A DNA stretch of 64,000 nt, taken from Buxus sempervirens (taxonomy: Eukaryota; Streptophyta; Magnoliopsida; Buxales; Buxaceae). Made by a program: the position numbers and the translations under genes. Positions 1 to 64,000 of this stretch are shown here, piece after piece. The DNA lies in contig OX387185.1 of the NCBI GenBank assembly GCA_947561395.2, forward strand, positions 21,767,866 to 21,831,865, in the 5' to 3' direction. The notes under the pieces were generated by a model. It was not told where the DNA came from. It saw only the letters and a list, made by a program, of their open reading frames with translations, and ran no database searches. How positions within the stretch are numbered: the first letter of the stretch is position 1; the number at the start of each line of letters is the position of its first letter.

Positions 1-1561
1 TTGCTAACGTAATGGACAAAAAGGTGCTTATAACAAGCACAATGTGTGTGACCATTCCACATGAGAAGTCTAATGAGCTTAGACTCTCTTCGTGGATTCA
101 TCACTCCTAAGACTTCATGAGTGAGTAGAAATCAGGGTAAAAACAAAGAAAATCAAGCTAAAGTAAATCTGGAGAAATTAAGTCAAAAGAGCTTGAAAGC
201 TTCGATTAACCATAACTCACTCAATTTAAATCCAAATCCAATGAAACCAAAGCCATTTGAAAACTGGTATATAGTAGAGTATACAGTAAAAATTTCAGCT
301 CAATCCGATTTAAAACGAGAGAGAAATCCACATCTGAAATCTGCTGTTTATAACTTGGAAAAAGCGTTAAGTAGGCATTTTCAAAATCCTATTCGTGGAG
401 TTTGGCTCAATAAAAATTCATGAAAATTGGTATGGGGGAAGTGTGTAGTGCCATCTTTCCAAAGAAGAAAACCTCACACCAAACTCTATCCGGATGTGAC
501 TTGTGTGCTCTCTTGAACAGGCCTAGAAGACCACAGATTAGCTCTGGACTATGCCAGCGAGCATCTCTGAGTCAATTGAGCACCCAAGGCACAAAACAGA
601 TCAAAATCTGCTGAAACTAGTTGGAAATGAAAATAGACTTCTCAAGGAAAACTCAGAAACTAGAATTACTCAAAACGGATTAAAATTGAGCAAATAGTGC
701 ACCATAAAAGCGGCAAGTTCAGCAATCTTGGCTGAACTGACTTACAGACTTTGAACAGATGGTGTCAAAAATTGGCTACACAAAAGTGGACGAAATTTTC
801 CAGATAAGAAATAGGCATATCCATCTATCACATGTCTTTGGAATCACTCAAAAATTCATCCAGAGGATGAAGTTATAAGCATTCCAAGACAGGCCACAGA
901 TCTGCCCTGTTTTGAAGATTTTTGGATAAAAAAACCAAAATCATAGCATGTGTGCATGTGGATTCGACCAAAACTCTTAAAAATCACCAAAAACCAACTC
1001 ATGAAGTTTTAAGATTCATTTTGAAGCCAATGGATTCAGATTTTCCGTATTGAACATGGAAATCCAAGATCTAGCTTCTTTGATGAAGAAAGGTGGAAAG
1101 TGTGTGAATATGTGAAAATTCACTCCCTAGGAGAAGGATGGAATCCTTTGCTACTGAGAGCAAGGATTCACATATTTCTCCATGAGCAAGTGCAAAACAT
1201 CAGAAAATAAACATCCATAGGTTTAAAATAACCACATAGCATGCTCTTCATCACTTGTAGGTTCTAAGCCTAGAGGATCCATCCCTACTTCTTTTTCCCA
1301 AGGCTCTCTCTTCACGTTTTACGGCTAGAGAGAATTCCCAGGTACTTTGGAAGAGGTCTGGGGCTACAAATCAACACAAAGTGGCCTTATACTACAGAAA
1401 GGTAGAAGATGAGAGAGAAATGTAAAGAGAGTGCTGGAAATATAAAGAGCTTTACCTTTGGTAGCTTGAATACTTGAGGCAGCAATCCAGCATAGTTTTC
1501 CCTCTTCTTGCAGAGCTTCAAAGCTTCAAATTATCAGCCATTTGCAAGAGGAGGACCCCTC

Positions 1562-1569
1562 TATTTATA
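1562..1569 (-). promoter_or_regulatory. TATA box of the left LTR
   Basis: Minus-strand CTATAAATAG followed by AGGGG, matching GCCTATAAATAGAGGG at 21192 in the element A LTR. It marks the U3/R boundary of the minus-strand LTR. Confidence 0.7.
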
Positions 1570-1768
1570 GGCCAAATCAGGGGTAGAAGAGTCCCAAGGG
1601 TAGGCCTAAAAAGCCTTCTAGATTATTCCAATTCTCCTCCAAGGCTTGAATTGGAGTAATTCAGCAAGTTTCGGAGGGTGAAATAGGGAGTTCAAGTCCC
1701 TGAGAGGGAGGTAATATGCGGAAATAAGGCTCAGAGATCGAGCCATTTCACAAATCCCCGAAACAGCC

Positions 1769-2038
1769 AAAACCGCATACACAGTGCGGTTTCCACACAA
1801 CCGTCACTCTAAGTGCGGTTTCTATGCAAATTTAACTAAACCGCACATACAGGACGGTTCAATTCAGTTATGCTCGTCATGATTGCTATCGACGTGGCTC
1901 AACGGCCGAAGCTTCGCGAAGCCATGTGGCAGCTCACGCAACAAGCATGGATATCAACCGTGCTGTGTGTGCGGTTGCAACCGCACATATAGGGCGGTTG
2001 AGACCAAAATTATAAAAACCGTATACTCAGTGCGGTTG
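1769..2038. repeat. Palindrome cassette, CCGCA...TGCGG theme, in left LTR U3
   Basis: About nine copies of CCGCA or TGCGGT arms in alternating orientation, for example AACCGCATACACAGTGCGGT at 1770 and CCGTATACTCAGTGCGG near 2019. It lies about 200 bp upstream of the TATA box. The same theme reappears in L2 (30201-30479), an LTR of a different family. Confidence 0.75.
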
Positions 2039-2150
2039 GCATCTTTTTTGATTGTTTTTTAATGTTTGACATATGTGAAGGCTCAAATAAGACTTTTAAA
2101 GTTCATTTTGAGTATTCTCTTATATAGAGGTGCAATTTGGGGTGTCTACA

Positions 2151-2956
2151 GTGGGGAGAGGATGGCATGGATGGTGGGGGTGAGGGGAGATAGTAGTATG
2201 AAAAATTGCAGCTGGACAGTTAAATGTGCAAGGACAAAGTTTCAAAAGAAAGGATTCAGATATTATGAGGACGATTAATATAACGAGTGATTATGGAGAA
2301 GCTCAACAGTTAAAGCCATTTGGTTATTCATATTGAATCATTGATCTGGCAAAGCTCATCAAGGGAGTATGAAGTTAGTGTCAGTTCGGAGCTAGGACAG
2401 GAACTTCGTTATAGTAGTCAAGACACTCACTTCTTATATCCATTTGACCTTTCTTGTAAGGAAGGCTTGACATCATAGCGATCCAAATTAGTTAATTAGG
2501 GATTTTAGATAAGGGGATTCATTGTTTTTTCATAGTATAGGTATTTGCAGGCAGCGATGTGTAAAATGAAAAGTTTTGGGCTACATTTTGTTTGAGAAGT
2601 ATGAGTATGCAAGCTATTTGATTTTTTTTTCCAAATGCAAAAACCAAGCTTTGCAGTTCTGCATTTTATAATTTTGGATTTTATATACATCTTTTAAGAG
2701 ATTTTTTGGGGGCTTTTTCATGGGAATAAGCCTAGACTCATCCAGTTAGGATGGACTGGTCTGGAACATCCAATACCAGTATGTATGGCCAGTTTGTAGT
2801 ATTACTGGATGTGATAACTCAGTCCCTTTTACAGTAGCAAAATATTGGTCGGGGATCAGTTTTATAGGAATAATGTTAGTGATGATTAGTGACATTAACA
2901 ATATTAAGGAGAAGATGATTTTATGGTTAAACATTTGTGATAGCTGGGCCCTGCAC
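2151..2956. other. Unassigned spacer between two opposed LTR pieces
   Basis: It begins right after the inverted LTR start and ends where the element A LTR homology begins at 2957. I see no ORF with recognisable homology, no tandem repeat, and no match elsewhere in the window. It may be old flanking DNA or filler from the rearrangement that removed the front half of the 5' LTR. Confidence 0.4.
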
Positions 2957-3862
2957 TTTGGATATCCTGATCATGTTTTAATGGTTTTTATTTTGAATCT
3001 GAATGAATCATATGAATCCATGATGTTTATAACTTGAGATCCCTACTTTTTTGGATTTTTCACACTTTTGCACCTACAACAATGTTTTCGTGATTTTTGT
3101 GATATTAGGCTAAGATCCTGGATCCATCATGATCAATATGATAGGTCTGGATTCAGAGGCCTGAAAATAACCTCTAGGGTTTCATGATGTGGTTTTTGAG
3201 TCGTTTTTCATTATTGAGAGAAGACCCTACGGTCCAAGTTCTCCCCTTTTGATGTTTTTCATCAATGTGGGTATTTTTGGTTTTGATTTCTTGATTTAAT
3301 GTGAAATATGGGCTATATCTATGTCCTGGACTATTCAAGTTCAATTCTGCAATATTTCATAAAAATCATATTTTTCTAGATTTCCAGAATTTAACTTAAT
3401 GCCAGATTTTTGAAGTTTTCACTTTAGATTGGTTTTATTTGATTTTATCTCAATTTTATTTTAATCATGAAACCCTAGGAATGGTATGATCATATTTGAA
3501 AGTTCTGAATCAATCAGGCTATTCGTATGAAAAAACCATACATTTTTGTCTTTTTTGTGATTTTTCATGATTTTTATAGCAAGCCTTTTTCCTTTATTTT
3601 AACATGAAAAATACCTGGCAACCACCTTGTGTGGATGAATAGGGGTGCCTAACACCTTCCCCTGTTCATAACCTAATCCCCTTACCTATCTCTGGTTGTT
3701 TTTTTAAGAGGGTTATTTTTACCCTAAATTTGCCTTTTTGAGCTTATTTGATATTTTGGTGTCCATTCACACCTAAACAGAATGGTGGCGACTCTGTGTT
3801 TTTAACCAATCCCGTGTGATGATTAGGAAGTCATTGAATTGATTTTTTTCCCATGTCTCACA
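2957..3862 (+). repeat. Element A 5' LTR remnant (U5 only)
   Basis: Homologous over its whole length to 21679-22592 of the 3' LTR, differing by scattered substitutions and an 11-bp indel near 3050. It ends in CATGTCTCACA. U3, R and the promoter are missing: homology stops abruptly at TTTGGATATCC (2957). Without U3 this copy cannot have started its own transcript since the loss. Confidence 0.9.
3786..3796 (+). other. PBS-like TGGCGACTCTG inside the LTR
   Basis: Lies 77 bp inside the LTR end. It closely resembles the start of the actual primer site at 3865 (TGGAGACTCTG). The same TGGCGACTC core sits at a similar depth in the L-type LTRs. Confidence 0.6.
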
Positions 3863-3864
3863 AC

Positions 3865-3883
3865 TGGAGACTCTGCTGGGGAC
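3865..3883 (+). other. Primer binding site of element A
   Basis: TGGAGACTCTGCTGGGGAC begins 2 nt after the LTR end. It resembles the Ogre/Tat-type primer site usually attributed to tRNA-Arg. Its absence after 22592 shows that 20787-22592 is the 3' LTR. Confidence 0.75.
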
Positions 3884-5125
3884 TTGTGGATTTCAGCCTT
3901 TTGGTGTTTTTGTTCATGTTTTTGTTGTTTTAGTTTTGCTTGCTATTTTGTGTTTTTAGCATGTTTGACTTGTTTTATTGTTTTGCTTGCTATTTGATGT
4001 TCTTAAGCATGCTTGGTATGTTTTAAATCTGATTTATTGCTTAAGAGTTCATGGGGGTAGAAACATGCTTAATTCTGATTTTTAGGATTGTTTCTAGAAG
4101 CATGCATAGGGGACGTTCGTTTTGCTAAACCATGCTGATTTCTTGCTGTATTTTTATAATAGCATGTTTTAATTTTCAGTATGTTCTCCATGATGTATTT
4201 TGGTTGTATAACATGATCATATGTTTACATGTTTGGGGTGATCCTTGTGAGCATTTTTAGGTGCTATAGGATTGTTTGTGTATTTGTTTACTTTAAGTAT
4301 GCTTTCCTATTATGCCTTGGTTTGTATATGCATGGCTGCGAAAAGAGTGGCAAGGGTTTGGGACGTTGTGAATGCACGCAATTTTTACAATGCACTGTGC
4401 ACATTTTATTTTTTACACAGCCTACCCATAACCTATAGGAAGTTGAACCCGAATGTGTGTAGCTTGGCGCAACGAGGTCGATACTTCGGAAAGCGAAAGT
4501 GAAAACATTCACCTTAGAACTTTGGGCCAATGATGTGATGATAACGTGGATCTGTGATTCGATCCTGGTCATCACAAGGCTTGAGTGCTAAGTTGCCATT
4601 AAGCTAAAACCCAAAACCCCTACGCTTGAAGGTGGAGATACACGTTTTTGGCTAAAATACACAATTACGTGGGGATATGGGTTTGTAATTGAGGGAAGGC
4701 CGTTTGCATGGTTCCAAGCCAAGGCATAATGCGGATGCCATATTGAAGGTAAACAAGGTAACAAGGTAACCTTAATTTTGGCATTATTTTCACGTCATAG
4801 GGGTGTCCTGGTGTCCATCGGTTTGGGATAAAATTGGTCCCAAATATGCATGTTTCCTAAAAATGGTGTAGCCCATAGGAAGAGTTTCTAACTCTGTTTA
4901 GAATCAATCCTACCCAATGTTCATACAAGAAGCAACAAAGGGTACCATACCCCTGAATATGGTGTCAATTTGGAGGGAACATGTGCCCTCTTAAGCAAGT
5001 ATTTTTGCAAATAGGTCAAAGTCCACTTTGGGATAGTTTAGAAGTCTAGCAAGGGTGAACTGTATGTTTGGATGAGCAATCAAAGTGATCAAATCATGTA
5101 AAAACTGAAAAAATAGAAAAGAGCT

Positions 5126-5270
5126 CCGTAAACCGCAATTATAATACGGGCTGGGCTAGCCCGTATTGGTTATATGGTTTGGGCTCGCCCGTGTTAACCA
5201 TACGGTCACGGCTTGCTCGTAATTTAAACATGGGCAAGGCCGGACCGTAATGTATATGCGGTTTTTGCGG
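5126..5270. repeat. Palindrome cassette, TACGGGC theme, element A leader
   Basis: Successive arms such as ATACGGGCTGGGCTAGCCCG (5155), CCATACGGTCACGGCTTGC (5198) and GGACCGTAATG (5242). It shares the stretch TACGGTCACRGCTTGCTCGT with the cassette at 15815-15955 upstream of the antisense gene, so the two arrays are related copies and not chance GC-rich sequence. Confidence 0.8.
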
Positions 5271-5400
5271 AAAATTCAACTTTAAACAGTTTTCCCCCCT
5301 AAATCTTGTTCCTTTAACCTTTAAATAATGATAAAGGGAAATGGTTTGAATAAAATGCTTCAAAAAAAATTTTTTTTTAATAAAATGTAAAAAAAAAAAC

Positions 5401-5790
5401 CCTTGGGCCTCTGAAAGCCTTTGAATTTCAGACCTTTTTCAAAAATATCCCTGGGCCTCTGAAAGCCTTTGAATTTCAGACTTTTTCTCAAAAATCTTTG
5501 GGCTGAAAGCCTTTGAATTTCAAACTTTTTCTCAAAAATCTTTGGGCTTCTGAAAGCCTTTGAATTTCAGATCTTTTTCTTTGGGCCTCTGAAAGCCTTT
5601 GAATCTCAGACTTTTCTCAAAAATCCTTGGGCCTCTGAAAGCCTTTGAATTTCAGATCTTTGGGCCTCTGAAAGCCTTTGAATTTCAGACTTTTTCCAAA
5701 AATATCTTTGGGCCTTTGAATTTCAGACCTTTTGCAAAAATATCCTTGGGCCTCTGAAAGCCTTTGAATTTCTGATCCTTCTCTCTTTTT
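5401..5790. repeat. Minisatellite in element A leader
   Basis: About eight copies of a 40-60-bp unit built on TGGGCCTCTGAAAGCCTTTG followed by AATTTCAGAC and a T-rich/A-rich tail. Copy lengths vary through loss of the tail. It lies inside the predicted leader intron, just upstream of the splice acceptor. Confidence 0.9.
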
Positions 5791-5948
5791 TGCGGGACCT
5801 GTTGGAAGCCCTAGAATATTCCAACAATTCAATTAAAAAAAAAGAAGCAAATAAAAAAAAAAACAAATCCAAACTCGTGTTCACCCAGCTTGCACATAGG
5901 CATTCATAGGTATGTGAATAAGATTAACTTGGCACTGATATCTTCTTC

Positions 5949-5965
5949 CTTTATTTTTTTTCCAG
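5949..5965 (+). other. Predicted splice acceptor before gag
   Basis: A long pyrimidine run ending TTTTTTTTCCAG, 54 bp before the gag ATG. It pairs logically with the conserved donor in the LTR R region. Confidence 0.55.
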
Positions 5966-6019
5966 GTACCTAGTACACTTGCAACCATAGCTCCTGTAAC
6001 CAGATCAAGAGCTCGCACC

Positions 6020-8307
6020 ATGAATCCCATTGAGAATGAAGTTGATGCTCCTCACCCAGATATCGTCCTGCTACAGGAGCAAGTGGTAGGACTAGCCCGA
6101 ATGCTAGAAAACATACTGTCGGTGCAAGCCCAGAACCAAGCATCCACTTCCAACCCAGCACCTCCACCCCAAATCAATATTCCACCTCCGGTTCAACCTA
6201 TTCTTGAACCCATTTATGAACCCACCCCTGAACCTGTACTGATCAGGGACGAGACAGTGGAATCGGAAAAAGCAAAGGAAAAGGAGAGAATGAGGGAGGA
6301 AGTTGAAAGGAAGTTCATGCACCGACTGGAAACGATCCAAGACGAACTAAGAGAAGTAAAAGGGGTGAACAACTTCGGGGGCATCAACTTTGAGGACTTA
6401 TGCCTATACCCTAATGTTAACCTGCCGGCTAAGTTCAAGTGCCCAGACCTAGATAAATATGATGGCACTGGTTGCCCCATGAGCCATCTGAAGTTTTACT
6501 GTGGTGCCCTATGCTAGTTCGGTCAGGATGAGGGCGTCTTGATTCAGCTCTTCCAAAGGAGCTTAACTGGAACTGCGTTGAGATGGTTTGCAACCTTAGA
6601 CCATGGAAAGATCAGAAGATGGAAGGACATAGCAGATGCTTTTTTAGCTCAGTATCGGTTTAATTCAGAGATCGTGCCAGACAGGTACGATGTAATGAGA
6701 ATGAGTAAAGGAAGGGATGAATCCGTGAGACAGTATGCCAAGAGATGGAGAGAGACTGCCTCTTAGGTCAGGCCACCCATGCTAGAGCAGGAGATGATTT
6801 CCACTTTCATCAGTACATTGGGTCAACCATTCTATAGCCATTTGGTGGGTCAGAACACCACTAATTTCGCAGCCTTGGTACAAGTGGCTGACCGAATCGA
6901 GGATGGAATCAGGTCATGTAAAATAATTGACCACTCTGCCATGGTTAGTCAATAGGACACCAATCCGAAGAAAGGAAGTGGGTTGAAAAAGAATGGGAAC
7001 AAGAAAGAGGGGGAGGTGAACATGGTGCAGCCACCATCAGGTCCTAACAAGCCCATACAAATCAATATACCTGCTCATTTTCCTACTCCTTCTGCTCCAT
7101 CTACCCAGGCCACCATGAGGGTTAATGTTCTAGCAGCACCCTCAGACCAAAAGAGGGCTTTTACTAAGGAAGAAAAGGATGCCTATTTCGCAGCAAGGAG
7201 AAATAGGGTTTTCACCCCTATTCCAATGACTCCTTCTCAGTTGCTTCCCACTTTATTGCAAGCAGGGTATATCACCTTAAGAGAACCCAATCCGAATGCA
7301 TCCAAGGGGAGAAATTTTGACCCCTCCACCACTTGTGATTTCCCATGGGTGCACCTGGGCACCCTACTGACAAGTGTTGGCCGTTGAAACACGCCATTCA
7401 GGATTTGCTTGACCAAAATACCCTGACTTTCAATACAGGGGCTCCCAATCCTCCCAGAACAGACATTGGCCAAAACCCTCTGCCTCAACATCATGGGGTA
7501 AGCCCATCTAATTTCAGAGGGGTCATTTCCTCTGATAAAATAACCTTTGACCCATCCCAGTTAATTGCTCCAATAGGGACGACGGTCAAAGTTTATTTTG
7601 ACAAAAGAAATAGGGAAAAAGAAATAAACGTGATTTCAAAAGGGAATGATCGTGCTGCTGAGAATATTAGCTCTGATTTGGACCGGGCCTCCTCTCTCAT
7701 GGCCCAACTAAATATTGCAAAACCACTTATGGTTATCAATTTCAATCCATCCAGCCATTCTTCACCACCTCCATCAAAACTACCATTGGTCATAAATTGT
7801 GACCATCTCAATGCTTCTATTACTTCTGTGACCCTTCAACCAAAACAACTTCCACCATTGGTTGTAGATGTTCCTCCTACTCAGACTTCCGCATCCAGGA
7901 CCAAGCTTCCTCCCCTTGTAATAAATGTCCCAAAGCCTTCTTACTCTGAATTAGCTGTACCGTGGAACTACAGTGAAGGCTACACCACCACATTTCCTGT
8001 AGTTGAGGGAGAAAGCAAGAAAGAAGTAAACCTCATGATGAGGTCGGGAAAATGCATAGGTGAGGGAGAGAAACAGAAAGAAAATGGGAAGAAAGAAGCT
8101 GAGAAAGAGAAAAACAAGGGAAAGGCCAAGGTAGGGGAAGATGCCCCTCAGGTAATTGACAGTGAGGCTGCTGACCTCATTAAAATCATAAAAAAGAGTG
8201 AGTTCAATGTTGTCGAGCAATTGAACAAAGTCCCTGCCCAGATCTCAATTCTGGGATTATTGTTGAATTCTGAAAAACATAGGGACTCTCTGCTAAGAGT
8301 ACTTTAG
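6020..8307 (+). pseudogene. gag: gag of element A (broken)
   Basis: Encodes the capsid precursor that packages element RNA. The ATG at 6020 opens a 165-codon reading frame with a Pro-rich segment (LEPIYEPTPEP), a charged helix (EKAKEKERMREEVERK) and the start of the retrotransposon gag domain (KCPDLDKYDG). The domain continues through YAKRWRE to about 6950. A zinc-knuckle-like CDF..MGAPGHPTDKC follows near 7340 and a Lys/Glu-rich tail near 8050. In-frame stops: TAG at 6515, 6764, 6953 and 8305. A frameshift lies at about 7340, within the knuckle. The order and motifs match the gag of element B (22594-24003) residue for residue in the core. It is not translatable as it stands. Confidence 0.88.
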
Positions 8308-8316
8308 GGGGCACAT

Positions 8317-9318
8317 GTGCCTAAGAATATTGAACCAGACCAACTAGGCCAGATGGTTGGGCAAATTTTATCCCATAATGTCATAACTTTTTCTGAAACC
8401 GAGATCAGCCCAGCAGGGTACCATCATGTTGATCCTTTGCACATAGCTGTGCTCAGTAAGGGTTGCATGATAGCCCGGGTTTTAATTGATAATGGGTCGG
8501 CTTTGAATGTCTGCCCGTTAATTAGATTTGTTAAGCTCGGTCTGGAGCAAAATAAAATGAAGCAAAATGGGAGAATCATAAGAGCCTTTGATAGCTCTAA
8601 AACACATTCCCTATGGGAGGTTGAACTGCCGGTCACTATTTTACCGTATATTTTTAACATCACATTTGAAGTGATGGATATACCTGCAGCCTTCAACCTA
8701 CTCCTAGGAAGGCCGTGGATTCATATAGCTAGGGCTATACCATCTACCCTCCATCAAAGAGTCAAATATATTAGAGGGCAAAAGGTGATTACGGTCTTAG
8801 CCGAGAACTTGGTTCCTCCCATGTGGTCCCCTAATGTACCCTACATAAACATGGAAATGACTGCTGACAAGATGGCATTTCACTCTTTCCAATTTGAAAC
8901 TGTTAATTTTAGACCTGGGGGGTATCAGGAAAAAGAAGGAAAGTTGACCTGTGCTGAGAAAATGGTCAAGAAAGTACTGGGAAAGTACAATTTCCACCAT
9001 GGAAAAGGTCTGGGGATTAACCTGCAAGGAAGGATAGAACCGGTAAACGTTAAGAAGATGGTCCCTAGAGCAAGATTGGGGTCCAAACCAGCTAATTGGA
9101 GAAGACAGAAGCAGTTGGAAGACATGAAATTCCCTCACATCAGGGAAACTTTTCCTAAGCTTTCTCATATGATTCAGTTGTCTCCTCCCCAGGATCAGTC
9201 CAAACCCCCATACTATAACATCAACCCGTTTCAGAAACCCAAGTCCTCAACCTTGCAACCATATGTTCTACCTTCACCTCCCCAAGCATTGGGTGGGCCT
9301 GGGCCACGGGCAGAATAG
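8317..9318 (+). pseudogene. Aspartic protease region of element A
   Basis: Continues the frame of 7345-8304 past one TAG. The retropepsin active site is VLIDNGSALNVCPL at about 8490 (DNG in place of the common DSG or DTG; this variant is usual in Tat/Athila-like proteases). The flap and second domain follow, with FNLLLGRPWIH at about 8700. Downstream, FHHGKGLGINLQGR near 9000 resembles a G-patch, which is often found behind the protease in this lineage. The frame ends at TAG 9316, where the codon context suggests a former CAG. The enzyme would cut the Gag-Pol precursor inside the particle. Confidence 0.85.
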
Positions 9319-10830
9319 GAGCATGATATTTCGGAGGACATTGGAGCATTTTTTGCCATGACTGAAGGCAACCAAGAAGAAGGAGCAGATGAGCTACCCT
9401 TCATTGACTGGGCTGCAGTAGAAGTTCCATCTGGGACAAGCCTTACAGAAGAAGCAGGCGATGCAACTCACCCAGTACTGGTGATTTCAGATGCGGACCC
9501 TGAGCTTGAGGAGCAGGCTTGTACCCCTGCCCCAGATTCTTTTGTTTTGAACAATTGGGAGGAAACTCCCCTTACTTTTGAAGCCGCGTTTGTTTGGCAA
9601 ACAGACATGGCTTCCAAAAAAAAAAACTCCATTAGTGGAATGCGCTTTTCCTGAAGGTTTTAATGAGCCTTCGCCTTCAGGAAAAGATTTTTTAGAAGGC
9701 TTTCAAAAAACACCAAAAGATTTTTCAATTTTTTCTAGAAAAATTAAATTTTTCAAAAAGGTCCAAGCCATTTATGAACCCTATAAGCAAACGGAATTGG
9801 ATCAGGTTGAGTATGACTTCGACCTCGAGCTCGACTTTGACCTAATGGGGGTTGAGGAAGAGACTGAGGACGAAGAATACGACCCTCCAAAAGAAATCAC
9901 ATATCAATTAGAGCGTCATGAAAAGGGGGTCACCCCCAATATTGAAGAGACCATATCAATAAACCTAGGGATCGAAGATGACCCAAAAATAGTGAAGATT
10001 GGGGTATGCCTATCTGAGGTACAGCGTGATGAAATGATACAGTTTTTGGCTGATTATGAAGATGTATTTGCATGGTCGTATCGGGATATGCTAGGGTTAG
10101 ATACGGACATGGTTGTGCACAAGCTACCAATTCTACCAGGTGTTAAGCCAGTTAAGCAGAAACTGAGAAGGTTAAAACCTGGGTGGACATTGAAGGTCAA
10201 AGATGAAGTGGTTAAGCAATTCCAAGCGGGATTTTTGGCAGTCTCCACGTACCCTGAATGGCTTGCAAATATAGTACCAGTACCAAAGAAGGATGGAAAG
10301 GTCCGAATGTGCGTAGAAAATAGAGAATTGAATAAGGCAAGCCCAAAAGATGATTTTCCACTTCCACACATCGACATCTTGGTGGACAACACTACTGTAC
10401 ATAGCCTGTTTTCATTCATGGATGGTTTCTCTGGGTACAATCAAATTAGGATGGCTAAGAAAGATCAAGAGAAAACAGCCTTCATTACACCTTGGGGTAC
10501 CTTTCACTACATTGTTACTGCCATTTGGGCTTAAGAACGCTGGGGCAACCTACCAATGGGCCATGACAGCCTTATTCCATGATATAATCCATAAGGAGAT
10601 GGAGGTCTATGTAGATGATATGATAGCCAAATCATGTAAAGAAGAAGACCACTTGATCAACTTGAAGAAGGTATTTGACCGGCTCAGGAAATACAGTCTA
10701 AGGCTTAACCCTGCAAAATGCGTCTTTGGGGCTACATCAGGAAAATTATTGGGCTTTATAGTAAGCAGAAGGGGAATTGAGATTGACCCAGCCAAAGCTA
10801 AAGCAATCATTCAAAATGCCATCACCTAGA
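9319..10830 (+). pseudogene. Reverse transcriptase of element A (two frameshifts)
   Basis: After an acidic linker (9358-9900, many D/E residues), the RT domain runs from about 10000. Visible motifs: VPVPKKDGKVRMCVENRELNKA (about 10270), FSFMDGFSGYNQI (about 10410), AFITPWGTF, then PFGLKNAGATYQ and the catalytic YVDDM (about 10605), LNPAKCVFG, and LLGFIVSRRGIE. All three catalytic aspartates are present. One frameshift sits in the poly-A run at about 9607, another at about 10515 between GTFHY and PFGLKN, and a third at about 10812 leads into the RNase H frame. The protein is inactive as encoded. Confidence 0.9.
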
Positions 10831-11440
10831 ACGGAGAAGGAAGTTCGTGGTTTTCTTGAAAGGATTCAGTACATAAGCCGGTTCATAGCCCAACTCACTG
10901 CTATCTATGAACCAATCTTTAAGCTTCTGAGAAAGAATAACCCAACGGTCTGGAATGACGATTGCCAAGAAGCCTTTGACACAATAAAGGAATATTTATT
11001 GAACCCACCTGTTCTAGTACCACCAACTCCAGGAAGACAATTGATTTTATACTTGTCAGTCTTGGAGACGTCAATGGGGTGTGTTTTGGGGTAGCATGAT
11101 GAAATAGGCAGAAAGGAAAGGGCGATCTACTATCTAAGTAAAAAGTTCACAGAATATGAAGCAAAGTATTCCCCTTTGGAAAAGACTTGTTGTGCTTTAG
11201 TATGGGCAACTCAAAGACTGAGGCACTATTTCCTTAGCCATTCCACCTTATTGATATCCCGAATGGACCCTCTGAAGTATCTATTTGAAAAACCGGCTTT
11301 AACTGGCAGAACGGCAAAATGGCAGCTGTTACTCTCTGAATTTGATCTCACATACATCACTCAGAAGGCCATTAAGGGTCAAGCCATCGCTGATCACCTA
11401 GCTGCACACCCTTTACCAGAATACCAACCCTTAAAGACCG
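10831..11440 (+). pseudogene. Gypsy RNase H of element A
   Basis: Starts with the RT connection segment (EKEVRGFLERIQYISRFI). The RNase H then runs through LILYLSVLETSMGCVLG, IYYLSKKFTEYEAKYSPLEKTC and the tail ALTGRTAKWQLLLSEFDL. The first catalytic Asp, normally in YLSVS or YCDAS contexts, is not obvious here, which is common in Tat elements where this RNase H has decayed and the second one takes over. A TAG at 11092 replaces the Gln normally found in GQHD. Confidence 0.8.
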
Positions 11441-11479
11441 ACTTTCCTGATGAGGCAATCCTGTTTACTGAAGAAGAGG

Positions 11480-11949
11480 AAGGTGAAAGCTCTTGGCAAA
11501 TGTTCTTTGATGGGGCCGCCAATATGAATGGAAATGGAATAGGGGCAGTTTTGATCAAGCCAGATGGGGCACATATCCCAATCGCAGCGAAGCTAAGGTT
11601 CCAATGCACGAATAATATTGCAGAATATGAAGCATGCATAATCGGGTTACAAGCAGCCTTAGACCATGAAGTGGAGGAATTTGATGTATATGGAGATTCG
11701 AGTCTTATCATCTTCCAAACAACTGGTGAATGGAAAACCAAGGATCACAAATTGATCCCCTATCACCAGTATTTGGAAGAAGTAAGCACCAAATTCATTA
11801 AAATTTCCTTCAATTATATGCCAAGGGCCAAGAACCAATTCGCGGATGCGCTAGCCACATTGGCTTCAATGGTCAGTATGCCAGAAAGTGTTGATATTAG
11901 ACCACTGGAATTGAAGTCAGAGATGAACCAGCTTATTGCCTTGTTCTAG
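11480..11949 (+). pseudogene. Second, archaeal-type RNase H (aRNH) of element A
   Basis: Open without a stop from 11176. The ribonuclease H fold shows all four acidic positions: FFDGAANMNGNGIG (Asp near 11510), NNIAEYEACIIGLQAAL (Glu near 11625), VYGDSSLIIFQ (Asp near 11695) and FADALATLAS (Asp near 11845). A second RNase H of this type between the gypsy RNase H and integrase defines the Tat lineage. It would remove RNA from the RNA/DNA hybrid during reverse transcription. This is the best preserved domain of the pol region. Confidence 0.9.
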
Positions 11950-11974
11950 AAGAAATTCCAGAAGAAGAAGTACC

Positions 11975-13221
11975 ATGGTTTCAAGACATTAAGAACTTCC
12001 TAAATGATCAGAGTTTGCCAGAAAATGTCACTTCTACAGAGAAAAGAACAATACAGAGGCTGGCAGGTCAGTTTTTACTAAGTGGTGGGCCGTTATACAA
12101 GAGATCACACAACGATATCCTACTCAGATGTGTTGCCAAGACCGAGTCAGAAAGATTAATTGAAACTGTACATGGAGGAGTTTGTGGACCCCATATGAAC
12201 GGGCACATGCTGGCCAAGAAGATTCTGTGATTGGGATATTACTGGTCAACGATGGAGCATGATTGCTATATATATGTCAAAAGGTGTCATTTATGCCAAG
12301 TGTATGTTGATAACAAAAATGCACCCCCAAGTGAGTTGCACAACATGACATCTCCATGGCCCTTCTCCATGTGGGGTATAGACGTCATTGGAATGATCTC
12401 TTCAAAGGCATCAAATTGACACAGGTTTATACTTGTAGCAATCGACTATTTCACCAAGTGGGTAGAAGCAGCTTCCTATGCAAACATTACAAGTAGCCGT
12501 GTTCTTAAGTTTTTGAAGCACAACATCATTTGTCGCTATGGTTTGCCAAGTGCCATAGTAACAGACAATGCTTCAAACCTTAAAAACAAGGATATGAGGA
12601 AGATGTGTGAGCAGTATCAGATTACCCATCACAAGTCAGCTCCGTACAGACCAAAGATGAATGGGGCAGTGGAAGCAGCGAATAAGAATATAAAGAAGAT
12701 CATTCAGAAGATGGTTAGTGAGTTTCAAAGATTGGCATGAAATGCTGTAACTTGCTCTACATGCTTACAGAACCTCAATCCGTACCTCTACAGGGGCAAC
12801 CCCGTATTCCTTAGTATATGGGATGGAAGCAGTTTTATCAGTGGAAGTAGAAATCCCTTCACTAAGAGTGCTAATGGAAGCTGAATTAGAAGAAGCTGAA
12901 TGGATACAGTCAAGACATGATCAACTAAATTTAATAGAGGAAAACTGGTTAAAAGCACTTTGTCATGGCCAATTGTATCAGAAGAGAATGGCCAGGGCTT
13001 ACAATAAGGTGTAGCCCAGAACTTTCCAAGAAGGAAATTTAGTATTGAAGAAAATTTTACCTTTTTTGGAAGATCCTCGTGGAAAATTCAAACCAAATTG
13101 GGAAGGGCCTTATGTGGTCAAGAAGGTCTTATCAGGGGGTGCTCTCATCTTAACAGAAATGGATGGGAAAGATTTTCCTGAGCCAATTAACTCTGATGCA
13201 GTAAAGAGATATTTTCCTTGA
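11975..13221 (+). pseudogene. Integrase of element A (broken)
   Basis: The N-terminal zinc domain is visible (ETVHGGVCGPHMNGHMLAKK then CHLCQV). The DDE core follows: first Asp in WGIDVIG (about 12380), second Asp in VTDNASNLKN (about 12560), and Glu in MNGAVEAANKN (about 12665). The C-terminal part ends NSDAVKRYFP and TGA at 13219. Interruptions: TGA at 12228, 12417 and 12738, TAG at 13012, plus frameshifts before 12015 and near 12740-12823. It would insert the cDNA into chromosomes. No chromodomain follows, as expected for Tat. Confidence 0.88.
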
Positions 13222-14113
13222 TTGAATATTACTAAGAAATGATCTGAGGCCATTTTTCCTTATTTCCCAGAATTTTCATCCCTAGTCAAGCCAATTTGAG
13301 CCTGTTCGTCTTCTTTGATAAACCTAAACTGGACTTACAGTCTTATACTGGGGTAAGGCCAATACGGGCAAAAAGAGAAAAAAATAAAGAGAAGAAAAAT
13401 AGTGGCAAATGAAAGCCAAATACAAAAAAAAAGGGGAAATGGGATTAAATTCATCATGACTATAAGTCCGGTTGACCTATTTTCACACTTAGAAAATTTT
13501 GAGCCTTTAATACCTTTTCTTTCATAAACGGAGCTTAGCCTTTGTTTCGTCCTATTCTTAAGCCCTCGGTGATTTTTGTATATTCATTCAACTTTCAGAA
13601 TAAGATTGGTAATGACGGAATACAGAAGCCGGCCCTAGTGAAAACCGTAATTGGTGCTAGGGGCAAAAGAAAAAAGGAAAAAAATAAAAAAAAATCGAAG
13701 GTTGAGTTGTTCATGTGGTCCAAGTTTGAAGTCAGCATGAGCACTAGAAATTGAGCAGATTAGCAGTGTCAGTCATGGAGGAAAAGCCATTTGCGAATGA
13801 TTCTAAAGGTCGCAGGACAGACAGATTTGGTCTCTCCCTATTGCTTGGACTACCCTTTTCATTATTCAACCTGATTTTAATTCCTTTGATTATATGTGAT
13901 TAAGTGTTTTGGATCAGTTTAAAAAAAACTATATTTTGGCCAGTGATGAGAAATCAAATACTTTTTCATAAAACTTCTGTTTTTACAAGCATCTGAGAAT
14001 TCTGAAGCCAATAATATAAAACCTATTTTTGAACTAAATTCTTTATCATTCCACTATTGGAGTTTGCTTTTGTATAAAAGTATGAAAAAAAAAGAAAGAA
14101 AAAAAAAAGGAAT
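13222..14113 (+). other. Spacer between integrase and the antisense gene
   Basis: No gene seen. It holds A-rich runs and short motifs (TTTGAGCC, TTCGTCCTATT, CTAGTCAAGCCA) that recur in element B at 24790-25200, showing that B descends from a similar pol-bearing element. Confidence 0.55.
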
Positions 14114-15694
14114 CTAATCCCTACTCCCTAAGTGCTCCTCAAGCTCCCTAATCCGAGCTGCCTGAGTTGCGATGATTCCAGAAGCTCCCTCTGCATCAAG
14201 ATCGCTAAAAAAAGGAGATGATCTCATCTGAAAGTGATTGCTTGATCTTCAATGCCCTAATGTCAGCCAAGGAATCCTGATATTTCTTCCGCATCGCTCG
14301 GACTTCAAAGCGACGAGCCTGTCTTTGTTCTTCAAGTTTCTTCTCCATGGCAATGCGGCAAGACCTCTGTTCTTCAAGTTGTCTCTCCAAATCAATACCC
14401 TTTATCTTGAGCTCTTGTGCTTCTCGTACCCATATTTGTTGAAGCCACTTTTGGGTTGCCCTTTCAGACTTCAGGATGTCCTCATAAGTAGGGGGAAGAA
14501 CTGCAGGAGGATCCTCTGGCACTGGGGCATGACTCTGCACCTGCTCTTTGATCCAGAAATGATAGTCCTTCACATGGGACTCAGAAAAGACTGGACCCCG
14601 CAAAAAGTGAACATAGGACCACTCATTCATTAATTGAGCATTTAGCCCCATGGTGGCTGGTGTAAGTGGCCCTTAGAAGTTCTCATATCCAGTTGGGATC
14701 ATAATCCACTGGGTTGCTCTAAACTGCCGAGGCACCCTCGAGGGAAGATAAAGAACAGCAGATTTCAAGCCTGCTAGGACTAGAAAGTTCCTATCTCTGA
14801 AGCTGATCACTGTCTTTGGATTGGGCTGATAAGTGCCAGACCATCTCACCTGATTATCCTTGAGAGTACCCAAGAAAGTGAACCAGCCCTGCTTGCCGCC
14901 TTGGATATTAGGACACCCCCTGTTGCTCATCAAAACAGGAACTTTCAATCTTGGAAAGAAGCGGGGAGTTATCTCTTCAACCTGACTCAGGTGGTCAAGC
15001 AACCAAAGTTACAGGCAAGAAAGCGTTTCTTCTTTCTGAAATAGCAGTCAGTCAGGGCTTGGTATATCTCTGCGAAGATCATATGGGCCAATCTCTCACG
15101 TTCCCTAACCTGACAGATAACTGAGATAAGAGCCAAGTCAACCTGATCGTCACCCTGTTGAAAAAGCAATTGGTTGACCACCATCAGAGTCAAAGCATTA
15201 AACCTGGAGTCCTTGTCCTCACTCCTTAGAAGTTTCTCAGTCAAAAAGGTCTTGGACAAGGTCAGCAGTGTATCAGAATTTTCTAAGTCCTTCTTCCCTA
15301 TACCTAAGAAGGTGGAGGTCTCCTTTTTGTAGCTAGGCTTTAGGGGCGGGCTCACAACTTTTTCAGAAAACCTTAGGCCAAGGATGGTTTCAATTTCTTC
15401 TATGGTAGGAGTCATCTCTTTGTCATCAAACCGGAAGAGATTCAGTTCAGGTACCCAGTGTCCAATCAAAGCTTCAATGGTTTCCCACTTAAAGGGAATT
15501 TTAGGGATGTGTAGGATATGGCCTAAGTGGATGGAATCCAAACGAATTTCCTCATCAAGGGTCATGGAGTTAACCCACCTATCATAGAAGGAATCCACAA
15601 CACTGTACCTTGTGAGATTAGGAGGTTTGGATCTAACAGGTGGTCTTGCAGGAGGAGATCCATCAACAGAAGAGAAAGGGGCGAGGGAAGCCAT
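14114..15694 (-). pseudogene. Antisense gene 1: DUF7745-like protein with C-terminal coiled coil
   Basis: Encoded opposite to gag-pol. The ATG at 15694 opens 236 codons (MASLAPFSSVDG...). The globular part contains HIPKIPFKWETIEALIGHW, FRFDDKEMTPTIEEIETILG and LALISVICQ, a pattern I associate with the DUF7745 family found in plant transposons. A frameshift near 14998 moves to the next frame (LDHLSQVEEITPRFFPRLK). A TAA follows at about 14685. The C-terminal half is a long coiled coil (LERQLEEQRSC, MEKKLEEQRQAR). A frameshift in a seven-T run near 14210 leads to the tail RIRELEEHLGS and a stop at 14114. Its own TATA box and palindrome cassette lie directly upstream. Function unknown; the family name is from memory. 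Confidence 0.7.
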
Positions 15695-15785
15695 GGAAGC
15701 ACCAAAGAAGCCAAGGAAAGCAGAAAACGGAAGGCTCAGGGAGTTTTCTAACTTTTAAAAACGTCACAGTGACGTTCCCCTTGAG

Positions 15786-15793
15786 TTTATATA
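15786..15793 (-). promoter_or_regulatory. TATA box of antisense gene 1
   Basis: Minus-strand TATATAAA, 92 nt upstream of the ATG at 15694 and 21 nt downstream of the cassette at 15815-15955. The spacing is the same as between cassette and TATA box in the L-type LTRs. Confidence 0.6.
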
Positions 15794-15814
15794 GAAAATT
15801 CGAAATGGCAGTAA

Positions 15815-15955
15815 ATTCCGTATTTATAATACGAGCATGGCGTGCCCGTATAGAGAATGCGGACACACTATGACCATAAAAAGTTTACGGGCAGAGTGTG
15901 TCCGCATTGACATTACGGTCACAGCTTGCTCGTAACATAAATACGGTTCTTTCGG
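15815..15955. repeat. Palindrome cassette, TACGGGC theme, upstream of antisense gene 1
   Basis: Arms include AATACGAGCATGGCGTGCCC (15828), AATGCGGACACACTATG, TTACGGGCAGAGTGTGTCCG (15888) and TTACGGTCACAGCTTGCTCG (15914). It shares its theme, and a near-identical 20-mer, with the leader cassette of the same element. Confidence 0.8.
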
Positions 15956-16291
15956 AAAAATGAAAAAAATGGGAAATTTCGATTTTAATGCTTTCCCAAG
16001 TTACACCTGTCCTTGCTTAAACATGTATCATGCAATAGAAGCAAGAAATAAAGAGGAAAAGAGCATAAATGAAGAAAAAATGAATCAAACTACTTTTATA
16101 TATATGAAGGTGTACATCATTTTGTCAAAATACAAGTACATGAATGAATCCTAATCTACTGTCTATACAGGTCAACCCCTACGGCCACGGCTATGTCCTC
16201 TGCCTCGACCACAGCCTGGAGATCGCCGGCACTCCAAAACATGCCGTACACTTTTACGAGCTGTACTATGGGTCATCCTGCTCAAAACAAA
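15956..16291. other. Region between the two antisense genes
   Basis: AT-rich 15956-16150 with no recognised feature. From 16150 to 16291 lies the 3' end and probable 3' untranslated part of antisense gene 2. Confidence 0.4.
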
Positions 16292-19004
16292 CTAAATATC
16301 ATGCCACATATATAAAGGCACAAGGCCAGCAGTGGGATGATCAGGAGGAACGTACCCTGAAGTATCTACATATCCCGTAGACTCGGCATCAGAATCCGTA
16401 GAGACAGGCTCAGTCGCGGGATTGGCAGCAGCAAGATCAGCAGGAACGGACACCCAGGAGCATCAGTATCAGGACCAGGCTCTACAGGATCAGCAGCAGC
16501 CTCCTCTATCACCACAGCCTCTTCGGTAGGCTCCACCACAGTGGCATCCTTGGCCGACTCCATATCCATATCTGCAGACGCATCAGGAGCGATTTTAAGT
16601 GCTGGAGCAGACTCTGGCACATCCTCAACAGCAAGTGCAACCTCAGCCTCGATCTCAGGCTCTGCTGCAGGTGCCTCCACCGATCTAGGAGAAGTCACAA
16701 ACTTCACCCGTGCCACAGGGAAAACCTCGCCACGAAGGTGCATAGGCACAGATGAAGCAGGAGAAGAAGGGCCGGCTGTGTCATCCTGAAAATAAGAAAA
16801 GAAATTTTAGTCAGAACAGGATAAGCAGATATAAGAACAGGAATGGAAATAAGTGAAAGAATTAACCTGGGTATGAGATGGACCTGCCTGGTCCTATGCA
16901 CCAGAAGGGCCCGCTTGGCCCTGCGCCCTGGCAAGATGTCCCCGGAGATCTGAGATAGTAATATAGAGGGCATCCCGCTCAGCAATAGCAGCATCTCGCT
17001 GGCGCTCTATATCAGCGTACCGAGACCGGATCTCTGCCAACTGAGCCTCCTGAAATAGAAGATAAGGTGTCAGAAAATACCAAGTTCAAATAAAATATAA
17101 GAATGGAAGATCAAAAAGAGAGAAGGCATACCGTCATGTCATAGGCCCTAATCACTACCCCTCATATCTCCGTGACTCCGCCACAGACAGGAATGGGTGG
17201 CATGAGGCACCTAACTGAAGCTCGCTTGAACCAGGCATCATAGTCACCCTCCTCCAATAATGTCTCTGCCTCCGTCCAATCTAGGAACTGGGCAGGATCA
17301 ACAGGCATAGGAGGAAAGGAGGGAGTAGTATCTGGAGGAATGGCAGGAATCCGGGGCTCTCCAACATGCTGATAAAAGAAGCGCTCACCGCAATACTGGA
17401 TGCTGCCCATCTGACCAATAAAAAACTGGTAGCGCTGACGTCTCTGGTCAGGGGCAAAGACATCATCTCTAGCCGCATGCAGGGCCAGCACCTCATGAAT
17501 ATCCTCCATCCTGGGGACGAACAGCTGAAAAACAGAAAAGGATATTAGACATGTGATCCAAAAAAAAAAAAGAGAGAAGAAGTAAGGAAGCTTACCTCAG
17601 ACCGATATCGCCTGTCCAGATGAGCCCAGGCAGACCTAGGACAACTCTTTTCATAGTCGTGCTCCACATGACACCACTTACGAGCCATGGGATATGTCTC
17701 CTCTGACATCGTAGAGGTAGGGAGGAAATAGGGAATATAAACCGTAGCAAAAAATTGCAAAAAGAAGAAAAAGGGTCAGAAAAATAGAAAAGGAGAAAAA
17801 AGAGAGAAAGAGAAAGAAAGATAAGAGAAATAAGTGTTTCACCTGCAAGAAGGGCCAGAAGAATCTGCACCCAACTCCAGCCCCTCGAGAGGTAGAGAGA
17901 CCGCTAATTGACCAGCGCAGACCAGCCAGAATGGTACCGAAAATGAGCGGGCCCCATGCATATCTCCTCGCTCGCTGAAAGTCTCCCAATAAGCTCAAAA
18001 AATGAGGACTGACAGAAGTCGTGTCCTCTGGGATGAAACAGGAGCCCATCATATACAGAAAAATGAATCGGAAAGCAAATGGAAAAGCTGGATGACCGGT
18101 GGCAGTCTGTCCAAGCTGCCTCCTCCGGAAGGTGTCTCTCAACCAAGTTAGAGACAATCTCGCTCTCCCTCTATCCCATGCCTCCGGAGGCAAAAAAATA
18201 TAGCCAAGATAAGAGGCGATCTCCTCGGCATCCGGCATCACCATCTCGGGAATAATATCACCGGTCATCCTAATCCCGGTGATAAGTATAAAGTCAGAAG
18301 GCCGGATCCCGATCTCAACATCTGGAAAGTGGAAGCTCAGTGTCTCGGGAAAGAACCTTTCGAGCAGCGCAGCAATAAGAGCTCAGTCCAGGCGAACATC
18401 TGGGATAGTGATGAATAGGCCAAAACCATACAAGCCTAGCTCCCGGCGATAGGCTGAACTGCAGTCCCCGATAAATCTAATAAAGCTGGCCCAGGTCCCT
18501 CGACAATGAGACATGGGATACTCCAAAGGGATATCTGCCCTAATACACGCTGAGGAATGAGTCCTCAAGCCATGCAAAAGATCAGTATCCCTAATCTGGG
18601 CAGCGACCTCCTCAGGGACCTCAACCCTGGTCCTAACCTTATCTCTGCCACGGCCTCCTCTGCGGCATCCTTTACGGTCCTCATCATGGCCTCCGTCTGC
18701 CTCCACCTCGGCGCCTGCTATGGCTCCTATCTCAGCCTGAAGCCTCAACTGCCAGCTAAGGAAACAATTGGAAGGGAGAAAGAATCAGGGTGATGCATTT
18801 TGTGAAGGAATGTGAAATTTCAGAAAGGTTAGAGTATACCTCTGGGGTCGCCTCACGCGAATCCCCAGAAGGGAGATCTGGGATATCAGAATCGAAATCC
18901 CTCTCGGCCCTCGAAGATGAGGCCACATCAGCATGATCCCGCCGAACCCTCGAGGAGGAGGGCTGATCCGCAGGATCCCTAGAAGCTGATCGAATGCGGG
19001 CCAT
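16292..19004 (-). pseudogene. Antisense gene 2: plant mobile domain (PMD) protein, six exons
   Basis: Opposite to gag-pol. Exons read on the minus strand: 19004-18840, 18748-17843, 17700-17596, 17524-17132, 17049-16867, and 16785 to about 16292. Each boundary has GT/AG and every intron falls in phase 0, so about 700 residues read through. Exon 2 carries the PMD: GTWASFIRFIGD, LSLTWLRDTFRRR, FRFIFLYMMGSCFIP, YAWGPLIFGTILAGL and GVGCRFFWPFLQ. Exon 3 has ARKWCHVEHDYEKSC. Exon 5 is a coiled coil (YADIERQRDAAIAERD). Exon 6 is Ala/Glu/Pro-rich. Stops: TGA in exon 2 (near 18385) and exon 4 (near 17160), TAG in exon 5, each one transition from CGA or CAG. A frameshift lies near 16455. PMD proteins of the MAIN/MAIL1 family act in silencing and gene expression; the role here is unknown. 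Confidence 0.82.
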
Positions 19005-20334
19005 CTGCGGTTCAAATCAGGGAGATGTTTAATTATTCTTGTTAAAAAGTTTTTTATTGCTTGATTTCCATTTTAACTAAGTTTAATTGATTTGCAGGAA
19101 AAAGAAAAAATGAAGAATGGAAGAAATTGCTTCAGAAACTCCCGACCAAAATCAGAAGTCAACTAAGGAGTTTATTTTTGAGAAATTTTATTGTTTTAAT
19201 TACTTGTCTTTGCTTTAATCAAGAAAAAATATATATATAAAATTTATATATAGGAAGTTCAGGCTTCCTGTATATTCTCTTTATATGAAAAAAAGAAAAA
19301 AAAATATGTGTATTGATCTTAATTTTCTCTTTTGGGATTTTCTAAAAAGACCTAACTATTTAAATTTATTTGGTTCCAGGATGGAAGGTCATGCCTACTT
19401 GTATTGATACTAGGGTGGCAGGAGAAATGCAAAATTGAGGGTGGAGTGTTCAACATCAGCAAGGGTTCTACTCGAACTAATGTGTTCAAAACTGAGAAAA
19501 TGATAGCATCTCAAGTTCCAAGACCAAATAGGCAAAGCATGAAGGTCAGATGACATAGTATGCAAAAGCAGAATCAAGATTCACACAAGCAAATAGAAAA
19601 TTTAAGAGCAAATCATGGAGCTGTCACAAATCAGATAATCATAAGTCATATGCTTGGTACAATGCCGGTCAAGGGTCAGATACATAAATTCAGAGCCAGC
19701 ATTTCGTTGGTCAAAACAGAAAATTGCATGGGAATAAACAGGTGTCGGCCAAATGAACAGACAGAATCAATTTTGGTTGAACATGAAAACCAATACAGGC
19801 AGGATAATCATGGAGTGTCCAAGGCAGTAAACAGTTACAATCCTAATCATATTCGGATGCTCAGAGAAATTGCAAGGCATAGTCGAGCAAAAATCATGGT
19901 TACAATCTGTCAAGGGATGCAACAAAAATGAAATGACTCTTTGGCATACCTGTTTATGTCGAAATGAGAAATCAACAAAGAAAAAAATTGAACCTTCGAG
20001 CTCACCCACAATGGATATCCAATGGATGCTCGAAACGGCAATGAGGAGGCTTGACAGTAGCTCAAAAAGGAGATAAAAGTCACCAGAGATATTGGAACAG
20101 TCGCCCAAGAAGCAGGGAGGCAAGTCGATGTCGGAGAAGCAAGGACTCACCGGAGAACAAGAGTTGCCGGAGAATGAGAGAGTCTCCGGCGAAGTCGTGT
20201 GTCACCGCAGAAGTCGTGCGGACGGAGATTGAAAAGGAAGACCGGAGTGAAGAATGCGGGCAAAGAGATTAGGGCTGAAGTGCGGGCAGTAATGAAGAAG
20301 GAGTTCGCGGCCGCAGTTAAGAAGGAAGCCAAAA
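19005..20334 (-). other. Probable leader and 5' intron of antisense gene 2
   Basis: On the minus strand, a consensus donor CCG/GTGAGTCC lies at 20150 and an acceptor CCGCAG directly abuts the ATG at 19004, so 20150-19005 may be a long 5' UTR intron. No conserved ORF is seen. The layout is inferred from splice consensus only. Confidence 0.45.
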
Positions 20335-20441
20335 TCCGTAAAAGCAATACGGGCAACAGGCGCCCGTGAAGGTAATACGGTCAAATTCACCCGTATACAA
20401 TTTATGGGCATCATCTGTCCGCAATAAAAATACGGGCGAAA
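20335..20441. repeat. Palindrome cassette, TACGGGC theme, upstream of antisense gene 2
   Basis: Arms: AATACGGGCAACAGGCGCCC (20347), AATACGGTCAAATTCACCCG (20376), TTTATGGGCATCATCTGTCC (20401) and AATACGGGC (20429). It is the third of four same-theme arrays in element A. No clear TATA box lies downstream on the minus strand. Confidence 0.75.
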
Positions 20442-20786
20442 CAGAAAATTGCATTTTTCATTATTTTCTCCACACTTTTCAAGAGATTAATATCTATATT
20501 AGTTGTAAGTTGCAAGGATTGCCACCTTACCCACTTTTGTTTAAAATTTTTGTCTCAAATCTCACTTCATAGCCACGAGTGCTTAGTGAGACCAGAGAGG
20601 AGGATTTACCCCTTAAGATTAGGGACTTTTCAGCAAATCTTCCACACAAATACTTTTTCCAAAATCATCCATTTAATCCTAGCAAAATGCAATTAGTTAG
20701 ACAAAAATCTCAAAAAGTGCAATTGGTGGGTCTTTTTTTGCTCTCTGCTTGTAATTGGTTCCAATTACCAGCAAAGACAGGGTAGT
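20442..20786 (+). other. End of element A internal region with polypurine tract
   Basis: A-rich with no ORF of note. It ends AGCAAAGACAGGGTAGT directly before the 3' LTR; the purine-rich stretch is the likely plus-strand primer. Confidence 0.5.
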
Positions 20787-20880
20787 TGTAGACACCCCAA
20801 ATTGCACTACAAAATGAGAAAATAATGAAAACATATAATTGGGGTTTAAAACAGACCAAAAATGCATGAAATTCAATAAT

Positions 20881-20999
20881 TTAAGCCTTGCCCGTATTGT
20901 ATCTATGGGCTGAGCGCGCCCGAATTTTGTATACGGGCACGCAGCGCCCGTAATGCATATACGGACACCACTTGCCCGCAATACATTTACGGGCGCATT
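20881..20999. repeat. Palindrome cassette, TACGGGC theme, element A LTR U3
   Basis: Arms: TTGCCCGTATTG, TATGGGCTGAGCGCGCCCG, TATACGGGCACGCAGCGCCC (20930), ATACGGACACCACTTGCCCG (20959), TTTACGGGCGC. Fourth array of the same theme in this element, about 195 bp upstream of the TATA box. Confidence 0.82.
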
Positions 21000-21194
21000 A
21001 GATTTGTGCGAATTTTATCCTTTTTCAATTTCTAAGCTTTATCTTCAGTCTAATATCTCTTTAAATGAGCGAATTATATCTTTTATTCGTTTGGATTATC
21101 CTTGTTGGCCGTGGATGGGCATTATCCTTGTGTTTAATTCAATCTGAAACTCTATTTTGCCAAACCCTGGACCAACCATGCCCCTGGCTTTGCC

Positions 21195-21202
21195 TATAAA
21201 TA
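21195..21202 (+). promoter_or_regulatory. TATA box of element A LTR
   Basis: TGCCTATAAATAGAGGG. It is conserved with the left LTR (1562-1569) and marks the start of element transcription about 30 bp downstream. Confidence 0.8.
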
Positions 21203-21290
21203 GAGGGTCTCTCCTTAGGCAAAGGGCCATGAAATTTTGAAGTCTAAGGAGCTCCAAGAGAAGAGAGGAACCCCTGCTGCTCTGCTTGCT

Positions 21291-21300
21291 CAATCCAGGT
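21291..21300 (+). other. Predicted splice donor in R of element A LTR
   Basis: CAATCCAG/GTAAGTCC, a near-perfect plant donor about 70 nt after the expected transcription start. L-type LTRs have a donor (CAAG/GTAATG) at a comparable place in R. Confidence 0.6.
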
Positions 21301-21367
21301 AAGTCCCTTTTCCCTTTTATTTTCTGTCTTCAATTCTAGAAGTAATCAGTTCTTCTCTATTGCTGTA

Positions 21368-21655
21368 GAATAAGGCCTCCTTTTATCTTGTATTCCTAAA
21401 CTTGTCCCTAAGTACCTCAAGAGTCTCTCTAGCCGTAAAACGTGAAGAGAGAGCTAGGGGAAAGGGGAACAGGTGGATCCCTAGAATAGAACCTCATATC
21501 TATTTTCTCCTTTTTTCTAGAATAAGGCCTTTGATTGTGTTTGTGTACCCAAACCTATCTCTAAGTACCTCAAGAATCCTCTCTAGTCGTAAAACGTGAA
21601 AAGAGAGCTAAAGGAAAAGAGAACAGGTGGATCCGTAGGGTAGGCCCCCATGTGC
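21368..21655 (+). repeat. Tandem duplication in R/U5 of element A LTR
   Basis: Two copies of about 145 bp, each with AATAAGGCCT, CTAAGTACCTCAAGA, CTCTAG-CGTAAAACGTGAA and ACAGGTGGATCC. The copies differ by substitutions and small indels, so the duplication predates this insertion. Confidence 0.8.
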
Positions 21656-22593
21656 TCTAATCTGTGAGATGTGGCTGCTTTGGATATCCTGATCATGTTT
21701 TAATGGTTTTTATTTTGAATCTGAATGAATCATATGAATCCATGATGTTTATAGCATGAGATCCCCACTTTTTTCTAAAAATTGGATTTTTCACACTTTT
21801 GCACCTACAGCACTGTTTTCGTGATTTTTGTGATATTAGGCTAAGATTCTGGATCTATCATGATCAATATGATAGATCTGGATTCAGAGGCCTGAAAATA
21901 ACCTCTAGGGTTTCATGATGTGGTTTTTGAGTCGTTTTTCATTATTGAGAGAAGACCCTACGGTCCAAGTTCTCCCCTTTTGATGTTTTTCATCAACGTG
22001 GGTATTTTTGGTTTTGATTTCTTGATTTAATGTGAAATATGGGCTATATCTATGTCCTGGACTATTTAAGTTCAATTCTGCAATATTTCATAAAAATCAT
22101 ATTTTTCTAGATTTCCAAAATTTAACTTAAAGCCAGATTTTTGAAGTTTTCACTTTAGATTGGTTTTATTTGATTTTATCTCAATTTTATTTCAATCATG
22201 AAACCCTAGGAATGGTATGATCATATTTGAAAGTTTTGGATCAATCAGGCTATTCGTATGAAAAAACCATACATTTTTGTCTTTTTTATGATTTTTCATG
22301 ATTTTTATAGCAAGCCTTTTTCCTTTATTTTAACATGAACAATACCTGGCAACCAATTTGTGTGGATGAATAGGGGTGCCTAACACCTTCCTCTGTTCAT
22401 AACCTAATCCCCTTAACTATCTCTGGTTGTTTTTTTAAGAGGGTTATTTTTACCCTAAATTTGCCTTTTTGAGCTTATTTGATATTTTGGTGTCCATTCA
22501 CACCTAAATAGAATGGTGGCGACTCTGTGTTTTTAACCAATCCTGTGTGATGATCAGGAAGTCATTGAATTGATTTTTTCCCATGTCTCACAA

Positions 22594-24003
22594 CCTCCGC
22601 CATAGCAGGCAATACCTCCGCTGCAACCACCAGCGCCACAACCATAGCAACCGGTTCCTCAACCACTGCCAATCCCTCCAGAAGAGCTTCCACAAGCTCC
22701 TCTGCAGAAAAACCCACATTTGCCTGAGCAGCCAATCCCACAACCTCCGCCAGCTCAGCCAGTACAGCAACTGCCGATTCCAGTGCCCCCTGCTATCCCA
22801 CAGCAACAAGTAATGCTACAAGGAATGGGGCATGAAGAAGAAGAGTGGTACCGAGCACAGGAAGTAGTGGGTGTCACAGCCCAGATGCAAGCCGATTTAC
22901 AGGCCCTAAAGGAACAAATGCAGAATGTGAATTGAGGTCCTGTGCCAAAAGAAGCCTCACTAGACAGACTGGGATTTTTCCCTAATTTACAACTCCCGCT
23001 AAAATTCAAATGTCCAGACTTGGTGAAATTTGACGGGAGTAGCTGTCCACTGTCACATCTACGAGCGTATTATGGAGATATGTGCCAATATGCACATGAT
23101 GAAAGGATCATGATTCAATTCTTTCAACTCTCACTGACAGAGTCGACACAGAAGTGGTTTGCTAGTCTTGATAGGAGCCGAATCAGGACTTGGAATAACC
23201 TGGCAAGCACCTTCCTCGAGCACTTTAAATTTAACACCGAGGTCTTGCCCACTCGGATGGAATTGCAGAAAATGTCCAAGAAAAGTACCGAATCCATCCG
23301 TGAGTACGCTAAGAGGTGGCGGGAAATGGCTGTGATGGTTCAACCGCCCATGCTAGAAAAAGAGATGGTGACACTGTTCATCTCGACGCTGGGGCAGTGT
23401 GCTGCAAGCTTTGCAGACCTTGTTGTAGTGGCAGACAGAATAGAGGATGGAGTGAAATCCGGCAGAGTGGCAGGTTTTGCAACAGAGCCGGCAATGCAAA
23501 GAAGGAACCCTGTTGGTGGAAGGGGCATGGATAGAAAGAAAGAAGACGAGACCATCAACTACGTCCAGCCGAACAGGCCTTTCCACTTCCCAACACCAGA
23601 CAGGAAGGAAAACCAAAACAGTGGCCAGGGAGCACAGTTCACAGGACGGCTGAGGTAGACAAAAGAAGAATTTCAAGCAAGGTTGAACAGGGTGTTCACA
23701 CCCCTGACTTATTCATTGTCAGAATTACTGCCAACCCTATTGAAGAATGGGTATTTACAGAGAAAGCATCCCGTCCAACAACCATCCAACAGTCGTTCCT
23801 ACAACCCCAATGATTACTGCGACTACCACATGGGGGCCCCTGGACATCATACCAATCGCTGTTGGGAATTGAATCACGATGTCCAAGACTTGATTGACAA
23901 CAAGCGCATCTCGATCGATCCTCCAGTATCGACCCCTCCTATGGCCACTGCCGCAAATCCTCTTCCTAACCACAATCAGGCGTCTTCAAGTGGCACCAGC
24001 TGA
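22594..24003 (+). pseudogene. gag: gag of element B
   Basis: One reading frame with a Pro/Gln-rich start (QPIPQPPPAQPVQQLP), then the gag domain from FKCPDLVKFDGSSCPLSHLR through KWFASLDRSRIRTWNN, REYAKRWREMAVM and LVVVADRIEDGV, then TPLTYSLSELLPTLLKNGYL and a zinc-knuckle-like CDYHMGAPGHHTNRC. Stops at the two TAG codons near 22603 and 22648, TGA near 22933, and TAG near 23656. No frameshift is needed, so it is less decayed than the element A gag. The N-terminus is cut by the element A insertion; the ATG lies elsewhere or is lost. Confidence 0.85.
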
Positions 24004-27000
24004 ACAAGTTGGTAAAACTGCAAGGAAAAGAGCAATCCCGAAATCCAAAATCTTCACCAGGCACAGTTCCACTCCGAGTCCGCCATGACCAGGATAAGTT
24101 GAACTCTACTTTTTGCACCAAACCTCCTTGGTAGGAGTGGTCTTTTTGTAAATATTTTAAATGCTTTTACTTTTGTTCAAGTTCTTGTAAAAACCCCTTT
24201 TTAAAGAAAAGAAAAAAAAAAGAAGAAGATAACTTTTGAAAAAAAATGGCAAGTGTTGGTCGGTGATGACATCGCTCTGAGACCACACCTTTTTGGCAAT
24301 GACCACGACCATGGAAAAATGCCAAGTGGCTTAAAGGTGTCTTCAATTGGGTGCAGTACACTGTCCCATAAGAACCTTAACCGAGCCAAACGCAATCCCT
24401 TCCTGATCCAAACCTTTATTTTCCTCCCAAAGCCTATCTTTGTAGTAGGGTTGGGCGATCTTTGAGAGAAAAGAAAGAAAGAAAAGAGAAAGTGCCTAAA
24501 CCAACTAAGGGCAAAGGCCGGCTTCACATCATGTCTTCAAGAAAGGATGAAAGGCCATCTTTCATTCATCCAGAATTCTGAGATCCGCTAGTCAAAACAC
24601 TTTGGGCTTGATCATATTATTTAAATACCTGTATTGTGTCTAGCCACCCCACACTGGGGCAAAGCTAAAGAAAAAAAAAAGAAGAAAACGAAATGGATAA
24701 ATAGATTCTTGAATTAATCTGCATGAACATTTCAACCAAGTGGTCACAACTCCTGCAAAAGGATGAAAGGCCATCCTTGCTTATTTTCTCAGTTTTCAAA
24801 GTCATGTCTCTAGTCAAACCATTTGAGCCTAATTTTCTTTCTTCTAACCCACTAAGTCATGAACCCTAAATCTGGTGCTGGGTAAAGAAAAGAAGGCATG
24901 AATGAGCAAAAACAAAGAAAAGGAAAAGAAAGTAGAAAACACACAGGGACTTGTGAATCAAAGCAAAAAGCCAAGATGACCCCAGAGCAAAGGAAAGGAA
25001 AGCAAAAAAAAATGCTAGAGGAAAAACCGAAGGTCACAAAAGACCTCACAAAGAAAAATGAAGGAAAGCAAAGAAGTATTGGCAAAGCCCAAGCAGTTAA
25101 GAAAAGGGTAGAACATGACTTGACTTATTTACAAAAGACTTCGAGCCATATTCTCCTTTCTTTCATAAGCTAAAAACCTCAGCCTTCGTTTCGTCCCATT
25201 AGAGAGTCCTTTCTGATTGCAGAAAATGTGACCATGGAATTCATGGAGATCAATGATAAAGGAATCTAAAAAGAAGAGCGAGCTTTGGCAAGACACAAAT
25301 TAAAACCTGAAAATGAAGAAAATAATAATTTGAGCCTTATATCCCTTTATTTCTCAGATTTAAAAACCAAGCCAATGTTTCATCCTAATATCAAGACCTC
25401 TCTGATCTATGGGACATGATGCGCAAGGGTCGGCTAAAGACCCTCAAGCTGGGATAGGCACTAACCCAAGGGAAAAGAAAAAGGAAAGAGCCCTCAGTTG
25501 CAAAATCCTGAAACCACCCTAAATGGTTGGGTCAAGGTGAGAGAAACAAAAATCGGGAAGGGAGAACACCCCTTTTGAGATGCCCCTCAACTTTTAAACC
25601 TCTGCAAAGCCCTTGCTGGCACAAATCAGGAATCTCATGGGAATGTGTGCCAAGAACCCTGTCCTAAGACACTTCGTGCTAACAAGGCAATTTACCATGG
25701 TCACTGGTCCAGCCTTTTCTTTTTAAACCACTTGCACAAATGTTTGGAAAAAAAAAACTTTGTGGAAAAAATATTTCATTTCTAATATGTGCAGTTGCAC
25801 ACACAATAAAAGCAAGTCATAAGTGCCTGCAACTTGAATTTCAGATACCTCACTGCTTTGTGAGAATTTTGTAGACCCAGGCGAGGCAAAATAACTGGAG
25901 GATGTCAAGAAGCACCTCGAAGCCAAGAGCAGAAGAAAGGCAAAACAACGAAAAGTTGGGGCAGTGATACACCTACAGGGGAATGGTGAAGACTTCCTCT
26001 GTCCCCCAAATAGATTCTTTTCCCCAACGGAATTTTCAAGAAACCCAAAGCTACATGTCAAGACCATGCCCAGTCTGAAGAAGCTGGTTTTGTGAGAAAA
26101 GAGACAAATGCAAGAAGGCTTCCACAGATCCCCAGCAGAAGCCCCCATAAGTGTAATCAACTCGTACTCGACGTGAAGGAGCAAGCTGTGCGAGCTGTGC
26201 GAGAAGGAAAAGACGGTAAAGGCTCCTGCCAATCCCCAGTGGAGGTATCCCAAATTGGGAAGCCCCTGCCTCACTGAAGAAAAAAGGGGGGAATTGACAG
26301 AAGCACCCATCCCTCAGCCAAGAAAGCCATGCAAAAGAAAGGAAAGAAGAATCTGGCGAAGCGGCAGAAGAAAGAAGAGCAGAATGAAGAACTTTTGGGC
26401 AAATTGGCCAAATTTGTAAATTTTTGATTTCCCACTTTTGTAAATAGAATAGGACAGGTATGTAAGCCCCCTTAAAGCACCGAGCGGCGCTGAGAGCACC
26501 TCCTCACCAAGAGCATCTCCTCCTTCCTTCATGCCATTCCCTAATCAAACCCTTAAAAAAAATTAAAATTAAAATTAAAAATAAAAAAAAACCCTATCCT
26601 CAAAAGGCCCAAATTAGAAGTCTGAAATCACCTAAAAGCTTTAATGGAACAAAAAAGAGAAAGAAAAAACTGTTAAGTGCCTTGCAAGAATGTCGAAACA
26701 GGTTGGTGAGCTCAAGTCCAATCCCTTCTTTCAAAAAACTAAAGATAAATACCAAGGAGTTTCTTTAGAAAACCCGAGACTTAAGGGTAAGCAAGCTCTA
26801 AATCAAGGAAGTGGAAGCCATTGGGTGTTTCCGTTTCATTGAAAAAAATCCAAAGCAAAAAAGTGGAAGCCATTGGGTGTTTCCCTTTCGCTGAAAAAAT
26901 CCAAAGCCAGGAGATGGAAGCCATTTCGTGTTTCCCTCCCATTGAGAAAAAGATCTGAAAAAGTTTAAGCTCACCAATCATGTCGATAGAAATGCTGGGC

Positions 27001-27067
27001 GCAAAAACGAGGTTCTTCTTTTTCTTTGCCGTTCATCCCCAAGGTGACTCCAGCAAAGAGGGACTGC
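24004..27067 (+). other. Pol-less 3' region of element B
   Basis: A/G-rich sequence without credible ORFs. Segments around 24790-25200 (CTAGTCAAACCATTTGAGCC, TTCGTTTCGTCCCATT) match the 13260-13560 spacer behind the integrase of element A. This places the pol deletion junction near 24070. It ends AGAGGGACTGC in front of the LTR, a weak polypurine tract. Confidence 0.55.
26811..26950. repeat. Three-copy 57-bp tandem repeat
   Basis: Units of GTGGAAGCCATTGGGTGTTT followed by CC-TTTC-TGAAAAAATCCAAAGC. The third copy is diverged. Confidence 0.8.
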
Positions 27068-28333
27068 TGTAAACACCTCCTTTTTGCACCCCCAGAATTG
27101 CTGAAAATGAAAACCTAGCTGAAGGGTCAAACCCTGAAGGGGCAAAGTTAAAATATCTTAATGGAACTAATTAAGATAAATGAGAAATAATAAAAACTGG
27201 GGAAGTCTAATTCATCCGAGTGGGCGGCTGAGTTGCCTCAGCAGTCAACTCAACCAAAAAATGGGAAGAAAAACCGCAACCGTACTGTGCGCATGGTCGC
27301 ACAGGTGGGCACGCCTCCTAAAGGGTAATTCGGAAATGTGGGAGTCGCCACTGCCTGATGGGGTGCAGGCAGACACCTGGGTGCTTAGGTTTTTCTATTA
27401 GGCGGTCTGCGGCTTGAGATTCTAAGTAGGTTCTCGGTTGCGGTCTGGGGAAGTCCGTAGACACCCTAGTCCACCCCGTCAAGTGACGGGTCCCATAAGT
27501 TTCCCTGGTTTGAGTCAACTCAGTGGGTCTCTCACTCACCCGATTCCTAATCCAGCATTCAATTTGGTTAAGTCTGGCGGGACCGCCAAAGTAGTGTGGG
27601 TCCCTTTACTTGATTTTATCTTCTTTAACTTAAAGTGAGATGAGTCTGCATGGGCGGGCCCCGTTGGAAGGCCCGCGGATTCCTTGGTGGGCTTGGTTGT
27701 GCCCACGTACCCTTGGTGGGCCAAGTGTGGCCTTTTGGGTTTTGGTCCAATTTTGACTTGATTTTATTTAATGTTCTAGTTGGATATTAAACTTAGTTCC
27801 ATGCAAAAGTGAGTCTGGATTGACTTATGGGCCCTTGAGTGGGCCACATAATTGGTTGCCAAGTGGTTTAATTTATCTTTGTTAATTGTGCCAAAATGGG
27901 CCAAGCATTGGGCTTGGGGCCCTTTACCTGGGCTTGGGCTTAAAAGCCCAAGACTTCCTGAGGTAGGGTTCTGAAACCCTAAGTTGGTTGAGTTCATGGG
28001 CTTAGTGGGCTCGATAGGCCCCACCCGTGGTCTCGGCCAAACCAGGCAGTTTATGCATTCATGTATATGGCAAGACTTGGGTGGGCCGCATTGGGTTTGG
28101 CCCATCCGATTAGATTGGTTCTTTTTACTTAGGTTATTTAATTAGCATACTTTGGAGTTCATTGGGCTTGGTGGGCCCCGTTGGAAGGTCCACTATTGTA
28201 CCAAGTTGGACCGATCGGTCCGAGTCCCATCTTGGGTTTCCGGGTGGCCCGGAAACCCTGTTGGTTTACTGGTTTTGACACAAATCAACCCTAATTCGGC
28301 AGGGGATCAGCAACATGCAAAAATCCAAGCTTC

Positions 28334-28483
28334 TGTGTGTATCCGGCAACTCAGGCCGGATACACAGGGTCTGCAGGTGATCCGGCTAGAGTAGCCGGAT
28401 ACACAGAGGCCCTAGGTTATCCGGCCTTAGTTGCCGGATATGCCTAGGCCTTAGGTGATCCGGCCTGAGTTGCCGGATCACCC
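28334..28483. repeat. Palindrome cassette, GTATCCGG theme, L1 downstream array
   Basis: Four units: TGTATCCGGC-aactcag-GCCGGATACA, TGATCCGGC-tagagta-GCCGGATACA, TTATCCGGC-cttagtt-GCCGGATAT, GTGATCCGGC-ctgagtt-GCCGGATCAC. Each is an 8-11-bp stem around a 6-7-nt loop. Same theme as the U3 array of the same LTR. Confidence 0.9.
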
Positions 28484-29355
28484 TGGAATGGCCTTTTTGG
28501 GCTTTGGCCTTTCGGGATTGGTTCCAGGGGGGTTCCAGGGACATTTTAAGAGTCTTGTGGGCTCCTGGATGAGCCCACGTATGTTCAGGTTTGGGAGAAG
28601 CCACACTTGGCTTGTCCTTTTGGATCTCTTCTAGCAAAAACCAATGGGGGGTTTGGGGGTGACGGAGCATGCTTGCACACAAAAAAACAGCAGTAAGATA
28701 TTAGAATGAGTCATGCATCGGACAAGTAAAATTTTGAAGAAAGGAGAGAGGAGGGGGCTTATCATGGGGATACATTTGATTACATACCAAGGGGGAACAT
28801 GCTCCTCTCGAAAATACCTTAAGCTAAATCTCCAAACAGGAAATACAGCATATTAGAATGCATCTAAGACTGGACTTTTTGTGCCTCTTAAACTATCCCT
28901 ACGTGGGTACCATACTTGTGGTGATTCCATGCCATGAGAGGAACACCAAAATATACACAAATCATGCTAGAACCAGGCCATGCAGAACAGGAAAACAAAT
29001 GGAAGCTTATATTTTCAGAAAAATCTAGATTTAATGTATGTTGAATACAATGTGTTAGGGAACAATACCTTGGGGTTTAAAACCCTTTGTGGTGAGCGTT
29101 GATCCCCCCTTTGAAGCTCCGAGGGTTGCTGGAGCAGCACCTCCACCCACCGACAATGTCTCCTTCTCCTTCTTCAAGTTCTTGAGTGAGGATGAAGAGG
29201 GGGTGAGGAGGGGTAAGATGGTCTTTAGGTGATGCTCTAAGGTTCAAGGAGAAAGGAGTGGTGAGAGGGGTTGGTTTCGTACCAGGAAGGGTGGAGGAGA
29301 AGAGGTGGGAACAGCAAAAACCAAGCCAACCCTTGGAAAGGGGGCTGCTGCCCCC

Positions 29356-29362
29356 TTTTATA
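29356..29362 (-). promoter_or_regulatory. TATA box of L1
   Basis: Minus-strand TTATAAAAGGGGGCAGCAGC, 10 bp downstream of the nearest palindrome of the U3 cassette. Confidence 0.75.
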
Positions 29363-29372
29363 ACAATTTTAA

Positions 29373-29620
29373 TGTATCCGGACTTGGAGTCCGGATACAC
29401 TATAAACCATGTGTATCCGGCCTCCAAGGCTGGATACACTAAGCTGCCTTTGTATCCGGTCTTGGAGTCCAGATACAAAACATAATAATTGGCAAAAATT
29501 AATTCCGCCGCGAATTTGTCGGGGAATCGGCGCGAATCTCGCCGAGCAAATCTTCGTATCCGGCCTTGAAGTCCGGATATACATAAGGGTATGTGTATCC
29601 GGTATATTTGACCGGATACA
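29373..29620. repeat. Palindrome cassette, GTATCCGG theme, L1 U3
   Basis: Five units, for example GTATCCGGACTTGGAGTCCGG (29374) with ATAC, TGTATCCGGCC...GGCTGGATACA, TGTATCCGGTC...AGTCCAGATACA, CGTATCCGGCC...GTCCGGATAT, and GTATCCGGT...ACCGGATAC. Arm mismatches are often matched by change in the partner arm. Confidence 0.9.
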
Positions 29621-30200
29621 AATAAAAAAATTACGGATTTGCCCTTCGACTTGACCGATTCGACCGATTCGACACTTTTGGATATCTACGGATTGCCCCG
29701 TACGAATTTTTGTTTAGTCCTTGAGATTTTTGGATATTTAAGATTTAGCCCCGAGATATTTTGCTGCGTTGGCTGCCACGTGTGCAGTTCCTGCGCCACG
29801 TGTGCAGTTTCCGGCTTTTGCTACCCGGAAACTTCGACAGCTCATATCTCTTTCATCTGATCTCCGATTTGAGCAAATTCAATTGCGTTGAACTCGTATC
29901 GGAGCCCTCTATTCGATGACATAGGGTTAAGCACTTGGCACGGGGTACGAGTAAAAGTCAACTTTCGGCTCATCCTCAAGTTTGACCACCCGCAGAACCC
30001 TCATCCGGACTCCGATTCCAGCAAACTCAGTTGCGTTGGAACCGTGTCGAGATTCTCTATCCATTGAGATGAAGCATGGTGGCCAATTTTCTCTTGATCA
30101 AAAGGTCAATTTTTAATCCCTTAGGGTTTGACTTTTCTGCTGTCTTTTATCACATTTTTTTTCTCTTTTATTTGGTTTGATCAAAATTTGGGTGCTTACA

Positions 30201-30479
30201 CGTACTTCATATGCGGTCGCTTCGCAATCGCATTTGAAGTGCGGTCGATTTTTCGGCCACCGCCCGTGCGAGCCAATCATAGCAAGCGGCGCGCGAAAAG
30301 CAACTGTACTTACAGTACGGTTGCATGGCGCGTCAGACTGTGCCTGACCAATTTGTCCCCTAATCAATACTAAAAAGACAGGGACAAAACCGTACATACC
30401 CTGCGGTTTTCACCAAAACCGCACGGTATGTGCGGTTACTGTTCAATTTTGGCAGAACCGCACTGAGTATGCAGTTTTG
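30201..30479. repeat. Palindrome cassette, CCGCA...TGCGG theme, L2 U3
   Basis: Continues from ACCGCAACCGTAC at 27273 across the L1 insertion. Arms include ATATGCGGTCG, GAAGTGCGGTCG, CTGTACTTACAGTACGG, ACCGTACATACCCTGCGG, ACCGCACGGTATGTGCGGT and ACCGCACTGAGTATGC. Last arm ends 12 bp before the TATA box. Confidence 0.82.
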
Positions 30480-30490
30480 TCTCCGTTTTC

Positions 30491-30498
30491 TATAAATA
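30491..30498 (+). promoter_or_regulatory. TATA box of L2
   Basis: TTTTCTATAAATAGGC directly downstream of the cassette; R follows with CAGGGGGTTGG, conserved in L4 and L7. Confidence 0.78.
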
Positions 30499-31780
30499 GG
30501 CAAATCAGAACACTTTCAGGGGGTTGGTGAATCTTGGCTGATCTCCATTGCTTCTCCACCACTGCCTCTGATCCGAAAACCTCCCTTTTGCCCTACCTTG
30601 CTCCCCCAAACTCAAAACGCTCTTCTTATGACCCTCCTACCCCTTTCCACTCTCTTCTTCTCACTCGAGAACTTGGAGAAGAAGGGGAAGAGTTGCTGTT
30701 GGTGACCAAAGGAGGAGCTCCAGCCATTTTGTATGCTTCAAAAGGGGTTCGAATACACCTCTCAAGGGTGTGTAAACCCTAAGGTAATGTTTCCTACAAT
30801 CATTTGTTCAATATAAATCAAAAGGTGTTTATTTCAAGCATGATTAGGGTGTTATACATCTTTGGCATGTTTTTCTTCTCTTTTAGCATGATAATCTCTC
30901 TTTCCTTTACCTATGTCCATCATTTTGGCATGAGAAAACTCCCATGGTAAGGGGAGCATGCTTTCGGTTTCAAGGAAGGGATTATTCCACTTCAAGCATG
31001 GTTTAAGGACCTCTTAGTATGTAATTTTGTTATTGGTTATCCCATTCGAATGGGGGAGGGTGTTCCCCCTTGCTTGCTCATTTAATGTACCCCATATAAA
31101 CCCCCCTCTCTTCCCTTCCTAATGTCTTACTTTTACATTCAATAAGTTGTTGTTTTGGCATGCTTAGTGGTTATGAAGTATGCATCCATGGAATATTAAC
31201 ATGCCCCCCTTTCCCCTTTTATATGCTGTTTTTCGGATGCTGGGTGTGTCATAAAAGTGCAGGGTATGTGACCAATTCTATTGTGGCCTTCCTGATGCGT
31301 GCTTTACCTAATACCCCCCTTTTGTTATCATGAGCTTAAGTAGCTGTTGGGAGGAGACAGCAAGTCTCCTCTCCCTTTCCTTGCTTCATGGCCTCTCACT
31401 ACGATGGGTCTTCGAACTATGGCTCAAGTTTAGAGCATATCTTGTTTACTGTTTCGCACTATTAGTATGCTGGATATACTGTAAAATGTGCATGTTGGCA
31501 TAGAAGTAAGGTGAGTTTAGAATTGAGTTGACTCAAACCAGGGAAGCGAATGGGACCTGTCACTCGACGGAGCGGACCGGAGTGTCTATGGACTTCCCCG
31601 GACCGTAACCGAGCCCTTTCTCAAAATCTCAAGCCACAGACCAAAATAAATATCCTTAGGGCCTCCAGGTGTCTGCCTGCACCCCATCAGGCAGTGGCGA
31701 CTCCCTTTTCCTGTTGTACCTTTTAGGAGGCTTGCACGTGCTTTTTCGTGCACCCTCACTGGCGCGACCATGAGCATACA

Positions 31781-34175
31781 ATCCAGAGTCCAAAATAAAT
31801 CCCATCATGGGTACCACTTCTACGGAGGCCATACCAATCCGATCAAAGATAAATAGACCTATGACAAACACGTCTAATACCAGTGCAAGTGCAAGTCACA
31901 AGTGATCCTCAAACACGACCAAATCATAGCTCCAATGTGCGAGTCACCAGTAACCTACCACATGACCAATATAAAGCTCATGAAAGTTGATGTCTCATTG
32001 AAGCATGCGGATGGTAACGTGAAAAATAAAACAAAACTGTTTACCGATTGCAACCTCGGCTAAGACCAGGCAGCACCTGCAGTGGTCAAGGATTGCTGCC
32101 TATGTCGCCCGCACCTGCTAGTACGACGGACCGCATACTGGGGAGTACCGAACAAGAATAACTTACCAGCCAATTTCCTTTCACTTCCTAGCTAAGCTAT
32201 GGATCCATACTAAGCATTGCCCACTAGACAACTCACAATCAAAACCTTGAATAACTCAAAAACACAAAATTTAGTGATAAACCTCGTACCAATAATCACA
32301 ATCATGTCCCAAGTGTTGTGTCCAACAATAATTTCCAAAACCATGGAGTTCAACCAAAAGATATTCAGAATAACAAGGTTCCAGATCATATAGTATAAGA
32401 AAATACGAGAGTTTACACAATTTCTAAATAATAGGTTCAGATTTGACTCGTGTTAGTATGAGCATACTTAGTTTATCTTCCTAATTCAATATTCAGGTTA
32501 TTCTTTATTTCTTACAAAGTTTACTCCCAATCCTACACTTTGGTTTACTTTAAAATCCTTACTTTTAAATCATTATTTACCAACTAATACCCTAAATCTC
32601 TAAAACCTATGGGTTATGTTATAGATTCTTTCCAGAAGTTAATTTAAGTCTATTATAACTTGTTAGACTTGGTTTCATACCTAGAATCCTAATGAAAGTG
32701 GTTTGAGTGCATATGGTTTACCTTAACTAGTCTACTTTGATTCTTATTACATTCATTGTTCCAAATAATTATCCTTTTATCCGAATTTAATTCTGTCACT
32801 TCCTACATCCCAAATTACCCTATTTACAGGTGTTACAACATTAAGATTCCAAGAAAAATCATTAGAAATTGAATCTGGGCACGAAACCCAAGTTTAGAAA
32901 TTTCTGACAGTCAATCGCTCGATGGGTCACTCAGGCGACTGCTCTAGCGGTTAGATTTCAAGTTCTGTTATCTTTCAAAGGCCTATCGCTTGAGTAAACA
33001 CTCGAGCGGTGTATCGAGCGCTCTAGCTATAACTTGTTTTTCTTCAACTTACGGAAATTTTAGAACTTTCTATACATACTATTTACTTGTTTTGATTCTG
33101 AACATCTAATTTCAATCCTAAACTAGTTCTGGGATAACTCTAAACTAATCCTATCATCTTTCCACTTATCTTTGAGTTTCTTTATAAGTTTAACTCATCA
33201 TGATCAACCTTTTCTTGATTTTCAAAGGAAAGATAAATCACCAAAACAATACCTTATAAACAATAAACTTTTCCCATGAAAACCAACTTCAAAAAAATAC
33301 GATTAATCATCCAAATCATGAGAAAACATGCAGTTCCTCCAGTTTCAAGTGTTTGCTACTTGCATTTTGATGAACCCAGATTTTTCATAACTTTGCCTAT
33401 GCCCGATTTTGGAACTCTACCGCACCCCTTTAGACTTCTCCAATTAAAATCTCCACCGTTCAGTTTGAATTCTTCCATGAGTAGAACAGAACTCTAAAAT
33501 TTCAGTCTATTCCAACGGTTGGATGTTCCTAGCTCGCCGTTCGAAGTTGGCTGGTCGGCCATCTCTGCAACTTCTCTTCTTTCTAATTCCTCCTTTCTTT
33601 TCTCTCTTCTCTCCTATTTTTGGCTCCTAACACCTATGCACGAATTTCCCTCTCCTTCTAACTTATTTTTTAAACCTAGAACACTCTTTAAACCTCTCTT
33701 TTATAGCCTCCTTACTAGTCCAACTCTAATTAGGTTTAGCTTATTCTAATATACTTAGTGTATTCCCTCTTCTACCTTTCTCTTTAATTTAACTCCTTTA
33801 GCTCTCTTTTAAAGGATATCCTAATTAATTTTCGTGTTTAATCTTATTCCTAATTTTAAATTGAACTTAGAATTTTATTATTCACCCAAATTAACTATAT
33901 TTTGGACCCTAACTAGTATAATTACCATTAGGCCCTTTTTCTACCCTTTAAGCCTTAATTTTATTATTTTACATCCAACTAAGCTAAGATTTTGTCTAGT
34001 TAAATTTGTTAACTAAATAACTAATTTTCTTATTTCCTTTCATGAATTTAACAAATTAAAATGACCAAATTACCCTTTCTCTTTATTTCTCCTACAATTA
34101 TCCTTCTTAGTATTTCCTCCATAATTTATCATTTAATTATTTATTTTATTCTTAGGAAAAATTCAGGGTTTTACA
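31781..34175 (-). repeat. N3: N-type LTR
   Basis: Read on the minus strand, it starts at 34175 with TGTAAAACCCTGAATTTTTCC. Internal match to N4: GGGCA..GCTTAG..TGGATCCATAGCT around 32190-32225. The canonical end is not visible at the left, where it abuts L2, so it appears truncated. It contains a cassette at 32911-33031. Confidence 0.65.
32911..33031. repeat. Palindrome cassette, CGCTCGAG theme, N3
   Basis: ATCGCTCGATGGG, TCAGGCGACTGCTCTAGCGG, TATCGCTTGAGTAAACACTC, GAGCGGTGTATCGAGCGCTC. Short arms in both orientations, at the same relative place as the cassette of N4. Confidence 0.65.
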
Positions 34176-35270
34176 GAATTGATTTTTAACATCTGAAACA
34201 AGTTTAAATGATTGGATTAAAGTTGTTTAGCACTCCGATAATCATAGGAAAATTTTGGTGAAAGAAAATTAAGATTTCCATTAGAGAATAAATCAGATTT
34301 GGAAGTCATGGTTGAGTTTAATGATAGTGAATGCAAGTATAGTGTTTGGGAAATTCTGTTAGTGCAACCTTGAGCTGTTTTCTGATTTTTATATTACACT
34401 ATTGATCTCTGTTATGACTTCTGATTTTCGTAAATACCTGGTTATCAAATGTGGATTTGAAATAAGTGCAGTAAATCAAAGGGGATTATTCGAATTGTTC
34501 ATGGATATGAACTTAAAGCTCTTGTTGATTCATCTAAATATCGTTTATCATATTTTGAATTAACCTAAATTCTGTTTTGACCTGAAAAGTAATTGAAATG
34601 GCTTCATGACATATCAATGGTTTCTTTTTAAGGAAAGGTATAAACTTTTACCGGTTGTGCCAATTTTTATACACTTTTATTGTTGGATGATTCTAGTGTG
34701 TATTTGAAATTGAATTTGGTATTCTTAACTATATATATTGGTTTCTTTTACAAAAGGCATGTTTTATGAAAATCTTACACGGTATACGATATCTTTTGCC
34801 AAAGTACTAGGGCGAGACTTAGTGTGGATCCACTGCCTAGTTGTAGGTGGAATTTGTATGTTTTGTTTAGATTTAAGTCTGGAGTTCCTTCATGCATTTC
34901 CTCCATGATGGAGAGGTCTTCCATGAGGGAAGCGCTGCAGCAACTTCGTTTCCACCATAAGGGTGAGGTCACTTGAGTATTTTCTGCCATAAGGGCGATG
35001 CATTGGATGGTTCGAGCTGTTGCAGCTATTAGACTGGATTGTCTGGAACTCTAGCGCTTAGCCACACAAAATAGACAAACTTCACGAGTCCCAATATATA
35101 TTGTTTTCCGAATCTGATTTTTGACATGATATGTGATCTGTATTTTTGGGATTAGTCGGATTAACCGAGGTTAATCGTAATTTAATTGATTATAACTTGT
35201 GCATGTTTTAGAACTGTTAAACTGTATTTTGGGCATGCATTGCTACTTGTTGAGATAGTCGTATCTCACT
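34176..35270 (+). repeat. N8: N-type LTR fragment (downstream half)
   Basis: Matches the 3' half of N1 (TAGTCGGATTA, GGCATGTTTTAGAACTG, GTATCTCACT versus N1 38730-38860). It contains small hairpins at 34890-35000 (CTTCCATGAGGGAAG). It is cut at the right by insertion of L6 and abuts N3 at the left. Confidence 0.6.
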
Positions 35271-37223
35271 TGTGCGCACGTCAAAATGCCGCATCGCAGG
35301 GCACACGGATTCATGCGTGCCTCCGGGAGGGTAAAACTGGAAGGTTGGAGTCGCCACCGCCTGATGGGGTGTAGGCGGACACCTGGATGCCTAAGTTTGT
35401 CTATTGGGCAGGTCTGTGGCTTGAAATTCTAGGTAAGGTCTCAGTTACGATACGGGGAAGTCTGTAGACACCCCAGTCTGTCCCGTCGATTGACAGGTCC
35501 CATAGATTTCCTGGTTTGAGTCAACTCGGTCTTCACTCACCCGATTCCTAATCCAGCATACAATTTGGTTAAGTCTGGTGGGAGCACTTGAAAGGTGTGG
35601 GTCCCTTTAATTGATTTTATCTTGTTTAATTAAGGTGAACTTGGTCTAATTGGATGGGCCCTGTTGGAAGGCCCACGGATTCCCTTGGCGGGCTTGGTCG
35701 AACCCGCATGCCCTGGTGGGCCTCCGTCTAAGCCTGGGAGGCCCTTTGGGCTTGGTTTAAATGAATTGATTTTATTTAATTGTTCAAATTGAAGATTTAA
35801 GTGATTTTCATGCAAAAAGTGGGTCTGCATTGGTTTGCGGGCCCCTGGGAGGGCCACACAAGTGTCGCCAAGTATTTTAGTTTATCTTTGATTTGGTTCT
35901 CAACATGGGCTAGACATTGGGCTTGGGGCCCATAGTCTAGATTAGGGCTTGAAAGCACAAGGTTTTGAAGTTAGGGTTTGAACCCTTACTTGCTTGGTTA
36001 GTGGGCTTGGTGGGCCCGGTAGGCCCTAGCCCTTGGTCTCGACCAAACCATGCTAATTACCACATCATGCTGCAAAACAGGCTTCTGGGTGGGCCGCATT
36101 GAGCTTGGCCCACTCAGTTTGGTTAGTTAATTTACTTAAGTTGCTTAAGTTACATGCTTGTTGTGCGCGCGTCGGAAACACCGCACGGGAAAATTCGGAG
36201 TCGCCACCGCCTGATGGGGTGCAAGCGGACACCTGGGTGCCTAGTCTTGTCTATTATGGCTTGGTCTGCGGCTTGAGATTCTAAGTAGGGTCTCGGTTGT
36301 GGTCTGGGGAAGTCCGTAGACACCCTAGTCCACCCCGTCGGATGATGGGTCCTGTAAGACCCCAGTTTTGAGTAGAAAAAAAAATAATAATAATAAAATA
36401 ATAAAAAAATATATATATATAAAATAGTAGATAAAATAAAATATATGCAAAAGTATGAACACATGGATTTATGGGCAGGCTTAATCAAAATTTATTTATT
36501 GCTGGAGATTTGTGATCATTAGTTGTCAAAGAGAATAAGCTTAAGTGGATGCGGGAAAATGTAGGGTTTTCAGTGGGCGAGCATGCACAGGATCAAGGCT
36601 TTTAAAAAGTTGTTGTGCGGCCATACGTATGCGAGCGTGTGGAAGGTATATATATATACTAAAGGGGAAATTAGGGTTTTGGGTTTTCGAATGCTCGCAT
36701 CGTATTTTTGTAACTGAGCGATTTCGGCTGGAGTGGCGACTAGGGTTTCTGCTCGTGAAGAACAAGAATCGCAAGGGCTAAAAGAAGGGTTTTGGAGCTG
36801 AAGTTCAGTGGGTTATTTCTCCCTGTTCGAGACGAATTGGTTGGGTAGTTTCTGGGTTCACGTGCGTGGCCGAAGTGGTGATCGGCCGAGGTTTTGGGTA
36901 TTCCGGAATAAGCGATTTCAGGTGAGTAGCACTGATTTACAACTGGGTTTTGTATTTGATGTTTTCGTGAGCTTATTCTGATGCATGGTTTATATATTAA
37001 GTGATAGTATGAGTTTTCTGGTTTTTCTGGTTTTCAGGAAATGACATGAACAGTCTCCGACTGAATTTTATCTTTAAAAATAAAAGTGTTTAGATTAATT
37101 CCAAGTATGGTTGGGAAGTCTTCTGGGAGTATTAGGAGTGTATTGGAGCAATTACAGACCTAAACCAACCGGCCAGACTTGTAGATCTTGGAATAACAGA
37201 GAAACAAAAATCACAGGGGGTAT

Positions 37224-37480
37224 TCGCCCACCTCGCGCTCACCGGCGCTCACCTCAGAGGTAGGCGCCCCGTTAAACACGACCCACCGCCGAGCTCGCGC
37301 CCGGCTGGCGCTCAGCAGAAAACTATGCGCTCATCTCGCGCGAATCTCGCGCCCACCTCACGCCCATCTCGCGCTCGGCTCACGCTCACCTAGCGTCGAG
37401 TGAGCGGTAAGTTGTTTTTACCCCATTTCTTCACCGCCGACCGGCGCTCACCTCGCGCCCACCTCAGGAAGTGAGCGGCA
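37224..37480. repeat. GCGCTCACC cassette, N1
   Basis: Repeats of CGCGCTCACC, GGCGCTCACCTC, GCGCCCACCTC, CTCGCGCCC and their reverse forms GTGAGCG and GAGCTCGCGC, about 15 copies. N2 carries the same theme at 51828-52060. It lies in the transcribed part, after the splice donor. Confidence 0.8.
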
Positions 37481-38089
37481 GACCTATTTTGCTTACTGAA
37501 TTGGAGATTTGATTTAACTAAGGGTATTTGGGTTACTTGAGGAGTAAACCACTTCACTATTCACTTGTTTGGGAATCCTGGGAATCTATTTTGCCTAGGA
37601 AACTATTAGAGGAAAATTTAGTGAACTTCTTAAAAGCTTTCAAGTTGAGTTTAGGTTATTTATGAATGTTATGCCAGATACCAAACCACCAAGAGTTACT
37701 AGTTACATTTCCTCTGTTTTATACACTGTTTTGATTGAGGAGTTATTCTATTCTGGTTTCACTGGTTTGGAAACTTTAAATGTATTGTAAAGATTTCCTT
37801 GGTATGAATGAATTGAGTTTTGCTTTCATATGACTTGTGTTACGGAAATGAGAAAAAACTGAATGTACTTGAGGTACTGCTTGGTCCAGAGGGACAGGTG
37901 ATGAATTGTGATGAGTTTTACATGATGTGGAATGAATGGTTTTTCTTTGATATTGGTATTGAGATTATACGATGTTTTACTGTTTTGGTCTAGCTTGTCC
38001 TGGATCCAGATGTTTAAGCTTAGTAATGTGATGTTATTGTTGGTTGTTGGAATTGCATGGCCTTGTGTGTTGCCACGACCGGTGTAGAG

Positions 38090-38214
38090 CAGCCAGAAAC
38101 CCTGAGTAGGCCTGGTTGTCAATGCAGAAACCCGGGGAGTAGGCCTGCATTGGATGACGAAACCCTGAGTAGGCCGTCATTTCAGAGTTCCGAAACCCTG
38201 AGTAGGCCGGAACT
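38090..38214 (+). repeat. Stem-loop array with constant loop, N1 copy a
   Basis: Four consecutive hairpins share the 15-nt loop AAACCCTGAGTAGGC (second unit AAACCCGGGGAGTAGGC) while the stems are unrelated: AGCCAG/CTGGTT, CAATGCAG/CTGCATTG, GATGACG/CGTCATT, AGTTCCG/CGGAACT. The constant part is the loop, not the stem. Confidence 0.9.
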
Positions 38215-38406
38215 GTGTACATGGAGGTGTGGAGTGTCTACTTGGCATGTTTAATTTATCAACTGAACAATAGTCATGACATTGACCAATGTTGGTATTT
38301 GATTTTGCTTGACGTGATATGTTTTATTCGCTGGTTTGTTGGTATTTATGGTTCATGGAATATTGTTTACCGATTATTGTGTATTGTACCTCCCGCCGGT
38401 GTAGAG

Positions 38407-38516
38407 CAGCCAGGAACCCTGAGTAGGCCTGGTTGTCAATGCAGAAACCCGGGGAGTAGGCCTGCATTGGATGACGCAGTCATTTCAATATCCGAAACCC
38501 TGAGTAGGCCGGATAT
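38407..38516 (+). repeat. Stem-loop array with constant loop, N1 copy b
   Basis: Repeats the design of copy a: AGCCAG/CTGGTT, CAATGCAG/CTGCATTG, a shortened GATGACG-cagtcatt without loop, and TATCCG/CGGATA. The last stem differs wholly from copy a yet still pairs. Confidence 0.88.
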
Positions 38517-39929
38517 ACATTTAGAGGCGTGGGCATGGTTATGAGAAGACTTGGTGTTATGTAACATTGGTATATCTGGAATTATATCTTGAGATACAAA
38601 ATTATGCTTATTTGCTATGTTGTTGCCAATTAATCATTATTTTATCGATATCTTCGGGATTGGAAATGGATTGTTATTGCCTGATTTACCTGATGGTTTT
38701 CCGCACTGATATGAATTGGATTATTGAAGTTTAGTCGGATTATTTGGAATATGCGTATTATCATCATTGTACATGGCTATAATCGTGGCATGTTTTAGAA
38801 CTGAAATAAATGTATTTGTGCATGCATGTGCTGCTCACTGGGATATTCGCATCTCATTCCGTATTGTTTTGTTTTGTTTTCAGCTGCTCCTGGAGAGGAC
38901 GATACTTGCGGGTAGTTACTTGGTCATGTGAGTTTATTTTCGTTTGGGATTATTTTAGCGCACTCTGTTATATAGCTATTGTTGTATTCATGTTTTTCCT
39001 TCACTCTGATATTGCGATCCTGTGTTTTATAATAACCTCTGGAGACGAGTTACGGGTTTTTCATGTGACTCGGATCCGGGGCGTTACAGGTCCCGTGGAT
39101 TCCCTTGTTTGAGTCAACTCTTGTTTTTCACCCGATTCCTAATCCAGCATGCAATTTTGGTTAGGTTTGGTGGGACCACCTGAGTGGTATGGGTCCCATT
39201 AATTGCTTTTATCTTTCTTAATTAAGTGCTCTGAGTCTGATTGGGTGGGCCCGGTTGGAAGGCCCACGGTGTCCTTGGTGGGCTTGGTTAAGCCCGCATG
39301 CCCCTGGTGGGCCTCAGTCTAACCTGGAGGCCCTTTGGGCTTTGGTGATTTCAATTGATTTTACTTTTAGGGTTCAAGTTGAATTTAAAGTGATTTGTAT
39401 GCAAGGGTGGGCCGGAATTTGTTCATGGGCCCATTGGGTGGGCCCACAATGGTTGCCAATGATTTCTTCGACTTTTATCTCATTTTTAATCCTCAAAGTG
39501 GGCTAAACCATGGGCTTGGGGCCCATTAGCCAAGGCTTGGACCGGGTGGCCCGTAGTTCAGTGGGTCAGGGTATTGTACCCTACCTTGTTAGGTTCACGG
39601 GCTTAGTGGGCCCGATAGGCCTGCCCCCGAGGTCGCGGCCAAATCATTCTTATACTAGCCAGCATGCTTTCTTTTTGGACTTTGGTGGGCCTTGAAGGGT
39701 TTGGCCCAATTAGTTCATTTTAGTTATCTTGTTTAATGTACAAAGGTGATCTTGGACTAGGTGGGCTTCGTTGGAAGGCCCACAATGGAATCAAGTCGGG
39801 CTTGAAGGCCCGTGCACCATTCTGGGTTTCTGGGTGACCCGGAAACCCTACTGGTTCAACCAGTTCAGTTCAAATAACATAACCTATCAGCAAACATCAA
39901 GAAATCAAGCTTTTGGAAAATTTTGAAGG

Positions 39930-40034
39930 TAACCAAAATTTAATTTCGGCTATACCTAAAATGTGGTATAACCGAAATTAAGTTTCAGTTGTACCAACAT
40001 TTTAGGTTGACCGAAATTATATTTCGGTTAAGCC
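39930..40034. repeat. Palindrome cassette, TAACCGAAATT theme, L3 downstream array
   Basis: TTTAATTTCGGCTATACC, GGTATAACCGAAATTAAG, GACCGAAATTATATTTCGGT. Same theme as the U3 array of the same LTR, and at the homologous place to the GTATCCGG array of L1. Confidence 0.85.
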
Positions 40035-41290
40035 AGGGGCTTCCCACAGCTGACCTGAGATTTCGAGTAAACCACAGAGATGCACGTTTTGCACTTTTCA
40101 GATAGAGAACCAATCTAAGGGGTTTGTGGGCATGTATAGGGTCTCTGTGGGCCCCTGTGTGGGCCCACCGTGGTCTGAAGGAGGCCATTTGGCTCTTCCT
40201 TTAGGGTTTCCAAGATCAAACACCAAGGGGATGGGTGGGAGTTCCCTTCCCTCCTTTTTTTGACGAGTAAACAAGGACTGAGAGTCCTTGTTTTAGTCTG
40301 CTCCTTATTCCAAAAAACAGCAACTACATTGGCATATACACGAATCACTAAAAGGCTTAAATAGCAAATTTCAGGCTAAAGTGGATGTGTGTGTATTTGC
40401 CGTACCTAACTAACATGGACGGAAGATCATGCTAAGTATACCAAAACAGCAAATAGAAAATGCTCACATGGCAATGAAATATGGACATATATGCTCTAAA
40501 CAGAGGAAAATGATGGAAGACCTCATGCGTGTACCAAGCCACCACTAGGTCATGTACCAACACACAAAAAAACAAGCAATGACATGCAATATGCTCCATA
40601 CATGATAATACACACATATATCATTTTCTTAGTCTAAGAGAAACTACTTAAAGAAGGGAAGAGAATGGGGATTACTCAGGGGATACATTAGATGGCATGC
40701 ATAGGAGGAACATACTCCTCTCTTTGGTGAAATGAAAACAAACACAACAGTGACCGTATATGGTTGGAAGACCCCATTTAATCGACTAAAACTACCATCT
40801 ACCCTTTTTCTCATGCTACCGGTACCTCTTCTCTTACTATAGAAGGGTAGTGATCTATCAAATAGCATGGGAGGGCCACAAAAGGAGAAGAAACATGCCC
40901 ATGGTGCTCAAGCGTCATATTACAACATGCTTGAAAACTAACATGCTCCAAATGAGCCAAAATCCATATATGTTGAACAAAATCTAGTGGGGAACCATAC
41001 CTTGAAGTGTAAAACCCCTTTTGAGAAGTGCTTGAGCTACTTTGTGACACCAAACTCCTGGACAGCACCCCCTCCTCTCCAAGTGCTCCTCAAGGTCCTC
41101 TCCAAGTGGTGGAAGTGAAGAAGAAGAGAGTGAGAAGGGGTTTAGAGTGGATAGCAAGGGGTTTGGGGTGTTAGAGAAGACTTGAGGGGGTAGAGAGGGA
41201 GTGATCGAGCAGGGTAGGGGGAGCTCCAACAACAGAAATGGCCAACCCTTTGCAAATGGGCTGCTAAAGCCCTTCTATAGACAAAAAATG

Positions 41291-41395
41291 AATAACCGGA
41301 ATTTAATTCCGGTTATGAAGCAAATATAGTATAACCGAAATTTAATTTCGGTTATACTATAAACCATGTGTAACCGAAATTTAATTTCGGTTACT
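41291..41395. repeat. Palindrome cassette, TAACCGAAATT theme, L3 U3
   Basis: ATAACCGGAATTTAATTCCG (41291), ATAACCGAAATTTAATTTCG (41331) and GTAACCGAAATTTAATTTCG (41370), each closing with GTTA. It lies about 15 bp upstream of the TATA-like CTATAG (minus strand, 41274), exactly where L1 has GTATCCGG palindromes. Confidence 0.88.
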
Positions 41396-42128
41396 TTTGC
41401 ACTTGATTAGCAATTAATTTCCGTCAGGTACGGATTTAGACAATCTATCGGGCAATTTTTGATTTCGCTTTATGAACCAAAAATATATTTCGGTCATTTT
41501 GACAATACTTTTGATATTTGCAAATTACCCCCTGGATTTGACCGATTTGACTGATTTGACACGAAGATATTCGCAGATTGCCCCTTGCGCAATTTTGGTT
41601 TAATCCCTAAGATATTTGGTAGATTTTTGATATTTAAAGATTGCCCCCTGAGATATTTCGCTGCGTTTGCTGCCACGTGTGCAGTTTCTTTGCCACGTGT
41701 GCAGTTTCCTACATCGCTGCCTGGAAACTTCAATTGCTCATATATTCCTCATCCGGACTCCGATTTGGGCAAACTCAATTGCGTTGGAACCATGTCGGGA
41801 TTCTCTATTCATTGAGATAAAGCGAGGTGGCCAATTATCACTCGATCAAAAAGTCAACTTTTCACCCCTTAGGGTTTGACTTTCTGTCCAGGGTTTGCAT
41901 TTCCGGCTCTCCTGGGAGCGCAAAAATGAGGTGCTTGCACGTGTGTTCCATTACGCTTGTCGGGCTTGGTGGGACTCGTTGGAAGGCCCACAAGTGTTCC
42001 TGATTGGGCCGGTGGTCCTAGTCCCCTATTGGGTTTCCGGGTCTATTGGCATGTTTGGTTGGATTAACAATGGCATTGGAGTGAAGCAAAACCAAGGGAA
42101 ATTAGAGAGCATGATTCAAACAATGCTG

Positions 42129-42194
42129 GTAGCCGACCTGCATGGTCGGCTACATATAGTTCTTAGCTGATCTGACCTGAGTTGTCGAATCAAC
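42129..42194. repeat. Palindrome cassette, GTAGCCGAC theme, L6
   Basis: GTAGCCGACCtgcatGGTCGGCTAC is a perfect 10-bp stem. A second, decayed unit follows: GCTGATCTGACctgagttGTCGAATCAAC. The theme is shared with L5. Confidence 0.85.
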
Positions 42195-43092
42195 TAACAT
42201 AGAGCTTGTTTTTGATTGCTGTCAAGTGGGCCATGCTTCTGGGTTTCCTAGTGGGCTACTGAGGTTGTGTGGGCCCCTGTGTGGGCCCACGATGGTGCCG
42301 GAGATGGAGGATCCCCAATACTTGGTCTCTTTTGGGATTTAGAGAATAAAAATGGGGGAATGAGAGGGAGGCTTGGGTTGCTGCCCCCTCTCTTCTTTTC
42401 GATAACACACAGCAGCAACATAGGGGTCTTGGCACCCCTATTTCGAGTATTTCCATTCATGAATCGAAACTTAACTGTAAGCACCCAAATTTTGATCAAA
42501 CCAAAAAGAAGAAAACAAAAAATGTGCTAAGAGACAGCAGAAAAGTCAAAACCCTAATGGGACAAAAAGTTGACTTTTGATCAAGTAATAATCGACCACC
42601 TTGCTTTATCTCATTGGATAGAGAATCCCGGCATGGTTCCAACGCAACTGAGTTTGCTGGAATCGGAGTCCGGACGAAGGATCTATGAGCCAGTCAAACT
42701 TGAGGGGGAGCTGAAAGTTGACTTTCTGCTAAACTCCGATCCAGGTGCTTAACCCCATGCCATTGGATAGAGGGCTCCGATACAATTCTAACGCAACTGA
42801 GTCTGCCCAGATCGGGGTCCGGATGAAGAAAATATGAGCTGTCAAAGTTTCCGAGCAGCAAAACTGGCAAACTGCACACGTGGCAAAAGCTGCACACGTG
42901 GCAACTTGCGCAGGAAAATATCTCGGGGATCAAATCCGTAAATATCAAAACATTCAAAATATCCCAGGGATTAAATCTGTAAAAATCCAGGAGTATCGGA
43001 TTAAATTGAAAATCTCCCTGGACTAAATCTATAAATTATGGATTTTTAAGACAAATTTGCGGTGCATTAATTGTTTTTTCAATGATTGTGTC

Positions 43093-43142
43093 ACTCGCAC
43101 CGAGCGAAAAGCGCTCGGCGCCAGCTCGCGCCAGCTCGGCGG
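43093..43142. repeat. Palindrome cassette, CGCTCGGCGCC theme, L7 U3
   Basis: CTCGCACCGAGCG, AAGCGCTCGGCGCCAGCTCG, CGCCAGCTCGGCGG; ends 18 bp upstream of the TATA box. Confidence 0.78.
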
Positions 43143-43160
43143 ATACCCCCATTTCTCCTC

Positions 43161-43168
43161 TATAAATA
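43161..43168 (+). promoter_or_regulatory. TATA box of L7
   Basis: CTCCTCTATAAATACAGCAG, then CCTTGCGAAGGGTTGG, aligned with the TATA/R start of L4 and L2. Confidence 0.78.
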
Positions 43169-43894
43169 CAGCAGCCCCCTTCCTTGCGAAGGGTTGGATT
43201 TTTTCTCTTGCGGGCGTTCGGCGATTTGAGTGTGCTGGTTCGGCTCTTCCCTCGTCAATTCCTTGGTCGCCGGCGACAAACCCCGTCGTTCCATTCCTTG
43301 CTTGGTTCCAGTTACGGAACCCAGCTTCCTTTGCCACTCCATGCTTCCCCAACCACCCCACATCACGCGAAGCCTTTCCACCCTTGGCCTCTCCCTTCCT
43401 CTTCTTCCTCGCCAAACCCGAAGGAGACTTGCTGTTGGTGCGAGAAGAAGGAGGCTCCGGCAGCTACTCATGCACTCCAAGGAATCCTCCCGCATACTCT
43501 ACAAAGGTCTGAAACCAAGGTGAGCTCTCCTTGTTCTTTTGTTTAATATATATATATAAATTAGGATTCCCATTGTGCTATAGCATTTTGTTTACTGCCA
43601 TTGCTTGTCTAATTCAAGGGCAGAGCCTGTTCCCATGGTCATCTCCTCTCTTGTACCCGGATATAAAAGCCCCTTGTTCCCTTCTTCGTTAGTCATGTTC
43701 TGTTGGTTGGTTTTCGGATTTGGGGTGTGTGCGAGGAGATCTTGAGTTGTGATATAGGGAAGCTTAAATTAATTTCAAGTGGTGTTCGAAGGTCTTCTGG
43801 GGGCCTAAGGATTGCCAGAAAGTGGTTACAGAGCTTGAAAATCAAGCCAGACATTGAGTTTAAGAAGAAACAGAAGATCGGGTTTCGTGGTGGG

Positions 43895-44035
43895 TATGCG
43901 CTGAGCTCGCGCGGAGCATTTTTGCGTCCGCTGAGCTCACGTCAAGCGCGTGCGCGGGTGCCTTTTCTCATGATTTTTCGGTCCGCCGGGCTCGCGTTGA
44001 CCTCGCGCCCAGCGCCCGGAGGTCAGCGCACCCCC
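43895..44035. repeat. GAGCTCGCGC cassette, L7 downstream array
   Basis: CGCTGAGCTCGCGCGGAGC, CGCTGAGCTCACGTCAAGCG, GGGCTCGCGTTGACCTCGCG, GCCCGGAGGTCAGCGC. The theme is close to that of the L7 U3 array and of N1. Confidence 0.72.
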
Positions 44036-46830
44036 TTTTTAGGCCGATTTGCTTGTTTTTTTTGAAATCTGAAAATACCCTTGTACCGTACCGCGGGGGG
44101 CTTCGCCTCCCACACCCCCAACCCAGTTGTTCTCCGCGTGTCCAACTCGTTCCTTAGCGAGGGGAGGGACCTCGCCCCATGGGCTCCACTTCGCTCCACC
44201 CACAAGGGCCCCAGGTCCCTCCCCTTGGACCCAGATTATGTGATTTTTGTATATTTTGTGTATTTCGTGATTTCTGTATATTCTGGAGGTGGGTGACCTC
44301 TTCAAACCGAACCAAATGGACCAATAGGGTTTCCGGATCACCCGGAAACCCAACATGGGACTCAGACCACCCAGTCTAATTTGACTTCCCGTGGGCCTTC
44401 CAACGGGGCCCACCCAGCCCGAACAATTCAATTGTGCTTAAATAAGATAATTAAAAGATTTGAGTGGGCCAGACCACTTGCGGCCCACCCAAGCCCTATG
44501 TGGGGCATGCATGCTTAAATTACGTTGTGGTTTGGCCGAGACCAAGGGCATGGCATGTTGGGCCCACTAGGCCCACAAAACCAAGCAAGGTTAGGGTCTC
44601 AAAACCCTAACCCAGGAAGTCTTGGGCTTTCAAGCCCAAGCCTAGGTAAAAGGGCCCCAAGCCCAAGGCCTGGCCCATTTTGGAAACTTAAGCAAGATAA
44701 ATCCAATAAATGACTTGGCTACCATGTGTGGCCCGCTTGAGGGCCCACAAAGCAATCCCGGCCCACTTTGGCATGAAAATCCACTTAAATAATCAAACTT
44801 GAATTTCAAGATAAAATCAACTCATTGAACCAAAGCCCAAAGGGCCTCGCAGGCTTAGACCAAGGCTCGCCAAGGGAACATGCGGGCCACACTTGGCCCA
44901 CCCAGGGATCCGTGGGCCCTCCAACAGGGCCCACCCAATCAGACTCACTTCACTTTAAAGCTAAGAAGATAAAATCAAGTAAAGGGACCCACACCACTTT
45001 GGTGGTCCTGCCATACTTAATCAAATTGCATGCTGGATTAGGAATCGGGTGAGTGGGATACCAAAGTTGACTCAAACCAGGGAAACCTATGGGACCCATC
45101 ACTTGACGGGGTGGACCGGGGTGTCTACGGACTTCCCCGGACCGTAACCGAGAACTTGATTAGAATCTCAAGCCGTAGACCAAATAGACAAACTTATGCA
45201 CCCAGGTGTCCGCCTGCACCTCATCAGGCGGAGGCGACTCCAATTTCCCGTTTTTACCCAGTGCGACACACCGGAGACAACAGCTATAACGGGGGGACAG
45301 CAGCTATTAAAGAGGGGTCAAAGCAGGTTAACAGAGGAGGAAATGCATGGGGATTGGCAGAAGGATGGTGGCCGCAAGCACTGGTGGTACAGGGACCAGT
45401 AAGAATCCCTGCTTTGGTCTCTCCCTTATTAACCATTAGCAATCATAAAAATATAGCCAAGAATCATTAAAGGGTTAAAAAAACAAGCTTCACATTAAAG
45501 TAGATGTGTGTGTGCACTTGCCATGCTTAACTAACATGAAATGCATCTAATAACAAGCACACGAAAACAGCAAGCCAAAGGTACTCGCATGGTTATGAAA
45601 CAAAGAAATTTGGATTCATAGTGTTGATGAGTGAAGGGGGGATCTCATGCACACTCAAAACAGTAGCTAGGCCTTGTGCAAATGAAGTAAAAGAATACAC
45701 TCAACATGCTTCTAATTGTGAAGGGCATTGGTGGGTGCATTAGACATATGCTAACATAGAGAAATTGTCAAGCATGCACACATATAAGGACATGCTGCAG
45801 GTGCCTTGGGCAGCATGAAAGGGGATGGGGGTGCTGCTGCTGCCGCCAGCAGCAACTCTAAAAAACCATGAAAAAGGGGGCACAGGGGAGACATGCATCT
45901 CAAAGATAAGAAAAAAAAATGCCCTACTATACACTAAACACATAAATCAGCACACCCAAGCATGCATACATCATGGCTCACAAGTCCTATTGAAAAAGCT
46001 GAAAAAAACACCTGGTGAAGCGAAAGGAAAATCACTACAAGAAGGGATAAAGAGGGGGGTTTATATGGGGGTACATTGGATCATCAACATGAGGGAACAT
46101 GCTCCCTTCTCAAATAATCAACAAGACTTATACAACACAATGAATTTATTGGCTTGAAATGAAGTAACAAGACCTCTCATCCTTCCATGGAGTGGTACGT
46201 ATGCTTCCACTTACTCTCTGTAAGCACCTCATTTTTGCACCCCCGAAAGTGCCGGAAATGCAAAACCCTGGCAGAAAGTCAAACCCCGAGGGGACAAAAA
46301 TTTGACTTCTTGATCCAGGAATAATTGGCCACCTTGCTTTATCTCAATGGATAGAGAATCCCGACACGAGTCTAACGCAACTGAGTTTGCAAGAATCGAA
46401 GTCCGGAGGAGGGTTCTGCGGGTGGTTAAACTTCAGCGGAGCCAAAAGTTGACTTTCTGCTAAAATCCGATCCAAAGGCCTACCCCTAGGTCATGGGATA
46501 GAGGGCTCCGATACGATTCTAACGCCACTGAGTTTGCCCAGATCGGAGCCCGGGTGAAGAAAATATGAGTTGGCGAAGTTTCCGAGCAGCAAAACCGGCG
46601 AACTGCGCACGTGGCAAAAAACTGCACACGTGGCGAGTTGCGCAGAAAAATATCTCGAGGATCAAATCCATAAATATCCAAACATTCAAAATATCCCAGG
46701 GACCAATCTGAAAGTATCTGAAAATATCTGAATAAAATAATATTAAACCTAAATATCCCAGGGACTATATCTTAATTTTCAGATTTTTTTAAACAAACCC
46801 GCGGCGGCATTTAATGATTTAATCATTATG

Positions 46831-46883
46831 TCGCTCGCGCCGAGCGACAGGAGGTCGGCGCGAGCTGGGCGCCGAAGTCGGCA
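46831..46883. repeat. Palindrome cassette, GTCGCTCGCGCC theme, L4 U3
   Basis: GTCGCTCGCGCCGAGCGAC is a near-perfect hairpin, followed by GGTCGGCGCGAGCTGGGCGCC. It ends 17 bp upstream of the TATA box. Confidence 0.78.
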
Positions 46884-46900
46884 GATACCCCGTCCTCTTC

Positions 46901-46908
46901 TATAAAAG
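46901..46908 (+). promoter_or_regulatory. TATA box of L4
   Basis: CTCTTCTATAAAAGCCGCAAC, same spacing from the cassette as in L7. Confidence 0.76.
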
Positions 46909-47099
46909 CCGCAACCTCCTTCATTGCAGGGGGTTGGAAAAAGTTTGGTTGGAGATTTTCTTCTTGGTTCTGCATTTTTTTGGTTCGGCATTTCTTGGGG
47001 GTTGGACATTCTGTTGTCCCTCGGCACTCGAAGGTAGTCTGGGCTACCATCTTCCCCAAAGAAACCACACTCTTGGCCATTCCTTTCTTGCCCTTCTTC

Positions 47100-48199
47100 G
47101 TCACTCGGCGGTCTCGGGCGCTCGAAATTTTTCAACGAACGCTGAATATCGCCAAGGAGCGCTGAGTACAGGCATGCTCGGCGCTTTAACCAGAACGACG
47201 AACCGAGTTTCTAAACATCAAATTTTTGGGTTCTAATCGCTTCTAAAATTCATATAAATTAATATCAATCAATATACACATATTTACAACATAGAAGATC
47301 ATGCAATCGAATCGAATAATCTCATAAACACAAAATAAGCGTTAAAACGAAGTGCCACCTACCTCCGTCCGCTCAAATCCTTTCTTCTTCCAACCAGAGA
47401 CTTCCTCTCCTCTTCGCAGGCAAGAGACATTCCAGGAATGGTGAGGAACCAGAGATATGCCCTCTTCCTCCTTCTTCTCGGTCTCCCTTTCTCTCTCTCG
47501 TTCTTCTTCTCTTCCGCCGCAGCCTCCAACTTCAACGCACAAGACATCCTACGAATACAACTAAAACTATTCAACCCTATTTTATTCTTCCCTGATCCCA
47601 CGCATCTCCCTAGGATCAGGTTCCATACTCATCCACCCATTAGACTTAATAAGGACCGTTAATCCATACTTAACTCGATATCTCGCGATCCAACGGTCAG
47701 ATCTGCGTCAAACTCCAGATCTCCCCTATCAGTATGATCATCTATAATTATAATTAATATCCTTCAATAAAATTCTCATCTCCTCGACTTCAGGCTTCAA
47801 ATCAAACATAATTACCAATATGCCATTATTCCAATTACTAAGCTTTAAATATCATTGTTAATAGACAATCTAAACCCCAATTTAAATCTATTAGTATTTC
47901 TCAAGTCTAATAACAAATTTTAATTATTGTATTTAATTATTTTACCGATAATTAATGTGAATTGACCGAAATACCCTTCTCTCAATATTTTCACATCTAC
48001 CCATTCATTTTCGTCCGAAATTTCCAAGTTTATTCTCTTTGTCATTATTAGTCCGTTATACATCCCGAATGAATTATAAGTACTGCAAATCATTCCTTTA
48101 TATCAAATCCCCAATTTATTTTGACAAATTCATTGACACTCCAAATATTCGTATTAAATTTTTATTTATTTATTTAGTGAAAATTCGGGGTTTTACAGT
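47100..48199 (-). repeat. N5: N-type LTR fragment
   Basis: Minus-strand start TGTAAAACCCCGAATTTTCAC at 48199. It matches N4 in several blocks (GCGATCCAACGGTCAGATCTG versus GATCGGACGGTCGAATCTG near 59620) but is clearly diverged. It holds a GCGCTC/CGCTGA cassette at about 47103-47196. It directly follows the truncated pol of element C, so it could be that element's 3' LTR, but its divergence from N4 argues for separate origin. Confidence 0.6.
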
Positions 48200-49861
48200 A
48201 TTGCAAAGGAAACTTGAAATCCTTAAGCAGATCCATCCACCGACGCTGCCTCATATTCAAGTCTCTCTATGAAAACAGATATCTCAAGCTCTTATGATAA
48301 AAAAATATCTCAAACTCTACCCCATAAAGATAATGCCTCCATAGCTTCAGTGCGAAGACTATGGCTGCTAACTTTAGATTGTGAGTAGGGTAGTTCTTCT
48401 CATGCGGCCTCAACAATCTCGAAGCGTACGCTACAAGTCTGCCCTGCTACATCAAAACACATCCCAAACCGATCCTAGAAGCATCACAATATACTGCAAA
48501 TGCCTCGTCCATGGATGGCACAATCAAAACTGGGGCTGTAGTCAACCTCTGCTTCAATTCCTGGAAACTCTGCTCACACTTCTCATCCCATTGGAATTTC
48601 ACTACCTTCTTGGTTAGATTAGACAAAGGTGCAGCTATACGTGAAAATCCTACGATGAATCTCCTATAGTACCCTGCCATACCAAGGAAACTCCTGACCT
48701 CTGTCACTGTAGTGACTCTAGGCCATTCTGCCACTGCCTTAACCTTCTCAGGGTCCACAGATATACCCTCACTTGAGATAACATGACCTAAAAAGGAAAT
48801 CTGCCCCAGCCAAAATTGACACTTGTTGAATTTCTCATACAGCCCGTGGTTTCTCAAAGTGTGCAATACTACCTTCAAATGCCCAACATGTGACTCTCAG
48901 GTCTTAGAATATACTAGGATGTCATCAATGTCACTGTAGTGACTCTAGGCCATTCTGCCACTGCCTTAACCTTCTCAGGGTCCACAGATATACCCTCACT
49001 TGAGATAACATGACCTAAAAAGGAAATCTGCCCCAGCCAAAATTGACACTTGTTGAATTTCTTATACAGCCCGTGGTTTCTCAAAGTGTGCAATACTACC
49101 TTCAAATGCCCAACATGTGACTCTCGGGTCTTAGAATATACTAGGATGTCATCAATGAACACCACCATGAAACTGTCCAAGTATGCATGAAAAATCCTAT
49201 TCATAAGGTCCATGAAAACAACTAGGGCATTGATCAGCCCAAAAGGCATAACCAAGAACTCATAATGCCCATAGCGTGTACGGAAAGCTGTGTTCTCTAT
49301 GTCCTCCTCTGCCACTCTCAACTGATGATATCCTGACCTCAAGTCTATCTTGGAGAACCAAGATGCACCTCCTAACTGGTCAAACAAGTCATCAATCCTA
49401 GGCAACGGATACTTGTTCTTCACTGTTACTTGATTTAGTTACCTATAATCAATGCACATCCTCATACTACCATCCTTCTTCTGCACAAACAGAACTGGTG
49501 CGCCCCATGGTGACACACTCGGTCTGATGAAACCCTTCTCCTGAAGCTCATCTAGCTGCTTCTTCAGTTCCTCTTGTTCTGGTTTCGTAAGCCGATAGGG
49601 TGGCTTCGAAACTGGAGCCGTACCAGGCATCAACTGGATCCTGAACTCTACTCCTCTAGCAGGTGGTAATCCAGGTAAATCCTTTGGAAACACATCCACA
49701 AACTCCTGCACTACAGGTACATCGGAGATGACAAGGGTGTCACTCCTAAGCTCCTCTACTATCACAGATGCTACTAGACCAATCCGCAACTTCAACCCCT
49801 CACATTTGAAACAATGAGTTGTTTGATCTGGCCCTCTAAATATCACCATACCGCATAGCAA
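48200..49861 (-). pseudogene. RT and RNase H of element C, with internal duplication
   Basis: RT motifs on the minus strand: [72 protein letters not shown], and an intact catalytic FIDDILVYS near 49160. A stop interrupts at about 49440. A 227-bp tandem duplication (48704-49157) repeats the stretch from the catalytic loop to EWPRVTTVT and shifts the frame. RNase H begins at FAVYCDASRIGLGCVLM near 48470 and runs to a cut at 48200, where N5 starts. Integrase is absent. It is not functional. Confidence 0.88.
48704..49157. repeat. 227-bp tandem duplication in element C RT
   Basis: Copies 48704-48930 and 48931-49157, both ending GTCATCAATG and differing by only about two bases (CTCATACAGCC versus CTTATACAGCC; CTCAGG versus CTCGGG). 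227 is not a multiple of three, so it breaks the frame. Confidence 0.93.
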
Positions 49862-50235
49862 TCCAAAGTCACATGGTGTCTACATAACCAATCCATCCCC
49901 AATATCACATCAAAACCTCCAATGTCTAAGGCAATCAAATCGCCAGACAACTCCAGTCTACCCAATCTAATCATGCAGTCTTTATACATATGTTCGACTC
50001 TAGTAGAGTCTCCCAAAGGTGTGTGTACAAACAATGCAACATCCAATTCAGTGGGTAACAAACCAATCCGTCGTGCACAAGCAGGTGATATAAATGAATG
50101 GGAAGCACCAGAATCAAATAGAACACATGCTGATCTACCACAAATGAAAATAATACCTCCGATCAGCTCAGGTGTCTCATGGTCAACCTCGATATCCTCC
50201 ACATGCTTAGGCTCATGCTCCTCATGTGCCTCCAC
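49843..50235 (-). pseudogene. Aspartic protease of element C
   Basis: Retropepsin with intact active site CVLFDSGASHSFISP near 50130, then LIALDIGGFDVILGMDWL near 49900. It would cut the Gag-Pol precursor. It is preceded in frame by a variable Glu/His-rich linker. The active site is intact, but the polyprotein around it is broken upstream (gag stops and insertions) and downstream. Confidence 0.85.
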
Positions 50236-51143
50236 TGCATATACTCTAGCTGGCTGCGGCTGCTGAGCAGGTACTGCCTGCCTTTGACCTCCTCTTTGAA
50301 CTGGTCCCCTGCCCTGGGGCTTCTGCCCAACTGGTGCTCTCTGAGCTGGCTGCTGAAACTATGGCCTCTATGGGAAAGTAGGTGCGGTCTCTGGCTGTGG
50401 TAATGCTGGTCGTGGCACCGCTAAAGACTGATAGCTCGGAGAGAATCGACAATCTGTGATCCTATGACCCGCCTTTCCACATCTGTAACAAGTGCCCGGT
50501 GCTGCGACACATGGACCAGGTACATGATACCTGCCACAACTGGCACATCCCCTCTGAGCTGGTCTATACTGACCTCCTGAAGGCTCTGCCCTAGTCCAGT
50601 TGTAACGCCTCGGATCCGTGTTTTTCATTAAAGATATAACACGTCTCCCAGAGGGTTAGGTAAGGATCTCAATAATGGTGATCGCTGGATAATCACACAC
50701 AATTTATATCACATCAGAGTGCACAATCAAAATTCTCATCCAAACAATTTATAAAATCTTCAAATACATCAAATGGTTCCAATTTACTACCTTATTACAA
50801 TTCCCACAAAATTAATTGAACAAAGTTTAAGACTAAGCAACCTACTAGTCTAAGGTTGGTAGTAATAATCCTCCTCCCTATAGGTGTCAATCGGATCTAC
50901 CCCAGTAGGCGCCTCACCACGAAGATCTGAAAAATAAAACAACAACGAGGGATGAGATACGAATATCTCAGCGAGTGACACATGCATGCAGAAATAGTTA
51001 ACACAGTTATAAGACATGCTTTGATAAATAACCGAACATTTAAACAACATATTTCCGATAACAACACAAAAAGGTCAATGTCATGCATATGGTTACATTG
51101 ATTAATTTACATGCCAAGTAGACACTCCACAGCTCCATGTACA

Positions 51144-51270
51144 CAGTTCCAGCCTACTCAGGGTATCAGACACTCTTAAATGACGGCCTACTCAGGGTAT
51201 CGTCATCCAATGCCGGCCTACTCCGGGTATCGGCACTGACAACCAGGCCTACTCAGGGTATCTGGCTGCT
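51144..51270 (-). repeat. Stem-loop array with constant loop, N2
   Basis: On the minus strand four units with loop ATACCCTGAGTAGGC: stems AGCCAG/CTGGTT, AGTGCCG/CGGCATT, GATGACG/CGTCATT, and a broken fourth (GTCTG/CTGGA). Unit 2 has C:G pairs where N1 has A:T, a paired change in both arms. Confidence 0.9.
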
Positions 51271-51827
51271 CTACACTGGTCGTGGCAAGACACAAGGCCA
51301 TGCAATTACACCAATAAACACAAACCATCACATTACTAAGCTTAAGAAGGATCCATGGGAAGCTAAACCCAACCGATAAATCACCAAATAAAACCCCGCA
51401 TTCAGTACACACATCACAAGTTGTTCCAACTAGAACATCATCTCACACAAGTGTTCCAACCAGAACAGTCATTCCTCACAAGTGTTCCAACCAGAACATC
51501 AACTCACACAAGTAAATAATCTTTGCAATACATTTCAAAACTTGCCATCGAGAAAAACAGGGTTTAATAAAATCTCAATCAAGTACAGTATTTAACCAAA
51601 AGAACTAAATAAAATCTCCAGTGTTTGGTATCCAGAACATCACCTACAATTCGCCCTACATTTACCTTGGAAGCTCTTAAGAAATTCCAGAATCTATCTT
51701 TAATTTTCTCACAAGGTATTTTGTCTCTAAAGTCCTAAACAAGTAATTTGTTAAGTGCTCGAAACCTCCTATCATCAAAATCCACATTGGTTTACTCAAT
51801 TATGTAATTCGGCAAAGAAAATGGACT

Positions 51828-52060
51828 ATGCGCTCACCTCCTGCGCTAGGCGCAAGGTGGGCGGATAGTAAATTGCCTAAACTTGGGGTATGCGCCTACT
51901 CAATAGTAAGTGAGCGTGAGCTCGGCGCCAAGTGGGCACGAAATGGGCACATCGGATTTTAAGTGAGCGCAAGCTCAGCGCCAAGTGAGTGCGAGCTCGG
52001 CGGATAGTAAATTTTATCCTTGCGCCCACTACCGAAGTGAGCGCCAAGTGGGCGGATACC
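51828..52060. repeat. GCGCTCACC cassette, N2
   Basis: ATGCGCTCACCTCCTGCGCT, AGTGAGCGTGAGCTCGGCGC, AAGTGAGCGCAAGCTCAGCG, AAGTGAGTGCGAGCTCGGCG, GAAGTGAGCGCCAAGTGGGC. Same theme as N1 and the same relative position. Confidence 0.8.
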
Positions 52061-53509
52061 CACTGTGTTTTTCAGTTCTCTGTTAAATCCAAATCTTCAA
52101 CTCTGGCCGAACTTTTTCGGTCTGTAACCATTCCTCTAGTCTCCTAATACCCCCAGAACACATTCAAACCTATTTTGAAATTAATCTAACACACTTTTCA
52201 TTTATCCCCATTTAGTTATACAGAAAAATCCTTCGGACTATCTCCGCCCAGAAAAACCGATGAATAACTCATTCCACAACCATATGCATTCAAATTAAAA
52301 ACTACGAATAACACAAACCCAGGTTTTAAAACAGTGCCACTCACCTTATATGCTTCCCAGTCTTGGCAACAGCAACCCCGAAGAGAAAATCCCCAACCAG
52401 CAGTTTGGCCGACTGCTTGCTATGGTCGAGCAGAGGTTCTCTAAAGGAAAAACCCTTCTGAACTTCTTGATAACAAATACCTACCGACAGTAACTTTCCC
52501 AACTCTTTTCTCCCACAGAACTTCCCCCAACTCTTCTCTCCCGAAGAACCCTAAGACAAATCGCCACAGCCACAATCGCCAAACCTCTCAGTACTCGTAC
52601 TCGTATTAAGAGCAAACCCGAAAACTTAATTTTCTTAAAGTATAAATACCTTCCGTAAATAAGCTTGCCGCTCGACGGACTTTAAATCTCTGATCTGGTG
52701 TGTGCTCGCCCACCGAAACTCCTACATCCACACACCTTATTAGTTTAAATACTTATGATTATTATTTATTTTTCCCATAAAATCATGAAAAATTATCAGG
52801 GTTTTACACCAGTCTCTGGGCCTCTTGTTTCCACTAAGGAAACCTCTTTGGTCTGTCGGCCTCATAAGTGGTCTAGCTCTGCTATGGCTCACTCTAGCCT
52901 CTATGTCACTCTCAGCCCTGGTGGTTCTACGTACCACGTCCTTCATTTCTGTGCATAAGAGTACTGTAAGCACCTCATTTTTGCGCCCCGGAAGTGTTGA
53001 AAATACAAATCCTAGCTGGAAAGTCAAACCCTAAAGGGGCAAAAGTTGAATTTTTGCTCAAGTGCTAACTGACCACTTTGCTTTATCTCAGTGGATAGAG
53101 AATCCCGACACGGTTCCAACACAACTGAGTTTGCTGGAATCGGAGCCCGGATGAAGGATTTACAGGCCGGTCAAGCTTGATGGGGAGCAGAAATTGACTT
53201 TCTGCTAAACCCCAAAACAACTGCCCAAACTTGTCCCAGTGGACAGGTCATCCTAACACGATTCCAACGCAATTGAGTTTGCTCGAATCGGAGTCCCGGA
53301 TAATAAGTTATGAGCAAAACAAGAAACCCTAAAAACTGCTCACGTGGCAAAAACAGCAGAAAAAGGTGTCTAGGGGCAAATCTATAAATAATCAGGACAT
53401 TCAAAAATATCTGATGGCATATCTGTAATTATCTGGGGATGAATCTGTGAATATCAAGTTGATATTAAAATAGCTCAGGGACTAATCTGCAATTACCAAG
53501 AAAATCACC

Positions 53510-53710
53510 CCCACATGCTTAATTCCCCACCACATCTTTCTCTCCCTCTCTCTCCTCCATAACTCATCCCCCACATGCCTAATTCCCCACCACATCTTTT
53601 CCCTCTCTCTCTCTCCTTCATAAATTTTTGTTCCCCATGTACATCACCTCATCATGCAACTCTCTCTCTCTCTCCCCCCCCATGAGCATGCATCATGCAC
53701 CACCATCATG

Positions 53711-53760
<50 letters not shown>
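53510..53760. repeat. CT-rich tandem repeats and (CT)n microsatellite in L5 U3
   Basis: Two copies of CCCACATGCYTAATTCCCCA followed by CCACATCTTT and a CTCTCC run, then pure (CT)n at about 53707-53758, with a second C-run near 53838. It occupies the place where other L-type LTRs have palindrome arrays. Confidence 0.85.
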
Positions 53761-55447
53761 GAATCATGTGGGACCCACCTCCAAGCACTTTTCTTCATCC
53801 CTAAGCAATCCCATGCATACATCTCTCTTTCTCTCCCCCCCCCCCCCCCCATGGGCATCCTCCATGTCTCATCTCTCTCCCATGCACCCATTCATCATCC
53901 ACCAATAATAAAAACCCCAAGCCCCATACATATGAGAAGGTTAGCTCATTTTTGCCTCTCCATTCTTCCACCTCTTCCCTCTCTCCCAAGCTCATCCCAC
54001 AACCCTCCCCATTGGAACCTCTCTTCCCTTCTCTTTGCCCCTACATCTCCCAAATACCCTCTTAAGACTAGTCTACCTTCCTTTTTTTCTCTTCTTCTTC
54101 ATTCTCACCCAAGCAAGAGGAGGAAGAGCTGCTGTTGGTGACAAAAGGAGGAACTCCAGCACTTATTCTTGCTTCAAGAAGGCTCAACACACCTCCAAGA
54201 AGAAAAGAAATCCCAAGGTAATGTTCCCTATTATCTTTTATTTCACATATATAAGAATGGAGGTGTTCCAAGGGGTTTAAAGAGGGCTTCATCTCTTCTT
54301 GTTCAAATCTGTTTTCATGTTTAGTTTTTACACATTTTTTCCTCATTTTCGTGATGTGAAAGTCTCCAAAGGTAAGAGGTTGTGTGTATGGTTCTAATAC
54401 GGGAGATGAGTGACCTTCCCACATCCATCTTTTTTTGGGTCTTTTAAGTTATAGTTTTGTATGTTTTTCTTTCTTTCTTTATCTTAATGAGGGAGCATGT
54501 TCCCAACTTTTAGCCCATCTAATGTACCCCGTACATAAGCCCCACTATCCTTTCCCCTACTCTTTTTTTTTAATACAGTTCTCATTTCCTTTCTTTTCTT
54601 TCTTATATGTGTGTTTTATGATGTTTGGTTCTCCTTGTGGCATGTTTTACTAATTGTGAAATGTACATGTGTGAGCGTGTCCTCCTTTTCCTTTAGCATA
54701 CCACTGTTTTGGTTGACTGGCATATTCCCACACTCCCTTTAAGGTATAGTGTATAGCTCATGTAAAGCCTTGCATATGCATCATAGGTGTTCACTCATGC
54801 ACAGTTATGCTCACCCATTGTCGTGTACCCCGCAAGACTTTTCCCATATGATCCCTTACCCCACTTTTCCCATCATTTTCAACCCTTTAGCATGGTTAAA
54901 TCCCCCCACATTGGTTACTGTTCCCCATACCAGCAGCATGTTCCTCTCATGTATGCTTGCATGATAATCTCATTTTCTTGCTTACCTTGAATGAAAGCCT
55001 ACACTTACCATCACTAGGTGCATGTTAGTTCCCCTCCCACTTATTTTATCACGTCTCTATTGCATGGATATGAGCTGGTATGTTTCAAGTTTAGAGGCAT
55101 GATGAATGTGAATATGTGTGTTCAGGTTTTAGATTAAAGCTTGCTTTAAGCCCTTAATAGGTTGGATTTCTCATTGATTGTTGACTTGCTGTTTGTGGAT
55201 CCACAGAGACCACTGTTTTACTATCATTCATAGCTCAAAAGGGAGAGGGCAACCACCCAGGCCCTCTCCCCTTTTTCCTTGTTACAAAATCCCAAAAGGA
55301 GATTCGGATGGGGAGTTTGCCATTCTCTAAACCCGTGTGGGCTCACATTGGGGCCCACACAAGCTTAGTACCTCCCTAGGAAGACCAAGAACTTAGCCCA
55401 CCCAAAAAATCCCAAAAAAGAGCATTTTTAGGCTGATTTGACAACTC

Positions 55448-55575
55448 AGGTCGGATCAGCCACCTTTTGTTTGTAGCCGACCTAACTAGTCGGCTACATG
55501 AATTTTTCTGTGTAGCCGACCTCCTAGGTTGGCTACAAATATACTTATGTGTAGCCGACAACTCAGGTTGGTTAC
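55448..55575. repeat. Palindrome cassette, GTAGCCGAC theme, L5
   Basis: GTAGCCGACCtaactaGTCGGCTAC, TGTAGCCGACCtcctaGGTTGGCTACA and TGTAGCCGACaactcaGGTTGGTTACA, plus a leading AGGTCGGATCAGCC. Same theme as L6. Confidence 0.88.
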
Positions 55576-57397
55576 ACTGTCATAGACTCATTTTTGTGTC
55601 TTTTATGATTCTTCACCATTCTTCATGTCCGTTTAATTAAACCAGGCAAGCCAATAGGGTTTCCGGGCCACCCGGAAACCCAAGATGGGACTTGGACCAA
55701 CCCGGTCCAACCAGACACACTTTTGGGCCTTCCAACGAGGCCCACCAAACCTGACAAACATCACAGGGTACAAGCATGTAACTTAAGTAACTTTGGTAAA
55801 TTAACTAACCAAACTAAATGGGCCAAACCCAATGCGGTCCACCCAGACAAGCCTCATTTGTAGCATGATATGATAATTAGCATGGTTTGGCCGAGACCAC
55901 GGGCAAGGGCCTATTGGGCCCATCAAGCCCACTAACCAAACAAGCAAGGGTTCAAACCCTAACTTCAAAGAACTTGGGCTTCCAAGCCCAAATCTGGACT
56001 ACGGGCCCCAAGCCCAATGTCTAACTCATTTTGGCAAAACTTAAGCAAGATAACCTGAAAATATTTGGCAACCTTCATGGGGGCCCACCCAGGGGCCCGC
56101 AAACCAATGCCGACCCACTTTTTGCATGAAAGACATTTAAATCTCTAAATTGAACCTTAAGATAAAATCAATTCATTTGAACCAAGCCCAAAGGGCCTCC
56201 TAGGCTAGACAGAGGCCCACTAAGGGACATGTGGGCTTGACCAAGCCCACCAAGGACACTATGGGCCTTCCAACGGGGCCTGCCCACTCAAGCTCAGATC
56301 ACTTAAATTAAGCAAGATAAAAGCAATTAAAGGGACCCACATCACTTATGGGATAAACCTATGGGACCCATCAATTGACGGGGCGGACCGGGGTGTCTAC
56401 GGACTTCCCTGGACCGTAACCGAGACCTTACTTAGAATCCCAAGCCGCAGACCAGCGCAATAGACCAACTTAGGCACTCAGGTGTCCGCCTGCACCCCAT
56501 CAGGCAGTGGCGACTCCAAATTATCGTTTTTACCCTCCCGGAGGCACGCACATGAATCCGTGCACCCCGCGGTGCGGCATTTATAACGCGCGCACAAGTA
56601 CTGTCAGCATACTCTTAATCTCGGCCTTTAGACCCCGCTCAAAGTGTGAAGTCAACCTCCTCTCATCCTGTGTCATGTGGGGTGCAAATTATGATAAGGC
56701 TGCAAACCTAGCCTCGTACTGGGCCACTGTTTGGCTCCCCTAGGTAATCTCCATAAATTCCCGCTCCTTCTTGAGCCGGACTTCCTCAGAAAAGTACTGG
56801 TCGTAGAAGACCTCTCGGAATCTATCCCAAGTCATGTATGTAGCCTGAGGGTCCTGCCTCTTCCTGGCTGTCCACCAGTGAACTGCCTCACCCTTAAATA
56901 AGAATGTTGCCAATCGCACTCTCCTGTCCATCGGGCATCCCATGGCCTCAAAAATCCACTCCACTCTCATCAGCCATCTCTCAGCCTCCATCGGATCTGG
57001 ACGTCCACTGAAGATAGGTGGATCCAACTTCCTGAACTGCTCTAGATCCTTCGCCCTCTGTATGGCTCTCTCATGTATGGGCACATCCCCGTGACCATTG
57101 CCACCGTTTCCACCATTGCCATGCTGGCTCAGTCTCTCCTCCCTTTCCTTGGCAAGAAGCTCTGCCAAGCTGCTAACAACTACCCACATCACCTCCTAGA
57201 GGTGGTGGAGGTAATGGAACATCCTGCTACTCCTCCTCAACGTCAGCTCTCTCAATAGGATCAGCTCTAGCAAGTCTCACTCTAATAGCCATCTGCAAAA
57301 TATAAATTCACTTGTTAGAATCCAATAATTCTAGGGGTTCTATCTAGCGTAGTCACAATCCCATTCCCCTAAAGTGGCTATCTAAGGTTAGGACCAT

Positions 57398-57410
57398 TGC
57401 TCTGATACCA
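57398..57410 (-). other. Primer binding site of element C (tRNA-iMet type)
   Basis: Minus-strand TGGTATCAGAGCA, 4 nt from the end of N4. It complements the 3' end of initiator methionine tRNA, standard for chromoviruses, and proves that N4 is the 5' LTR of this element. Confidence 0.9.
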
Positions 57411-57414
57411 TCTC

Positions 57415-59768
57415 TGTAACGCCCAGAACCCGAGTCAGTGTAAAACCAGCACTCGACCTGAACCCAGTTCGCTACTGTAACAACCCGAATTCAATTCAAC
57501 AACCAAATCCGAGGTGTTACTGGCCCATATCAAATACATCATCAATAATATACCAGACAATAGAATTAAATAATCCATTCACTTTATTATACTATCAGAG
57601 TGCGGAATAAGTATGTGCGGAAGTGTAGTCTAAAATCCTCAATAACCAATATAGTTAATCAGCAACATTAATATCAAAGTATGGTAAAAATAAAAGGTCA
57701 CTATCTCTCTCATCTCTCTAATACATCAAACCAAATGAATAATAGTCTAATAAAAAAAACTAAGTCTATATCAATCCTCCACCTCAGACAATATCCGGGT
57801 AAAAGTAATCCTCCGGTGAATACTCGCTACCTTTCCCTGGAAATCACTATGATCCCCCTCTCACGTATCAGTTGAAAAATGAAATAAAAGTAGGGTGAGA
57901 TACGAATATCCCAATAGGTAACACATGCATGATTAAACAGTTAATATAAGTAAAATAACAGTTCATGAACGATTAAGCAATCTCGACTAAGCAGGCTCGT
58001 ATAATCATCCGTATCATTCATGAATACAAAATAGTATGATCAACAGTTCTAAAGATGAATTTCAGCAAGTTCTATTATAAGAATCTAATATCATAATTCA
58101 TACTTTACTAGGATGCACTAAACAGTCACATCCGATCAATATCTCAATCACATGCCTCTAGCATGTATACAATAATAATAACAAGTGTTTGTGATTTCAG
58201 TGTCATTGTAGGACTCACAAAGATAGATAAACCTTTTGAGATGACTCTCGACCAATCGCTATACCACCGTGCGTCTTAGAAGCAATGCTACTAATGATAC
58301 TCAAGTCCCATGCAGCGCAGCTTAGACAAGAGCCGTAGTCACTGACTTATTGCACACGTACCCATCAGAGTTGGCATGTACCACCAGCATGCAACACCAG
58401 AATCAATACATGGAGATGGTCGCTTATCCACATGTACAGGCAATCACCAGCGGCTCACCGGGGTGTCCCTCCAGACATAGGACCTTCCCAGACAAACTAA
58501 CTTGCAAAGGAAGCGCGTCGCACAAGGGAGAAACTCAACCCAAATGACATATCCCTCAGCTATCTAGCAACAACTATGGATCCATAACCAGCTATGCCCA
58601 CTAGACTCCAAAATTCCCTAAAATATAATATTTCTATAAGGGTTGGTGCCTAGCGGCATATAAAGGTTAAATCTATCAATTACTTCAATATTCGGGTCAT
58701 CTGAGTTCTGAATTCTCTTTATGAAATTTTCTGGTTCATAATGTAATTTAAAGTTGTTCTGATAATCAAATAGTGGTCAAGTTTTCCAAAGACTAGATTT
58801 CTCAATTACTTTCAAAGTTTGGCAACTACTGTCCTAAATATCTTCCTAATTTATTTTTCTATAAAACAGGGAATTAGATAATTTATTTTGGTCTTAAAAC
58901 ATCTTAATTAATCATTAAAATTGTCTAAAAAGAGTTTGGAATTGAATCAGGTTCGAAATTACGAAAATCTACAAATTCTACACAGAGTGCCTAGGATCGC
59001 CCCGGCGGTCAAAGGTTGGCGGTAGTGCAAAACAGGTCGACGATAAGTCTTCAAGCGATCTTCAGCGGTCTCAAAATTTTAACTAGCGACGATGAGTGCC
59101 GAGGATCGCCGAGCACAGTTGAGGTCCGCGGTCCCCCAAAAACGAACAGGAACAGTTTAAAAACGTGATTTTTATCGTCCAATATCATTCTAACATACAT
59201 ACAACATTGCTATCAAACTAAACACATCAATATATCATATAAAAACATGCTTTGGCGATTAAACGAACGTAAATACAAAACGAACGAAAACAATGTCACC
59301 TACTTCTGTCTACGGTTGCTTCTCCTTCTCTTCTCTAAACAATGATACTCACAGACGCGAGGTGCTCCCTAGGTGATGAAAATCGCAAGCCAACACCCTT
59401 CCTTCTTCCTCTTCTTCTCTTCCTCCTCAATCAGTCGCTCACGGCTTGGTTTGTCGCTTGCGGATGTAGTATACGAATGAGAATACCAATCGTATGTGAT
59501 TAGGGTATTAAACTAATATATATATCCCTTGATCCCACGTATCTCACATACAAAAGACTCCATACACACGCCCAATCATAGTTCTTAAAATTAAAGTGTT
59601 ACTCATACCTTGATATCTCATGATCGGACGGTCGAATCTGCGTCCAACTCTGGATCTCCACTAATTATATCATCCCCTACATTAATAAAATATTTCCATC
59701 AGTTATAACTCTCCTAGATTTTATTTATTAATTTATTTTATTATTTATGGAAAATTCGGGGTTTTACA
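57415..59768 (-). repeat. N4: 5' LTR of element C, 2354 bp
   Basis: Minus strand starts TGTAAAACCCCGAATTTTCC at 59768 and ends GGGCGTTACA at 57415, next to the primer site. It carries a cassette (58988-59143) but not the constant-loop hairpins of N1, N2 and N6. A second TGTAACAACCCG at 57477 suggests a small terminal duplication. It sits inside LTR fragment N7. Confidence 0.88.
58988..59143. repeat. GGCGATC/GCGGTC cassette, N4
   Basis: TAGGATCGCCCCGGCGGTC, GGTTGGCGGTAG, AGCGATCTTCAGCGGTC, GAGGATCGCCGAGC, GGTCCGCGGTCCCC. Theme private to N4 within this window. Confidence 0.65.
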
Positions 59769-60528
59769 CTCCACTCATGTGATGACCGTGCGTAGCTTCG
59801 ACGTCGAGTAGTGAGGTGGCAAACCGGCTAAGGTGGTTATCTCAATTTATAGACACGCTAATCCACGAGTCCTGCACAGACACTTTATTAATGATATTGT
59901 ATTGTTATATGTGAACTGCTTCTTGACATGAATTGATAGAGTTTGATCGTATGATATGTTAGCATGTTACTTCATTATGTTAAAGCTGCATAAACTGTTT
60001 TGTATCATGCATTGTGCTTGTTAGTGGGACATTAGTCTTACACGTGTTTTGTTTTTACTAGATTTGTTTTCAAATCCGCTTGGTGAGCCACATACTGGGG
60101 TAGATATTGAGGGTGAGCTTGAGTGCAAGCCATGGAACTACTACTACCCATAGTAGGATTCTTTTTATGATGCTATATTTTGTTTTGGGGAATTGTAAAT
60201 GGAATGTAAATATCCTTTTGGACTTAGAAACTTTAGACCTACCTTAGAGGATCACTTTTGTATATAAATGTTTCTGTGGAAGACAATGAGGGTGAGATTT
60301 TTAGATGTCTTTTTGGATTCTCAGATATCATGTTTTGGAGACTATGATACAGGTGATTATTTTGTTTTATGGAAATTTTTATTCCATGCATCTTTAGTCA
60401 TGCACTCTGATGATTACGTCGTAATTGCCCAAGATTAATTTTGTTAATCAGGTTCTATTGGGCCCATAAGTAGGTCTCGGGAACGGGTTGGTGCCATGAT
60501 AGGGTAAACCCGGATCTGGGGCACTACA
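59769..60528 (+). repeat. N7: downstream half of an N-type LTR
   Basis: Ends GGATCTGGGGCACTACA, like N1 and N6. No coding content. Its front half was separated by the insertion of element C and is not found in the window. Confidence 0.6.
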
Positions 60529-60606
60529 TCTAAGCTTAGTAATGTAATTTTTTTTGCTTCATTGGTGCAATGGCATGGCCTTGAGTGTTGCCACAACCGG
60601 TGTAGA

Positions 60607-60730
60607 GCAACCCGAAACCCTGAGTAGGCTGGGTTATCAATGCCAAAACCAGGAGTAGGCCGGCATTGGATGACGAAACCCTGAGTAGGCCATCATTTCA
60701 GAGTTCCGAAACCCTGAGTAGGCCGGAACT
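60607..60730 (+). repeat. Stem-loop array with constant loop, N6 copy a
   Basis: Units: AACCCG/TGGGTT, CAATGCC/GGCATTG, GATGACG/CATCATT, AGTTCCG/CGGAACT around AAACCCTGAGTAGGC (unit 2 loop AAAACCAGGAGTAGGC). Unit 1 pairs C:G where N1 pairs A:T. Confidence 0.88.
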
Positions 60731-60910
60731 GTGTACATGGAGGTGTGGATGTCACATTCGCATGTTGATTACTCAATCTAAGCAAATTACATGACATTGA
60801 CCTATATTGTGATTTGATTTGGCACGAGAGATTTTATCCGCTAGTCATGGGTATTCGTTATTTCACCGTATGTGGTTCATTGGTATTGGTATTCTGCACC
60901 GCCAGTGTAG

Positions 60911-60976
60911 AGCAGCATCGCAACCCTGAGTGGTTCCGTGTTGCCAATGCCGAAACCCGGAGTAGGCTGGATACAC
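60911..60976 (+). repeat. Decayed stem-loop array, N6 copy b
   Basis: AACCCTGAGTGGTTCC and AAACCCGGAGTAGGC cores remain; stems are mostly lost. It corresponds to N1 copy b. Confidence 0.65.
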
Positions 60977-61580
60977 ACATGAAGGCGTGGACTTGATCAT
61001 GAAGTGGCTTTATCGGTTTTGACACTTGTTTTTATTTGAGTTACATCTATTGGGTTGTTTTGGAAAAAGTGGTTTCATCGACACGTGGTTACACGGTTAT
61101 ATTGGGTTTCATGTTATTCGCGCGATTTGATATTGATGCTATGGATTTGACTTATATGATGGATTACATGAGTTATATTATATTCAGCTACTGAATTGTT
61201 GTGATATTAGTCAAATTAATCTTGTTATCGCTACCGTTACATGTTTTATATCCGATATTTTTTTAGAACTATGAAAAATGTATTTGAGCATGCATGTGTA
61301 GCTTACTGGGATATTCGTATGTCATTCCGTTTTGTTTTGTTTTGTTTTGTTTTCAGATCTTGGAGATGATGATACTCTATGGATAAATGCTTAGCATATG
61401 TGAGTTCATCTTGAGTTATGGTATTTTATAATTGAGCTCGGGATTGTAGTGCACTCTGATTTTGTAGTTATTGCTTTGTTCATGTTTTCCTTCACTCTGA
61501 TATATCGATCCTGTATGAAAAATTAACCTTCGGAGAAGAGTTACGGTTTTCACTACGTAACTCGGATCCGAGGCATTACA

Positions 61581-62400
61581 AATTGTGAAACATATGCCAC
61601 TACCCTACCACTCTGCATCAACACACAACCTAGTCTGATGCCAGACGCATCACAATAAACTCCAAAACCCTCATTCACAGATGGAATAATCAAAACTGGG
61701 GTTGATGTCAACCTGCTTTTCAGCTCTTGAAAACTATCTTTACACTTCTGATCCCACTTAAAAGTCACAGTCTTCTTGGTCAAGTTGGATAACGGGGCGG
61801 TGATCTTAGAAAACCCCTCAATAAATCTACAATAATACCCAACCATAGCTAGGAAGCTGCGGATCTCTAAAATAGTGGTAGGTCTAGGCCAGTCTGCTAC
61901 TGCCTTCACCTTGGATGGATCCACTAATATACCATCTCCAGATATAATCTGCCCAAGGAAGGAAATCTGCTTCAATTGGAACTGGCACTTACTAAACTTG
62001 GCATACAACTGGTGGCTGCATAAAGTATGCAACACTACCTTAAGATGACCTTCATGCTCTTCCCTTGTCCTTGAATAGACCAAGATAGCATCTATAAAGA
62101 CAACCACAAAGTGGTCCAGGTACTCGTGGAAGATCCGGTTCATCAAGTCCATAAAGACTGCCGGGGCATTCGTCAACCCAAACGGCATCACCAAAAACTC
62201 GAAGTGGCCGTACCTCGTACGAAATGCTGTCTTCTCCACATCATCTGGAGCTACTCTCAACTGGTGATAACCTGATCTTAGGTTTATCTTATAAAACTAG
62301 GAGGCTCCCTTCAACTGATCAAAAAGATCGTCTATCATTGGCAACAGATACTTGTTCTTGACAGTCACTTGATTCAACTGTCTATAATCAATGCATAATT
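61581..62400 (-). pseudogene. RT of element D with altered catalytic site
   Basis: Reads [37 protein letters not shown], then [17 protein letters not shown] near 62100: the second Asp of the FIDD box is Ala, which removes a metal-binding residue required for polymerisation. It continues through [10 protein letters not shown] and the RNase H start [17 protein letters not shown], then runs into N6. Upstream, near 62297, a TAG interrupts the segment before [11 protein letters not shown]. Confidence 0.86.
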
Positions 62401-63144
62401 TGATACTACCATCCTTCTTCTGCACAAATAAAACCGGTGCACCCAAGGCAATGCACTGTGTCTAATAAATCCCTTTGCCAACAAGTCATCAATTTGTATC
62501 TTCAACTCATCATATTTGGGTCTAGACATTCTATATGATTGTTTGGAAACAGGATATTCGGGTCTAGACATTCTATATGATTGTTTGGAAACAAGATGCG
62601 TACTAGGCACAAGTTGGATCTTGAATTCCAACTCCCTCGGGGGTGGCAACTCAGGTAAATCATCCAGAAATACTTTTGTGAACTCACAAACTACTGGAAC
62701 TTCTTCAATACTCAACTCCTTGACCTTCATTGGTTCTACTTCAACCGAAGCAACCAAACTGATGCGGGTATTCAACCCTTGACTCATGAAGCAATGGATT
62801 GGAATATCTGGTTTATGAACTGTGATTGACTTGTTATGACAGTCAATAATCATAGGGTGTCTTGCCAACCAGTCCATACCCAAGTTCACGTCATATCCAC
62901 TAAAATTTAGACTGATCAAGTCTCCAGGCAACTCCATCTTGCCTAATCTAATCATACAGTCCTTATAAACTGTCTCTACCTCATTGGTCTCACCCAAAGG
63001 TGTATAAATAGACAACACAGACTCCAGGCGAGAAGGGACTAACCCAATATGGCATGCACAATCAGGCGTAATAAATGAATGGGTAGCTCTTGAATCAAGT
63101 AAACTCATGGCAGAATGACCAGAAATAAATAGAGTACCTCCCAC
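62374..63144 (-). pseudogene. Protease and start of RT, element D
   Basis: Protease active site is SLLDSRATHSFITP near 63095: the conserved Gly of Asp-Ser-Gly is Arg, so the active site is damaged. VNLGMDWLARHP follows near 62870. Near 62520-62600 a 42-bp in-frame duplication repeats 14 residues including SKQSYRMSRP. The frame then shifts near 62440, after FIRHSALPW. Homologous to the element C protease at 49843-50235. Confidence 0.85.
62518..62601. repeat. 42-bp in-frame tandem duplication in element D
   Basis: Two copies starting GGGTCTAGACATTCTATATG at 62518 and 62560. The repeat keeps the reading frame. Confidence 0.85.
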
Positions 63145-64000
63145 AACTGTCGATACATCTGGCCTGGGCTGAATGGATGGAGCAACTGCAAAGGTTCGGG
63201 CCTGTAGAGGCTGTGGCTACAGTGGTGCGAGCTGTGACCTCTGCTCTACCTGTCGTGGTCCACCTTTATCCATATGCCTACCCTACTGCCTTGGGCCTCC
63301 ACGACCTCCCCGGTATGGATGTGGCCCCTCTGGTGTCTAGGTGGGGCTGTAGTGGGTGGTGCCTCTGTCGCCTAATATGGTTTACTTTGAAGCAACTTAT
63401 AGGTGGAAGGATGCAGGCACTCGTGTATCCGGTGGCCATGCTGCCCACAACGGTAACATGCTCCTACTGGTGCAAAACATGGTCCAGGCATGTAAAATTT
63501 GCCGCATCTCTGGCAACTAGCACTGAAAACCCTCTGGCTCGACTCTCCTCCAGCCTGGACCCCTTCACTGGGTCTCCTCTGATCACCAGGAATATATCTC
63601 TGCCTGCCATCTCTGTCGAGATACCTCCTCTGTCCCTGTGCTGGCCTAGGCAGCACCCTCTGTGCTCTCACCTCCTCGGTTCCCCTAGACTGCGTCCTCT
63701 CAACTACCATAGCTCTCCTCATAGACTTGGAGAAACTACTGCTCAGGAACACCTCCACTTTGTCCCTGATGTCCCGTCGAAGGCCTCTCTCAAAGTGTCG
63801 AGTCTTCTTGCCCTCAGTATCGACGATGTGCAAGGCAAATCTCGATAACTCCATGAAACTTGCCACATAATGAGCCACAGACTAGCTCCCCTGAGATATA
63901 TGGAGGAACTCCGCCTCCTTATATATCCTCACCTCCTCAGGAAAATATCGGTCAAAGAACCGATCCTTAAACTCCTCCCAAGTATGTGGGACTCCCTCAA
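63145..64000 (-). pseudogene. gag: gag of element D (C-terminal part)
   Basis: Minus strand from the window edge: FKDRFFDRYFPEEVR, a stop near 63890, then FMELSRFALHIVD, HFERGLRRDIRDKVE and a basic linker. Zinc-knuckle region follows: CQRCGKFYMPGPC and CYRCGQHGHRIHEC near 63440. A stop precedes the linker to protease at about 63370. The capsid N-terminus lies outside the window. Confidence 0.82.

Follow-up and report, generated by a model that had tools for sequence, protein, structure and literature searches.

Several described systems come close to the locus analysed here. Motif binding and methylation loss have been demonstrated for VANC proteins, whose motifs are YAGTATTAY for VANC21 and AGTTGTCC/AGTTGTAC for VANC6 (PMC5735166, PMC10398659). 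In large plant LTR retrotransposons, the function of extra ORFs is an open question (PMC11963269, PMC6317226); the latter source reports a plant mobile domain (PMD) in 57% of Ogre elements and asks whether extra ORFs have a function at all. The antisense TRP28 domain is not universal, with figures of 97% of clusters (PMC11963269) and 23% of Retand elements (PMC6317226). In Arabidopsis, PMD proteins have been linked to CATGCAGTTT (the DOWN motif) in the MORC1 promoter, with direct PMD binding to it offered as a hypothesis only (PMC9899485), and MAIL1 and similar host PMD genes have been described as TE-derived (PMC7156037).

The window that we analysed is a 64,000-nt stretch of Buxus sempervirens DNA (GCA_947561395.2, contig OX387185.1, 21,767,866-21,831,865, forward strand). 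It contains a retrotransposon, element A, that judged from its sequence is a decayed Tat/Ogre-type LTR retrotransposon (Table 1). Pfam matches place reverse transcriptase (RT; RVT_1, 9578-10534), RNase H and an additional RNase H (RT_RNaseH then RVT_3, 11095-11946) and integrase (rve, 12420-12737) in the order common to Ogre and Retand, and an extra ORF encodes a PMD, which is also a Tat/Ogre trait. A further trait of this group is a spliced intron that separates the gag-pro ORF from the pol ORF; in this copy the frames of that region are interrupted. The gag was assigned by eye from its resemblance to the gag ORF of a second element, B; a Pfam scan of 6020-6517 gave no gag match. The 5' LTR lacks U3 and therefore has no array there.

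Table 1. Positions of element A features and of the CCG-N11-CGG arrays in the window.
Feature	Position	Strand	Remarks
M1 U3 array	1771..2037	-	LTR starts 2150, minus strand; theme AACCGCA; 5 dyads; TATAWAW 202 bp downstream
Truncated 5' LTR of element A	2956..3864	+	96.3% identity to 21678-22594
Leader array of element A	5131..5263	+	10 grid half-sites; 5 CCG-N11-CGG dyads by position; period 28 bp
gag and pol pieces of element A	6020..12737	+	frames interrupted
Antisense gene 1	14205..15694	-	start codon 15694; broken in this copy
TATA box (TATAWAW) of antisense gene 1	15787..15793	-	23 bp downstream of gene-1 array
Array upstream of antisense gene 1	15816..15948	-	10 half-sites; 5 dyads by position; period 28 bp
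Antisense gene 2 (predicted, several introns)	16366..19004	-	predicted start 19004; in-frame stops in this copy
Array near antisense gene 2	20334..20437	-	8 half-sites; 4 dyads by position; one 1-bp slip
3' LTR of element A	20787..22594	+	starts TGTAGACACC; TATA box at 21195
Array in U3 of 3' LTR of element A	20890..20994	+	8 half-sites; 4 dyads; period 28 bp
S1 downstream (R/U5-side) array	28341..28478	-	theme ATCCGGC; 4 dyads; period 39 bp
S1 U3 array	29376..29617	-	theme ATCCGGA/C/T; TATA 14 bp downstream
B U3 array	30226..30476	+	LTR starts 27068; theme AACCGCA/AACCGTA; TATA 15 bp downstream
S2 downstream array	39931..40029	-	theme AACCGAA; period 39 bp
S2 U3 array	41294..41392	-	theme AACCGAA; period 39 bp
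S6 fragment	42131..42151	-	single dyad, theme AGCCGAC
S5 downstream array	55475..55573	+	theme AGCCGAC; period 39 bp

The PMD lies in antisense gene 1, where the ORF at 14987-15694 matches PMD (E 7.5e-9, 35.6 bits, cut-off 34.9) and DUF7745 (E 1.2e-17, 64.5 bits, cut-off 26). A weak, colinear continuation of DUF7745 follows at 14676-14990 in a different frame. By eye, the ORF at 14205-14651 resembles a coiled coil, and it has a weak Pfam leucine-zipper match below the cut-off (E 0.012). Within antisense gene 2, the exon ORF at 17678-18268 has a weak PMD match (20.1 bits against a cut-off of 34.9). An AlphaFold model of gene 1 made without an alignment had a mean pLDDT of 38.5 and was set aside. 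Five antisense ORFs of element A, a set that covers the intron-split and broken parts in part, gave no match to TRP28 (PF04195) at E ≤1. Comparison of the gene 1 protein with 5.8 billion proteins returned 215 candidates, none significant, and in viral_contigs 11 pattern-matching stretches included no relatives. The RNase H protein had no relatives among 6 stretches in viral_contigs and 15 in genome_contigs, and two DNA patterns had no matches in viral_contigs. Because these collections cover viruses, prokaryotes or metagenomes, the null searches are not evidence of absence in plants.

A first-pass annotation of this DNA had described four arrays of a TACGGGC theme in element A, and all four were found where it had placed them. 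Its intervals, fixed before half-sites were counted, contain 6, 5, 6 and 8 TACGGGC/GCCCGTA half-sites with at most one mismatch, or 25 in 512 bp where 0.69 were expected (Poisson P 3.5e-30). The remaining 63,488 bp contain 86, and 140-bp stretches (step 20 bp) away from the arrays hold at most two each. The near-identical 20-mer that it had noted in the leader and gene-1 arrays was also recovered (5201-5221 and 15914-15934, 20 of 21 bases equal). Three features go beyond that annotation: a 14/28-bp grid, a CCG-N11-CGG dyad as the unit, and neighbouring LTRs with the same frame and other letters.

All 25 half-sites fall at multiples of 14 bp in alternating orientation, except that a single step within the gene-2 array measures 13 bp, and the unit of the arrays is a 21-bp dyad, NNCCGNN-N7-NNCGGNN. 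Array limits were refined by grid position, and end half-sites with up to three mismatches were placed by position, which gave a grid set of 36 half-sites. Their information content is 9.6 bits, compared with 3.7 for 13 spacers and 4.1 for 18 spacers, and half-site position 4 (G) is invariant (36/36). Spacers within dyads have a GC content of 17.5% (n=18) versus 51.5% between dyads (n=14). By grid position, each of the four arrays begins with a CCG-side and ends with a CGG-side half-site, with whole dyads numbering 5, 5, 4 and 4, and CCG/CGG was absent from all eight of the next outward grid positions.

The same frame recurs in five more LTR elements and one fragment in the window. CCG-N11-CGG is the strongest dyad there, with 33 occurrences against 3.0-4.5 expected (3.0 by a Markov model), and ranks first among 64 trinucleotides x 41 gaps (z 13.4, runner-up 7.1). 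Exact-core dyads with at least 3/4 palindromic flanks number 21 at a spacer of 7, where 0.15 are expected; each of the 20 other spacer lengths has between 0 and 4. Dyad-to-dyad distances are irregular in M1 and B, and the U3 array of B is split by the solo LTR S1. In place of N11 arrays, the S3 and S4 LTRs each have one CCG-N13-CGG dyad 43 bp before the TATA box; no N11 dyad with a core mismatch of at most one was found in S4 or in the U3 of S5.

The letters around the core follow the element. Identity of the four letters flanking CCG is 0.678 within elements and 0.315 between them (permutation P 1.5e-4), in a test run on the sequence itself that kept all 96 half-sites. Two variants gave P 1.5e-4 (102 half-sites without a flank filter) and P 5.5e-4 (62 with exact cores). 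A prior hand-typed list had omitted the dyads at 29506, 30271 and 41475 and used the grid set for element A. Arrays inside one element agree in theme; homologous arrays in related LTRs do not. Of the "private operator set" proposed earlier, the element-specific flanking letters hold up, whereas a theme wholly private to element A is rejected, the CCG-N11-CGG core being common to other LTR elements.

Among seven hand-picked promoter-type arrays, a set from which the S3 and S4 N13 dyads were excluded, five have a TATAWAW within 210 bp downstream, compared with 0.10 at random positions. In these five cases the array is upstream of the TATA box at a distance of 14-202 bp. After the U3 array of S2, a strict TATAWAW is absent for 2263 bp, and TCTATAGA occurs at 41274-41281. 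The earlier claim that arrays stand upstream of both antisense genes is sound for gene 1 and weaker for gene 2, because the array there is 1.3 kb from the predicted start and no TATAWAW follows on the minus strand for 1082 bp. A search for a TATA-box promoter of gene 2 found none. One motif set marks the leader, the gene-1 promoter and the LTR U3 of element A, as had been suggested, as well as a site near gene 2. No known promoter coincides with the leader array of element A or with the arrays on the downstream side in S1, S2, S5 and S6.

The dyad spacing and letters predict a sequence-specific DNA-binding dimer as the reader of these arrays. Our preferred reading, plausible but tentative, is that an element-encoded dimeric PMD protein may read its own arrays and keep the element's promoters active. 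The arrays would be clusters of the 21-bp operator, and the candidate reader would be the antisense PMD protein of element A, whose C-terminal coiled-coil-like part could provide dimerisation. Binding in front of its own gene, in the leader and in the LTR U3 would let this protein keep the promoters active against host silencing, in a positive self-recognising loop. As elements diverge, the letters around the CCG core would change jointly in all arrays of one element. In B, M1 and the S pieces, no PMD or other Pfam domain scored above cut-off among 27 of the 38 listed ORF pieces that reach 90 aa (up to nine per region; the gag ORF of B belonged to a separate scan), so the link between motif and PMD comes from element A only. 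More doubtful is a broader proposal, in which Tat/Ogre elements would possess a self-recognition code: a constant CCG-N11-CGG frame, in which four variable letters would serve as the address of the family, would stand at promoters of the LTR, the leader and the antisense genes, and element-encoded PMD dimers would shield only their own family from silencing.

Host factors with a CCG/CGG core (such as AP2/ERF-DREB or LBD proteins) could instead bind the arrays, with flanks tuned per element family and PMD proteins doing something else, but we consider this unlikely. AP2/ERF sites have a CCG core in common, the AGCCGAC half-site of S5 and S6 equals the DRE core (A/GCCGAC), and arrays upstream of TATA boxes are what ordinary enhancers would give; single AP2/ERF sites, however, require no 21-bp dyad with an exact N11. 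Host stress factors drive some LTRs, for example ONSEN by HSFs (PMC12859917), but agreement of the theme within elements and its difference between elements suit an element-specific reader. A literature search on LBD sites yielded nothing usable.

Negative autoregulation, in which the element's protein would repress the LTR and antisense promoters and so limit copy number, seems improbable. The promoter of the gene for the likely reader and the U3 driving the main transcript share the same sites, a layout that suits a feedback repressor. In the five cases above, however, the array precedes the TATA box and does not cover it, and a cluster of sites upstream is more typical of an activator.

Still less probable are neutral tandem repeats, expanded by slippage, hypervariable, non-coding and without function. 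The S arrays, with near-identical units, do look partly duplicated, and related Retand elements often have family-specific tandem repeats of unknown function (PMC11963269). Plain tandem repeats are nevertheless disfavoured, as half-sites of element A are conserved while its spacers have diverged, one motif occurs at four separate sites of this element, and elements that differ in other letters keep CCG-N11-CGG unchanged.

RNA stem-loops acting in packaging, dimerisation or stability of the genomic RNA are very improbable: the inverted repeats could fold, full-length RNA should include the leader and 3' U3 copies, and the S-piece dyads are strongly palindromic, but dyad mismatches in element A (the S arrays being outside this comparison) are paired no better than with shuffled partners in both registers (arm complementarity 0.724 for 14 pairs and 0.706 for 18 pairs, against 0.758 and 0.743), the array upstream of the gene-1 TATA box falls outside the expected transcript of that gene, and, because arm mismatches are uncompensated, DNA half-sites fit element A better than RNA hairpins, which are disfavoured there.

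We found no printed account of such arrays, a weak negative given that subscription papers and preprints were mostly outside the search. If the proposed code is true, retrotransposons would have their own counterpart to VANC, with a code that can be read, and the extra PMD-encoding ORF in Ogre would gain a function. The fixed dyad frame with element-specific letters poses a concrete question, namely which protein binds and whether its specificity follows the letters. If PMD proteins read the frame, such readers may be the ancestors of MAIL1 and other host PMD genes, and the frame could also supply orthogonal plant DNA-binding modules.

In structural terms, the dyads recall Gal4-type fungal sites (CGG-N11-CCG), where a coiled-coil dimer reads two CGG triplets. 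The likeness, a gap of 11 bp between the two triplets, is a structural analogy only; the window dyads are reversed (CCG-N11-CGG), and the continuous grid of element A yields both orientations. The search relevant to a Zn2Cys6 protein consisted of the Pfam scans.

MAIN, MAIL1 and PP7L are likewise PMD proteins tied to a promoter motif, expression and silencing (PMC7156037, PMC9899485), but they are host genes, and in the available text their motif has no CCG dyad and direct binding is unproven. Retand elements resemble element A in antisense ORFs between pol and the 3' LTR with a suggested DNA-binding or regulatory role, in family-specific repeats and in an equal pol domain order (PMC11963269); they differ in their antisense domain, TRP28, and the accessible part of that paper describes neither a dyad grammar nor a motif common to LTR and antisense promoters. 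Ogre elements share with element A both the pol domain order and the PMD extra ORF (PMC6317226), whereas promoter motif arrays go unmentioned in the available text.

The parallel with VANDAL and VANC drawn in the first-pass annotation is apt for the arrays and not for the element: VANDAL is a Mutator-like DNA transposon encoding VANC, while element A is an LTR retrotransposon with RT, RNase H, integrase and PMD proteins. As described in the text available to us, VANC motifs are single and short, unlike the 21-bp dyads with constant core and exact spacing in our window. Common to both are element-specific short motifs repeated in non-coding regions, repeats and motifs that diverge between related elements, and an element-encoded reader, shown for VANC and proposed here for element A.

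The strongest signal in the window was the dyad CCG-N11-CGG. In a survey of every trinucleotide against its own reverse complement at gaps of 0-40, it occurred 33 times against a background of 4.5 (z 13.4; next signal 7.1), and a Markov model predicted 3.0 occurrences. The 33 sites fell into 13 groups, and only two lay outside any array: 46582 and 20205, the latter grouped with the gene-2 array of element A but off its grid. The remaining sites belonged to arrays of the LTR elements A, M1, B, S1, S2 and S5 and fragment S6, within a single 64-kb stretch packed with nested, mostly decayed LTR copies, whose LTR types and plant-only families indicate plant DNA (table).

Coordinates, identifying features and half-site themes of the LTR elements and antisense genes
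Feature	Position	Description	Theme
Element A, truncated 5' LTR	2956-3864	96.3% identity to 21678-22594	array missing with the U3
Element A, 3' LTR	start 20787	first letters TGTAGACACC	GCCCGTA (= TACGGGC), as in all arrays of A
Element A, antisense gene 1	start codon 15694	DUF7745 E 1.2e-17; PMD E 7.5e-9	
Element A, antisense gene 2	predicted start 19004	several predicted introns; in-frame stops	
M1	LTR start 2150	minus strand	AACCGCA
B	LTR start 27068		AACCGCA
S (S1, S2, S5, fragment S6)		third kind of LTR; starts TGTAAGCACC where seen	S1, ATCCGGC/ATCCGGA; S2, AACCGAA; S5 and S6, AGCCGAC

Element A is a decayed Tat/Ogre-type retrotransposon with gag and pol pieces between its LTRs, in the Ogre and Retand order RT, RNase H, additional RNase H and integrase, followed by two opposite-strand genes. 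Gene 1 matches both the Pfam family DUF7745 and the plant mobile domain (PMD); it is broken in this copy, since a weak colinear DUF7745 continuation (profile 208-276, E 0.13) lies in a different frame and is followed by a coiled-coil-like ORF. The PMD match of gene 2 is weak and lies in one exon (E 4e-4, below the cut-off). A 17-bp palindrome with 8-bp arms, AACGTCACAGTGACGTT, lies between the TATA box and start codon of gene 1 (15760-15776). Between the leader array and gag, a second palindrome of 21 bp, CTGAAAGCCTTTGAATTTCAG, occurs eight times at 5411-5774 with at most one arm mismatch; elsewhere its arms are matched at four places only, with two mismatches each.

The first-pass annotation had described a TACGGGC theme private to four sites of element A. 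The theme was borne out, as the four intervals (512 bp) contain 25 half-sites (at most one mismatch) where the rest of the window predicts 0.69, but its frame is not private, as the M1, B and S arrays share it. Half-sites in A alternate in orientation at multiples of 14 bp, apart from one 13-bp step, giving 36 on the grid (10, 10, 8 and 8 per array) when the outermost are allowed up to three mismatches. Half-sites are held while spacers are freer, as seen from the information content (9.6 bits against 3.7 bits for 13 spacers and 4.1 bits for 18) and from the G at base 4 in 36/36. By position, each array opens with a CCG-side half-site, closes with a CGG-side one and contains whole dyads (5, 5, 4 and 4); all eight grid positions immediately outside the array ends lack CCG/CGG, and spacer GC is 17.5% inside dyads (n=18) versus 51.5% between them (n=14). 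Together these features point to NNCCGNN-N7-NNCGGNN as the unit.

Requiring the core to be exact and no fewer than three of the four flanking letters to be palindromic gave 21 dyads at spacer 7 (0.15 expected) and 0-4 at each of the other spacers from 1 to 21. Successive dyads begin every 28 bp in A (once 27) and mostly every 39 bp in S arrays, with irregular steps in M1 (68, 117, 23, 38) and B (45, 31, 86, 29, 39); the inner gap is thus strict, whereas the step from dyad to dyad varies. The two regular periods, 28 and 39, differ by 11 bp, about one helical turn, which would suit DNA binding. Counter to the pattern, the LTRs S3 and S4 have no N11 arrays and carry one CCG-N13-CGG dyad each, a variant spacing (43100-43118, 46840-46858), 43 bp upstream of a TATA box. 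Allowing one core mismatch, no N11 dyad was found in S4 (46219-47000) or the U3 of S5 (52965-54250); S3 had only five scattered loose ones. The solo LTR S1 (27286-30200, 5-bp duplication CGTAC) is inserted within the dyad array of B. Further repeat-like stretches made up of GCGCTCACCTC / GTGAGCGC words and partly periodic at 11 bp (37220-37480, 43890-44030, 51900-52070), are possibly the array theme of another LTR lineage, and a 227-bp tandem duplication (48702-49157, 99% matches) lies in the pol region of a minus-strand retrotransposon.

The four flanking letters followed the element. Across 12 arrays, identity was 0.678 for pairs from the same element (8 pairs, 6 from A) and 0.315 for pairs from different elements; permuting the labels gave P 1.5e-4, or 5.5e-4 when cores had to be exact. 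In the S lineage, in a hand-made list leaving out three dyads, the two arrays of one LTR agreed at 0.82 and 0.83, and homologous arrays across LTRs at 0.21, 0.50, 0.53 and 0.43, with core agreement of 0.81-0.93; the same-LTR likeness comes from S1 and S2, the only two LTRs with both arrays. S5 and S6 have a common theme (0.96), as do M1 and B (0.80).

Seven arrays are of promoter type (U3 of A, M1, B, S1 and S2; genes 1 and 2 of A), and five have a strand-matched TATAWAW downstream, at 14, 15, 23, 201 and 202 bp; such a box lies within 210 bp at 10% of random positions. For the other two the nearest lies at 1082 bp (gene 2) and 2263 bp (S2 U3, where a TCTATAGA sequence is closer). The leader array of A (about 1.3 kb beyond the LTR end, 0.76 kb ahead of gag) and the downstream arrays of S1, S2 and S5, inside the LTR, are not at known promoters. 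The dyad is an operator-like site with a constant core and element-specific flanks, recurring in several places within one element and mostly upstream of a TATA box where a promoter is expected.

Such a site is very probably bound by a dimeric protein. That its reader is encoded by the element is somewhat favoured, and the element's own PMD protein is the candidate because, apart from gag-pol, only the products of the antisense genes were seen in A, and the last part of gene 1 resembles a coiled coil. Binding of this dimer would keep the element's promoters active, but the complete chain, from dimeric PMD reader to activation or anti-silencing, is tentative and falls short of an even chance. 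As no PMD was found among the 27 scanned of the 38 ORF pieces listed for B, M1 and S, the motif-PMD link is drawn from A only; those elements are mostly solo or partial LTRs, where a PMD is not expected. The main rival is that host AP2/ERF or LBD factors read the arrays, and the S5/S6 theme AGCCGAC equals the DRE core. Second comes negative feedback through the arrays. RNA stems are unlikely for A, the element compared (dyads elsewhere are more perfect): stems would call for a change in one arm to be answered in the other, and the two arms of a dyad pair no better than shuffled partners in either register, with complementarity of 0.724 versus 0.758 (14 pairs) and 0.706 versus 0.743 (18 pairs). 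Each half-site is drawn to the consensus singly, as for a protein meeting two half-sites.

Searches of viral, prokaryotic and metagenomic collections retrieved no relatives, and in the literature covered, arrays of this kind were not described for Ogre. Ogre elements are reported to have an extra ORF with a PMD (PMC6317226), and Retand elements to have antisense TRP28 proteins with family-specific repeats (PMC11963269); in A, no TRP28 was found among the five antisense ORFs scanned. The Arabidopsis motif tied to PMD proteins, CATGCAGTTT, is unlike the dyads of A. The first-pass annotation had also likened the arrays to those of VANDAL transposons, whose VANC proteins recognise repeated motifs specific to their element and relieve its silencing (PMC5735166; PMC10398659). 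Element A, being an LTR retrotransposon, does not belong to that system, and the VANC motifs described there lack a dyad frame of the CCG-N11-CGG type (PMC5735166). The parallel that stands is one of working mode, with element-specific repeated motifs that in A would be read by a putative element protein.
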